Notes under the pieces: generated by a model | What the model saw: the letters and a program-made list of their open reading frames with translations, nothing else | Databases searched by the model: none | Told to the model about the DNA's origin: nothing | Shown here: piece by piece, positions 1-40,708 of the stretch | Layout: each line of letters starts with the position of its first letter | Numbering within the stretch: the first letter of the stretch is position 1 | Assembly (NCBI RefSeq): GCF_024102715.1 | Contig: NZ_JAGFJM010000133.1 | Coordinates: 1-40,708 of the forward strand | Source: Nitrosomonas communis | Lineage (GTDB): Bacteria > Pseudomonadota > Gammaproteobacteria > Burkholderiales > Nitrosomonadaceae | Direction of reading: 5' to 3' | DNA: 40,708 bases | Translations under genes and position numbers: made by a program

Positions 1-141
1 CCAGTACTCATCATTGAGCATCATTCGGGGCATCGCAAACTCGTTTTGTTGGTGGTATGGGAACCCCAATATTACGAGTTTGTTTCTATCTATGAAATAC
101 TTACCTTAAAACGTCAACAGACCCTAGTCTCTTCGATATGA
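1..141 (+). CDS. C-terminal tail of an unidentified protein (partial at left edge)
   Basis: Frame 1 is open from the first base to a TGA at 139-141, giving 46 codons. The end of the peptide includes VVWEPQYYEFVSIYE, rich in aromatic and hydrophobic residues like a folded domain. No family is recognised. It would converge with the sulfotransferase, with 15 bases between the two stops. It could also be a chance open frame, since 46 codons is short. Confidence 0.3.
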   Translation, partial: PVLIIEHHSGHRKLVLLVVWEPQYYEFVSIYEILTLKRQQTLVSSI

Positions 142-156
142 AATGAATCTAATCAA

Positions 157-1077
157 TTAGATCAAACTACCATTCTCAAGCCATTCCCGACACTCGCAAC
201 TAAGCGCACGCTCACAAGCAACATTATAGAGCGCGAGTTCCTCGTCAGACAGCACATCATGCCAGCGACCGTTCGTTCCCTTGTGAAGAAAAGTCTGTGC
301 GCCTCCTTTCCAAAAATGACCACCTCCTGGCGCATATAGCTCACCTTGTCGTTTCATCTCAGTGAATGAAACCGCTTTGATAATGCTGGCCCAGGCATTC
401 GCTGGCACTTCAATTTCCAGAAATGTCGCCATGCGGCGAATCTCGTGCTCGGTATCCTTGAGCATATCGTTGTAGTGGAATAGTTGAATATTGGGAAGAT
501 GACGAAAATTCCACCACGACTGAACATTGGAAAGATGCGACCAATACGGCCAGCCATCGGCTTCCCATTCGAACGAGCCACGGGTTATCCAATTCCGCCA
601 GAAAGTATGGATATCAGCCGGTGGACGCGGCAATTCATTTCCTACGCGGCCAGGCAGCATATTCATCAGAATAAAGAACTCATCCTTCATACTCTTATAA
701 TGATTCCATAACGACATAAAAACATCTCGCGCGTCGCGGGCAATATAAAGGTACTTGATCTTCCTGCTGTAAAACATGCCATCGAGCGGTAAATGCGTCT
801 TGATAAAGCGGCGGTGCTTCTGCGCCTTTAATCTGTTTAATACCACTTCAAGCGGCATAATTCGCATATCCAGCCATGGCGACATTTCTGCCAGCGCCGC
901 TGGCAAATTCCCATCTGGAAAGAGGAGATGCGCCACAATGGCTTGAGTCCACGTTGTGCCTGCTTTGTATGACGTTGCAACAACAATATCATCGTCGCGC
1001 GCCTCAAAATAATCCCAGCGCGTGCTGTCGAAATGATGATTCTGATAGATGCGCGTGCGTTCGGGCCGGATCAACAT
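157..1077 (-). CDS. PAPS-dependent sulfotransferase (Sulfotransfer_1 family)
   Basis: A 306-residue cytosolic sulfotransferase-fold protein that should transfer sulfate from PAPS to a hydroxyl or amine acceptor. The 5'-phosphosulfate loop is SYKAGTTW (residues 36-43). The catalytic-base region is KTHLP, with His95. The 3'-phosphate site is YIARDARDVFMSLWNHY, with Arg114 and Ser122 as expected ligands. Near the C-terminus HKGTNGRW matches the family's KGxxGxW motif, the last PAPS contact. Length is normal for the family (about 280-320). The ATG at 1075-1077 has AGAGG at 1086-1090 on the minus strand, 8 bases upstream, which supports the start. The acceptor cannot be read from sequence. No PAPS-synthesis gene is adjacent, so it appears to stand alone. 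Confidence 0.88.
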   Translation of the reverse strand: MLIRPERTRIYQNHHFDSTRWDYFEARDDDIVVATSYKAGTTWTQAIVAHLLFPDGNLPAALAEMSPWLDMRIMPLEVVLNRLKAQKHRRFIKTHLPLDGMFYSRKIKYLYIARDARDVFMSLWNHYKSMKDEFFILMNMLPGRVGNELPRPPADIHTFWRNWITRGSFEWEADGWPYWSHLSNVQSWWNFRHLPNIQLFHYNDMLKDTEHEIRRMATFLEIEVPANAWASIIKAVSFTEMKRQGELYAPGGGHFWKGGAQTFLHKGTNGRWHDVLSDEELALYNVACERALSCECREWLENGSLI

Positions 1078-1367
1078 CTCTATAACCTCTTATAAAATGA
1101 CAGATTATTAACTTATCCGGATACTATCATTTTCGCAAGCAAACGGGCGCATTAGCAAAAATTTGATTGGATAACCATCTCTCCCCCAGCATTGCATAAT
1201 CATAAAGGTGAAGGATTTACTATTCCCCTTGCAGGATTTCAAATGGCAAAAAGAATCATTAAATGAGTCTTTATCGTAATTACCAGCACAAGGCGCGATG
1301 AGTAAAATCACCCGAAGATGATCACTCCATCTAATTTCCACAACTCAAATCGACAGGAGTCATGCTT

Positions 1368-2675
1368 ATGTCCCAAGCCAATGCTTACGAACAATATATG
1401 CTGGAACTCGTTAATGCCGAACGTGCAAAAGTAGGTGCGCAACCACTCGCTTTCGATAGCGATCTCAATGAATCAGCTGAAAATCATAGTACTTGGATGA
1501 TTGCAACCGACACTTTCTCTCACACAGGTGCAGGTGGATCAAGTCCAGGTGATCGGATGGCTGCAGAGGGCTACGTATTCTCTGGCTCCTGGAGCTGGGC
1601 AGAAAATATCGCATGGAGGAGTACCCGTTCACCAACAGGTTTGGTGGATGAAGTGGAACAATTACATGCTTCCTTGATGAATTCAACAGGCCATAGAGCA
1701 AACATTTTGAATGATACCCACCGTGAAATTGGAATCGGTTTTGAAGTTGGCCCCTACCGTAGTTTTGAAGGCGCCTTCGTGACGCAAAACTTTGCCCGCA
1801 CTGGACTTAATTCTTTCCTAACTGGCGTTGCATTTGACGATCTGGATGGCGATAAGCACTATGATATCAACGAAGGATTAGGTGACTTCACCGTCAGCGC
1901 CCAAAATAACGCAACTGGCGTCATCACAACAACCAAGACAAATGCAGCAGGTGGTTACGAATTGGCGCTCACTTCTGGTAATTATACCGTCAGTTTTTCT
2001 GGCAGCGGATTCGCCACCACAACGCAACAAGTCAGCATTGGCAGCAAGAATGTAAAACTTGACCTGATCGATCCGGCAACGACTAGTAGCATTCCGGCAC
2101 TACAGCAACCAGCGCCAACTGAGCCAATTGAGCCAACAGTAAATTCGCAGCCACCATCCACACCTGCCCCCGCTAATCAACCGAGCACAATAACCGGCAC
2201 ATCACGTTCTGACAGACTGACCGGGACTTCGGGTGATGATATGATCTCTGGCTTGAGTGGCAGAGACAAACTCTATGGTAATGCAGGTAATGATGAAATT
2301 AATGGCGGCAATGGCCGTGACATTCTATGGGGTGGCGCAGGTGCAGATATTTTGACAGGTGGCACAGGCGACGATATTTTTGTATTTGACGCGCCTTTTA
2401 CCAGCGCCATCGATAAAATTACCGATTTCTCTCCGGCTGACGATATCATCGGTTTAGAGAACGCTATTTTTAACGGCCTGTCAACAGGCTTTCTCAACTC
2501 TTCAGCCTTCCACATCGGTGCTCACGCAGACGATGCCACAGATCGAATCATTTACAATGCACAAACCGGTGCTCTCAGCTATGATGCTGACGGTATCGGT
2601 GATGCAAGCGCTGAGCAGTTTGCCCAACTAACCGGTGGGCTTACCCTGACCAGCACAGACTTTTATGTGATCTGA
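1368..2675 (+). CDS. CAP/SCP-domain protein with RTX calcium-binding repeats, likely type I secreted
   Basis: About 435 residues in four parts. An N-terminal CAP/SCP domain (about residues 5-145) carries the conserved residues in ENHSTWM, FSHTGAGG, WAENIAW and STGHRANIL. A beta-sandwich resembling SdrD-B or carboxypeptidase-regulatory domains follows (about 150-230, FLTGVAFDDLDGDKHYDINE). Next is a Pro/Thr-rich linker. The C-terminus has about seven GGxGxDxL nonapeptides (about 278-345) and a serralysin-like cap (DKITDFSPADDIIGL). There is no N-terminal signal peptide. RTX repeats with a C-terminal uncleaved signal point to type I export and extracellular Ca2+-driven folding. No ABC exporter is present in the window. 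AGGAG at 1355-1359 lies 8 bases before the ATG at 1368 but only 2 before the ATG at 1362, so 1368 is preferred. Its molecular activity is unknown. Confidence 0.9.
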   Translation: MSQANAYEQYMLELVNAERAKVGAQPLAFDSDLNESAENHSTWMIATDTFSHTGAGGSSPGDRMAAEGYVFSGSWSWAENIAWRSTRSPTGLVDEVEQLHASLMNSTGHRANILNDTHREIGIGFEVGPYRSFEGAFVTQNFARTGLNSFLTGVAFDDLDGDKHYDINEGLGDFTVSAQNNATGVITTTKTNAAGGYELALTSGNYTVSFSGSGFATTTQQVSIGSKNVKLDLIDPATTSSIPALQQPAPTEPIEPTVNSQPPSTPAPANQPSTITGTSRSDRLTGTSGDDMISGLSGRDKLYGNAGNDEINGGNGRDILWGGAGADILTGGTGDDIFVFDAPFTSAIDKITDFSPADDIIGLENAIFNGLSTGFLNSSAFHIGAHADDATDRIIYNAQTGALSYDADGIGDASAEQFAQLTGGLTLTSTDFYVI

Positions 2676-2690
2676 TTAAGTTGAACAACT

Positions 2691-2728
2691 GGCTTGTAGT
2701 CGCGTGGAGTAATTCCCGCCTACAAGCC
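2691..2728 (+). terminator. Inverted repeat after the CAP-RTX gene (possible terminator)
   Basis: GGCTTGTAG at 2691-2699 pairs perfectly with CTACAAGCC at 2720-2728. The 20-base interior can extend the stem imperfectly. It starts 15 bases after the stop codon. No T-run follows, so intrinsic termination is uncertain. It could instead be a REP-like or mRNA-stabilising hairpin. Confidence 0.4.
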
Positions 2729-2893
2729 ATTGCTGTATGGCCCAGGGTAATATAAGCAATAGAAATAGATAATCATGCCAGATTTCGCGTTTAACCCTCT
2801 ATCACACAGGTTTCTCCTTATTTATGACCATGGGTCGAATCAGCTTTCAGTGACGCGACTGATCAGACTCACCAGCATAAGGAACTGAACTCA

Positions 2894-3316
2894 TTAATCC
2901 TGCGGCACCACTCTTGGCCGCCGATTGCCATCGATGGCGACGTAAGTCAGCACCGCCTCGGTCACTTTAATGCAGATCTCTTCCTCGCCTTCCCGCACAC
3001 CCCGCTGGGCATAAACCGACACATCAACGGTTATCGAGGTACGTCCTATTTTGATGATGTCAGCATAGAAACTAACGATATCGCCTACAAATACAGGCTG
3101 TTTGAATACAAAGGAATTGACAGCAACCGTTGCGACCCGTCCGCGTGCACGCCGGATAGCAGGGATACTGCCTGCCATATCAACTTGCGACATGATCCAG
3201 CCGCCGAATATATCACCGGCATAATTGGTATCCGACGGCATCGGCACCATGCGCAATATGGGTTGCCCTGCCGGCAAGACAACACGCAATGCTGAATCTG
3301 TCTGAATGGTGGACAT
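2894..3316 (-). CDS. YciA-like acyl-CoA thioesterase (hotdog fold)
   Basis: A 140-residue hotdog-fold thioesterase, expected to hydrolyse acyl-CoA to free acid and CoA in the cytoplasm. The YciA/BFIT signature MPSDTNYAGDIFGGWIMSQV (about residues 26-45) contains the catalytic Asp region. NSFVFKQPVFVGDIVSFYA is the family's central strand. Length is typical of YciA (about 130-150). It is the last gene after fadE and the acyl-CoA ligase on the same strand, 51 bases downstream of the ligase. That suggests a role in balancing acyl-CoA pools made by its neighbours. No clear Shine-Dalgarno is seen before its ATG, so translation may rely on coupling or be weak. Confidence 0.88.
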   Translation of the reverse strand: MSTIQTDSALRVVLPAGQPILRMVPMPSDTNYAGDIFGGWIMSQVDMAGSIPAIRRARGRVATVAVNSFVFKQPVFVGDIVSFYADIIKIGRTSITVDVSVYAQRGVREGEEEICIKVTEAVLTYVAIDGNRRPRVVPQD

Positions 3317-3367
3317 GTTTGATTTATAATAATATGTGACGTGAAATAGCCATGATTCCTTTCTTTA

Positions 3368-5194
3368 TCAATGACCGGCGTACAGACGCTCAATTTCGGT
3401 CTGATAATGTTCCACAATCTTTGCCCGTTTCAATTTTAGCGTGGGTGTCAGCATTTCATTCGCAACAGTCCATGGTTCCGCAATCAAAGCGACTTGATAT
3501 ATTTTGGCATATCCCGGAAATTGATGGATTTGCTGGCTAATCATGTCTAACACAATCTCCTTTGCTTGCTCATTTTTTGCCAGTTGCGGCGGGTCCGCTG
3601 CTACCTGACACTGGACAGCGACACTTTCCCAGCCACGCTTGCTCAATACAACCAATGCGCTCAAATAAGAACGCCCTTCGCCCACGATCATGACTTGCTC
3701 GAACAACGGGTTTTGCAGAATAGCCGCTTCCATATCTGCAGGCGGCACCTTCTCACCGGTAGATGTCACGATAATGTCTTTCAGGCGGCCAGTAATCGTG
3801 ATTCGCCCCTGTTCATCGATACGGGCGATATCACCCGAATTCAACCAGCCATCATCGGAGATAATTGCTCGCGTGGCTTCTGGATTGTTCCAGTAACCAA
3901 GCATCACGTTAGGACCGCGAATCAATAAGGCATTATGTTCACCCAGTTTAACCTCCACACCCGGGATAGGCTGCCCTACACTGGATGGCAAATTATTATC
4001 GAGACGATTGGCACACACCACTGGACTGGTTTCAGTCATACCATAGCCTTGCAATATCGGCAATCCCAAACCAATGAATACGCGTGAAATTTCGGGTGAT
4101 AGTGCTGCACCCCCACTCATCGCCTGCTGTAAACGCCCCCCCAGTTTATCCATCAATTTACGCGCCACCAGCTTATCCAGCAGCGGCCACAATAAATGGG
4201 AAAAATGCCAGGAATCGCGCCCTTGTTGCTGCTCGAACCGGCTGTAACCCACTTCTACCGCTAAATTGAACAGTTTTCTGGCCAGGATCGACGCTTCTTC
4301 CAGTTTCGCGTTTATACCTGCATACACGCGTTCATAGATACGCGGCACGGAAATGAGTATGGTTGGACGAATCGTGAGCAGATCCTCTTGCAACTGCTGA
4401 ATCGAGCGAGCATAGGCGATGGTGGCACCACACATCATCGGCACATAGTAACCAGCGGTGCGTTCAAAAGTATGCGATAGCGGCAGAAACGAAAGCAGCA
4501 GATCAGCAGGTGTCACAGTTACAATCTGGGCAGAGGCATACGCATTAGTCAGAATATTGTGATGGCTGAGCATGACTCCTTTAGGGCGGCCTGTCGTGCC
4601 AGACGTATAAATGATGGTGGCGAGCGCATGCGGATCAGTATTCAGGTGCTGAGCTTCATTCGCCTGCTCCGGCAGCCACTTACTTAGCATAACGATGCGG
4701 TCATCTCGTGCGTGCACTGCTTCTTCCTCAGATAGAGTCATGATCACGATGCATGACAAACTGGTGAGCAGATCTTCGACTTGAGAAAACGCTTCCCATT
4801 GCGTTAGCTTTTCTATTAATAGCAGTTTGACTCCTGCATTCTGCAGGCAATAGGCTGCATTTTCGGCCCGATCTTCAGTATAAAGAGGCACAACCACCAA
4901 CCCTAACCCAATAGCTGCTTGCTCGAACATCACCCACTGCGGGCAATTTCTTGACATCACGGCAACCCGGTCACCAGCAGATAAATTTTCTTGTGACAGC
5001 GCAATCTGCCAGCGTGTTACTGCCTGCGCCATCTCCGCCCAGGTGTAATCACGCCATTGCTCAGTCGTCACCTCAAAATCGCGATAGGCCACTGATTGCG
5101 GAGAACGACGTACACGCTCTCTGAATAATCCATCCAGCGTTTTAGCCACTGCTACTGAAATCACATCTGTTTTGGTGTGCTGCTTGTCCGCCAC
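3368..5194 (-). CDS. Long-chain fatty acid--CoA ligase (AMP-dependent synthetase)
   Basis: A 608-residue ANL-superfamily enzyme that activates fatty acids to acyl-AMP and then acyl-CoA. The phosphate-binding motif IIYTSGTTGRPKGVMLSH spans residues 194-211. QGYGMTETSPVV is the adenine/acyl-AMP motif, and LNSGDIARIDEQGRITITGR followed by KDIIVTSTGEKV is the hinge region. The long insertions and C-terminal end (about 600 aa) match the FAA1/FadD15-type long-chain synthetases rather than short-chain enzymes. The gene starts 59 bases downstream of the fadE-like gene and precedes the YciA-like thioesterase, so the three probably form one operon for acyl-CoA metabolism. Chain-length preference cannot be told from sequence. 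Confidence 0.92.
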   Translation of the reverse strand: MADKQHTKTDVISVAVAKTLDGLFRERVRRSPQSVAYRDFEVTTEQWRDYTWAEMAQAVTRWQIALSQENLSAGDRVAVMSRNCPQWVMFEQAAIGLGLVVVPLYTEDRAENAAYCLQNAGVKLLLIEKLTQWEAFSQVEDLLTSLSCIVIMTLSEEEAVHARDDRIVMLSKWLPEQANEAQHLNTDPHALATIIYTSGTTGRPKGVMLSHHNILTNAYASAQIVTVTPADLLLSFLPLSHTFERTAGYYVPMMCGATIAYARSIQQLQEDLLTIRPTILISVPRIYERVYAGINAKLEEASILARKLFNLAVEVGYSRFEQQQGRDSWHFSHLLWPLLDKLVARKLMDKLGGRLQQAMSGGAALSPEISRVFIGLGLPILQGYGMTETSPVVCANRLDNNLPSSVGQPIPGVEVKLGEHNALLIRGPNVMLGYWNNPEATRAIISDDGWLNSGDIARIDEQGRITITGRLKDIIVTSTGEKVPPADMEAAILQNPLFEQVMIVGEGRSYLSALVVLSKRGWESVAVQCQVAADPPQLAKNEQAKEIVLDMISQQIHQFPGYAKIYQVALIAEPWTVANEMLTPTLKLKRAKIVEHYQTEIERLYAGH

Positions 5195-5253
5195 ATCTTC
5201 TCCTTGTCAAAATTGGCCATACTATTCGTAGAAATTCTGCCTGATTGCTCTTG

Positions 5254-7578
5254 CTAAGATGCCATACTCGCTGTTTTCCCAAAATCAGGTGAAAAATCAT
5301 CGACCATAATGACACGGCGGCGCAGAACTTTCATTTTTTCGAGCAACGCAACTTCCTCTTGGTTGATGATGCCGCACTGCAGTGCCTCAGTCACTTTTTC
5401 GTCATTGCGAGCAGTCAACTGGCCTGCCTTGACAGCATGACGTAATTTAGTCTCGATGGCTTCACAAACAACAGCGCATTCCATGGCCTGCTCCAGATAA
5501 GCTAATGGTTCATCATCATTATTTGGAATATAAATACCCGCTGTCAGCCGATCACGCACTTCCCCGGGTTCCAGGATCAAGCGGGCTACGGTATTTGAAA
5601 GTGCGTCGGCAGGCGGGACAAGGCGCATACCCAATGGAAATACGAGTATGCGCATCAAGCCACGCAGCAAAAAGTGCCCAGGGAAATTTCTCAGCAGTCC
5701 ATCAAAGGCTTGCTGAGTACGATAAAGCGCATCCTGTATCGACCAGTGTAACAATGGTAAATCTGCAGCGGGCCGTCCATCATCTTCAAAACGCTTGAGC
5801 GTTGCAGAGCATAAATACAGCATACTGAGTATATCGCCGAGTCTGGCGGATATTCTTTCCTTACGCTTGAGCGCCCCTCCTAATTTCAGCATGGCAATAT
5901 CGGTTAACAAAGCAAATGCGGCGGAAAAACGAGTCAATTGCCGATAATAATCGACGGTATCGCTCAGAATACCTTCTGGGATCTGTTTGATATTTTTGCT
6001 GCTTAGTCCGTACCAGAAGCTACGGCAAACATTGCGCAGACTGAAAGCGATATGCCCGATTAATGCCTGGTCAAATGCTACCAAAGCACGCTGCTTGTCT
6101 GAATCATTGGCTGCAGTGATTTCCTGCAAGACGTATGGATGACCTCGAATCGCACCCTGACCGAAAATAATCATGTTTCGCGTTAAAATATTGGCACCTT
6201 CCACCGTGATGCTCACGGGCATTTGTTGATAAGTACGGGCCAGATAATTGCTTGGTCCCATACAAATGCCTTTGCCGCCATGCACATCCATGGCGTCATT
6301 GACTAACTGGCGGCTACGCTCAGTCAAATGATATTTAACAATGGCTGAAATCACCGAAGGTTTTTCACCGAGGTCTACCGCACCTGCGGTCATGACTCTG
6401 GCAGCATCCATCATGTAAGTATTGCCGGCAATTCGTGCCAGTGCTTCCTCTACTCCTTCAAAAAAACCAATGGGTGTTTTAAATTGCACTCGCACCCTCC
6501 CATAAGCACCACTCGTGCGCGCCGCCAGTTTGGCTGCACCGGTTCCGGTAGCAGGCAGGGAAATTGAACGTCCTGCCGCCAAACAATTCATCAGCATCCG
6601 CCAGCCGTTACCCACGCCAGCACGCCCACCGATTACCCAGTCCATGGGAATGAATACATCAGTGCCAGAATTCGGGCCATTCTGGAATGCACCATTCAAC
6701 GGAAAATGACGACGGCCAATGTTCACACCGGGTGTATTGGTAGGAATTAATGCCAAGGTGATACCAAGATCTTCTTCGCCGCCAAGCAGTCTCTCCGGAT
6801 CGCGTAACCTGAATGCCAAACCCAGTATGGTCGCGACCGGCCCCAGCGTAATGTAACGTTTTTCCCAGGTAACACGCATACCGAGCACGTCATGCTGTCC
6901 GTCATGCTCACCTCGGCACACGATCCCCAGATCCGGTATTGATCCAGCATCAGAACCCGCATCAGGTCCTGTCAGAGCGAAACAAGGCACCTCCAATCCT
7001 TTTGCCAGGCGGGGCAGATAATGATTCTTCTGCTCTTCTGTTCCATAGTGCAGCAGTAGTTCAGCCGGTCCCAGCGAATTGGGCACCATGACCGTTACCG
7101 CTGCCGTATTACTGCGCGTGCTGATTTTCATCACCACCTCAGAATGCGCGAGCGCCGAGAATCCATAACCTCCATATTCCTTAGGAATAATCAAGCCGAA
7201 GAATCCGTTGTCCTTAATAAATTGCCAGGCTTGCGGCGGCAAATCATACCGTTCATGGGTAATATCCCATTCATCCAGCATCGCGCAGAGTTGCTCGACG
7301 GGCCCTTCCAGAAATGCCTTTTCCTCTGAACTAAGAACCGGTTTGGAATAAGCCAGCAATTTATGCCAATATGGCTTGCCGCTAAACAGCTCCCCCTCCC
7401 ACCACACCGTCCCTGCATCGAGTGCTTCCTGCTCAGTTTGTGAAATCTGAGGAAGAATTTTGCGGAAAATTTTCAGCACAAAATTAGAAAAAAGATAACG
7501 GCGCAAGAATGGAATCACCAGAATGGCCACCACGATCGCTATCAGCGAAAAAATAAGCAATAAAAAAGACAGGAGCAT
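5254..7578 (-). CDS. fadE: FadE-type acyl-CoA dehydrogenase, membrane-anchored
   Basis: A 774-residue flavoprotein of the large FadE class (E. coli FadE is about 814 aa), catalysing the first step of beta-oxidation: acyl-CoA to trans-2-enoyl-CoA. Residues 1-30 form an N-terminal hydrophobic segment (LLSFLLLIFSLIAIVVAIL) followed by basic residues, consistent with membrane anchoring. The FAD/substrate motif CFALTGPDAGSDAGS is present, then the C-terminal dehydrogenase domain with DVHGGKGICMGPSNYLAR and ITVEGANILTRNMIIFGQG (expected catalytic Glu region). A long C-terminal DUF1974-type extension follows. It leads the minus-strand fatty-acid module. The 217-base gap to the divergent MCE gene should hold its promoter. 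No other beta-oxidation genes (fadA, fadB) are in the window. Confidence 0.92.
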   Translation of the reverse strand: MLLSFLLLIFSLIAIVVAILVIPFLRRYLFSNFVLKIFRKILPQISQTEQEALDAGTVWWEGELFSGKPYWHKLLAYSKPVLSSEEKAFLEGPVEQLCAMLDEWDITHERYDLPPQAWQFIKDNGFFGLIIPKEYGGYGFSALAHSEVVMKISTRSNTAAVTVMVPNSLGPAELLLHYGTEEQKNHYLPRLAKGLEVPCFALTGPDAGSDAGSIPDLGIVCRGEHDGQHDVLGMRVTWEKRYITLGPVATILGLAFRLRDPERLLGGEEDLGITLALIPTNTPGVNIGRRHFPLNGAFQNGPNSGTDVFIPMDWVIGGRAGVGNGWRMLMNCLAAGRSISLPATGTGAAKLAARTSGAYGRVRVQFKTPIGFFEGVEEALARIAGNTYMMDAARVMTAGAVDLGEKPSVISAIVKYHLTERSRQLVNDAMDVHGGKGICMGPSNYLARTYQQMPVSITVEGANILTRNMIIFGQGAIRGHPYVLQEITAANDSDKQRALVAFDQALIGHIAFSLRNVCRSFWYGLSSKNIKQIPEGILSDTVDYYRQLTRFSAAFALLTDIAMLKLGGALKRKERISARLGDILSMLYLCSATLKRFEDDGRPAADLPLLHWSIQDALYRTQQAFDGLLRNFPGHFLLRGLMRILVFPLGMRLVPPADALSNTVARLILEPGEVRDRLTAGIYIPNNDDEPLAYLEQAMECAVVCEAIETKLRHAVKAGQLTARNDEKVTEALQCGIINQEEVALLEKMKVLRRRVIMVDDFSPDFGKTASMAS

Positions 7579-7795
7579 CGTTTTTCCTGTAAAAATTAAA
7601 ATTCTAACTACACTACCTTAGAAAACGCTTGTGTCAAGCCTTACTACACAGAAGTTTTCAATAGTTTATTAAAATTTTGTCGAGGTGTTGTAGAATCAAG
7701 CCAGACCATAAATATAAGTGTCGGTGTCTAACCCACCTTCTGACTTGGTGTCATAATAGCTACATCTATCAGCATTCATCTCTTTAGGATTGTAA

Positions 7796-8704
7796 ATGGA
7801 AAACCGGGCCCATGCGCTTGCAGCGGGTTTATTCGTAATTATTCTTGGCATGGCAGTAGCAGCCGCTGTCATATGGTTTAGTGACCAGAAAATCCTGCAC
7901 GATCACTATATCCTGGTATCGGAAGAGGGTTCCGTGGCAGGATTGAATCCCGAATCGTCAGTTCGCTATCGTGGTGTTCTTGTGGGCAAAGTCAAAGAAA
8001 TCAGGTTCGATCCGAAGAATCCAAACCTGATCCTGGTACATATTGCCGTGAGCAGTCATGTAACCTTCCCTAAAAACATCTATGCGCAGTTAGCCAATCA
8101 GGGATTAACCGGACTGGCCTTTATCGAATTAAATATCGATGGTAAAGAACCTGTGGACGAACGACTTCCTCCTGATACGCGTATCCCCTTGCACCCTTCT
8201 TTCATCAAAGAATTATCAACATCAGTCGAGGATTTAGTCAAAAATTCCAACGAAGCAATCAAACGCCTCAATGCCTTGTTGAACGACCAGAATCAGACCC
8301 AGATCAATACTATTCTGACAAACTTCGCGCAGGCTATCCGCCGTTACGATGGTTTGGTCGAGCAACTGCAAGCAGGTATCAAATCGTTCCCTAAGTTAAC
8401 TAACGAAGCGAACCTAACGCTGAAGCAGACGCATCATCTCCTGTCAGACATCAGCCAAGCTATAGCAACAATCAATCAACAGAATGGCCTGATAGATGGA
8501 TTGTCTCAAAGCAGCCACGAGCTTGCCGACACCCTGCCGAAATTACGGGAAGTGACCACCGCCATTGTGCAAAGCACCCACCATATCAATCGTGTACTGC
8601 TTAAGCTAGAAGAGCAGCCGCAAAGCTTGTTATTTGGTAGCTCCTCTGCCTCGCCTGGTCCTGGAGAAAACGGTTTTGTGCCACCTGGGAAAATCACACC
8701 ATGA
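7796..8704 (+). CDS. MCE/MlaD-family lipid-transport protein
   Basis: A 302-residue protein with one N-terminal transmembrane helix (about residues 8-28) and a periplasmic MCE domain (about 38-115: SVAGLNPESSVRYRGVLVGKV, then LANQGLTGLAFIELNI). The rest is a long helical coil ending in a Pro/Gly-rich tail. MCE proteins form hexameric rings that shuttle phospholipids between the inner and outer membrane, usually with an ABC permease (MlaE) and ATPase (MlaF). AGGA at 7786-7789 lies 6 bases before the ATG. The gene overlaps the next lipoprotein gene by 4 bases (ATGA), so the two are translationally coupled. No permease or ATPase is adjacent, which is unusual: this pair must use a transporter encoded elsewhere or act like the ABC-free Pqi/Let systems. 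Confidence 0.88.
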   Translation: MENRAHALAAGLFVIILGMAVAAAVIWFSDQKILHDHYILVSEEGSVAGLNPESSVRYRGVLVGKVKEIRFDPKNPNLILVHIAVSSHVTFPKNIYAQLANQGLTGLAFIELNIDGKEPVDERLPPDTRIPLHPSFIKELSTSVEDLVKNSNEAIKRLNALLNDQNQTQINTILTNFAQAIRRYDGLVEQLQAGIKSFPKLTNEANLTLKQTHHLLSDISQAIATINQQNGLIDGLSQSSHELADTLPKLREVTTAIVQSTHHINRVLLKLEEQPQSLLFGSSSASPGPGENGFVPPGKITP

Positions 8705-9387
8705 TCAAATTTGCCATTCTGATTCTGCTGTTGCTTGCTGGCTGTACCTTAACACCCAAAACGAATGCTCCGGTGGCCATCTATGATTTTGGCCTGCAAC
8801 CATCTACCGGACACAGCAGCTCACCTCCTTTTAACACGAGTATGCTGGTAGCAGACGTGACCGCTCCCATCTGGCTGGATAATCAAGCGATACAATATCG
8901 CCTCGCCTATCATGATCCGGCGCGTTCCTATGCCTATGCCAACAGTCGCTGGGCTGCTTCCCCCGCAAAAATGCTCACTCGGCGCATCAAGGACCATCTT
9001 GCTAATCATAGCCGCAGAGGTATCATCGGTAATCATGATGGTTTAAAGGCAGACTACGCTTTGCATATCGAACTGGAAGAATTTACTCAAGTGTTTGACC
9101 ATCCGGACGAAAGCCGAGTTATCCTCCGCCTGCGCGCAAGCCTGGTCGAACGCAGTAGACGCCAATTACTTGCGCAACAACAATTTACCAGCGAACAAAC
9201 CACCCCTACTGCAGATGCTGCCGGAGCAGTTGCTGCATTGATCGCGGCCAGTGATATGGTGTCGGACGACCTACTCAAATGGCTTAGAGATCATCTGGCA
9301 GAGAAACATGGCGGCAAGAATAATGACGTCAGTCACGTTTCGCTAGCTCGTTGTTGTGATAATATTCATCACTTCCTAATACTATAG
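8701..9387 (+). CDS. ABC-type transport auxiliary lipoprotein (PqiC-like)
   Basis: A 228-residue outer-membrane lipoprotein. The signal peptide ends in the lipobox LLLLAGC with lipidated Cys15. The body begins VAIYDFGLQPS, typical of the ABC-transport auxiliary component family, which includes PqiC and MCE-associated lipoproteins. The central part MLVADVTAPIWLDNQAIQYRL is the family's recognisable core. Its start overlaps the stop of the MCE gene (ATGA at 8701-8704). These lipoproteins normally pair with MCE rings and provide the outer-membrane end of the lipid path. The C-terminal 20 residues (SHVSLARCCDNIHHFLIL) look unlike the family and may be a neutral read-through extension. Confidence 0.85.
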   Translation: MIKFAILILLLLAGCTLTPKTNAPVAIYDFGLQPSTGHSSSPPFNTSMLVADVTAPIWLDNQAIQYRLAYHDPARSYAYANSRWAASPAKMLTRRIKDHLANHSRRGIIGNHDGLKADYALHIELEEFTQVFDHPDESRVILRLRASLVERSRRQLLAQQQFTSEQTTPTADAAGAVAALIAASDMVSDDLLKWLRDHLAEKHGGKNNDVSHVSLARCCDNIHHFLIL

Positions 9388-9394
9388 ACATCAC

Positions 9395-9529
9395 GTGCGC
9401 CTACTTTATCTTACTGTTTTACTGTCTGTCGGGCTGACTGCCTGCGGTCTAAAAGCACCGCTCTATCTGCCGCATGAAACACCACCGCCGCCACAACCAT
9501 CTCAGGATGATGAACGAATAAAGCAATGA
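9395..9529 (+). CDS. lptM: LptM (YifL-type) small lipoprotein
   Basis: A 44-residue lipoprotein starting with GTG at 9395. The signal peptide ends LTACGLKAPLYLP, the diagnostic LptM/YifL motif (LTGCGxKGPLY in relatives), with lipidated Cys17, followed by a short Pro-rich tail. In E. coli LptM binds the LptD/LptE lipopolysaccharide translocon and promotes its maturation. Its stop overlaps the lysA start (ATGA at 9526-9529), the arrangement common in beta- and gammaproteobacteria. No strong Shine-Dalgarno precedes the GTG, and no better in-frame start is seen. Identity is strongly supported by motif plus position despite the short length. Confidence 0.88.
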   Translation: MRLLYLTVLLSVGLTACGLKAPLYLPHETPPPPQPSQDDERIKQ

Positions 9530-10779
9530 GCGGATTTATATCATTTGCGTATCAACACGATCAGCTTTTCGCTGAATCGGTTTCTTTGATCGATATTGCC
9601 AACGAATTCGGCACTCCCTGCTATGTATATTCGCGCGCAGCGCTAACTGCTGCTTATCAGGAATTCAGTCGCGCCTTCGCCGGTCGTGATCATCTCATCT
9701 GCTACGCGGTCAAAGCCAACTCAAATCTAGCCATTCTCAATGTGCTTGCCCGTCTGGGCAGTGGCTTCGATATCGTTTCAGGCGGCGAGTTACAGCGGGT
9801 ACTGAAAGCTGGTGGCAATCCCAGGAAAATCGTGTTTTCGGGTGTGGGAAAAAATCAGGAAGAAATGCGCGCAGCGTTGGCTGCCGATATTCTCTGCTTC
9901 AATATCGAATCAGAAATGGAATTGTTGCGTCTTAACCAGATTGCGCAAGAGATGAACAAAGTTGCACCGGTAAGCCTGCGAGTCAATCCTGATGTCGACG
10001 CTAAAACTCACCCTTATATCTCAACAGGTCTTAAGGAAAACAAATTCGGTATTCCTATGGCTGAGGCGGAACGTATCTATCATGCAGCACGTGAGCTGAG
10101 CCATGTTCATATCACCGGCCTGGATTGCCATATCGGTTCGCAGCTGACTGAAATTGATCCGTTCATTGAAGCCAGTAATAAGATGCTTAATTTACTGGAT
10201 CGTCTGGAAAGTCAGGGATTACATATTGCGCATCTCGATTTGGGAGGTGGTCTGGGTATACGCTATAACCAGGAATCGCCGCCATCAATCAAAGATTATG
10301 TGGCGGCACTATGCGTCACTGTAGGACAAAGGAAGCAGCGCATCCTCATTGAACCTGGCCGCTCGTTGGTCGGTAATACAGGTCTATTACTGACTCGTGT
10401 CGAATACCTTAAGCATGCGCCCCACCGGAATTTTGCCATTGTAGACGCGGCAATGAACGACTTGATGCGTCCAGCGCTATATGATGCCTACCATGAGATC
10501 CTGCCAGTCATTAAAAAGGCAGGTGCTGTTAGTACTTATCAGGTGGTGGGGCCTGTCTGTGAAACAGGTGATTTCATTGGGCACGACCGCAAACTAACCT
10601 TGGCAAAAGATGACTTGCTTGCTGTCATGTCGGCAGGTGCTTATGGAATGAGCATGAGCTCGAATTATAATACTCGCCCCCGTGCAGCAGAGGTTATGGT
10701 GGACGGCGACACTGTCCATTTGATTCGCGCCCGTGAAACAATAGAGCAGCTGATTGCTTCTGAAAAGGTGCTGGACTGA
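9526..10779 (+). CDS. lysA: Diaminopimelate decarboxylase
   Basis: A 417-residue PLP enzyme of fold type III that decarboxylates meso-diaminopimelate to L-lysine, the last step of lysine synthesis. CYAVKANSN carries the PLP-binding Lys63. Other family landmarks are HIGSQLTEIDPF, the phosphate-binding LGGGLGIRY, EPGRSLVGNTG, and GPVCETGDFIG with the dimer-contributed active-site Cys. Length is normal for proteobacterial LysA (about 415-420). The start overlaps lptM by 4 bases, giving translational coupling. The usual dapF partner is not next to it; a squalene synthase follows after 66 bases. Confidence 0.96.
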   Translation: MSGFISFAYQHDQLFAESVSLIDIANEFGTPCYVYSRAALTAAYQEFSRAFAGRDHLICYAVKANSNLAILNVLARLGSGFDIVSGGELQRVLKAGGNPRKIVFSGVGKNQEEMRAALAADILCFNIESEMELLRLNQIAQEMNKVAPVSLRVNPDVDAKTHPYISTGLKENKFGIPMAEAERIYHAARELSHVHITGLDCHIGSQLTEIDPFIEASNKMLNLLDRLESQGLHIAHLDLGGGLGIRYNQESPPSIKDYVAALCVTVGQRKQRILIEPGRSLVGNTGLLLTRVEYLKHAPHRNFAIVDAAMNDLMRPALYDAYHEILPVIKKAGAVSTYQVVGPVCETGDFIGHDRKLTLAKDDLLAVMSAGAYGMSMSSNYNTRPRAAEVMVDGDTVHLIRARETIEQLIASEKVLD

Positions 10780-10845
10780 AATCGGCTATGGATCAAGCTC
10801 AGTAAATCCTCATTATTTGCTCCAGTCCGCTGCATTGATTGATTT

Positions 10846-11913
10846 ATGACAACTTATACCATGACCCGCCCTGCCAGTATTGAAGACAACCACTATCAGG
10901 AGCATATCCTGCAGGGCGTTTCACGCACTTTTGCACTGACGATCCCACAGCTCCCACTCCCGCTCTATCAAGTCATCGGCAATGCCTATTTACTGTGCCG
11001 TATTGTGGATACGGTGGAAGACGATAACGGTTTATCCTCCGAACAAACCCGCAAGTTCGCCGAAATGTTTATCCAGGTCGTCAGTGGCAATGTTGCTGCC
11101 GAATCATTTGCAGAAGCATTATTTCCACTGCTTTCTAACCACACCATTCCTGCCGAGCATGACCTGATCAAGAATACGCCCGCAGTAATCCGCATTACGC
11201 ATAGCTTCAACCCCACCCAGCGCAGGGCATTAGAACGTTGTGTCCGTATCATGGGACAAGGCATGGCAGATTATCAGGAAAGCGAGTCGCTGGCTGGATT
11301 AAAGGATTTAGCAGCCCTTGATCAGTACTGTTACCATGTAGCCGGCGTTGTAGGTGAAATGTTGACCGAATTGTTCTGCGATTATTCGGAAGAGATCAAT
11401 CGCTACAAGCCCACTCTCATGAAATTGGCTGTTTCATTTGGTCAAGGTCTGCAAATGACCAATATCTTGAAAGATATCTGGGAAGATAGAAAGCGTGGCG
11501 CATGCTGGTTGCCACAAGACATTTTCCGGAAAAAAGGATTTGATCTCACTGATTTGCAGGCAGGGCATGCTGACCCTCGATTTCATGAAGGCCTTGGCAT
11601 ATTGATTGGCATTGCCAAGGCTCATTTGCGCAATGCACTCACTTATACCTGCATGATCCCCCCGCAGGAAAAAGGCATCCGTCGCTTCTGCCTTTGGGCG
11701 CTGGGCATGGCCGTGCTGACGCTGAATAAAATCAACCGAAACCGTTCTTTCAGTCAAGGAACTCAAGTCAAGATTTCCCGACTGAGTGTCAAAGCAACTG
11801 TTCTCGTTACCAGCACTTTGGTCAGTCAGGACTGGGCATTACGGCGCATGTTTACATTCGCCTCCCGGCACCTTCCCGAAATGGATATTTTAGGCAATGA
11901 AATATCGTTCTAA
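10846..11913 (+). CDS. Squalene synthase (farnesyl-diphosphate farnesyltransferase type)
   Basis: A 355-residue all-helical trans-isoprenyl synthase. Both Asp-rich Mg2+-binding motifs are present: DTVED at residues 55-59 and DIWED at 210-214 within LQMTNILKDIWEDRKRG. The N-terminal VSRTFALTIPQLP is also typical. The length and these details fit the single-enzyme squalene synthase (eukaryote-like SQS, two FPP plus NADPH to squalene) better than the shorter HpnC/HpnD proteins (about 280 aa). The C-terminal hydrophobic membrane tail of eukaryotic SQS is not evident. Squalene would feed hopanoid synthesis, supported by the hpnA gene 39 bases downstream. Phytoene synthase is a less likely alternative. 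Confidence 0.87.
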   Translation: MTTYTMTRPASIEDNHYQEHILQGVSRTFALTIPQLPLPLYQVIGNAYLLCRIVDTVEDDNGLSSEQTRKFAEMFIQVVSGNVAAESFAEALFPLLSNHTIPAEHDLIKNTPAVIRITHSFNPTQRRALERCVRIMGQGMADYQESESLAGLKDLAALDQYCYHVAGVVGEMLTELFCDYSEEINRYKPTLMKLAVSFGQGLQMTNILKDIWEDRKRGACWLPQDIFRKKGFDLTDLQAGHADPRFHEGLGILIGIAKAHLRNALTYTCMIPPQEKGIRRFCLWALGMAVLTLNKINRNRSFSQGTQVKISRLSVKATVLVTSTLVSQDWALRRMFTFASRHLPEMDILGNEISF

Positions 11914-11952
11914 ACTATACTATTAACTTCATTTTTGCTTATAACCACCATC

Positions 11953-12939
11953 ATGAAATCTCTGGTAACTGGTGCAAATGGTTTCGTTGGTTCAGCAGTG
12001 GTAAGGTGCTTACTGACCGCCGGTCATGAAGTACGTGCATTCGTCAGACGGGGAGGTGATCAGCGCAATCTCACCAAACTCCCTATTGAGACTGTGGAAG
12101 GCGATCTGCGCGATATCACCTCCATAAAACGTGCAGTAACAGGCTGCAACAACCTGTTCCATGTGGCAGCTGATTACCGTCTGTGGGTACCTAATCCAGC
12201 CATCATGTATGACGTGAATGTCAACGGCACCAAAGCATTAATCCTCGCTGGCGCAGAAGTGGGCATAAATCGCATGGTTTATACCAGCAGTGTTGCCACC
12301 CTGGGACTGAACTCAAACAGCTTACCTGCTGATGAAGAGACGCCTTCCAGTCTGGCGACGATAGCCGGACACTATAAACGCTCAAAATTTCTAGCAGAAC
12401 AAGCTGTACAAGCACTTGTGCGTGAACATCAATTGCCATTGGTGACGGTCAATCCATCTACACCAATTGGTCCGCGCGATGTCAAACCCACCCCCACAGG
12501 ACGTATCGTGCTCGACACGCTGCGTGGCAAAATGCCAGCCTATGTCGATACCGGATTAAATGTCGCTCATGTCGATGACATTGCTTATGGTCACCTGCTC
12601 GCATATCAGCATGGAAAGCCGGGCGAACGTTATATCCTGGGTGGCGACGACATGACATTGCTGCAAATACTTCAGACGATAGACGACATCACCGGCAAGC
12701 CTACCAAGCGCAGAAGCATCCCAGTCAAACTGATGTTGCCGATCGCGCATACCATGGAGATCGTTGCCAGAATTACCAAAACCGAACCCCGTGCCACCGT
12801 GGCCAGTATCCATATGGCCAAAAAGAAAATGTTTTTTACCAGTGCTAAAGCGGTGCGGGAATTGGGTTATCAGCCCCGGCCCGCTGTAGAAGCAATTAAA
12901 GATGCCATCGACTGGTTTAGAAGTGCTAATTATTGTTAG
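11953..12939 (+). CDS. hpnA: Hopanoid-associated sugar epimerase HpnA (extended SDR)
   Basis: A 328-residue NAD-dependent epimerase/dehydratase-like protein. The Rossmann motif VTGANGFVGSAVV is right at the N-terminus, with a DVNVNGTKALILAG segment, and HYKRSKFLAEQA supplies the YxxxK catalytic pair. VNPSTPIGPRDVKPTPTGRIV is highly characteristic of HpnA. In hopanoid producers it sits with squalene/hopene genes and is thought to act in hopanoid side-chain formation; its exact reaction is not settled. An upstream TTG at 11935 would add six residues before the Rossmann strand, so the ATG at 11953 is chosen. It ends 34 bases before the convergent RNA methyltransferase. Confidence 0.9.
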   Translation: MKSLVTGANGFVGSAVVRCLLTAGHEVRAFVRRGGDQRNLTKLPIETVEGDLRDITSIKRAVTGCNNLFHVAADYRLWVPNPAIMYDVNVNGTKALILAGAEVGINRMVYTSSVATLGLNSNSLPADEETPSSLATIAGHYKRSKFLAEQAVQALVREHQLPLVTVNPSTPIGPRDVKPTPTGRIVLDTLRGKMPAYVDTGLNVAHVDDIAYGHLLAYQHGKPGERYILGGDDMTLLQILQTIDDITGKPTKRRSIPVKLMLPIAHTMEIVARITKTEPRATVASIHMAKKKMFFTSAKAVRELGYQPRPAVEAIKDAIDWFRSANYC

Positions 12940-12973
12940 ATTTACCAAAAAAATCCTCCTATAACCAAATGCT

Positions 12974-14134
12974 TCATTTTCTCAACATCACCAGCGTTTC
13001 CACATGCGGTGTGTGCGGAAACAAATCGACCAACTGGATCTCGTTGATCTGCCATCCCTTTTTTGCGAACGCCCAGGCATCGCGGGCAAAGGTATCAGGA
13101 TCGCAGGATATGTAGTAAATCGTTCTCAAGGCGATAAAATGCTCAAAAAAACCCTTCATATTCTTTAAACCTGCACGCGGTGGATCCAGCACGAGGGTAT
13201 CGGCATCTGCAATACTCTTTCGTAAGATCTTCCAGATAAAAGGTTTAAACAGATCAATCGGTCGGGCATCCACTTTAGCTAAATTCTTTGCTCGGAGTCG
13301 CTTGATGGCATCCAGACTCGATTCATACGCAATCACTTCATTACAGCCAGATTCAGCAATCACTTCGGTAAAATTGCCGGAGCCGCAAAATAACTCGACC
13401 ACCTTGCCTGGATAAGGATTTTCCTGAAGCTTGCTTCTAAGCCAGGATTTCATCCATTCATTTTGTGCATTATTCCCCTGCTTAAAAGGCCGCTTCTGAT
13501 TGAGTAAAATGTTTTCAGCTGGCAAATTATCATCCAGATCGATGAAATTCCAGTCAAAGCCGACACCAGGTGCCCAATCTTCGCGCGGCAAGCTTTTTAG
13601 CATTCTTTGCAGGAGATTTCTACAAGTATCGTTCAGTACGATACAATCTCCCACCGGGGCAATCTTATGGGAACCTTCAGCCACAAAACCCAATTTCTCA
13701 CCATCGGTTTTAACCTGGAAGCGATTGCGATAACCATAAAGCTGTGGAGAAGGCTGCACCTCGGGCACATGCAGTTGTGCCGTGTCGAATCCAACTCGTT
13801 TCATCGCATAAATCAGGCGATTCCGTTTTTGCTCGAGTTGACTGCCATAATTCGCAATCATCCAGGGACAACCCGAACAAGAATCTTCATCGGCGCCCAG
13901 AAAAACACAGTCGGGTTGCCGTCTTTGACTAGATGATTCAATAAGCTGGACAAGCCTGGCATAGCCATATTTCTTGTTGTTCAGCGGCCGATCGATGACC
14001 TTAAATTCACCCCTATCCCCTGGCCATGTGCCAAACACGAAATAGGAAATGCCCTCCTGCTCATTTCTGACTACACCCAATCCTTTTTGCGATAAATGAG
14101 TCACTTCACCAGTGAATTTCATCTGTTCAGTCAT
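12974..14134 (-). CDS. RumA/RlmD-like RNA (uracil-5-)-methyltransferase with Fe-S cluster
   Basis: A 386-residue class I SAM methyltransferase of the TrmA/RlmD family, expected to make 5-methyluridine in rRNA or tRNA. A TRAM-like beta domain occupies about residues 1-65. Cys76, Cys86 and Cys89 (CVFLGADEDSCSGC), with a later cysteine near GDCIVLNDTC, give the 4Fe-4S pattern of RlmD/RlmC. VVELFCGSGNFTEV is the SAM-binding motif. DTLVLDPPRAGL precedes YYISCDPDTFARD, where Cys344 is the expected nucleophile. It is shorter than E. coli RlmD (433 aa), so the target position (U1939, U747 or other) is left open. It stands between the convergent hpnA and the Hsp70 operon. Confidence 0.87.
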   Translation of the reverse strand: MTEQMKFTGEVTHLSQKGLGVVRNEQEGISYFVFGTWPGDRGEFKVIDRPLNNKKYGYARLVQLIESSSQRRQPDCVFLGADEDSCSGCPWMIANYGSQLEQKRNRLIYAMKRVGFDTAQLHVPEVQPSPQLYGYRNRFQVKTDGEKLGFVAEGSHKIAPVGDCIVLNDTCRNLLQRMLKSLPREDWAPGVGFDWNFIDLDDNLPAENILLNQKRPFKQGNNAQNEWMKSWLRSKLQENPYPGKVVELFCGSGNFTEVIAESGCNEVIAYESSLDAIKRLRAKNLAKVDARPIDLFKPFIWKILRKSIADADTLVLDPPRAGLKNMKGFFEHFIALRTIYYISCDPDTFARDAWAFAKKGWQINEIQLVDLFPHTPHVETLVMLRK

Positions 14135-14218
14135 TATTGGATTTAATTCCTAAAATCGATTTGTCACAGCATCCAAACGTCAGATCAAGCTCTCAATTGC
14201 CGCAATGTTATGACAATA

Positions 14219-17023
14219 TTAATGCACCAGACGCAGTCCAGGCGGCAAGGATTCACCATACATACTGCGCTCGTCAGCTGCCTGCAGCTCAGTTGCGTGC
14301 TGAACCATTGCAACCCACGATGCCGGGCATTTGGCTTTTTGCAAAGATTGAATAATTTGCGCGCGCAACTCTGGCTGGATATCCCGCTCACGGTCTCCGC
14401 TCATGCGTGCCAGCATAGTTGCAGCAAATGCAGCTGGCTGAGTCTTTCTCCAGTCCAGTTTGAGCACATATTGCAGCCAGTCAGCGGCAATCTCAGCCGG
14501 AACGACATTATGGGCGCTGCCATAAAACGGCATCCGGGCACCGATACGCCCTATCGCCCACCAGGTTTGCAGTGACTCTGACCCCTTTTGCAGGCGTTCC
14601 AGCAACCATCCACCCACTTCAATTTTGCGTGCTGCAGGCAAGCGTTCCAATGTGGCGACCAGGCGCACCATATCATCATAGCCTTGATGCTTTGCTCCCG
14701 GTGACTGCTTCGCGGCGCGCTTGCTGGAAGGTTGTAGGTAATAAGCAATATCATCCAGAATCTGGCATTGCGCCAATTCACTTAAACCGCCGCTCACACG
14801 CCGCCACAACGTCCACCATTCCGCCCATACTGCTGCTTCGGGTCTATATTGCACTCCCTGCGCATAAATAGACCACAGCTGCCGCACCCGCCAATCATCC
14901 AGCGGATAACCAAACCCCGGGCGTAAACAAAAGCCAATCAAATTAAACCATAATCTTTCATGCGCGGCGGAATAACGGCGGCGTTGAGCACATTCCCATA
15001 ATGTGCTGAATAACTCCCGCAGTAGAGGCGTATCCCAATCATCGCGCTTGCCTAAAATTTTCTCCAGATCTGCTCGCAGGGTTTTTATCGCTTTGGGATT
15101 GACCTTTTTTGATGGCGGACCATATACCAGACTAATCAGCTCTGCCGCCTCGGCAAAACGTGGATGCAATTGACTGGATATACTGGATACCAATCTATCT
15201 TTGCCACCACGCAATTGGAACTCCAGTTTCCAGCGCTGGGCAGGCTTGCTTTGGGCGACACAAGCCAGTTCAAGAGTACCAACCTCTGTCAGGGTCGTTT
15301 GTAACTGCACCGGCACTTCAGCTGTTGACGCCTGCGCTGTCTCTTTCTCCTGAGTTAACACAGTAGCGAGTGGCGGTAGAAGGGTAAACATAACTTCATT
15401 TAGGGTAACGATGTCCCCTGGATTGAAGGCTCTGTCACTGATCGATGACACCAGATGAAAACGCACTGGTTCACCAATCCGTAAGGCAAAACTGCGTTCA
15501 GTCAATTGAATCGGCTGCCCTTCTTCTGTCCCACGCGGCAGAATGCATACCGCTTGTTGCGTTTCTTGGTCGGCAGCAACCTGAATAAAATAACTCCGTG
15601 CCGAGCCACCACCGATGCTCATACCTTTGCCGCGACGCGCCATGGCATAAGCAACTGCGCCACGGGCCACAGCAAGATCAGGATGTACGTTCAGCAATTG
15701 TTGCAACGGCGCACCGCGCCACTGCGCCAATATATCCAGTAAACGCTGGGATAACAATGCGCTGTTAAAAATGCCGCCATTTAGCAAAATAGCATCTGGA
15801 ATCGGAATGCTGTCATTAGAAGCAAGCTCACCCAATGCCTCGCGTGAGGCTTGCGCATGCAGTGTGAGAAATGCAGCAATGTGCCGGCTGATAGCCGGAT
15901 CAGATACGTAAGGCAGGCCAAATTCAACAATGCCAGCGCGAGTGCGCTGCGGCAGTTCGTCGAGCGGTGTGATCGGTAAAAATCCATCCAGTAACATGCG
16001 ATGCACTGCCTCGCGCTTCAGTTCAGTTGAACGCGCGCCGCCAATCAGTTTGGCACCTGTGCCAAGTATAGTTACCGTGGTTTTTTCCGGTGCACTGGGA
16101 TGCAACAAACATTCCTTGGCATTACGGCATTGTTGCATGAGTTGTGCAAGACTCGCTGCAGTTAGTGGTGCGCCAGAAGTAACCAGTTGTCCTTCTGCAA
16201 CATGCGCCAGCGCCAGATCCATATTATCCCCACCGAGCATCAGATGATTGCCTACCCCGATGCGTGTCAGTTGCACCTGTCCATCTTTGAGCACCACTTT
16301 GATCAGGGTAAGGTCGGTGGTGCCACCACCCACATCACACACCAGAATCAAACGGGTATCCGCTAATACGGTATTGAGCTCCTGTTCATGCACCGCTAAC
16401 CAGTCATAACAGGCTGCTTGCGGTTCTTCAACCAGGCGTGCAGCGGTAAGGCCTGCCAGATGTGCCGCCTCAACAGTCAATGTTCTTGCCCCCTCATCAA
16501 AAGAAGCAGGGACAGTAATGACGACTTCCTGTTTTTCCAAAGGATGCTCAGGAAATTGATGATTCCATGCGCTGCGCACATAGGTGAGATAAGAGGCAGT
16601 GGCATGTACCGGCGAAATTTTGCCGATACCTTCAGCGCCTCCCCATGGCAAAATCGGCGCCATACGATCAACCGCCGCGTAAGATAACCAGCTCTTAGCG
16701 CTGGCAACTAAACGGCCAGGTACTCGTGAGCCCAGTTCGCGCGCCAGCTCGCCAAACACCGCCATCGGTTCCTGTGGATCAATGTGGTTTAACTGCCATG
16801 GCAGATGAAGATCTCGCTCGGCCAACTCCCCTGGGGCAGGATGATAACGTAAAGAAGGTAACAACGGTCTGGCTGCTACTTCACCGGGCGCGACCAATTG
16901 TTCAATGCTAAATACCGCAATCGCTGGCCGGGATATGCTCATATCAGCGTACGCCGCTACGGTATGCGTCGTACCCAGATCAATACCGACTATATAGCGG
17001 CATAGATTTTTTGCTTTACTCAA
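14219..17023 (-). CDS. Divergent Hsp70-family ATPase with long C-terminal DUF3731-type region
   Basis: A 934-residue actin-fold ATPase. Hsp70 nucleotide-binding motifs are clear: IVGIDLGTTHTVAAY (phosphate 1), VEEPQAACYDW, LVCDVGGGTTDLTLIKV (phosphate 2) and ILLNGGIFNSALL (adenosine region). After a shortened substrate-binding-like part (about 480-640), a large helical C-terminal region begins near KVNPKAIKTLRADLEKILGKRDDW. This matches the DUF3731 extension found only in this Hsp70 subgroup. It lacks DnaK's lid and EEVD tail. It lies 8 bases downstream of a second Hsp70 gene and after DUF2760, so the three are co-transcribed. No client or co-chaperone is known; a specialised complex with the other two proteins is an inference. 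Confidence 0.9.
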   Translation of the reverse strand: MSKAKNLCRYIVGIDLGTTHTVAAYADMSISRPAIAVFSIEQLVAPGEVAARPLLPSLRYHPAPGELAERDLHLPWQLNHIDPQEPMAVFGELARELGSRVPGRLVASAKSWLSYAAVDRMAPILPWGGAEGIGKISPVHATASYLTYVRSAWNHQFPEHPLEKQEVVITVPASFDEGARTLTVEAAHLAGLTAARLVEEPQAACYDWLAVHEQELNTVLADTRLILVCDVGGGTTDLTLIKVVLKDGQVQLTRIGVGNHLMLGGDNMDLALAHVAEGQLVTSGAPLTAASLAQLMQQCRNAKECLLHPSAPEKTTVTILGTGAKLIGGARSTELKREAVHRMLLDGFLPITPLDELPQRTRAGIVEFGLPYVSDPAISRHIAAFLTLHAQASREALGELASNDSIPIPDAILLNGGIFNSALLSQRLLDILAQWRGAPLQQLLNVHPDLAVARGAVAYAMARRGKGMSIGGGSARSYFIQVAADQETQQAVCILPRGTEEGQPIQLTERSFALRIGEPVRFHLVSSISDRAFNPGDIVTLNEVMFTLLPPLATVLTQEKETAQASTAEVPVQLQTTLTEVGTLELACVAQSKPAQRWKLEFQLRGGKDRLVSSISSQLHPRFAEAAELISLVYGPPSKKVNPKAIKTLRADLEKILGKRDDWDTPLLRELFSTLWECAQRRRYSAAHERLWFNLIGFCLRPGFGYPLDDWRVRQLWSIYAQGVQYRPEAAVWAEWWTLWRRVSGGLSELAQCQILDDIAYYLQPSSKRAAKQSPGAKHQGYDDMVRLVATLERLPAARKIEVGGWLLERLQKGSESLQTWWAIGRIGARMPFYGSAHNVVPAEIAADWLQYVLKLDWRKTQPAAFAATMLARMSGDRERDIQPELRAQIIQSLQKAKCPASWVAMVQHATELQAADERSMYGESLPPGLRLVH

Positions 17024-17031
17024 AGTTTGCC

Positions 17032-18870
17032 TTACACGCCCCCTCGTACATCAAATTCCACTTTCCAGTGCTCGCCACTGGGCGATACTGCCTCTAGGTG
17101 CAGTGTCCCCATTTCTGTAATAGCCGCTTGCAAGCGTACCGGAACCACTTCACCGGGAGAGCGATTCTCAGCAGGTAAGTTGATTTCGATTTCTTCCAGT
17201 TCCTCTATTTCTTCAGCTAACCAGGAATCTAGCATCATGCCTGCTTGATCTTCACGCCGCACCGATGAACCAAAAAAGCGGAATCTAACCGGCTCGCCGA
17301 CAACCAGGCCAAACTCTTGATTCAGGGCTTCAGTCCGCGTCCCTTCTTCCATGCCAAAAGGTGCAACGCACAGCACCTGCAAGGGAGGTTCAATGCCGGG
17401 AACTGCCGGCATGGCGCTTTCCACACCGATATAATATGCCTTGGCAGTACCGCCACGAATACGCACGCCTTGGCCAAGTCTGACATAGCCATAATAGGCC
17501 GCCCCTTTTGCCACGGCGAGATCTAAATCCGCTCCTTCCAATAAACGGACATTGGGAGCATTTTCCTTTTGTAACCAGCTGTTAAGGACATCGATCATAC
17601 GTTCAACCAGCAGCTGTGCCTTGAATACTCCGCCATTAAACAGAACTGCCGTCGGATGCAAAAAACTGGCGTTTTCTGCCACAGCATTTTCGAAACCTGT
17701 TAATTCCGCAGCAGCGCCAGATTGTCGCGTCAGAAATGCCGCTAAATGCCGGGTAATGGCGGCATCCTGGGCGTAAGGCAAACCAAGCTTAGTTAGGGCG
17801 CCACGTGAGCGGGAGATCAGTTGCGCCGACACTTCCACTTGCGGAAAGAAACCCTCCACAATGGTTTGCGTTACCTCAGCACGGGTCAGTTCGGTACGCA
17901 AAGTCCCGCCAATTAAACGCGAACCGCGGCTGGCCACGACAATGGGCGCTGCCTCTGCATTGGGATCATTTAGCAGAATCTCCTTCCCGCTACGACAGGC
18001 GTGTGTCAGACCCTGCAATTGCCACGGCTCAAGACGGGTACCTTGATTAGCCAGTTTAGCAGCGACTACATGTGCCAATGCCAGATCCATATTGTCGCCG
18101 CCCAGCAGGATATGATCACCCACCGCGATGCGATGCAGTTCGAGATTACCTTGCTGTTCTGTCACCGCAATCAGAGATAAGTCGGTGGTCCCCCCACCTA
18201 CGTCTACCACTAGAATGATATCGCCGAGCTCAACCTGTTTGCGCCAGTTTCCGCTGGTTGCTTGCAGCCAGCTATATAGCGCCGCCTGCGGTTCTTCCAG
18301 CAGAATGAATCGCTCCAGCCCGGCAGCTCGCGCAGCCTCAGCAGTCAAATCTCGCGCTGCTGGATCAAAGGAAGCAGGAACAGTAATCGTTACCGACTGT
18401 TGCGCTAAAGGCACATCAGGGTGTTTATTATTCCAGGCATTGCATAAAACTTGTAAATACTGTATCGAAGCCTGCAATGGTGAAATTTTTTCGACTTCGT
18501 CAGGCGCATCCAGCGGCAGGATGGCAGAGCGCCGATCCACCCCCGCATGACACAGCCAGCTTTTTGCACTGGATGCCACGCGTATCGGCGTGCGTGCACC
18601 CTGACTACGCGCCAATTCACCGACTACATACTGCGGCTCGCTATCCCATGGCAACATTAAATCATTTGGCGCAAACTCATTGGGATGAGGTAAATATAAA
18701 AAAGACGGCAGTAACAACTGCTCTTCCACGTTGCCTGGCGATATCAATTGGGGTATGGCCATGACCTGCTGCTCTACCGTTTCTCCCTGGCTTTGCGTCA
18801 AATCTACAAATGACAAGGCACAATGCGTTGTGCCTAAATCGATACCTACGCTATATCTTGCTTCACTCAC
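17032..18870 (-). CDS. Divergent Hsp70-family protein (DnaK-like, 612 aa)
   Basis: An Hsp70-type ATPase with YSVGIDLGTTHCALSF at residues 6-21, LLEEPQAALYSWL, LVVDVGGGTTDLSLIAV and AVLFNGGVFKAQLL. The nucleotide-binding domain contains insertions relative to DnaK. The C-terminal part (about 480-612) is short, beta-rich and ends EHWKVEFDVRGGV. The neighbouring 934-aa Hsp70 has a matching segment (RWKLEFQLRGG) before its DUF3731 region, so the two are paralogues sharing the same core. The ATG overlaps the DUF2760 stop by 4 bases (18867-18870), giving tight translational coupling. It is not housekeeping DnaK: no grpE or dnaJ is adjacent and the lid is missing. Confidence 0.9.
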   Translation of the reverse strand: MSEARYSVGIDLGTTHCALSFVDLTQSQGETVEQQVMAIPQLISPGNVEEQLLLPSFLYLPHPNEFAPNDLMLPWDSEPQYVVGELARSQGARTPIRVASSAKSWLCHAGVDRRSAILPLDAPDEVEKISPLQASIQYLQVLCNAWNNKHPDVPLAQQSVTITVPASFDPAARDLTAEAARAAGLERFILLEEPQAALYSWLQATSGNWRKQVELGDIILVVDVGGGTTDLSLIAVTEQQGNLELHRIAVGDHILLGGDNMDLALAHVVAAKLANQGTRLEPWQLQGLTHACRSGKEILLNDPNAEAAPIVVASRGSRLIGGTLRTELTRAEVTQTIVEGFFPQVEVSAQLISRSRGALTKLGLPYAQDAAITRHLAAFLTRQSGAAAELTGFENAVAENASFLHPTAVLFNGGVFKAQLLVERMIDVLNSWLQKENAPNVRLLEGADLDLAVAKGAAYYGYVRLGQGVRIRGGTAKAYYIGVESAMPAVPGIEPPLQVLCVAPFGMEEGTRTEALNQEFGLVVGEPVRFRFFGSSVRREDQAGMMLDSWLAEEIEELEEIEINLPAENRSPGEVVPVRLQAAITEMGTLHLEAVSPSGEHWKVEFDVRGGV

Positions 18871-19439
18871 AGTTCTATCTCTGCTGGGGCTAATATTTTC
18901 ACATCATGACCTTCCGTAAGTTTCGGCAGCGTGATTTCTTTAACTCGCCAGCCACGATGAATTAAGGTGCCACTAAATGGCGGTTGCCCAACCACATTAC
19001 CAGTCAAGCGAATAGCCGAGGCATCAAACCCTGCCTGCAAAGTTACACGCTCGCCTTCGCGCTCATCACGCACAGGTTGCGTGATCATATGATTATACAA
19101 CGCTTTACGACAACCATCGTGCACCACTCTGACTGCTGCCCCAATGTCAGCATCAGAAAATCGTGTGACATCTTCTTCGATAAAATCAATAAAACGTCCC
19201 TCTTGCTGTAATAAGCCTAACAATTGCAGCGCCGAATCAGGTGATGCCTCTTTTAGTGGCGGAACAGCTACCTGCGGCTTGGTTTCTATAGAAGGCGCTT
19301 CACTGGCCATAACTGAACTTGCACCTTTACCTATACGCAAAACGGCTCTCGCAAATTCTTTATTAAATAGGAAGCGGAAGTACACACCGAATGCAAGAAA
19401 AAATCGAGCAAAAAATCCCGGTCCACCAGATTCACCCAT
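18867..19439 (-). CDS. DUF2760 protein, first gene of the Hsp70 operon
   Basis: A 190-residue protein. The N-terminus (about residues 7-40) is aromatic and hydrophobic (FFARFFLAFGVYFRFLFN), possibly a membrane-associating amphipathic segment. The conserved part runs from about residue 60: ALQLLGLLQQEGRFIDFIEEDVTRFSDADIGAAVRVVHDGCRKAL, then a beta-rich half ending VKILAPAEIEL. This matches the DUF2760 family, which habitually sits next to Hsp70/DUF3731 genes. Function is unknown. It overlaps the following Hsp70 gene by 4 bases. On the minus strand GAGAGGACG lies just before the ATG and can serve as ribosome-binding site. Confidence 0.86.
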   Translation of the reverse strand: MGESGGPGFFARFFLAFGVYFRFLFNKEFARAVLRIGKGASSVMASEAPSIETKPQVAVPPLKEASPDSALQLLGLLQQEGRFIDFIEEDVTRFSDADIGAAVRVVHDGCRKALYNHMITQPVRDEREGERVTLQAGFDASAIRLTGNVVGQPPFSGTLIHRGWRVKEITLPKLTEGHDVKILAPAEIEL

Positions 19440-19834
19440 CGTCCTCTCCTTTCTATTTGTTAGATGAAGTTATGCTATCACGTATCAGACCTTTTTGAGC
19501 TCTCCCTTCACTGGTTCTGATTGCCATGCAGTCGCCCGGTAATGTATGCACTACGCTTCCCCGCTACTCTCTCGCGTGCATCAAAATGGTAACAGCCTAA
19601 GAAAATTCTAGTCATTTGATATGATTATAGCCCTAGCACGAACTTTACTATTAAGGTTAGTATAGCGGGTTAATTATACAAGCACACTTGAACTCAAATT
19701 TTCTGTTATGAGTCTAATTATATGATTTTTAGGAATATTCCCAACATGGAACATTAGAACGATTTGTTGATTTTATTGAAATTAGAAGTTCCAATCAGAG
19801 ATTTGGGTTTAATCTACCTAGAAAAATAAAAAAT
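19440..19834. other. Divergent intergenic region between the Hsp70 operon and glgX
   Basis: 395 bases with no credible gene on either strand, AT-rich in its second half. It must hold the promoters of both divergent units. TTGAAC at 19688-19693 resembles a plus-strand -35 box, but no good -10 lies at the right spacing (TATGAT at 19721-19726 is too far). No heat-shock (sigma-32) promoter was recognised before the Hsp70 operon, and no convincing hairpin was found. Confidence 0.5.
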
Positions 19835-21934
19835 ATGAAAGTATTGCCAGGACAACCTTATCCATTGGGAGCCGTGTATGATGGCTCCGGAACAAATTTC
19901 TCAGTATTTTCGGAAATCGCTGAGCGGGTCGAGCTGTGCCTTTTTGACAAAAAAGGCAATGAGACGCGATTTGATCTGCCAGAGGTAACAGGCTACTGCT
20001 GGCACGGCTATTTGCCGTTCATCGAGCCTGGTCAGCGTTACGGCTTTCGCGTTCATGGCCCGTGGGATCCTGCCAATGGTCAACGCTGTAATCCTGCCAA
20101 GTTACTGCTCGATCCTTATGCTAAAGCGATCGACGAGCAGATTCAGTGGCATGAGGCTGTTTTTCCATATCGTTTCGGTAAGGGTCTCGATGTTCGCAGC
20201 AACAGCGATAGCGCATCATTCATGCCGCGAAGCGTGGTGCATCAACCCCATTTTGATTGGAACGGAGATCGTAGACTGCAAATTCCATGGCATGAAACCG
20301 TTATCTATGAAACCCATGTCAAAGGCCTCACCATCAAACACCCAGATATTCCACCCGAGATACGAGGTACTTACGCAGCTCTGGCGCATCCCATAATCAT
20401 AGATTATTTTAAACAGCTTGGAATAACGGCAATCGAACTTATGCCGATCCACCATTTCATTCATGATAAGCATTTGGTGGACCAAGGGTTGCGGAATTAT
20501 TGGGGATACAATTCTATTGGCTATTTCGCACCCCATAGTGAATATGCTTCCCAAAAGCGCCCCGGCGCTGCCGTGGCTGAATTCAAACAGATGGTCAAAA
20601 CACTGCATCATGCCGGCATTGAGGTCATTCTGGATGTAGTTTACAACCATACGGCCGAAGGCAATCATCTCGGTCCGATGCTATCTTTCAAGGGAATCGA
20701 TAATGCCTATTATTACCGGCTTTGCGACGATCGACGCTATTACAAAGATTACACCGGCACCGGCAACAGTCTCAATATGCGCAACCCTTTCGTGCTGCAA
20801 CTGATCATGGACTCCCTGCGTTACTGGGTCCTGGAAATGCATGTTGATGGATTCCGTTTCGACCTGGCCGCCACCTTGGCACGGGAACTGCACGATGTCG
20901 ATCGTCTTTCAGTATTTTTCAACATCATCCAGCAAGATCCTGTCATCAGTCAGGTTAAGCTCATTGCTGAACCCTGGGATGTCGGAGAAGGCGGCTACCA
21001 GGTAGGAAACTTTCCGCCGGTATGGTCCGAGTGGAATGGTAAGTACCGGGATTGCGTACGCGATTTCTGGCGCGGTGAAGATCAAACGCTCGGGGAATTC
21101 GCTTCTCGTTTTACCGGCAGCTCCGATCTTTACGAAAACACCTCCCGTTTACCCTATGCCAGCATCAATTTCGTCACCGCCCATGATGGGTTCACTTTAA
21201 ACGACCTCGTTTCCTACAATGAAAAACATAATGATGCTAATGGAGAGGAAAACCGTGATGGTGAAAGCCATAACCGCTCCTGGAACTGTGGCGTTGAAGG
21301 TATGACAGATGATCCTGAAGTGCTGCAGTTGCGCAAGCGCCAAAAGCGAAACTTCATGATCACATTGTTCCTTTCTCAGGGCGTGCCAATGCTGCTGGGA
21401 GGTGATGAAATCAGCCGCACGCAGCAAGGAAACAATAATGCCTACTGCCAGGACAATGAGATCTCCTGGTATGACTGGGAAAATGCAGATAAAGACTTTC
21501 TTTCTTTTTGTCAGAAGCTTATCCTCTATTGCAAGAGCCATCCTGTCTTTCGTCGCCGGCGCTGGTTCTACGGTCAGCCCATCCATGGCAGCGAGGTAAA
21601 GGATATTGCCTGGTTTACCTTGGAAGGCGAGCAAATGTCTGAGCAAGACTGGGGACTGGGGTATGCCAAATCACTTGGTGTTTTCTTGAATGGCGCGACA
21701 ATCCCGAATCCCCATCCACGCGGCGAACCGGTAAAGGACGACAATTTTTATGTGATTTTTAACGCACACCATGAAGCATTGACTTTTACCTTACCCGGAA
21801 TCAATTGGGGAACGCTTTGGGCAAAAGAACTCGACACCAACATGGGTTGGCTGGAAAATAACGAAGCGCTTAAAGCTGAAAGCCAGATTAAGGTAGAAGG
21901 TCGCTCTATCGTGATGTTGCGTCACGCAACCTAA
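19835..21934 (+). CDS. glgX: Glycogen debranching enzyme GlgX (GH13)
   Basis: A 699-residue isoamylase-type glycoside hydrolase that cleaves alpha-1,6 branches of (limit) glycogen. The N-terminal CBM48 domain (PLGAVYDGSGTNFSVFSEIAERVELCLFD) is followed by the GH13 barrel: VILDVVYNHTAEG, then DGFRFDLAATLAR with nucleophile Asp343, LIAEPWDVG with acid/base Glu379, and FVTAHDGFTLNDLVSYNEKHN with the transition-state Asp. These positions sit close to those of E. coli GlgX (D336/E371). Length is standard. No strong Shine-Dalgarno precedes the ATG. No other glycogen gene (glgA, glgB, glgC, glgP) is in the window, so it is transcribed alone. Confidence 0.94.
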   Translation: MKVLPGQPYPLGAVYDGSGTNFSVFSEIAERVELCLFDKKGNETRFDLPEVTGYCWHGYLPFIEPGQRYGFRVHGPWDPANGQRCNPAKLLLDPYAKAIDEQIQWHEAVFPYRFGKGLDVRSNSDSASFMPRSVVHQPHFDWNGDRRLQIPWHETVIYETHVKGLTIKHPDIPPEIRGTYAALAHPIIIDYFKQLGITAIELMPIHHFIHDKHLVDQGLRNYWGYNSIGYFAPHSEYASQKRPGAAVAEFKQMVKTLHHAGIEVILDVVYNHTAEGNHLGPMLSFKGIDNAYYYRLCDDRRYYKDYTGTGNSLNMRNPFVLQLIMDSLRYWVLEMHVDGFRFDLAATLARELHDVDRLSVFFNIIQQDPVISQVKLIAEPWDVGEGGYQVGNFPPVWSEWNGKYRDCVRDFWRGEDQTLGEFASRFTGSSDLYENTSRLPYASINFVTAHDGFTLNDLVSYNEKHNDANGEENRDGESHNRSWNCGVEGMTDDPEVLQLRKRQKRNFMITLFLSQGVPMLLGGDEISRTQQGNNNAYCQDNEISWYDWENADKDFLSFCQKLILYCKSHPVFRRRRWFYGQPIHGSEVKDIAWFTLEGEQMSEQDWGLGYAKSLGVFLNGATIPNPHPRGEPVKDDNFYVIFNAHHEALTFTLPGINWGTLWAKELDTNMGWLENNEALKAESQIKVEGRSIVMLRHAT

Positions 21935-22080
21935 CTATCTGCTACCTACCTATCGGTGGTTTACGCCTGATTTCTGCACATAGAGCATATTTGCTTGCTT
22001 CTGTAGAAATGACCACCACCCTGCTCTTTTTTACTTTTGATACGTTAGTGTCCGCTTCAAGAAGCGATTTGAATCTGCTA

Positions 22081-22638
22081 TCAGTGATGATGATCGTGCG
22101 TATGATCATCTTCGCGATGCGGTTCTCCGCCGAATGCCGCATACTGTTCAGCCGTCATGCCGTGCAGTTTGTGAAGAAAAGCAACCGTTGCCCACATTGC
22201 TTCGTCACTATGCGTAGATCCCCAAGCAGGCATAGCGGTCATTTTGATTCCGTTCTTGATCACCCAGAAGTATTTTTTGGAAAGATATAGCTTATCGTCT
22301 GCATCGGTTACTGGCGCTCTTTCATAGAATAGCGGCGCTTGCGGGTAAAGACCAATTGCCAATTCAGTAGGCTGCTTACCGGGCGCCAAATGGCATTCGG
22401 TACACATGGCATGGTATTGCTTAAAACCTTTCGCAATGATATCTGCATTATCGAGTGCTGGAACTTCCAGTTCTTCTGCTCGCGCTTTTATTGAACTTTC
22501 ACGTACCCAGCTAATCATTTGTTCAGTGATTGCCCAGTGTTTCTCGGTTGCAGCCATGTTGTAAGCACCAGAACCTAATGCAATCAATACAAGCACGACT
22601 GTTATCAGTGACACGATGATAAACGATTTCATTTTCAT
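22081..22638 (-). CDS. Membrane-anchored mono-haem cytochrome c with His-rich C-terminus
   Basis: A 185-residue class I c-type cytochrome. Residues 4-25 form a signal anchor (SFIIVSLITVVLVLIALGSGAY) without an obvious cleavage site, so the protein is probably tethered to the inner membrane and faces the periplasm. The haem site is CTECH (Cys79, Cys82, His83). The likely axial Met is Met136 in GIKMTAMPAWG. The C-terminus HREDDHTHDHHH is an unusual metal-binding tail. It should carry electrons in the periplasm. No oxidase or dehydrogenase gene is adjacent, so partners are unknown. The upstream region (22639-22784) should hold its promoter. Related proteins are often annotated simply as cytochrome c. 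Confidence 0.9.
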   Translation of the reverse strand: MKMKSFIIVSLITVVLVLIALGSGAYNMAATEKHWAITEQMISWVRESSIKARAEELEVPALDNADIIAKGFKQYHAMCTECHLAPGKQPTELAIGLYPQAPLFYERAPVTDADDKLYLSKKYFWVIKNGIKMTAMPAWGSTHSDEAMWATVAFLHKLHGMTAEQYAAFGGEPHREDDHTHDHHH

Positions 22639-22758
22639 TCCTCTTAATGGTTATTCAGAACGTTACATGACAGTTTATGCCTATAAAGTAGCATATTGAT
22701 GCAGACTCCGGAAATAAATTACGCAGCAGCAAGTGGAAGCTGAAAATAAGTTTTAACT

Positions 22759-22790
22759 GAACAACTTGTTCTCAATAATTTAACTTGACA
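22759..22790 (+). promoter_or_regulatory. 13-bp palindrome beside a consensus -35 box, upstream of the DUF1540 gene
   Basis: GAACAACTTGTTC at 22759-22771 is a perfect palindrome around a central C. TTGACA, a full consensus -35 hexamer, follows at 22785-22790. The matching -10 is poor (CATCTA at 22811-22816, spacing 20), so the promoter is only a candidate. The palindrome could be an operator for the DUF1540 gene or, in the other direction, for the cytochrome gene. Confidence 0.3.
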
Positions 22791-22911
22791 ATGATTTTTC
22801 CTGAGCGCAGCATCTAGCGGAATGGATAAGTAAGATCAGTGAAGTGTCCATGTTTAGCAGAATTTCACTTATCCCATTGCATCCTTCTTTCACACAATAG
22901 GAGAATTTCAG

Positions 22912-23211
22912 ATGAAAATGATTACCATCGAAACCCCTCTTGTTTCTGAATGTAGCGCGACCGAATGCGCATATAATCTCGGCAAAAATTGTCATGCTCG
23001 GGCCATTACCATCGGTGACGGCGCGCATCCCAGCTGTGATACATTTTTCAGCAACAGGAATCACACCAAAGCCGCTATGTGGGCAGCAGGTATCGGGGCG
23101 TGCAAAGTTGTAACATGCCAGTTCAATGATGACTTTGAATGCATCACTGAGAATATCCGGGTTGGACGCAGCAAGGACGAGATTAGTTGTCTCACATTTG
23201 CAGCGCGCTGA
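22912..23211 (+). CDS. DUF1540 cysteine-rich protein with two repeats
   Basis: A 99-residue protein made of two copies of the DUF1540 motif. The first runs from CSATECAYN to CHARAITIGDG and HPSCDTF; the second from CKVVTCQFN to CITENIRVGR and ISCLTF. Each copy has the family spacing C-x4-C...C...C (eight cysteines), which suggests metal or Fe-S binding, although the role of the family is not established. AGGAG at 22899-22903 lies 8 bases before the ATG, a strong ribosome-binding site. The protein is small, soluble and without a signal peptide. It stands alone between the cytochrome and the acyl-AMP ligase gene. Confidence 0.85.
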   Translation: MKMITIETPLVSECSATECAYNLGKNCHARAITIGDGAHPSCDTFFSNRNHTKAAMWAAGIGACKVVTCQFNDDFECITENIRVGRSKDEISCLTFAAR

Positions 23212-23433
23212 TCTTCAGCTGCAAAGAAGAGGGATTTCAGCAGCTTCATCGATAGGGTCACTGTCAGCATTTCCAGTAGGATGCTATGACTTATCGGTCT
23301 AATCTGCGCACAGTCTTTTAGCGCACAAACGTAGTCAATAACGTGTATCCGTAATTTCACTTAATGCGCAAAACTTAGCATGGAATGAGTCTGCAATTTT
23401 CTCACTTCAGCCCTTAGAACGGAGTTACGCGAG

Positions 23434-26283
23434 ATGCAAATGCTATCGCCCCCCTTAAATTCACAAAGTGATGCAGAGCGGCTTCTTGGCATCGTGCGCG
23501 GTCTTGCCCGCGAGCTGCGACCAAATGTCCCAGCTATAGAGCATCTTGGTTTGGATCATTCGTTGGAGCGCGATTTCGGTCTGGACAGTCTGGCACGTGT
23601 AGAGTTGCTGAACCGTATCGAACGTGAACTGGGTATAAAGCTGGATGAAAAAGCCTTGAGCGATGCTGAAACACCACGTGATTTGCTCAAACAAATAGCA
23701 GGCACTGTAGCTATTGAGGAACCTACGACAATTGCAACGCCAACGCTTGCAGAAGTAAAGGCGCATCCGCCTCCGAAAACTGCATCCACGCTGATCGAGA
23801 TACTGGATTGGCATGTTGCGCAACATCCTGAACAAGTATATCTCACGCTTTATGATGACGTAGCGTGTGCCGAGGACATCACCTATCGCATGCTGCAGGA
23901 ACAGGCCAAAGCATTAGCTGCCGGCCTGCATCAGCATGGAGTGGGGCCTGGTGAAAAGATCGCCATCATGCTGCCTACCGGGCGCGAATTCTTCGCTGCT
24001 TTTTATGGCGCACTTTATGCCGACTGCGTCCCGGTACCGCTGTACCCGCCAGGACGTCCTTCGCAACTCGAGGATCACGTACGACGTGTCGCTGGCATCA
24101 TCGCCAATGCTCAAGCCAGCATTCTTGTCACGATTGAGCGCGCCAAGCCAGTAGGGCATCTGTTGCGCGCGCAATGCGAGTCACTGCGCACGGTCACAAC
24201 CGTCGCAGATTTATCCATCCCCGGCGCGCAACCGCCCGCGCTGCTACCGGAAGCGCAGAGTATTGCCTTACTGCAATATACTTCTGGCAGCACCGGCAAT
24301 CCCAAGGGAGTCGTGCTTACCCATGCCAATCTGCTCGCCAATCTGCGGGCGATGGAGCATGCTTCGGGCATTACCTCTGCCGATATTTTCGTGTCTTGGC
24401 TGCCGCTCTACCACGATATGGGATTGATCGCCGCCTGCATGGGTAGCCTCTATGTCGGCTTCCGGCTGGTGCTGCTATCGCCGCTTGCCTTCCTTGCCAG
24501 GCCGAAAAGTTGGTTGTGGACGATCGACCGGCATCGCGCCACAGTTTCAGCCGCACCCAACTTTGCCTATGAACTATGTGCCAACAAGCTGGATGACCGC
24601 GAGCTGGCTGGTCTGGATCTCAGTTGCTGGCGAGTGGCCTATAACGGCGCCGAACCCATCAGTGCAGATACCATAGAGCATTTCGTTGCACGCTTCGCCC
24701 GCTATGGCTTCAGCCGTACTGCCATGACGCCGGTCTATGGTCTGGCGGAATCTTCAGTAGGGTTAGCCTTTCCTCCGCGGGAGCGCGGCCCGTTAATTGA
24801 CCATGTGGATCGCAATATACTCACCCGCACGGGTATTGCACGTTGCGTGCAGGCTGACGATCGCTCGGCACTGCACATCGTTTCCTGCGGCCTGCCGTTG
24901 CCTGATCATCAGATTCGTGTTGTTGATGCTGATGGACAGGTGCTGCCAGAACGTACTCAGGGGCGCGTGCAATTCTGCGGGCCATCAGCGACCAGCAGCG
25001 GTTATTTCCACAACCCCGAAGCAACAGCGCGCTTGTTTGATGGGCAATGGCTCAATAGCGGAGATCTCGGTTACCTTGCAGCCGGAGAGCTGTATCTTAC
25101 CGGGCGCGAGAAGGATATCATCATTCGGGGCGGACACAACATTTACCCGCAAGAACTGGAGGAGGCAGTCAGCAAAGTACGTGGCATACACAAAGGCGGG
25201 GTAGCAGTATTCCCGGCCAGCAATGCGCGCACTGGCACGGAACGGCTGGTGGTGCTGGCGGAAACAGGCGAAAGCAGCGCCAGCGAGCGTGAACGGATCG
25301 TGATCGAGATCAACAACCTTGCCGTCGATTTGGCCGGTATCCCAGCCGATGATATCGTGCTGGTGCCGCCGCGTACAGTGCTGAAGACCTCCAGCGGCAA
25401 GATCCGCCGTGCTGCCTGCCGCGATTTATACGAGCGCGGTGCAATCGGCAGCACGCGGCGTGCGCCGTGGTGGCAGATGGTGCGCTTAGGCGGTGCTGCC
25501 GCCATTGCACAGGCGACTCATCTGCTGCGACGCAGTGTTGAATGGACATGGGGGATCTGGGCCTGGTTGGTTTTTGTTGCGATTGTGCCCGTTGCCTGGC
25601 TGCTGATCGTTCTGTCACCCGGACTTTCACTGCGCCGACGCATCGCGCGCGTATGTGCACGCCTGGCAGTGGCTCTGACCGGATTGACAGTGCGAGTAGA
25701 AGGTCTGCAGCAACTTGATAGCCGCACACCCATGATCATAGCAGCCAATCATGCCAGCTATCTGGATGCGCTGCTGCTGGTTGCGGTTCTGCCGGCTAAA
25801 TTCACCTATGTGGCCAAACAGGAGTTGCAGCACAATCCAGCCGCCGCCATTCCGTTGCGCCGGCTGGGTAGCGCATTTGTTGAACGTTTCGATGACGCAC
25901 GCGGTGTAGAAGATGTACGTAGACTGGAGGAACGAATCCGTGCTGGCGAATCCATGGTCTTTTTCCCTGAAGGGACATTCCGGCGCGAAGCCGGCTTGAT
26001 GCCCTTCAGATTAGGAGCGTTTCTGGCTGCTAGCCGAACCGGCATTCCCCTGCTTCCGCTTACGCTGATTGGTACCCGTACTTTGCTGGGCGCTGACCAA
26101 TGGCTGCCACACCGCTGCGAGCTGAAAGTACTGATTGGTGAACCCATGCAAGCCAGCGGGAACGACTGGCAAGCTGCATTGCAACTGCAGGAAGCAGCGC
26201 GCCGCCAAATCCTGGCACAGCTTAACGAACCTGACATTGCCACGGCCAACCGACCAAAACCATCAAGTGAAGATTTCCATTAA
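23434..26283 (+). CDS. Trimodular acyl carrier protein / fatty acyl-AMP ligase / 1-acylglycerol-phosphate-type acyltransferase
   Basis: A 949-residue fusion. Residues 15-90 are an acyl carrier domain with phosphopantetheine-accepting Ser52 in FGLDSLARVEL. Residues 120-690 are an ANL adenylation domain: LLQYTSGSTGNPKGVVLTH near 280-298, YGLAESSVGLAFPPRERG (typical of fatty acyl-AMP ligases), and GDLGYLAAGELYLTGREKDIIIRGGHNIYP near 545-575. About residues 704-730 form a transmembrane hairpin. Residues 740-930 are a PlsC acyltransferase with HX4D (His773, Asp778) and FFPEGTFRREAG. It probably activates a fatty acid, loads its own carrier and transfers the chain to a lysolipid, like E. coli Aas but with the order reversed and a built-in carrier. 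GGAG at 23421-23424 supports the start. Confidence 0.9.
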   Translation: MQMLSPPLNSQSDAERLLGIVRGLARELRPNVPAIEHLGLDHSLERDFGLDSLARVELLNRIERELGIKLDEKALSDAETPRDLLKQIAGTVAIEEPTTIATPTLAEVKAHPPPKTASTLIEILDWHVAQHPEQVYLTLYDDVACAEDITYRMLQEQAKALAAGLHQHGVGPGEKIAIMLPTGREFFAAFYGALYADCVPVPLYPPGRPSQLEDHVRRVAGIIANAQASILVTIERAKPVGHLLRAQCESLRTVTTVADLSIPGAQPPALLPEAQSIALLQYTSGSTGNPKGVVLTHANLLANLRAMEHASGITSADIFVSWLPLYHDMGLIAACMGSLYVGFRLVLLSPLAFLARPKSWLWTIDRHRATVSAAPNFAYELCANKLDDRELAGLDLSCWRVAYNGAEPISADTIEHFVARFARYGFSRTAMTPVYGLAESSVGLAFPPRERGPLIDHVDRNILTRTGIARCVQADDRSALHIVSCGLPLPDHQIRVVDADGQVLPERTQGRVQFCGPSATSSGYFHNPEATARLFDGQWLNSGDLGYLAAGELYLTGREKDIIIRGGHNIYPQELEEAVSKVRGIHKGGVAVFPASNARTGTERLVVLAETGESSASERERIVIEINNLAVDLAGIPADDIVLVPPRTVLKTSSGKIRRAACRDLYERGAIGSTRRAPWWQMVRLGGAAAIAQATHLLRRSVEWTWGIWAWLVFVAIVPVAWLLIVLSPGLSLRRRIARVCARLAVALTGLTVRVEGLQQLDSRTPMIIAANHASYLDALLLVAVLPAKFTYVAKQELQHNPAAAIPLRRLGSAFVERFDDARGVEDVRRLEERIRAGESMVFFPEGTFRREAGLMPFRLGAFLAASRTGIPLLPLTLIGTRTLLGADQWLPHRCELKVLIGEPMQASGNDWQAALQLQEAARRQILAQLNEPDIATANRPKPSSEDFH

Positions 26284-26331
26284 TATTCTCCGGCCATGGG
26301 GAGAGTCTCAATGGAGCCAACCGTTGTTACA

Positions 26332-27081
26332 TCAATGATTTATTTTTATCAACAAAACAGCTGCCAGCAGTACGCTGGTTTCAGTTACCTCAATCAATGC
26401 CCCCGCCGTGTCGCCTGTCGTGCCGTGAATGCGCCGCAGCATCATGAGGCGCAATAGCAGAAACGGCACAATTGCCGCAAGGGGTAGCCAGAAATAATTA
26501 AGGCCTGCCATTGGTAGCATAAGCAGAGGGATGGTAGTGACGATAACCATGTTCAATTTGCGTGGCTGATGCATGGTCAGGGAGGTACCCAGGCCATGGC
26601 TGCGGACATAGGGAGTGGTTAAAAACAAAAGTAAGATCAGCGTCCTAGCCAGGACGAGCGCACATAATAACGCAATCCATTCCTGCGCAATGAACAAACT
26701 GTGCAGCGCAGCAAATTTAAGCAGCATCACCAGCATGATAGCCGCCACACCTGCCGGACCGCAGTTGGGATCTTTCATGATCAACAAGGTTTTTTTAGCA
26801 TCGCCCATGCCGCCAACCCAGGCGTCCGCGCTGTCGGCCAGCCCATCCAGATGCAGTCCGCCCGTGAGCAGAGTCCAGCCAGTCAGCAGCAATGCGGCTG
26901 CCAGCAGCGGTGGCGCATCACGCAACAGCCAACCCAACGCTATCAGCAAGGCGCCAATGATCAAACCGATGAGCGGATAAAACGGCAGAGAATAGCCCAC
27001 AGTTTTCTCATCGGGCGGCAAAGACAGCGATACTGGCAATCGTGTCAGGAATTGTACTGCCACCAGAAAGGGTTTAATCAT
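26332..27081 (-). CDS. cobS: Adenosylcobinamide-GDP ribazoletransferase (cobalamin synthase)
   Basis: A 249-residue polytopic inner-membrane enzyme joining adenosylcobinamide-GDP to alpha-ribazole (phosphate), the last assembly step of cobalamin. The N-terminus VAVQFLTRLPVSLSLPPDEKT and the motif LTGGLHLDGLADSADAW followed by GDAKKTLLIMKDPNCGPAGVAAIM are diagnostic of CobS; the acidic HLDGLADSADA stretch binds Mg2+. Several hydrophobic helices follow. It is the last gene of the cobalamin operon and overlaps cobC by 4 bases. It is convergent with the acyl-AMP ligase fusion, 48 bases away. Confidence 0.95.
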   Translation of the reverse strand: MIKPFLVAVQFLTRLPVSLSLPPDEKTVGYSLPFYPLIGLIIGALLIALGWLLRDAPPLLAAALLLTGWTLLTGGLHLDGLADSADAWVGGMGDAKKTLLIMKDPNCGPAGVAAIMLVMLLKFAALHSLFIAQEWIALLCALVLARTLILLLFLTTPYVRSHGLGTSLTMHQPRKLNMVIVTTIPLLMLPMAGLNYFWLPLAAIVPFLLLRLMMLRRIHGTTGDTAGALIEVTETSVLLAAVLLIKINH

Positions 27082-27683
27082 GCCGGACTGTCTCTTTTGA
27101 GCGTGATCTGACAGCTGCTTTCATGCTGTCTCACCTCAATTGTTTGCATAGCGGCATAAGGCACGTCGAATTCCAGCAGCCGCTCCAACGGCTGTTGCCG
27201 GAGATGACACAACAGCACCCGCATGACACCGCTATGGGTCACCAGCAAGATGTTCTGACCGGCAAACTGTACTTGAATATCTTGCCATGCTGCCAGTACA
27301 CGTGTCTTGAAATGCAGTAAATGTTCAGCTTGCAGCGGCGGGTTTTCTAATGGATTCTGCCAGAAGCGGGCAAGCGCATCAGCGTCTGTTAACATCAATT
27401 CGGCTGCGCTGCGCCCTTCCCATGCGCCGAAATGGATTTCCTGCAGGCGTACGTCCTGGGTGAGCGGAATGGCGCAGCGTTCAGCCAGCGCCTGCGCAAA
27501 ATACGCGCAGCGTATCAAGGGCGAAGTAATGATATGCTGCCAATGCTTGGGTGTCTGTTCAACACGCGCCCACATCTGCTGCCAACCTACCGTAGTCAAG
27601 GCATGATCGGTACTGCCGCAAAACCGCATACTGTTCTCGGTTTCGCCATGTCTGAGCAGATCAATATACGCTTTGGCCGCCAT
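27078..27683 (-). CDS. cobC: Alpha-ribazole phosphatase (histidine phosphatase family)
   Basis: A 201-residue phosphoglycerate-mutase-like phosphatase. DLLRHGETEN holds catalytic His12; HFGAWEGRSAAEL carries the acid region and LLVTHSGVMRVLL the second conserved His. In cobalamin assembly it dephosphorylates alpha-ribazole 5'-phosphate or adenosylcobalamin 5'-phosphate. The ATG at 27681-27683 is one base after the cobT stop (TAACATG), which is preferred over an in-frame start at 27734 that would add 17 basic residues overlapping cobT. It overlaps cobS by 4 bases. The family is broad, and the assignment rests on operon position. Confidence 0.92.
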   Translation of the reverse strand: MAAKAYIDLLRHGETENSMRFCGSTDHALTTVGWQQMWARVEQTPKHWQHIITSPLIRCAYFAQALAERCAIPLTQDVRLQEIHFGAWEGRSAAELMLTDADALARFWQNPLENPPLQAEHLLHFKTRVLAAWQDIQVQFAGQNILLVTHSGVMRVLLCHLRQQPLERLLEFDVPYAAMQTIEVRQHESSCQITLKRDSPA

Positions 27684-27684
27684 G

Positions 27685-28752
27685 TTATTGCTTTTTGCCC
27701 GAAACCTGAGCTGCAGCAAAAGTCGCCATTTCATTATGCAGCTTGCAGGCCATGCGCAGCAGCGTGACCGCTACGGCAGCACCACTGCCTTCACCGAGAC
27801 GCATGGCGAGATCTAGCAGCGGAGTAGCATTGAGCGCCTTGAGGATATGTGCGTGGCCAGCTTCAGAGGATTTGTGGGCATAAATAAACCACTTGCTACT
27901 GCCCGCACAAATCTGTTCGGCAGCAAGTGCCGCCACGGAACTGATAAAGCCATCAATCAACAATGGCAGACCTAGTTGGGCGCCACGAATATATGCACCG
28001 GTTAATGCGGCAATTTCGAATCCGCCTACGCGGCGTAATGCTTCCAGTGGAGAATGAACATGCATGCGGTGGAATGCTAATGCTCGTTCGATCACGCTGA
28101 TTTTATGGGCAATCCCGTTGCCATCAAGACCGCTGCCAGCGCCGGACAGCAGTGCGGGCGCTGCATGCAACAGCAAGCAGGCAAGCGCAGTCGCACTGGT
28201 GGTGTTACCGATACCCATTTCACCTGCAATCAACAACTGCTGCTTATTTTCCCGTGCCTGTTCCGCGCTGGTGCGGCCCGCATTGAGTGCTGCCGCCAAC
28301 TGGCTTTCGCTCATCGCAGCGCTGTGCAGGAAATTAGCGGTCCCCGCTCCCAAATGATAATGCCTGACAGCGGTCAGCGTATCGGTCGAATGCACGGTAC
28401 CGAGATTGATGATTTCCAGTTGTGCGTCAAGGGCGCGCGCCAAAACATTAATGGCTGCTCCGCCAGCAGCAAAGTTTTTGATCATCTCGCTAGTAACCAC
28501 TTGCGGAAAAGCGGAGATATTCTCGGCAGCGGTACCATGGTCTGCAGCGAATATTGAGATCTGCACCTGATCAGCACCAGGTTGCAGAGTATCCTGCAAG
28601 GCAGCCAGTTGAACTGCAATCTGTTCCAGACGGCCAAGCGCACCCGGCGGTTTGGTTAATTGTGCTTGCCGTTGCAGCGCTGCCTGGCGCATCTGTTCAT
28701 TGGGGATTATAGGCGGCAGCCTCAGCCAATCGAGCGCAGTATTGCTAGTCAC
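27685..28752 (-). CDS. cobT: Nicotinate-nucleotide--dimethylbenzimidazole phosphoribosyltransferase
   Basis: A 355-residue enzyme that activates 5,6-dimethylbenzimidazole as alpha-ribazole 5'-phosphate using nicotinate mononucleotide. Visible family features are LTKPPGALGRLEQIAVQLAA near the N-terminus, ADHGTAAENISAFPQ, the glycine-rich GEMGIGNTTSATALA, and LGEGSGAA near the C-terminus with the expected catalytic base Glu321 (Glu317 in Salmonella CobT). Length is standard. It overlaps cobU by 8 bases. Its base substrate would be supplied by BluB, encoded upstream in the same operon. Confidence 0.96.
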   Translation of the reverse strand: MTSNTALDWLRLPPIIPNEQMRQAALQRQAQLTKPPGALGRLEQIAVQLAALQDTLQPGADQVQISIFAADHGTAAENISAFPQVVTSEMIKNFAAGGAAINVLARALDAQLEIINLGTVHSTDTLTAVRHYHLGAGTANFLHSAAMSESQLAAALNAGRTSAEQARENKQQLLIAGEMGIGNTTSATALACLLLHAAPALLSGAGSGLDGNGIAHKISVIERALAFHRMHVHSPLEALRRVGGFEIAALTGAYIRGAQLGLPLLIDGFISSVAALAAEQICAGSSKWFIYAHKSSEAGHAHILKALNATPLLDLAMRLGEGSGAAVAVTLLRMACKLHNEMATFAAAQVSGKKQ

Positions 28753-29278
28753 AGGGGTTCCCCTTGATGGTATGCGGCAGACCAGCCACCATTAAGATCA
28801 CCTGTTCGCATTGCCGGGCAATCAGCTGATGCAGTTTGCCCGCTTCGTCGCAGTAGCGGCGGCTTAATTCACCCATCGGAATCACCCCCATGTTGGTTTC
28901 ATTACTGACCAGAATAATGCGCCCGGGCAGCGTTGGCAGCACAGATAGCAATGCTGCATGTTCATGCTCAAACACGGCACTGTCAGGATGCATCAGCAGG
29001 TTGGTCAGCCACAGCGTCAAACAGTCAACCAGCAGACAGTGATTTTCTGCCGCCTGCTGACTGAGCACCGCCGCCAGTTGCAAGGGTTCTTCAATCACCT
29101 GCCAGTGAGTAGGACGATTGGCGCGGTGCAGAGCAATGCGCGCCTGCATTTCGGCATCCTCAATGGTGGCAGTAGCAATGTAGGTAATCGGCAAATGACT
29201 GTGCATCGCCAAACGTTCCGCCAGACGACTCTTGCCGGAGCGCACGCCACCCAGAATCAATGTCTTGCCGCCGGTCAT
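28745..29278 (-). CDS. cobU: Adenosylcobinamide kinase / adenosylcobinamide-phosphate guanylyltransferase
   Basis: A 177-residue bifunctional enzyme that phosphorylates adenosylcobinamide and transfers GMP to it. The P-loop GGVRSGKS is at residues 10-17. [22 protein letters not shown] places His51 where the guanylylated histidine is found (His46 in Salmonella). [12 protein letters not shown] and [29 protein letters not shown] are strongly conserved CobU segments. It overlaps cobQ by 4 bases and cobT by 8 bases, so the three are translationally coupled. Confidence 0.96.
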
Positions 29279-30756
29279 GCGGACAAACCTTGCAAGTCAA
29301 GTAATTGATATAACCGGCTGGTGTCCAGGTACTGGTCGATGCTATCGGCCAGCCGATTGATGGCTGCATCCCGGATGGCGCGGTAATCGACTGATTGAGG
29401 ATTGCCAGTCAGCCCGGCCCAGGCCAATAATGCTGTGCATGCTTCGGCAGATTCAAACAGGCCATGCAGATAGCTGCCCATAATCAGTCCATCCTCACTC
29501 ATGGCGCCATCTGTGCCTTGCGCAAAAAGGATCGCCGGTTGATAATGCTTGCGGTAGGCAGTCATCCCATGATGGATCTCATAACCGGTCACGGTCACAC
29601 CGTTATGGGCAAGTGTGCCCTGCACATTGCGCAACAATTTGTCAGGTCGTAATGTCGTATCCATGTCAAAAAAAGCCAATCCCCGGGCGCTGCCGGCAGC
29701 GCCTTCCAGTCCGCCAGGATCATGGATCCCTTTCCCTAGCATCTGAAAACCACCGCAGACGCCGATCAGTTTACCGCCGTAGCGCAGATGCCGCTGAATG
29801 GCCTCCTCCCAGCCCTGTTGACGCAGCCAGTCCAGATCGGCGCGTACACTCTTGGAACCAGGCAGAATAATCAGATCAGCGGGTGGTATGGTTTCGCCTG
29901 GGCCGACGAAACGCAGATTGACCCGCGGATGCAGGCGCAGGGGATCAAAATCGGTGTGATTACTGATGCGCGGCAGCGCTGGCACAATCACTTGCAGGCA
30001 TTCTGCCCCTCTCGCTGCAATGAGGTCAGTTGGATGTGGCAAGGCATCTTCTGCTTCAAGATGCAAGCCATGTAAATAAGGCAGAACACCCAGCACCGGT
30101 TTGCCCGTATATTGCTCCAGCCAGTTAAGACCGGGTTGCAATAAGGCAATATCGCCGCGGAAGCGATTAATAACAAAACCCTTAATGCGTGCCTGCTCGC
30201 TTTCGCTGAGTAATGCCAATGTGCCAACCAAATGAGCAAAAACACCGCCGCGGTCAATATCGGCAATGAGAAGCACCGGACAGTCGACTGCTTCGGCAAA
30301 TCCCATGTTGGCGATATCATTGGTGCGCAGATTGATTTCTGCCGGTGAACCGGCTCCTTCCACGATAATCCTATCGTACTGCGCGGCCAATCGCGCATAA
30401 GACTCAAGGACCGCATTCAGCGCCACCGATTTATAGTTGTGGAAACCGTATGCATCCATATTGGCAATCGCATGACCGTGGATGATAACCTGCGCGCTTT
30501 TATCAGTATTGGGTTTCAGCAAGACCGGATTCATATCGGTATGCGGTGCCAGGCCAGCAGCAAAAGCTTGTACCGCCTGCGCGCGGCCAATTTCTCCGCC
30601 GTCGACACTGACCGCGCTGTTCAGTGCCATATTCTGCGGCTTGAACGGCGTTACACGGATATCCTGACGCGCCAGCCAGCGGCATAAAGCAGTTACCAGC
30701 ATGCTTTTGCCAGCATCAGAAGTGGTTCCCTGAACCATAAGTGTGTGCGTGTTCAT
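29275..30756 (-). CDS. cobQ: Cobyric acid synthase (glutamine-dependent)
   Basis: A 493-residue amidotransferase that amidates side chains b, d, e and g of adenosylcobyrinic a,c-diamide to give adenosylcobyric acid. The N-terminal dethiobiotin-synthetase-like ATPase domain has [26 protein letters not shown] and [14 protein letters not shown]. The C-terminal class I glutamine amidotransferase domain has the nucleophile Cys334 in [10 protein letters not shown] and the catalytic His in [10 protein letters not shown]. Length is standard (about 480-510). Its presence shows the operon can use early incomplete corrinoids such as cobyrinic acid diamide, not only cobinamide. Confidence 0.96.
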
Positions 30757-30764
30757 GTATACCG

Positions 30765-31775
30765 TTAAATTTGAGTCAGTGCCCTATCCAGCCGCTGCCA
30801 GTGAGCCTCCGTAGCGGGCAGACCAAAGCGCAGACTGGGTGGATCACTGAAAAGCCGGGTCAGGATACCCTGAAATGCCAATTTTTCAAATACATAATTA
30901 GCTTTGCCTGAACATACCCATTGAAAAAAGGCGCTGCCACCATCCGGCGCAAGCTGATGCTGACTCAGCAAGGTATGCAAGCATTGACTGTCCTGCAGCA
31001 AGCGTTGGCGAGCATTCCTCTGCCAATTATCATCCTGCAGTGCTTCTGTGGCGATCCAGCGTGCGGGTGCGTTAACTGTCCAGGGGCCAAGCAGATGATT
31101 AAGCGCTGTTAATAATTGCGGGTGTGCGCAAACAAAACCAACGCGTGCGCCAGCCAGTCCAAAGAATTTGCCCAAAGAGCGCAATACAATCAAACCTGGC
31201 GTCGCTGTATGGGAGGCAATGCTAAATTCAGGTGTGGCATCCATAAAAGCTTCATCCACAATTAACCAGCCACCACGTTGAGACAGTTGCGCGTGCCAAT
31301 CAAGCAGCTGGGTGATGGGAAATACGACTCCTGTCGGATTATTGGGATGAATAATGATCAGCACATCAGTATCCGGTAAAGCAAGGTCTATTTGATCAGG
31401 CGTCACAGCAGTTACTGCATGATGGCAACGCTTCCATGCGTGAGCATGTTCAGCATAGCCGGGACTTAGCACGCTGACCTGTGAAGGCGCCCGCAGCTGC
31501 GGCAAGGCTTGAATGGCTGCCTGCGAACCTGCAACTGGAAGAATAAAATCTGTCCCATAATAGCGGCAGGCAGCAATGTTTAGTTCATCCTCCTCTTCAG
31601 GCAGCCGTACCCAAGTAGCTGCAGGCGGAGTCCTCACAGGCCAGCCATTGGCATTGATGCCAGTGGAAAGATCAAGCCAGTTCTCCATTGGAATGGCAAA
31701 GCGCGCTACTGCCGCACGTAAGCGACCACCATGATGCAACAAACCTGATTGATTAAGCCGATGCCATGCATCCAA
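30765..31775 (-). CDS. cobD: L-threonine-O-3-phosphate decarboxylase (PLP, aminotransferase fold)
   Basis: A fold-type I PLP enzyme producing (R)-1-aminopropan-2-ol O-2-phosphate, the nucleotide-loop linker. [34 protein letters not shown] is the usual start of the family, [13 protein letters not shown] binds [13 protein letters not shown] follows, and [13 protein letters not shown] carries the PLP lysine near residue 203. No ATG is available: AGGAG at 31785-31789 (minus) lies 9 bases before TTG at 31773-31775, which I take as the start. An upstream TTG at 31802, or later TTGs just before HHGG, are alternatives. The start overlaps the cbiB 3' end by 23 bases. The name cobC is used for this gene in Pseudomonas nomenclature. 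No threonine kinase (PduX/BluE) is seen nearby. Confidence 0.92.
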
Positions 31776-32664
31776 TAAACCATTCTCCTGTGCAGATAAC
31801 AACCAGCCAGAGGATTAAGGAGCGCTTGATCAATGCTAAAGCACGGTCAATGTCGTGGATTTCTGGTAAGCGCCCTGTTCCCAATAGCGGTCGGGTTTGT
31901 AGTTTACCGTGATAACAAGCAGCGCCACCAAGTGAAAGGCTCAGACTACCAGCTCCTGCCGCCATGACTGGCCCGGCATTGGGGCTTTTCCAGACTGTTC
32001 CTTGCATTTGCCAGCACAGCAAGGCATGACGTATTTCGCCAGTCAGCGCATAACTGAGAGCAGTCAGTCGAGCCGGTAGAAAATTGAAACAATCATCCAG
32101 TCTTGCTGCAGCCCAGCCAAATCGATTGTAGCGCGCATTGCGATAACCCCACATGGCGTCCAATGTATTGACCAGGCGGTAGGCTATGGCACCAGGGGCA
32201 CCAGCCACGGCAAACCAGAAAATAGCGCCAAAAATGGCATCATTGCCATTTTCCAGAATCGACTCAATGGTGGCCTGCGTGACAGCAACATGATTCAGTT
32301 CAGCTGTATCGCGGCTCACCATCATAGCCACCTGTTGGCGTGCGGCAACCAGATTATCTGCCAGCAATGCATGCTTTACTCTGCCGGCATGCGCGCCCAG
32401 GCTATTCCAGCCAATCGCGAGATATAACACGAAAGCATCAACAACAAAATACCAAGAAGTAAAATTGAGCCATGTCGTGAGTAAAACCAAGGGAACAACC
32501 AACAACACAACAGCCAGGCAACCATGTATCCTGGCATCTGCGAAAAAATAGCGTTCGATGAGTTCAGCCAGTTTACCAAATCCAATCAAGGGGTGGAAGC
32601 GGCGCGGCTCACCCAGCCATGCATCCAGTAGCAGTGCAATCACAACAACCAGGGTGATGTTCAT
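31753..32664 (-). CDS. cbiB: Adenosylcobinamide-phosphate synthase (CbiB)
   Basis: A 303-residue polytopic membrane enzyme attaching the aminopropanol (phosphate) arm to adenosylcobyric acid. Diagnostic segments are LLDAWLGEPRRFHPLIGFGKL at the N-terminus, MVSRDTAELNHVAVTQATIESILENGNDAIFGAIFWF, and YRNARYNRFGWAAARLDDCFNFLPARLTAL. Hydrophobic helices are spread along the sequence. It overlaps bluB by 4 bases upstream and the cobD start downstream. The gene is also called cobD in Pseudomonas nomenclature; the cbiB name avoids confusion with the decarboxylase next to it. Confidence 0.95.
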   Translation of the reverse strand: MNITLVVVIALLLDAWLGEPRRFHPLIGFGKLAELIERYFFADARIHGCLAVVLLVVPLVLLTTWLNFTSWYFVVDAFVLYLAIGWNSLGAHAGRVKHALLADNLVAARQQVAMMVSRDTAELNHVAVTQATIESILENGNDAIFGAIFWFAVAGAPGAIAYRLVNTLDAMWGYRNARYNRFGWAAARLDDCFNFLPARLTALSYALTGEIRHALLCWQMQGTVWKSPNAGPVMAAGAGSLSLSLGGAACYHGKLQTRPLLGTGRLPEIHDIDRALALIKRSLILWLVVICTGEWFIGCMASA

Positions 32665-33329
32665 TTCTCGTTGTTGCTCCAGGTGTTGTGGAATACCAAT
32701 TCATCCAATGGACGCTCATCTGCCCAGCCAGCCAGTTTTAACATCGGTGCGGGATAGAAGGCTGTGACATGACCCAGGCACAAAATAGCAATAGGTTTGC
32801 TATCTGGCGGCATATTCAATAATTGGGCAAGTGATGCAGGGTCAAACAATGAAACCCAGCCCATGCCCAACCCTTCAGCACGCGCTGCCAGCCACAGATT
32901 TTGAATGGCGCATGCAACGGATGCCAGATCCATTTCTGGCAGAGTACGCCGGCCAAAGATATGCTGCTCACGCTGATCGCTCAAGGCGGCCACAAGCAGT
33001 TCTGCGCATTCACGAATGCCTTCGACTTTCAGGCGCATGAACTCATCGCCCCGCTCAGCCAGTGCATTGGCTGTGCGCACACGCTCTTCCTCCACCAGAG
33101 AGGCCACAGCATTACGCAGCCGGGTATCCGTAATCCGGATAAACCGCCATGGCTGCATCAAGCCCACACTGGGCGCCTGATGTGCTGCGGCTAGCAAGCG
33201 TCTAAACACAACCGGATCAACAGGCTCAGGGAGAAAATGGCGCATATCGCGGCGCTCAGCAATCACCCGATAGATTGCGGTACGCTCGGTTTCGCTGAAA
33301 CGGTGATCGACCATCTTATTCTGGCTCAA
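32661..33329 (-). CDS. bluB: 5,6-dimethylbenzimidazole synthase BluB
   Basis: A 222-residue nitroreductase-fold flavin enzyme that consumes reduced FMN and O2 to make 5,6-dimethylbenzimidazole, the lower ligand of B12. VIAERRDMRHFLPEPVDPVVFRRLLAAAHQAPSVGLMQPWRFIRI is the BluB signature that separates it from ordinary nitroreductases. GMGWVSLFDPASLAQLL and PIAILCLGHVTAFYPAPML close the fold. BluB needs oxygen, so the host makes DMB aerobically. It lies 18 bases after cobO and overlaps cbiB by 4 bases. A second ATG five codons in (MVDHRF) is an alternative start. Confidence 0.95.
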   Translation of the reverse strand: MSQNKMVDHRFSETERTAIYRVIAERRDMRHFLPEPVDPVVFRRLLAAAHQAPSVGLMQPWRFIRITDTRLRNAVASLVEEERVRTANALAERGDEFMRLKVEGIRECAELLVAALSDQREQHIFGRRTLPEMDLASVACAIQNLWLAARAEGLGMGWVSLFDPASLAQLLNMPPDSKPIAILCLGHVTAFYPAPMLKLAGWADERPLDELVFHNTWSNNEK

Positions 33330-33347
33330 AGATCTATCTTGCTACTA

Positions 33348-34028
33348 TTATAAATCAATGCCTTTTTGCGCCTGAATACCAGCGCGATAAGCATGTTTGA
33401 TATCGCGCATTTCAGTCACAGTATCGGCTGCCTCACAAAGTACTTCGGGAGCGCCACGTCCAGTAATGACCACATGTTGCATGTGTGGACGATGCTTCAG
33501 GTCATTCAAAACGGCGGCTAAATCCAGCCAGCCGAATTTAATCGGATAAGTCAATTCATCCAGTACGATCAAATCCAGGGTTGGATCACGCAGCATTCCC
33601 TGGACAATAGCCCAGCCGCGTTGGGCTGTTTCGGTATCCCGTGCCAGATCTTGCGTATCCCAGGTGAAGCCTTCCCCCAGAACATGCCAGATCACATTCT
33701 CCTGACGCCGGAAAAAAGCCTCTTCCCCAGTATCTGTGCGGCTTTTAATGAATTGCGCTACTCCCACCCGCATGCCATGCCCCAGCGCGCGTGCAATCAT
33801 GCCAAATGCTGAGCTGGATTTGCCTTTACCATTGCCAGTAAGAACCAGCAGCAAGCCTTTCTCCTGATCTGCACGCGTGATGGCGGCATCGATTACTTCC
33901 TTCTTGCGCTGCATGCGCTCGCGGTAACGCTTTTCCCGTTCTGACGCTGCCTTTTTACCATCCGCTTGAGGGGGAATACAGTGATGGCATGCAGCTTCGT
34001 TCTCACGATCCTCTTCAGAATCTGCCAT
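33348..34028 (-). CDS. cobO: Cob(I)yrinic acid a,c-diamide adenosyltransferase (CobO/BtuR type)
   Basis: A 226-residue ATP:corrinoid adenosyltransferase that adds the 5'-deoxyadenosyl group to cob(I)alamin precursors. The P-loop is GNGKGKSSSAFG (about residues 63-74), preceded by the basic helix RYRERMQRKKEVIDAAITRA. VGVAQFIKSRTDTGEE, VLDELTYPIKFGWLDL (Walker B-like) and VVITGRGAPEVLCEAADTVTEM are standard for CobO/BtuR. The ATG at 34026-34028 lies 4 bases after the btuM stop. A longer in-frame start at 34091 would run through btuM and is rejected. The N-terminus has a CHHC cluster (AACHHCIPP) that may bind metal. Confidence 0.95.
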   Translation of the reverse strand: MADSEEDRENEAACHHCIPPQADGKKAASEREKRYRERMQRKKEVIDAAITRADQEKGLLLVLTGNGKGKSSSAFGMIARALGHGMRVGVAQFIKSRTDTGEEAFFRRQENVIWHVLGEGFTWDTQDLARDTETAQRGWAIVQGMLRDPTLDLIVLDELTYPIKFGWLDLAAVLNDLKHRPHMQHVVITGRGAPEVLCEAADTVTEMRDIKHAYRAGIQAQKGIDL

Positions 34029-34032
34029 GATG

Positions 34033-34614
34033 CTAACCAGCTGAGGTATCAGGAGAATTGAATTGCTGGCGCAGCAAGGCAAGCGCTGCATGTGTGATCA
34101 ACGCAATACCTGCGTAAAACAGGAATGACTCAACATACAGCGGAAAAAAGGTAATCAGCCGCTCCGCAAATTGACCCCACGTGGTGTCTTCAAAGCGGCC
34201 GGAGAAGAAATAAAAGCCGCCACTGGAGAATAATTCGCACAACATTAAGCCTGCTATCATACTGACAGCAAGCGGCATCAACGTGCGCCAGGCAAATTGA
34301 TGTTGCCGAGCATACCAACGACCGGCCAGCCATAAGGAAGCATAAGCAGGCAATAAAAACACATAGGCTGGTGTCAGGCAGAAACCGCTGACGCCGCCCC
34401 AGGTATAAGCTGCAAAATCAAGTCCCCCGCTGAATGCCAGCAAAACCACTAATGGCCAGACTGAGCGTAAATAAACACCAGCCAGAAAGAAAACTGTCCA
34501 GGAAGCATCCGGCAAGTTATGTAATGATGCAAAATGATGGCTGCGTGTGATCATCATCAGTAGCAGCAGCGCAAGACCGATACCCACCTGATTGCGGGCG
34601 GACAAAGTGAACAT
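34033..34614 (-). CDS. btuM: BtuM-type cobalamin transporter (solitary ECF S-component)
   Basis: A 193-residue polytopic inner-membrane protein with about six hydrophobic segments. From memory, BtuM of Thiobacillus denitrificans binds B12 through a cysteine (Cys80) with nearby conserved His, Asp and Tyr residues. Here Cys79 in SGFCLTPAYVFLLPAY, Tyr84, Asp66 in SGGLDFAAY and His27 occupy matching spacings. Position supports it: between the outer-membrane B12 receptor btuB and cobO, under a B12 riboswitch. AAGGAG lies 8 bases before the ATG. No ECF ATPase or EcfT genes are near, as in other solitary BtuM cases. It would move corrinoid from periplasm to cytoplasm in place of BtuCDF, none of which is seen in the window. 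Confidence 0.82.
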   Translation of the reverse strand: MFTLSARNQVGIGLALLLLMMITRSHHFASLHNLPDASWTVFFLAGVYLRSVWPLVVLLAFSGGLDFAAYTWGGVSGFCLTPAYVFLLPAYASLWLAGRWYARQHQFAWRTLMPLAVSMIAGLMLCELFSSGGFYFFSGRFEDTTWGQFAERLITFFPLYVESFLFYAGIALITHAALALLRQQFNSPDTSAG

Positions 34615-34629
34615 TTTTTTGACTCCTTG

Positions 34630-36474
34630 TTAAGGTTGATAACGTAACGTAGCGAAGAAATTACGCCCCGGCTGGTTGAAAAAAGCTGCCGTCTCATAGT
34701 GTTCGTTAAACAGATTCTCGATACGTCCCAGTAAACGCCAGTGTTTGCTCAGTATATATTCAGCGCGAAGATCAAGTTTTACATAGCTGTCAAGCCTGCG
34801 TGTATTGGCCAGATCATCAAAACGTTCACCTTCAGCCAGAAACATGGCCCCTACCCTGTATCGACCAAACTGGCGATCGATATCTAAACGAAATGACTGC
34901 TCTGCCCGTCTAGGCAATAGTTTACCCTTATCAGGGCCAGATGAGCGATTTTCAGGGTCCAGAAAAGTCAGATTGCCATTTAATTGCCAGCCTTTGATCT
35001 GAGTGCTGATAACAGCTTCCAGGCCACGAATACGCGCCTCATTGATATTAGCCGGGGCCAGAATGCTGGCGTCAAACGCAATCAGCTCATCAATGCGGGT
35101 TTCATACACATTCAGCGCCCAGCTACCCCAATCAACATTACCGCGTGCGCCAAATTCAAAACTGCGCGACTCTTCCGGGCGCAGATTGGCATTGCCAAAC
35201 CCTGGAAAATAAAGCTCATTAAAGGTAGGCGCTTTAAACGCACTGCCAAAACTGGCCATCAAACGTATCCTGTCAGTAATGGCATAACCCCAGCCAGCCC
35301 CTCCTGTGACGCGACTGCCAAATTGCTGATTGTCATCATGCCGCAGCGATAACTGCACGCTATGGGCAGCCAACACCGCCTGATGCTGCGCGAAAACGCC
35401 CCAATTGTTGCGTGAGGTCACGGCGAATGCATCTGTGCTGTTGACATGATCATGCTGATAATCCGTACCTACTGAAAGCTGATGATACTGATTGAGCGTG
35501 AAATCATTTTGCCAGGTAACAGTGTCACGCTGCGTATTGAAGCGAGTCATAAAAACTTTGTTCAAGTAATTATCCGAATTATCCCGGCTACGGCCTGCAA
35601 TCAGGTTTATGCGCCAGAAATCAAATGGTGAAAAGCGCGCTGAACCGCCGAGAACTTGTTGCGCCATGACGGATTTGTTGACAAAACTGCCGTCAAACTC
35701 CGTTTTGCCCGCTGAATGCATAAAATTACCCTCGATTTCCAGTCCATTCTGGAAGCGATAACCGGCACGGGCGGAGCCGGCCACATTGCGATAACCATCC
35801 CGATCGGGTTCATGGGTAAAACAGCCGGCAGTATCCGAGCCGCTACAAGCATTAAAACCGCTTGTACCGATACCGCTTACTGTCATATTGAACCAACCCT
35901 GCTGACCGCCACCCGAAAGTCCGACCGAGCCATTGAGCGTACTATAGCTACCACCACCAAAACTAAAGCTCGGCTTAATCCCCTCACCCACACCCTTGCG
36001 GGTAAAAATCTGGATCACGCCGCCGATTGCTTCCGAACCATACAAACTGGAACGCGGCCCGCGCACAATTTCAATACGCTCAATCTGCTCAATGGGGATA
36101 TTTTCAAATGCAGTCGTGCCTGAAGTGGCCGATCCTGCCTTGATGCCGTCGATCAATACCAGCACATGATCAGATTCAGTGCCGCGCATATGCACAAAAG
36201 TGCCTTTACCCGGACCGCCATTATTATTGACATTAATGCCCAGCACGCCACGGAACAAATCATCGAGTGATCTTGCCTGCTGGCGCTCTATCTCCTTGCG
36301 CGAGATGACAGTCACCGAAGCAAGCGATTCTTCTGCCGTCTGTGCAGTGCGCGTAGCGGTGACGATAATAGGCTTTCCTTGATGATCTATATTTTCAGCG
36401 AAGACAGCGGTAGCTGCAGTCGTAACTGCAGCGAGCCATAGCCCTGTCATTGCCGCTAACCGGCATTTTTGCAT
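34630..36474 (-). CDS. btuB: TonB-dependent outer-membrane vitamin B12 receptor
   Basis: A 614-residue TonB-dependent barrel. The signal peptide (residues 1-26, ending AVFA) is followed by a TonB box region PIIVTATR (about 35-42), then the plug domain with ARSLDDLFRGVLGINVNNNGGPGKGTFVHMRG and RIEIVRGPRSSLYGSEAIGGVIQIFTRKG. The beta-barrel ends in the typical aromatic C-terminus FFATLRYQP. Size equals E. coli BtuB (about 614 aa). It is the first gene after the B12 riboswitch, which confirms corrinoid substrate. GGAGGA at 36482-36487 (minus) is 7 bases from the ATG. Confidence 0.95.
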   Translation of the reverse strand: MQKCRLAAMTGLWLAAVTTAATAVFAENIDHQGKPIIVTATRTAQTAEESLASVTVISRKEIERQQARSLDDLFRGVLGINVNNNGGPGKGTFVHMRGTESDHVLVLIDGIKAGSATSGTTAFENIPIEQIERIEIVRGPRSSLYGSEAIGGVIQIFTRKGVGEGIKPSFSFGGGSYSTLNGSVGLSGGGQQGWFNMTVSGIGTSGFNACSGSDTAGCFTHEPDRDGYRNVAGSARAGYRFQNGLEIEGNFMHSAGKTEFDGSFVNKSVMAQQVLGGSARFSPFDFWRINLIAGRSRDNSDNYLNKVFMTRFNTQRDTVTWQNDFTLNQYHQLSVGTDYQHDHVNSTDAFAVTSRNNWGVFAQHQAVLAAHSVQLSLRHDDNQQFGSRVTGGAGWGYAITDRIRLMASFGSAFKAPTFNELYFPGFGNANLRPEESRSFEFGARGNVDWGSWALNVYETRIDELIAFDASILAPANINEARIRGLEAVISTQIKGWQLNGNLTFLDPENRSSGPDKGKLLPRRAEQSFRLDIDRQFGRYRVGAMFLAEGERFDDLANTRRLDSYVKLDLRAEYILSKHWRLLGRIENLFNEHYETAAFFNQPGRNFFATLRYQP

Positions 36475-36481
36475 ATTTCAT

Positions 36482-36511
36482 TCCTCCGCGCACACCCGCG
36501 CGTTGTCGGGT
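36482..36511 (-). promoter_or_regulatory. btuB ribosome-binding site with two mutually exclusive hairpins
   Basis: On the minus strand GGAGGA (36482-36487) precedes the btuB ATG. Directly upstream, CGCGC/GCGCG can form hairpin A (36487-36502), whose base touches the first G of the ribosome-binding site. ACCCG/CGGGT can form hairpin B (36494-36511). The two share bases 36494-36502 and cannot coexist. This fits a translational switch, but a link to ligand binding is inferred. Confidence 0.45.
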
Positions 36512-36557
36512 TAATAGGTTCGTCTTGCAGAGGAATGCAGAAATAGACCAGCAGATC

Positions 36558-36607
36558 AGCTTTAATAAAAGCTAATCAGAATGCCGGTTATTGCCCTCCG
36601 CAATAAC
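36558..36607 (-). promoter_or_regulatory. Two hairpins in the riboswitch-btuB leader (candidate expression platform)
   Basis: On the minus strand, just after the B12 aptamer, GTTATTGC and GCAATAAC pair across five bases (36587-36607). Next, AGCTTT/AAAGCT pair across four bases (36558-36573), with flanking GAT/ATC extending the stem. Neither is followed by a long T-run, so classical intrinsic termination is not clear. They may be part of the switching structure. Confidence 0.4.
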
Positions 36608-36617
36608 GTATTACTTA

Positions 36618-36812
36618 CTTCAGGCCGGTCTCCGGACTCATGAGCGGAATTCATTCCAGATCCACGCCTTCCCATGTCATCACACAGTGGCATCATGCAG
36701 ATCGTTAACTCATTTACCGTTGCGGGGGCAGTGCCGGCTTTGTCTGAATCAAATCAGAACGCACCAGCTTCCCGTTTAACCTTCAAGGCAAAAACCAGGA
36801 AGGCACCTGAGG
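36618..36812 (-). ncRNA. Cobalamin (B12) riboswitch aptamer
   Basis: On the minus strand the conserved AdoCbl aptamer elements occur in order: GGGAAGCTGGTG, then CACTGCCCCCGCAACGGTAA, then GCCACTG, ATGGGAAGGCG, and the B12 box GAGTCCGGAGACCGGCCTG (about 36621-36639). Closing helix P1 is formed by CCTCAGG (36806-36812) with CCTGAAG (36618-36624), six of seven pairs. It lies between a good promoter and btuB and should repress btuB, and probably the whole cob operon, when adenosylcobalamin is abundant. Confidence 0.95.
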
Positions 36813-36824
36813 TAAAAGGCGCGC

Positions 36825-36853
36825 AGACTACAGAATTAGAAAATGAGTGTCAA
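36825..36853 (-). promoter_or_regulatory. Sigma-70 promoter of the riboswitch/btuB/cob operon
   Basis: On the minus strand TTGACA (36848-36853), a perfect -35 box, is followed after exactly 17 bases by TAGTCT (36825-36830), an acceptable -10. Transcription would start near 36818, just before helix P1 of the riboswitch at 36812, giving a leader of about 340 bases. The fit with the aptamer edge makes the assignment convincing. Confidence 0.7.
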
Positions 36854-36945
36854 GTTTTACGGGACGGTAACTGTCTAGTGAATTTGTCATTCGAGCCTGA
36901 GTTTGTCATATGCCTAATCCAAAAAATGTGATCTATTCATCATAT

Positions 36946-36973
36946 TTGTGGATTTAACAAAGTTTGTTATGAT
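36946..36973 (+). promoter_or_regulatory. Candidate promoter of the antitoxin-toxin remnant
   Basis: TTGTGG at 36946-36951 and TATGAT at 36968-36973 are spaced by 16 bases, a plausible sigma-70 pair on the plus strand. It lies about 40 bases before the leader ORF at 37017. The -10 is good (5 of 6) and the -35 weak. Confidence 0.4.
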
Positions 36974-37016
36974 GAAAGCTAAATCGACGTACTTCTATAA
37001 AATAGAAGGAGATAGC

Positions 37017-37073
37017 ATGCAGCTTGTCGTTATGTACTCTAATAAAGAAGTAATGATTTATGAGGACTGCTAA
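37017..37073 (+). CDS. Short leader ORF overlapping the antitoxin start (18 aa)
   Basis: ATG at 37017 has a strong AGAAGGAGA ribosome-binding site at 37004-37012. The frame encodes 18 residues (MQLVVMYSNKEVMIYEDC) and stops at 37071-37073, overlapping the antitoxin ATG at 37060 in another frame. The antitoxin has no good ribosome-binding site of its own. Translation of this leader could therefore deliver ribosomes to the antitoxin start by coupling. It may also be the remnant of a longer gene. Confidence 0.4.
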   Translation: MQLVVMYSNKEVMIYEDC

Positions 37074-37248
37074 AGAAGAAGTAAAAGCGCTCCTGGATAA
37101 ACTCCCTGACAATTGTTCATTGGAAGATGTCCAGTATCATCTGTACGTCGTGGAGAAAATCCACAGGGGTATCGAACGCGCCGAAAAGGAAGGAACCCTT
37201 AGCCAGGATGAGGTTGAAAAGAAACTCAGCAAATGGCTCTCGAAGTAA
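37060..37248 (+). CDS. Type II antitoxin of a ParE/RelE-type module
   Basis: A 62-residue helical, charged protein (KEEVKALLDKLPDNCSLEDVQYHLYVVEKIHRG, then a C-terminal EKKLSKWLSK). This pattern, a DLPD...SLEDIQYH core and a KWL tail, is familiar from small antitoxins encoded directly before ParE-like toxins. It has no recognisable DNA-binding motif of its own. The following toxin ORF starts inside its last codons (ATG at 37233), the normal overlap for this kind of pair. The ATG lacks a good Shine-Dalgarno. Since the toxin is broken, this is probably an orphaned antitoxin. Confidence 0.75.
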   Translation: MRTAKEEVKALLDKLPDNCSLEDVQYHLYVVEKIHRGIERAEKEGTLSQDEVEKKLSKWLSK

Positions 37249-37394
37249 AGTGGTCGCCGGAAGCAACCGAAGACCTTGAAGCTATCGCCGAATCAAAAAA
37301 ACAAGAACGACGATTGGGACTATTGTTCGCAAGAACAAGAATTCTTGATTATGGACTTGATCCCGATGTGGTGCACAGATTATTGAGCCCGTAG
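37233..37394 (+). pseudogene. Truncated ParE-like toxin
   Basis: The frame from ATG 37233 begins MALEVKWSPEATEDLEAIAE, a clear ParE/RelE-family start (first strand and helix). After residue 20 the similarity ends: the rest (SKKQERRLGLL to VVHRLLSP) does not resemble the family, and the ORF stops at 53 residues instead of about 95-100. The YI(A/S)xDSPxxA segment and the C-terminal strands with the active-site Arg are absent in all three forward frames nearby. A deletion or replacement rather than a simple frameshift is therefore likely. ParE toxins poison gyrase; this copy should be inactive. Confidence 0.65.
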
Positions 37395-37821
37395 CGTCGC
37401 CGAAGGCTCTTGTGGTTGTTCAGTTAGTGTATTGATTGCGCTGGGATATTTGAGGATTACAGAAATTTTGAATTAGTATGACCAAAGTACGATTTCAATC
37501 TGGCTAAGGTAATAAGAAAATTAATCGACTAGATAACTATTATTTGTTATTTCAAGAAAAATTTTGTGATTTTTAGCAATTTGTTAAAGATATTAAATTT
37601 AGCTGAATCACAGGCTAGTTTGTTTATGTTTTATTAAAAGTTAAGACACACTCAATACTAGGTATTGATGCTCTGCTCTTTTTAGTAAAAGTTTATATAG
37701 ATGTCAATTAAAACGCAAAGACCATAGCCACTAATGCAGATAGCATGTTGGAAGAAAGTTTTTATAACAACATTTTGCCCTCATCTTTTCATTTTGCATC
37801 TTTAGGTAAGGCGGGCAGATA
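37395..37821. other. AT-rich gene-free gap before the helicase operon
   Basis: 427 bases without a credible gene on either strand, strongly AT-rich, with many T-runs and A-runs. It contains the perfect inverted repeat at 37652-37668 and a TATATA at 37694-37699 that may be part of a promoter for the 449-aa protein, though no well-spaced -35 was found. No tRNA or attachment site was recognised. Confidence 0.5.
37652..37668 (+). promoter_or_regulatory. Perfect 7+3+7 inverted repeat, candidate operator
   Basis: TCAATAC at 37652-37658 and GTATTGA at 37662-37668 are perfect inverted copies separated by TAG. It lies about 150 bases upstream of the 449-aa gene and just before a TATATA box. The form is that of a dimeric-repressor site. 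No regulator gene is seen in the window, so the binding protein is unknown. It has no following T-run and is not a convincing terminator. Confidence 0.4.
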
Positions 37822-39171
37822 ATGTATGAGTTGATTAAAAAAATTAAAGCTTTTAGCACTCTGATTTTAGAGATAGGATTTTACAAAGCTTTCACAAAGC
37901 CTTTCAGCAATGAAGATGCTGAATACATGAATGAGGTTCATCAAAGGAAATTAAATCATCGAGTGTATGATGATTCAGTAATAGATGATAAGAAACAGCA
38001 GAATATTTCCTCCTTAATTACTACTCCCGTAAATTATATTCCTCCTAATAATGATTCTGTATTTAAGCAAGAATCTGCGCATAGTAATTCAAATGTAAAT
38101 CAAGAAACTCAAAATTTAATTGACACCGAAGAAGTGAATGTACTTTCGGTTAACGGTAGCACCTCAATTAAGCACACAGAATTAGACGAGTTTTCTTCCA
38201 GCTCGGACAAATTCATCAATAATGAATCTATGGAATTAGTGGTAGATGATCTACTTACTAATGAAGATAGTTTTGTTGAGCATGTATTGGTGAGGAATAT
38301 TTCGACAACTCTTCCTCAACCAATTTTAACTGGCTTTTTCGAAAACCCAGATCTAGAAGATTTTCCTGTTATATCGAACGAAGATGAATGGTTTACTCCA
38401 GATATTATCGATACAGCTAATGAGGAAGATATTTGGGAAGAAAGTCTTCTCCCCTCTGTCGCAATTGAAGCTCCACCAACTAGACATGAACTTTTTAACT
38501 TGCCAGATCGACTGACTCGTGCTGAGAGAGCATTACAAATTGCTATTAGAGTTGGTGATGAGTTTGATTGGGACAGAAATGGCATTAAGATACTTGCCAC
38601 TATATTTAATCGATATTGGTGGTCTTCTTCACAGACCGCTATGCGGCGAGCAATTGAATCAGGCATGATTCCGAAAGAGTTAATATTGGCTGAGGAATTG
38701 CGCCAGATGTGGTATGAACACCCAGATTTTTGGTCTGCCATGAATAAGTCCGGAGAAATTTGTCATCAATACTCACTAATTAGTTGGCCTACGGCATTAA
38801 AAATAATTCGCAGCTTTAATAGCTATCCTCAAATTGAAGAGGTAGAAGCACTTCTTAACGAATGCCTTGAGCGCTGGCTATGTTCCTCCAGCTTACAGCA
38901 TAGATTCAAAGGATTTTATATGTATGTTTTGTATCGCGTAGGGGCATATGATGATCTTACAGATCATGAAGGTTGGATAATCTTCGACCACTATCCGACA
39001 GATGAAACTGAATTTGCAGATGATCTAGAGCAACCAAGAAGACTCCGCGACCTAGGAGTATATATAGATCCCCAAGCGGAACGTTATGCAACAAGTAGTT
39101 GGGATGGCCGTTTAATGTTGCGAAATGCTCGTCATGGACATGAATTATATGACGAAGAAAACAGTCTGTAA
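37822..39171 (+). CDS. Unrecognised 449-aa protein, acidic disordered N-terminus and folded C-terminal half
   Basis: No family is recognised. Residues 1-30 form a hydrophobic/basic segment (YELIKKIKAFSTLILEIGFYKAF) that could be an amphipathic helix. Residues 40-215 are rich in Asn, Ser, Asp and Glu, low in structure and strongly acidic. From about 216 (PTRHELFNLPDRLTRAERALQIA) to the end the sequence looks folded and mostly helical, rich in Trp, Tyr and Arg (NRYWWSSSQTAMRRAIESG, ELRQMWYEHPDFWSAM, LQHRFKGFYMYVLYRVGAYDDL). There are no transmembrane segments in the C-terminal half and no nuclease or methylase motif seen. It ends 26 bases before the SNF2 helicase gene, so the two form an operon and probably act together. 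Codon use is AT-rich, unlike the core genes. Confidence 0.75.
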   Translation: MYELIKKIKAFSTLILEIGFYKAFTKPFSNEDAEYMNEVHQRKLNHRVYDDSVIDDKKQQNISSLITTPVNYIPPNNDSVFKQESAHSNSNVNQETQNLIDTEEVNVLSVNGSTSIKHTELDEFSSSSDKFINNESMELVVDDLLTNEDSFVEHVLVRNISTTLPQPILTGFFENPDLEDFPVISNEDEWFTPDIIDTANEEDIWEESLLPSVAIEAPPTRHELFNLPDRLTRAERALQIAIRVGDEFDWDRNGIKILATIFNRYWWSSSQTAMRRAIESGMIPKELILAEELRQMWYEHPDFWSAMNKSGEICHQYSLISWPTALKIIRSFNSYPQIEEVEALLNECLERWLCSSSLQHRFKGFYMYVLYRVGAYDDLTDHEGWIIFDHYPTDETEFADDLEQPRRLRDLGVYIDPQAERYATSSWDGRLMLRNARHGHELYDEENSL

Positions 39172-39197
39172 GATGAGCTATTGGATAGGAGAGATTA

Positions 39198-40628
39198 GTG
39201 CTTATACCGGTCGTAGGATGTCTGGTCAAACAAATTGAAAATGATCAGATACGGGGAGAAGTTAAAAGTCATGAAGAAAATGAAGATTCCATACATGTTT
39301 CCGTGCAGTGGTTCGGCAAGAAAAATCTCGAATCGATTAAACTAGAAAAGCTTACCTCTGGTTTCGGACTTGGCGCCACAGTGCAAGATTTACCTAGATC
39401 CCGAACACGGCAATCTCTCGGAGTAGGTGAAGTGGTTGAAACACGTCAAATAGGTGGGCGATGCCAACACCTTATTGAATTCCCAGATATCAGTGAGCGT
39501 GTCTGGCTACCCTATGAAAATTTGCGATTTGTTCGTGGTGCACGTCAGCGTTTTTTATTGGGGCAACTCGGTTACTCTAGCCATGCAGAACGGTTCAGAC
39601 TCCGAGCTTTAGCATATGCCATCGAAACTTGGCATGAAAATACTGGTGCATTATCGCGGCTAAACATCGATCCTCTACCTCACCAGATTCATCTTGTACA
39701 TCATATCTTAAAATCTGGAAATCTAAATTGGCTGATTGCAGATGACGTAGGCTTAGGCAAGACCATTGAAGCTGGCATGCTTCTATCTGCACTAAAGCAG
39801 CGAGGTAATTTCAAACGGGTATTGTTGATTACACCTGCAGGCTTGGTCAAACAATGGAAGGAAGAAATGCATCACAAGTTTGGACTATCTGACTTCCGTA
39901 TTTATGGTGAAGATTTCTTCATCAATGAAGAGCGTGAATGGAAGCTTTATGATCACATAATAGGATCACTTGACAAATTCAAACAAGAAGATCATCTGAA
40001 TAAATTAATGCAATCGGGTCAATGGGATATTATCGTATTCGATGAAGCCCATCGATTAAGTCGTTCACAATATGGAATGAAGTTTGAATCCAGTGATCGA
40101 TTCAAGCTTGCCAGAAAACTTCGTGGACTAACTGATTCCATGCTGCTTCTTTCTGCAACACCACATCAGGGAAAGCAAGATAAATTTCAGGCGCTATTGG
40201 AATTAATTCGTCCGGAATGGCGTGAGCGGATTCAGTGGCTTTCTTTAGACCCTTCTATTTTAGCCAGCATGGTTATTCGCAATAATAAAGCTGATGTGAC
40301 AGACGCGGAAGGGAATTTTATTTTTAATGGCAAGATTACTAAAACCATCCCTGTTCGGATAGGTAATGAAGAACAAGAATTCGATCAAGCACTGCAAAAA
40401 TATCTCAAACTCGGCTATGCCGCAGGGAGGGTAACTTCTGGCACTACTGGTCGAGCAATCGGGTTCGTGATGACGGTATACCGCAAACTCGCCGCATCAA
40501 GCGTTGCCGCTATTGAAGCAGCACTTGTTCGGCGTATGTTGCGTCTGAAAGCAGAGAATGATTTAATGCAGATACAGACTCAGAAACTGTTTGGAAACTC
40601 CTGTTTTAAGCTAGTCTCCTCAACATAA
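39198..40628 (+). CDS. 5' remnant of a SNF2/RapA-like helicase (DrmD-like), truncated by an IS element
   Basis: The 476-residue frame holds two N-terminal Tudor/SH3-like beta domains (about 1-55 and 75-115, ending RVWLPYENLRFV), as in RapA. The first RecA lobe of a SNF2 ATPase follows: PHQIHLVHHIL (Q motif), DDVGLGKTIEAG at 182-193 (Walker A), LLITPAGLVKQWKEE (Ia), DEAH at 282-285 and LLSATPHQGKQDKFQALLELI (III). The second lobe with motifs V and VI is missing. The last residues are encoded by an IS5-family end, so native coding stops near 40590. DISARM DrmD helicases share this DDVGLGKT...SATPH...KF pattern, but RapA-like helicases do too. GTG at 39198 has AGGAGAG at 39187-39193. Full-length relatives are about 950-1100 aa; this copy cannot be an active translocase. 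Confidence 0.85.
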   Translation: MLIPVVGCLVKQIENDQIRGEVKSHEENEDSIHVSVQWFGKKNLESIKLEKLTSGFGLGATVQDLPRSRTRQSLGVGEVVETRQIGGRCQHLIEFPDISERVWLPYENLRFVRGARQRFLLGQLGYSSHAERFRLRALAYAIETWHENTGALSRLNIDPLPHQIHLVHHILKSGNLNWLIADDVGLGKTIEAGMLLSALKQRGNFKRVLLITPAGLVKQWKEEMHHKFGLSDFRIYGEDFFINEEREWKLYDHIIGSLDKFKQEDHLNKLMQSGQWDIIVFDEAHRLSRSQYGMKFESSDRFKLARKLRGLTDSMLLLSATPHQGKQDKFQALLELIRPEWRERIQWLSLDPSILASMVIRNNKADVTDAEGNFIFNGKITKTIPVRIGNEEQEFDQALQKYLKLGYAAGRVTSGTTGRAIGFVMTVYRKLAASSVAAIEAALVRRMLRLKAENDLMQIQTQKLFGNSCFKLVSST

Positions 40629-40708
40629 TACGAATCATAGCGATGTAAACCCAAGTTTCGTCGGTACGCATGAGACGTTCGTAGCTTTTACTGAGTCGAC
40701 GTGAATGA
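40592..40708 (-). mobile_element. End of an IS5-family insertion sequence (runs off the right edge)
   Basis: The transposase frame on the minus strand ends at 40606, and the element should end a few bases beyond it, about 40590-40600, near GGAAACTCCTG. This interrupts the helicase frame. Only the transposase C-terminus is in the window, so the other inverted repeat and target duplication cannot be seen; the left boundary is approximate. Confidence 0.75.
40606..40708 (-). CDS. IS5-family transposase, C-terminal fragment (partial)
   Basis: Reading the minus strand from the right edge gives 33 residues ending at TAA (40606-40608): SRRLSKSYERL followed by TWVYIAMIRIMLRRLA. The pattern RRLSKxYE...AMIRLMLRRLA is the characteristic C-terminus of IS5-family DDE transposases. 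It includes the region after the last catalytic Glu; the catalytic core is outside the window. The orientation opposes the helicase. The frame is intact in the part seen, so the element may be recent. Confidence 0.85.
   Translation of the reverse strand, partial: HSRRLSKSYERLMRTDETWVYIAMIRIMLRRLA

What the first reader, a model, noticed from the sequence alone, without database searches (positions are those of the whole stretch)
37822..40628. Operon of an unrecognised 449-aa acidic protein and a SNF2/RapA-like helicase: candidate undescribed two-gene system
The two genes are 26 bases apart, AT-rich compared with the core, and lie next to a toxin-antitoxin remnant and an IS. The helicase has Tudor-like domains and a DrmD-like first motor lobe. 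I see no DISARM partner (drmA, drmB, drmC, methylase), so if this is defence it is not a standard DISARM. The 449-aa protein, with a long acidic disordered arm and a Trp/Tyr-rich helical C-terminus, could be a DNA-mimicking or adaptor partner; this is inference. Intact homologous pairs elsewhere would define the system.
Basis: partly seen in the sequence, partly recalled or inferred. Interest (0 to 1): 0.72.

Follow-up and report, generated by a model that had tools for sequence, protein, structure and literature searches.

The report
New helicase-plus-partner pair, candidate defence
Two neighbouring bacterial genes, a DNA-tracking motor protein and an acidic partner with a domain of unknown shape, turn out to travel together in many distant bacteria, often near known anti-virus genes, and probably form an undescribed two-gene defence system that is broken in this particular genome.

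Summary
A 449-aa acidic ORF lies 26 nt before a SNF2/RapA-type helicase. This helicase copy is broken: IS sequence begins at 40582 and the 3' half lies on another contig. Intact pairs exist elsewhere. Of 58 helicases with 41% identity or more, 57 have a homologue of the 449-aa protein directly upstream (the exception is cut by a contig end); of 22 more distant ones none does. Searching from the partner, 6 of 6 other genomes with it have the helicase next door. Sampled helicases form one clade, apart from RapA, BrxHII, HmaA and DrmD-like rows. The partner's conserved C-terminal domain is predicted with confidence as all-helical, without a significant PDB match; the acidic arm before it is a family trait (43 of 55 partners; 0 of 2025 control windows). 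Restriction or other defence genes lie near the pair in 26 of 60 loci. Best reading: an undescribed two-gene defence module in which the partner regulates a RapA-like translocase. Defence and mechanism are inferred, not shown.

The parts
37822..39171 (+). Partner gene, 449 aa: N-terminal part plus long acidic, probably disordered arm, then a conserved helical C-terminal domain
   Evidence: ORF; homologue directly before the helicase in 60 of 61 family loci (57 of 58 genome loci plus 3 of 3 plasmids); no known family for the window protein
37822..38430 (+). Codons 1-203: variable N-terminal part and acidic arm (31 D+E against 4 K+R in residues 60-215)
   Evidence: acidic arm in 43 of 55 relatives
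38428..39168 (+). C-terminal helical domain (profile match 38482-39075); Trp 322 and 352 invariant, Trp 297 nearly so
   Evidence: alignments; model, core pLDDT 88-98
39187..39192 (+). AGGAGA ribosome-binding-like motif before the helicase GTG
   Evidence: sequence
39198..40581 (+). 5' part of the RapA-type SNF2 helicase gene: N-terminal beta (Tudor-like) domains and the first motor lobe; interrupted
   Evidence: domain layout from the model of relative L034; remaining half at G000:C91:4627-6087
40582..40708 (.). End of an insertion sequence that breaks the helicase gene
   Evidence: recurs at six other places in the genome at 79-100% identity; 15-nt inverted terminal sequence on both sides of the break

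Best explanation
The pair is a (here broken) copy of a mobile, undescribed two-gene module, most likely an antiviral or anti-plasmid defence system. Shown: strict linkage and order, a helicase clade of its own, intact motor motifs in relatives, partner architecture (variable N-terminus, acidic arm, orphan helical C-terminal domain), and restriction or other defence genes near many members. Inferred: the partner's C-terminal domain docks on the helicase; the acidic arm, DNA-like in charge, keeps the motor off DNA until the variable N-terminus (tetratricopeptide-like in at least 13 of 59 members) senses something of the invader; the freed RapA-like translocase then runs on double-stranded DNA and strips or stalls the invader's transcription or replication machinery. 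No nuclease-type motif is conserved in the helicase C-terminus, so I expect a block rather than cutting, unless a neighbouring nuclease is recruited.
Against: No experiment. PADLOC tallies count families, not genes; the control genes come from other genomes of the window's genus; the eight clusters were chosen after clustering, and only one member of each was scanned. 34 of 60 loci hold none of them in the DNA held. Co-variation by helicase region showed no preferred contact (partial correlations -0.13 to 0.19). No match in 50,697 phage records, which is neutral. The two Deinococcus partners lack the acidic arm, and 12 of 55 partners fall below the threshold. TPR matches are weak (best 1.7e-6), so a sensor role is a guess.
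Confidence: 0.55

Rival explanations
1. The pair is an accessory of neighbouring restriction-modification systems (a type III-like methylase plus ResIII helicase directly downstream in some loci), not a system of its own.
For: Cluster c2 (N6/N4 methylase) in 9 and c4 (ResIII) in 7 of the 61 loci clustered, often directly downstream; HsdM cluster in 8.
Against: No cluster besides the pair occurs in more than 9 of 61 loci. Only 17 of 55 downstream neighbours (two of them split pieces of the helicase itself) and 18 of 53 upstream neighbours are on the same strand within 100 nt, and they belong to mixed families.
Confidence: 0.15
2. Toxin-antitoxin-like arrangement: the helicase is toxic by itself and the acidic first-gene product neutralises it; activity is released when the partner is lost or degraded. 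This would be one way of doing defence or of addicting a plasmid.
For: Order (acidic gene first), 4-nt overlap in 14 of 60, strict pairing, plasmid carriage in three loci.
Against: The partner is long with variable N-termini, up to 1300 aa, unlike a simple antitoxin; no toxicity data.
Confidence: 0.15
3. A horizontally spread RNA-polymerase-associated factor, a RapA paralogue with an acidic cofactor, that affects host transcription and has no defence role.
For: Structural similarity to RapA over nearly the whole length.
Against: RapA NCBIfam model scores 163-201 bits against a cut-off of 576 in the five helicases scanned; E. coli RapA falls outside the clade (on a very long branch); patchy distribution (5 of 369 and 3 of 398 genomes, own included); defence-type flanks.
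Confidence: 0.1
4. The acidic partner is an anti-restriction (DNA-mimic) protein carried by mobile elements, with the helicase as a helper in transfer or repair.
For: Acidic arm, plasmid loci, ParB/KorB-type gene near L021.
Against: Several loci lie on contigs of 0.5-5.3 Mb and so are probably chromosomal (L038, L039, L045, L061, L063, L074, L076), some beside restriction genes, an odd place for an anti-restriction gene; the helical domain is better conserved than the arm.
Confidence: 0.05

Closest known systems
RapA (RNA-polymerase-recycling Swi2/Snf2 ATPase)
   Same: Domain order in the model: N-terminal beta (Tudor-like) domains, SNF2 motor, C-terminal alpha+beta region
   Different: Low sequence similarity, below the family cut-off; outside the clade; partner gene in 60 of 61 loci; patchy, partly plasmid-borne
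BrxHII (type 3 BREX) and ArmA (ARMADA)
   Same: RapA-like defence helicase; BrxHII is described as about 940 residues, Tudor + Swi2/Snf2 + degenerate nuclease-like fold + alpha+beta (PMC12839542 passages); ArmA as BrxHII-like (PMC12458937 passages)
   Different: 321 and 342.5 bits on the PADLOC BrxHI|BrxHII model against 1635.8 for the genome's own BrxHII; separate clade. I did not scan the whole window or every flank for PglX, PglZ, BrxC or YprA-like genes; no such cluster recurs in more than 3 of 61 loci as far as representatives were scanned
HmaA / DUF499-centred BREX-related systems
   Same: Nearest helicases by sequence outside the family, 29-39% identity; three of the 22 tested are true HmaA by PADLOC
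   Different: The two plasmid loci inspected sit with an annotated DUF499 gene, one also with a DUF1156 gene (DUF499 systems: PMC12839542 section 28); the 29-36% set is 1092-1365 aa where complete; no partner homologue
DISARM DrmD
   Same: Best NCBIfam model for the motor
   Different: 315-330 bits against a cut-off of 610 in five full-length relatives

Membership tests
DISARM (DrmD) | Helicase reaches the curated DrmD score | tested here: not met
   315.5-330.3 bits in five full-length relatives, cut-off 610; window part 184.5
DISARM (DrmD) | Neighbouring drmA, drmB, drmC or methylase genes | not tested
   ORFs beside the window pair and on C91 were listed but not scanned for these; in flanks of relatives only samples were scanned
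Type 3 BREX (BrxHII) | Helicase close to BrxHII | tested here: not met
   321 and 342.5 bits against 1635.8 for a true BrxHII in the same genome; separate clade
Hma / DUF499-centred BREX-related | Helicase close to HmaA | tested here: not met
   296 and 251 bits against 1237-1421 for three HmaA proteins
Hma / DUF499-centred BREX-related | DUF499 ATPase and N6-methylase in the operon | tested here: inconclusive
   No DUF499 among the 25 Pfam families shown (of 93) for 100 of 187 eligible flank genes; N6/N4 methylase cluster in 9 of 61 loci
RapA | Reaches the curated RapA score | tested here: not met
   163-201 bits, cut-off 576
RapA | Binds RNA polymerase | not testable with these tools
   -
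Dpd (DpdE) | Reaches the curated DpdE score | tested here: not met
   198-230 bits, cut-off 500
Antiviral defence system | Restriction or other defence genes lie near many members | tested here: met
   26 of 60 loci; 144 against 34 PADLOC families; with the limits stated
Antiviral defence system | Protects cells against phage | not testable with these tools
   -

The most novel reading that the evidence does not exclude
A new class of two-gene immune system in which a RapA-type double-stranded-DNA translocase is held in check by a partner that combines an interchangeable sensor, a DNA-like acidic arm and a helicase-docking domain of a fold not yet seen, and which defends without a nuclease or methylase by clearing protein machinery from invading DNA.
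Probability: 0.3. Interest if true: 0.82.

Novelty: new variant of a known kind. Interest (0 to 1): 0.68.

Why it matters
RapA-like helicases recur in several large defence systems (BREX type 3, DISARM, Hma, ARMADA), where many partners hide what the helicase itself does. A minimal two-gene form, with a partner family that a profile can recognise, gives a tractable way to ask how this helicase class is restrained and what it does to invading DNA. It also supplies a domain of unknown fold and a marker for a candidate defence family seen here in records named as Gamma-, Alpha-, Beta- and Deltaproteobacteria, one Flavobacteriaceae MAG and Deinococcus plasmids.

Full report
What is there. The window holds a 449-aa ORF at 37822-39171 and, 26 nt on, a GTG-started ORF at 39198-40628 on the same strand. 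The second is the front half of a SNF2-type helicase. It does not end naturally: window bases 40582-40708 recur at six other places in the same genome at 79-100% identity, a 15-nt sequence stands in opposite orientation on both sides of the break, and the rest of the helicase lies at C91:4627-6087. The assembly does not itself join C31 to C91, so a rearrangement through IS copies is also possible; either way this copy is interrupted. Both genes are AT-rich for the window and show dN/dS well below 1 against the nearest relative, L021, whose pair is intact: partner 430 aa, helicase 936 aa.

Is the pair real? A tblastn of the 449-aa protein against 72,556 plasmid records gave three matches, all to its C-terminal part, in Nitrosococcus halophilus and two Deinococcus species, and in all three the next gene downstream is a full-length helicase. 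In the same collection the helicase front half matched 246 records; the three best (54-63% identity) are exactly these three, the next is at 34%. A scan of a collection of 84,980 species genomes with the helicase alignment found 131 relatives, of which the best 80 were kept. An iterated profile of the partner's C-terminal domain found a partner ORF directly before the helicase in 57 of the 58 loci with 41% identity or more, and in none of the 22 with 29-36%, of which 4 hold under 1 kb of upstream DNA; the one miss, L031, begins at the contig edge just before the helicase. None of 62 viral-contig loci has it; they hold only distant helicases, 39% at best, and 8 hold under 1 kb upstream. In a relaxed search the weakest family member scores 1.9e-16 and the next ORF 0.2. 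In the opposite direction, a partner-domain search of 369 genomes of the class and 398 of the phylum found it in 5 and 3 genomes (the window's own in both); all 6 other genomes have a full helicase next to it. Two of these six repeat loci already held (L032, L054). A search of 198 other relatives of the window's genome with the whole window protein found no homologue.

Kinship. In three trees the family rows form one side of a branch with support 99-100, apart from HmaA, DUF499-context and similar, DrmD-like and BrxHII rows and, in the last, E. coli RapA. RapA and BrxHII are long branches whose own places are unsure. The row I first called RapA (L180) is an unidentified SNF2 protein. The family tree mixes phyla, as expected of horizontal spread. 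Curated models agree: DrmD 315-330 bits of 610 needed, RapA 163-201 of 576, DpdE 198-230 of 500 in five helicases; BrxHII model 321-343 bits against 1636 for the true BrxHII in this genome, HmaA model 251-296 against 1237-1421 for true HmaA, two family helicases scanned. Five of five partners matched no NCBIfam model at 1e-10; in PADLOC one of 59 partners had one match, E=0.009.

How it might work. My best reading is a two-gene defence module: the helical domain docks on the helicase, the acidic arm acts as a stand-in for DNA that keeps the motor idle, the variable front part senses the invader, and the released translocase clears or blocks protein machinery on invading DNA. The pairing, architecture and surroundings are shown; docking, arm function, sensing and defence are inferred. 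The per-region co-variation test gave no support for any particular contact. Rivals are an accessory of restriction systems, a toxin-antitoxin-like pair, a transcription factor, and an anti-restriction protein.

What is known. Recent comparative papers describe RapA-like helicases in type 3 BREX, DUF499-centred systems and ARMADA. I saw the abstract, outline, section 28 and passages of PMC12839542 and passages of PMC12458937; none of what I read describes this pair. Six answered searches of the paper library found no description; the other papers in them I saw only as listings.

Verdict. Because the motor belongs to a known class of defence helicases, I rate it as a new variant of a known kind.

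Noticed in passing
window 36606-36825 (-): Cobalamin riboswitch (Rfam RF00174, 115.8 bits) upstream of the TonB-receptor-like ORF 34630-36474 (-), the latter label recalled from its sequence, not scanned.
   Followed up: yes
window 37060-37400: Small antitoxin-like ORF (62 aa) followed by what looks like a broken ParE/RelE-type toxin reading frame; no Pfam or NCBIfam match to the 62-aa ORF, so the label rests on my reading of the sequence.
   Followed up: partly
L179 (G000:C80) 3098-12918: The same genome carries genes of a type 3 BREX system: PglXI, BrxHII and PglZ matches over the full models.
   Followed up: partly
L045 13505-16988; L068 4679-8511; L069 4709-8511: A second, apparently unrelated gene pair (about 700-830 aa and 443-455 aa) sits near the helicase pair in three loci; weak PADLOC matches for the first and none for the second in the one locus scanned (L045).
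   Followed up: no
L067-L069, upstream of the partner: MkoA-like (Mokosh) gene cluster upstream of the pair in three alphaproteobacterial loci; one member scanned (L068), fragments only in L067.
   Followed up: no
L007 10593-14540; L008 10566-14468: In Deinococcus the partner is about 1300 aa, with a long variable and Pro-rich front part instead of the acidic arm.
   Followed up: no
L037 9361-14673; L041 6606-13060: A second SNF2 helicase (DrmD-like by PADLOC in L037) followed by a gene of the cluster whose scanned member (L063) is type IIG restriction-methylase-like, lies a few kb downstream of the pair.
   Followed up: partly
L021 419-1474: ParB/KorB-type protein on the 10-kb contig with the closest intact pair, suggesting a plasmid or integrative element; the contig is filed under a Cytophagales MAG although its helicase is 89% identical to the window's.
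   Followed up: no
L180 3163-6021 (G000:C11): A 952-aa SNF2 protein of the same genome that begins almost directly with the motor and matches RapA only over its first lobe; its family was not identified.
   Followed up: partly
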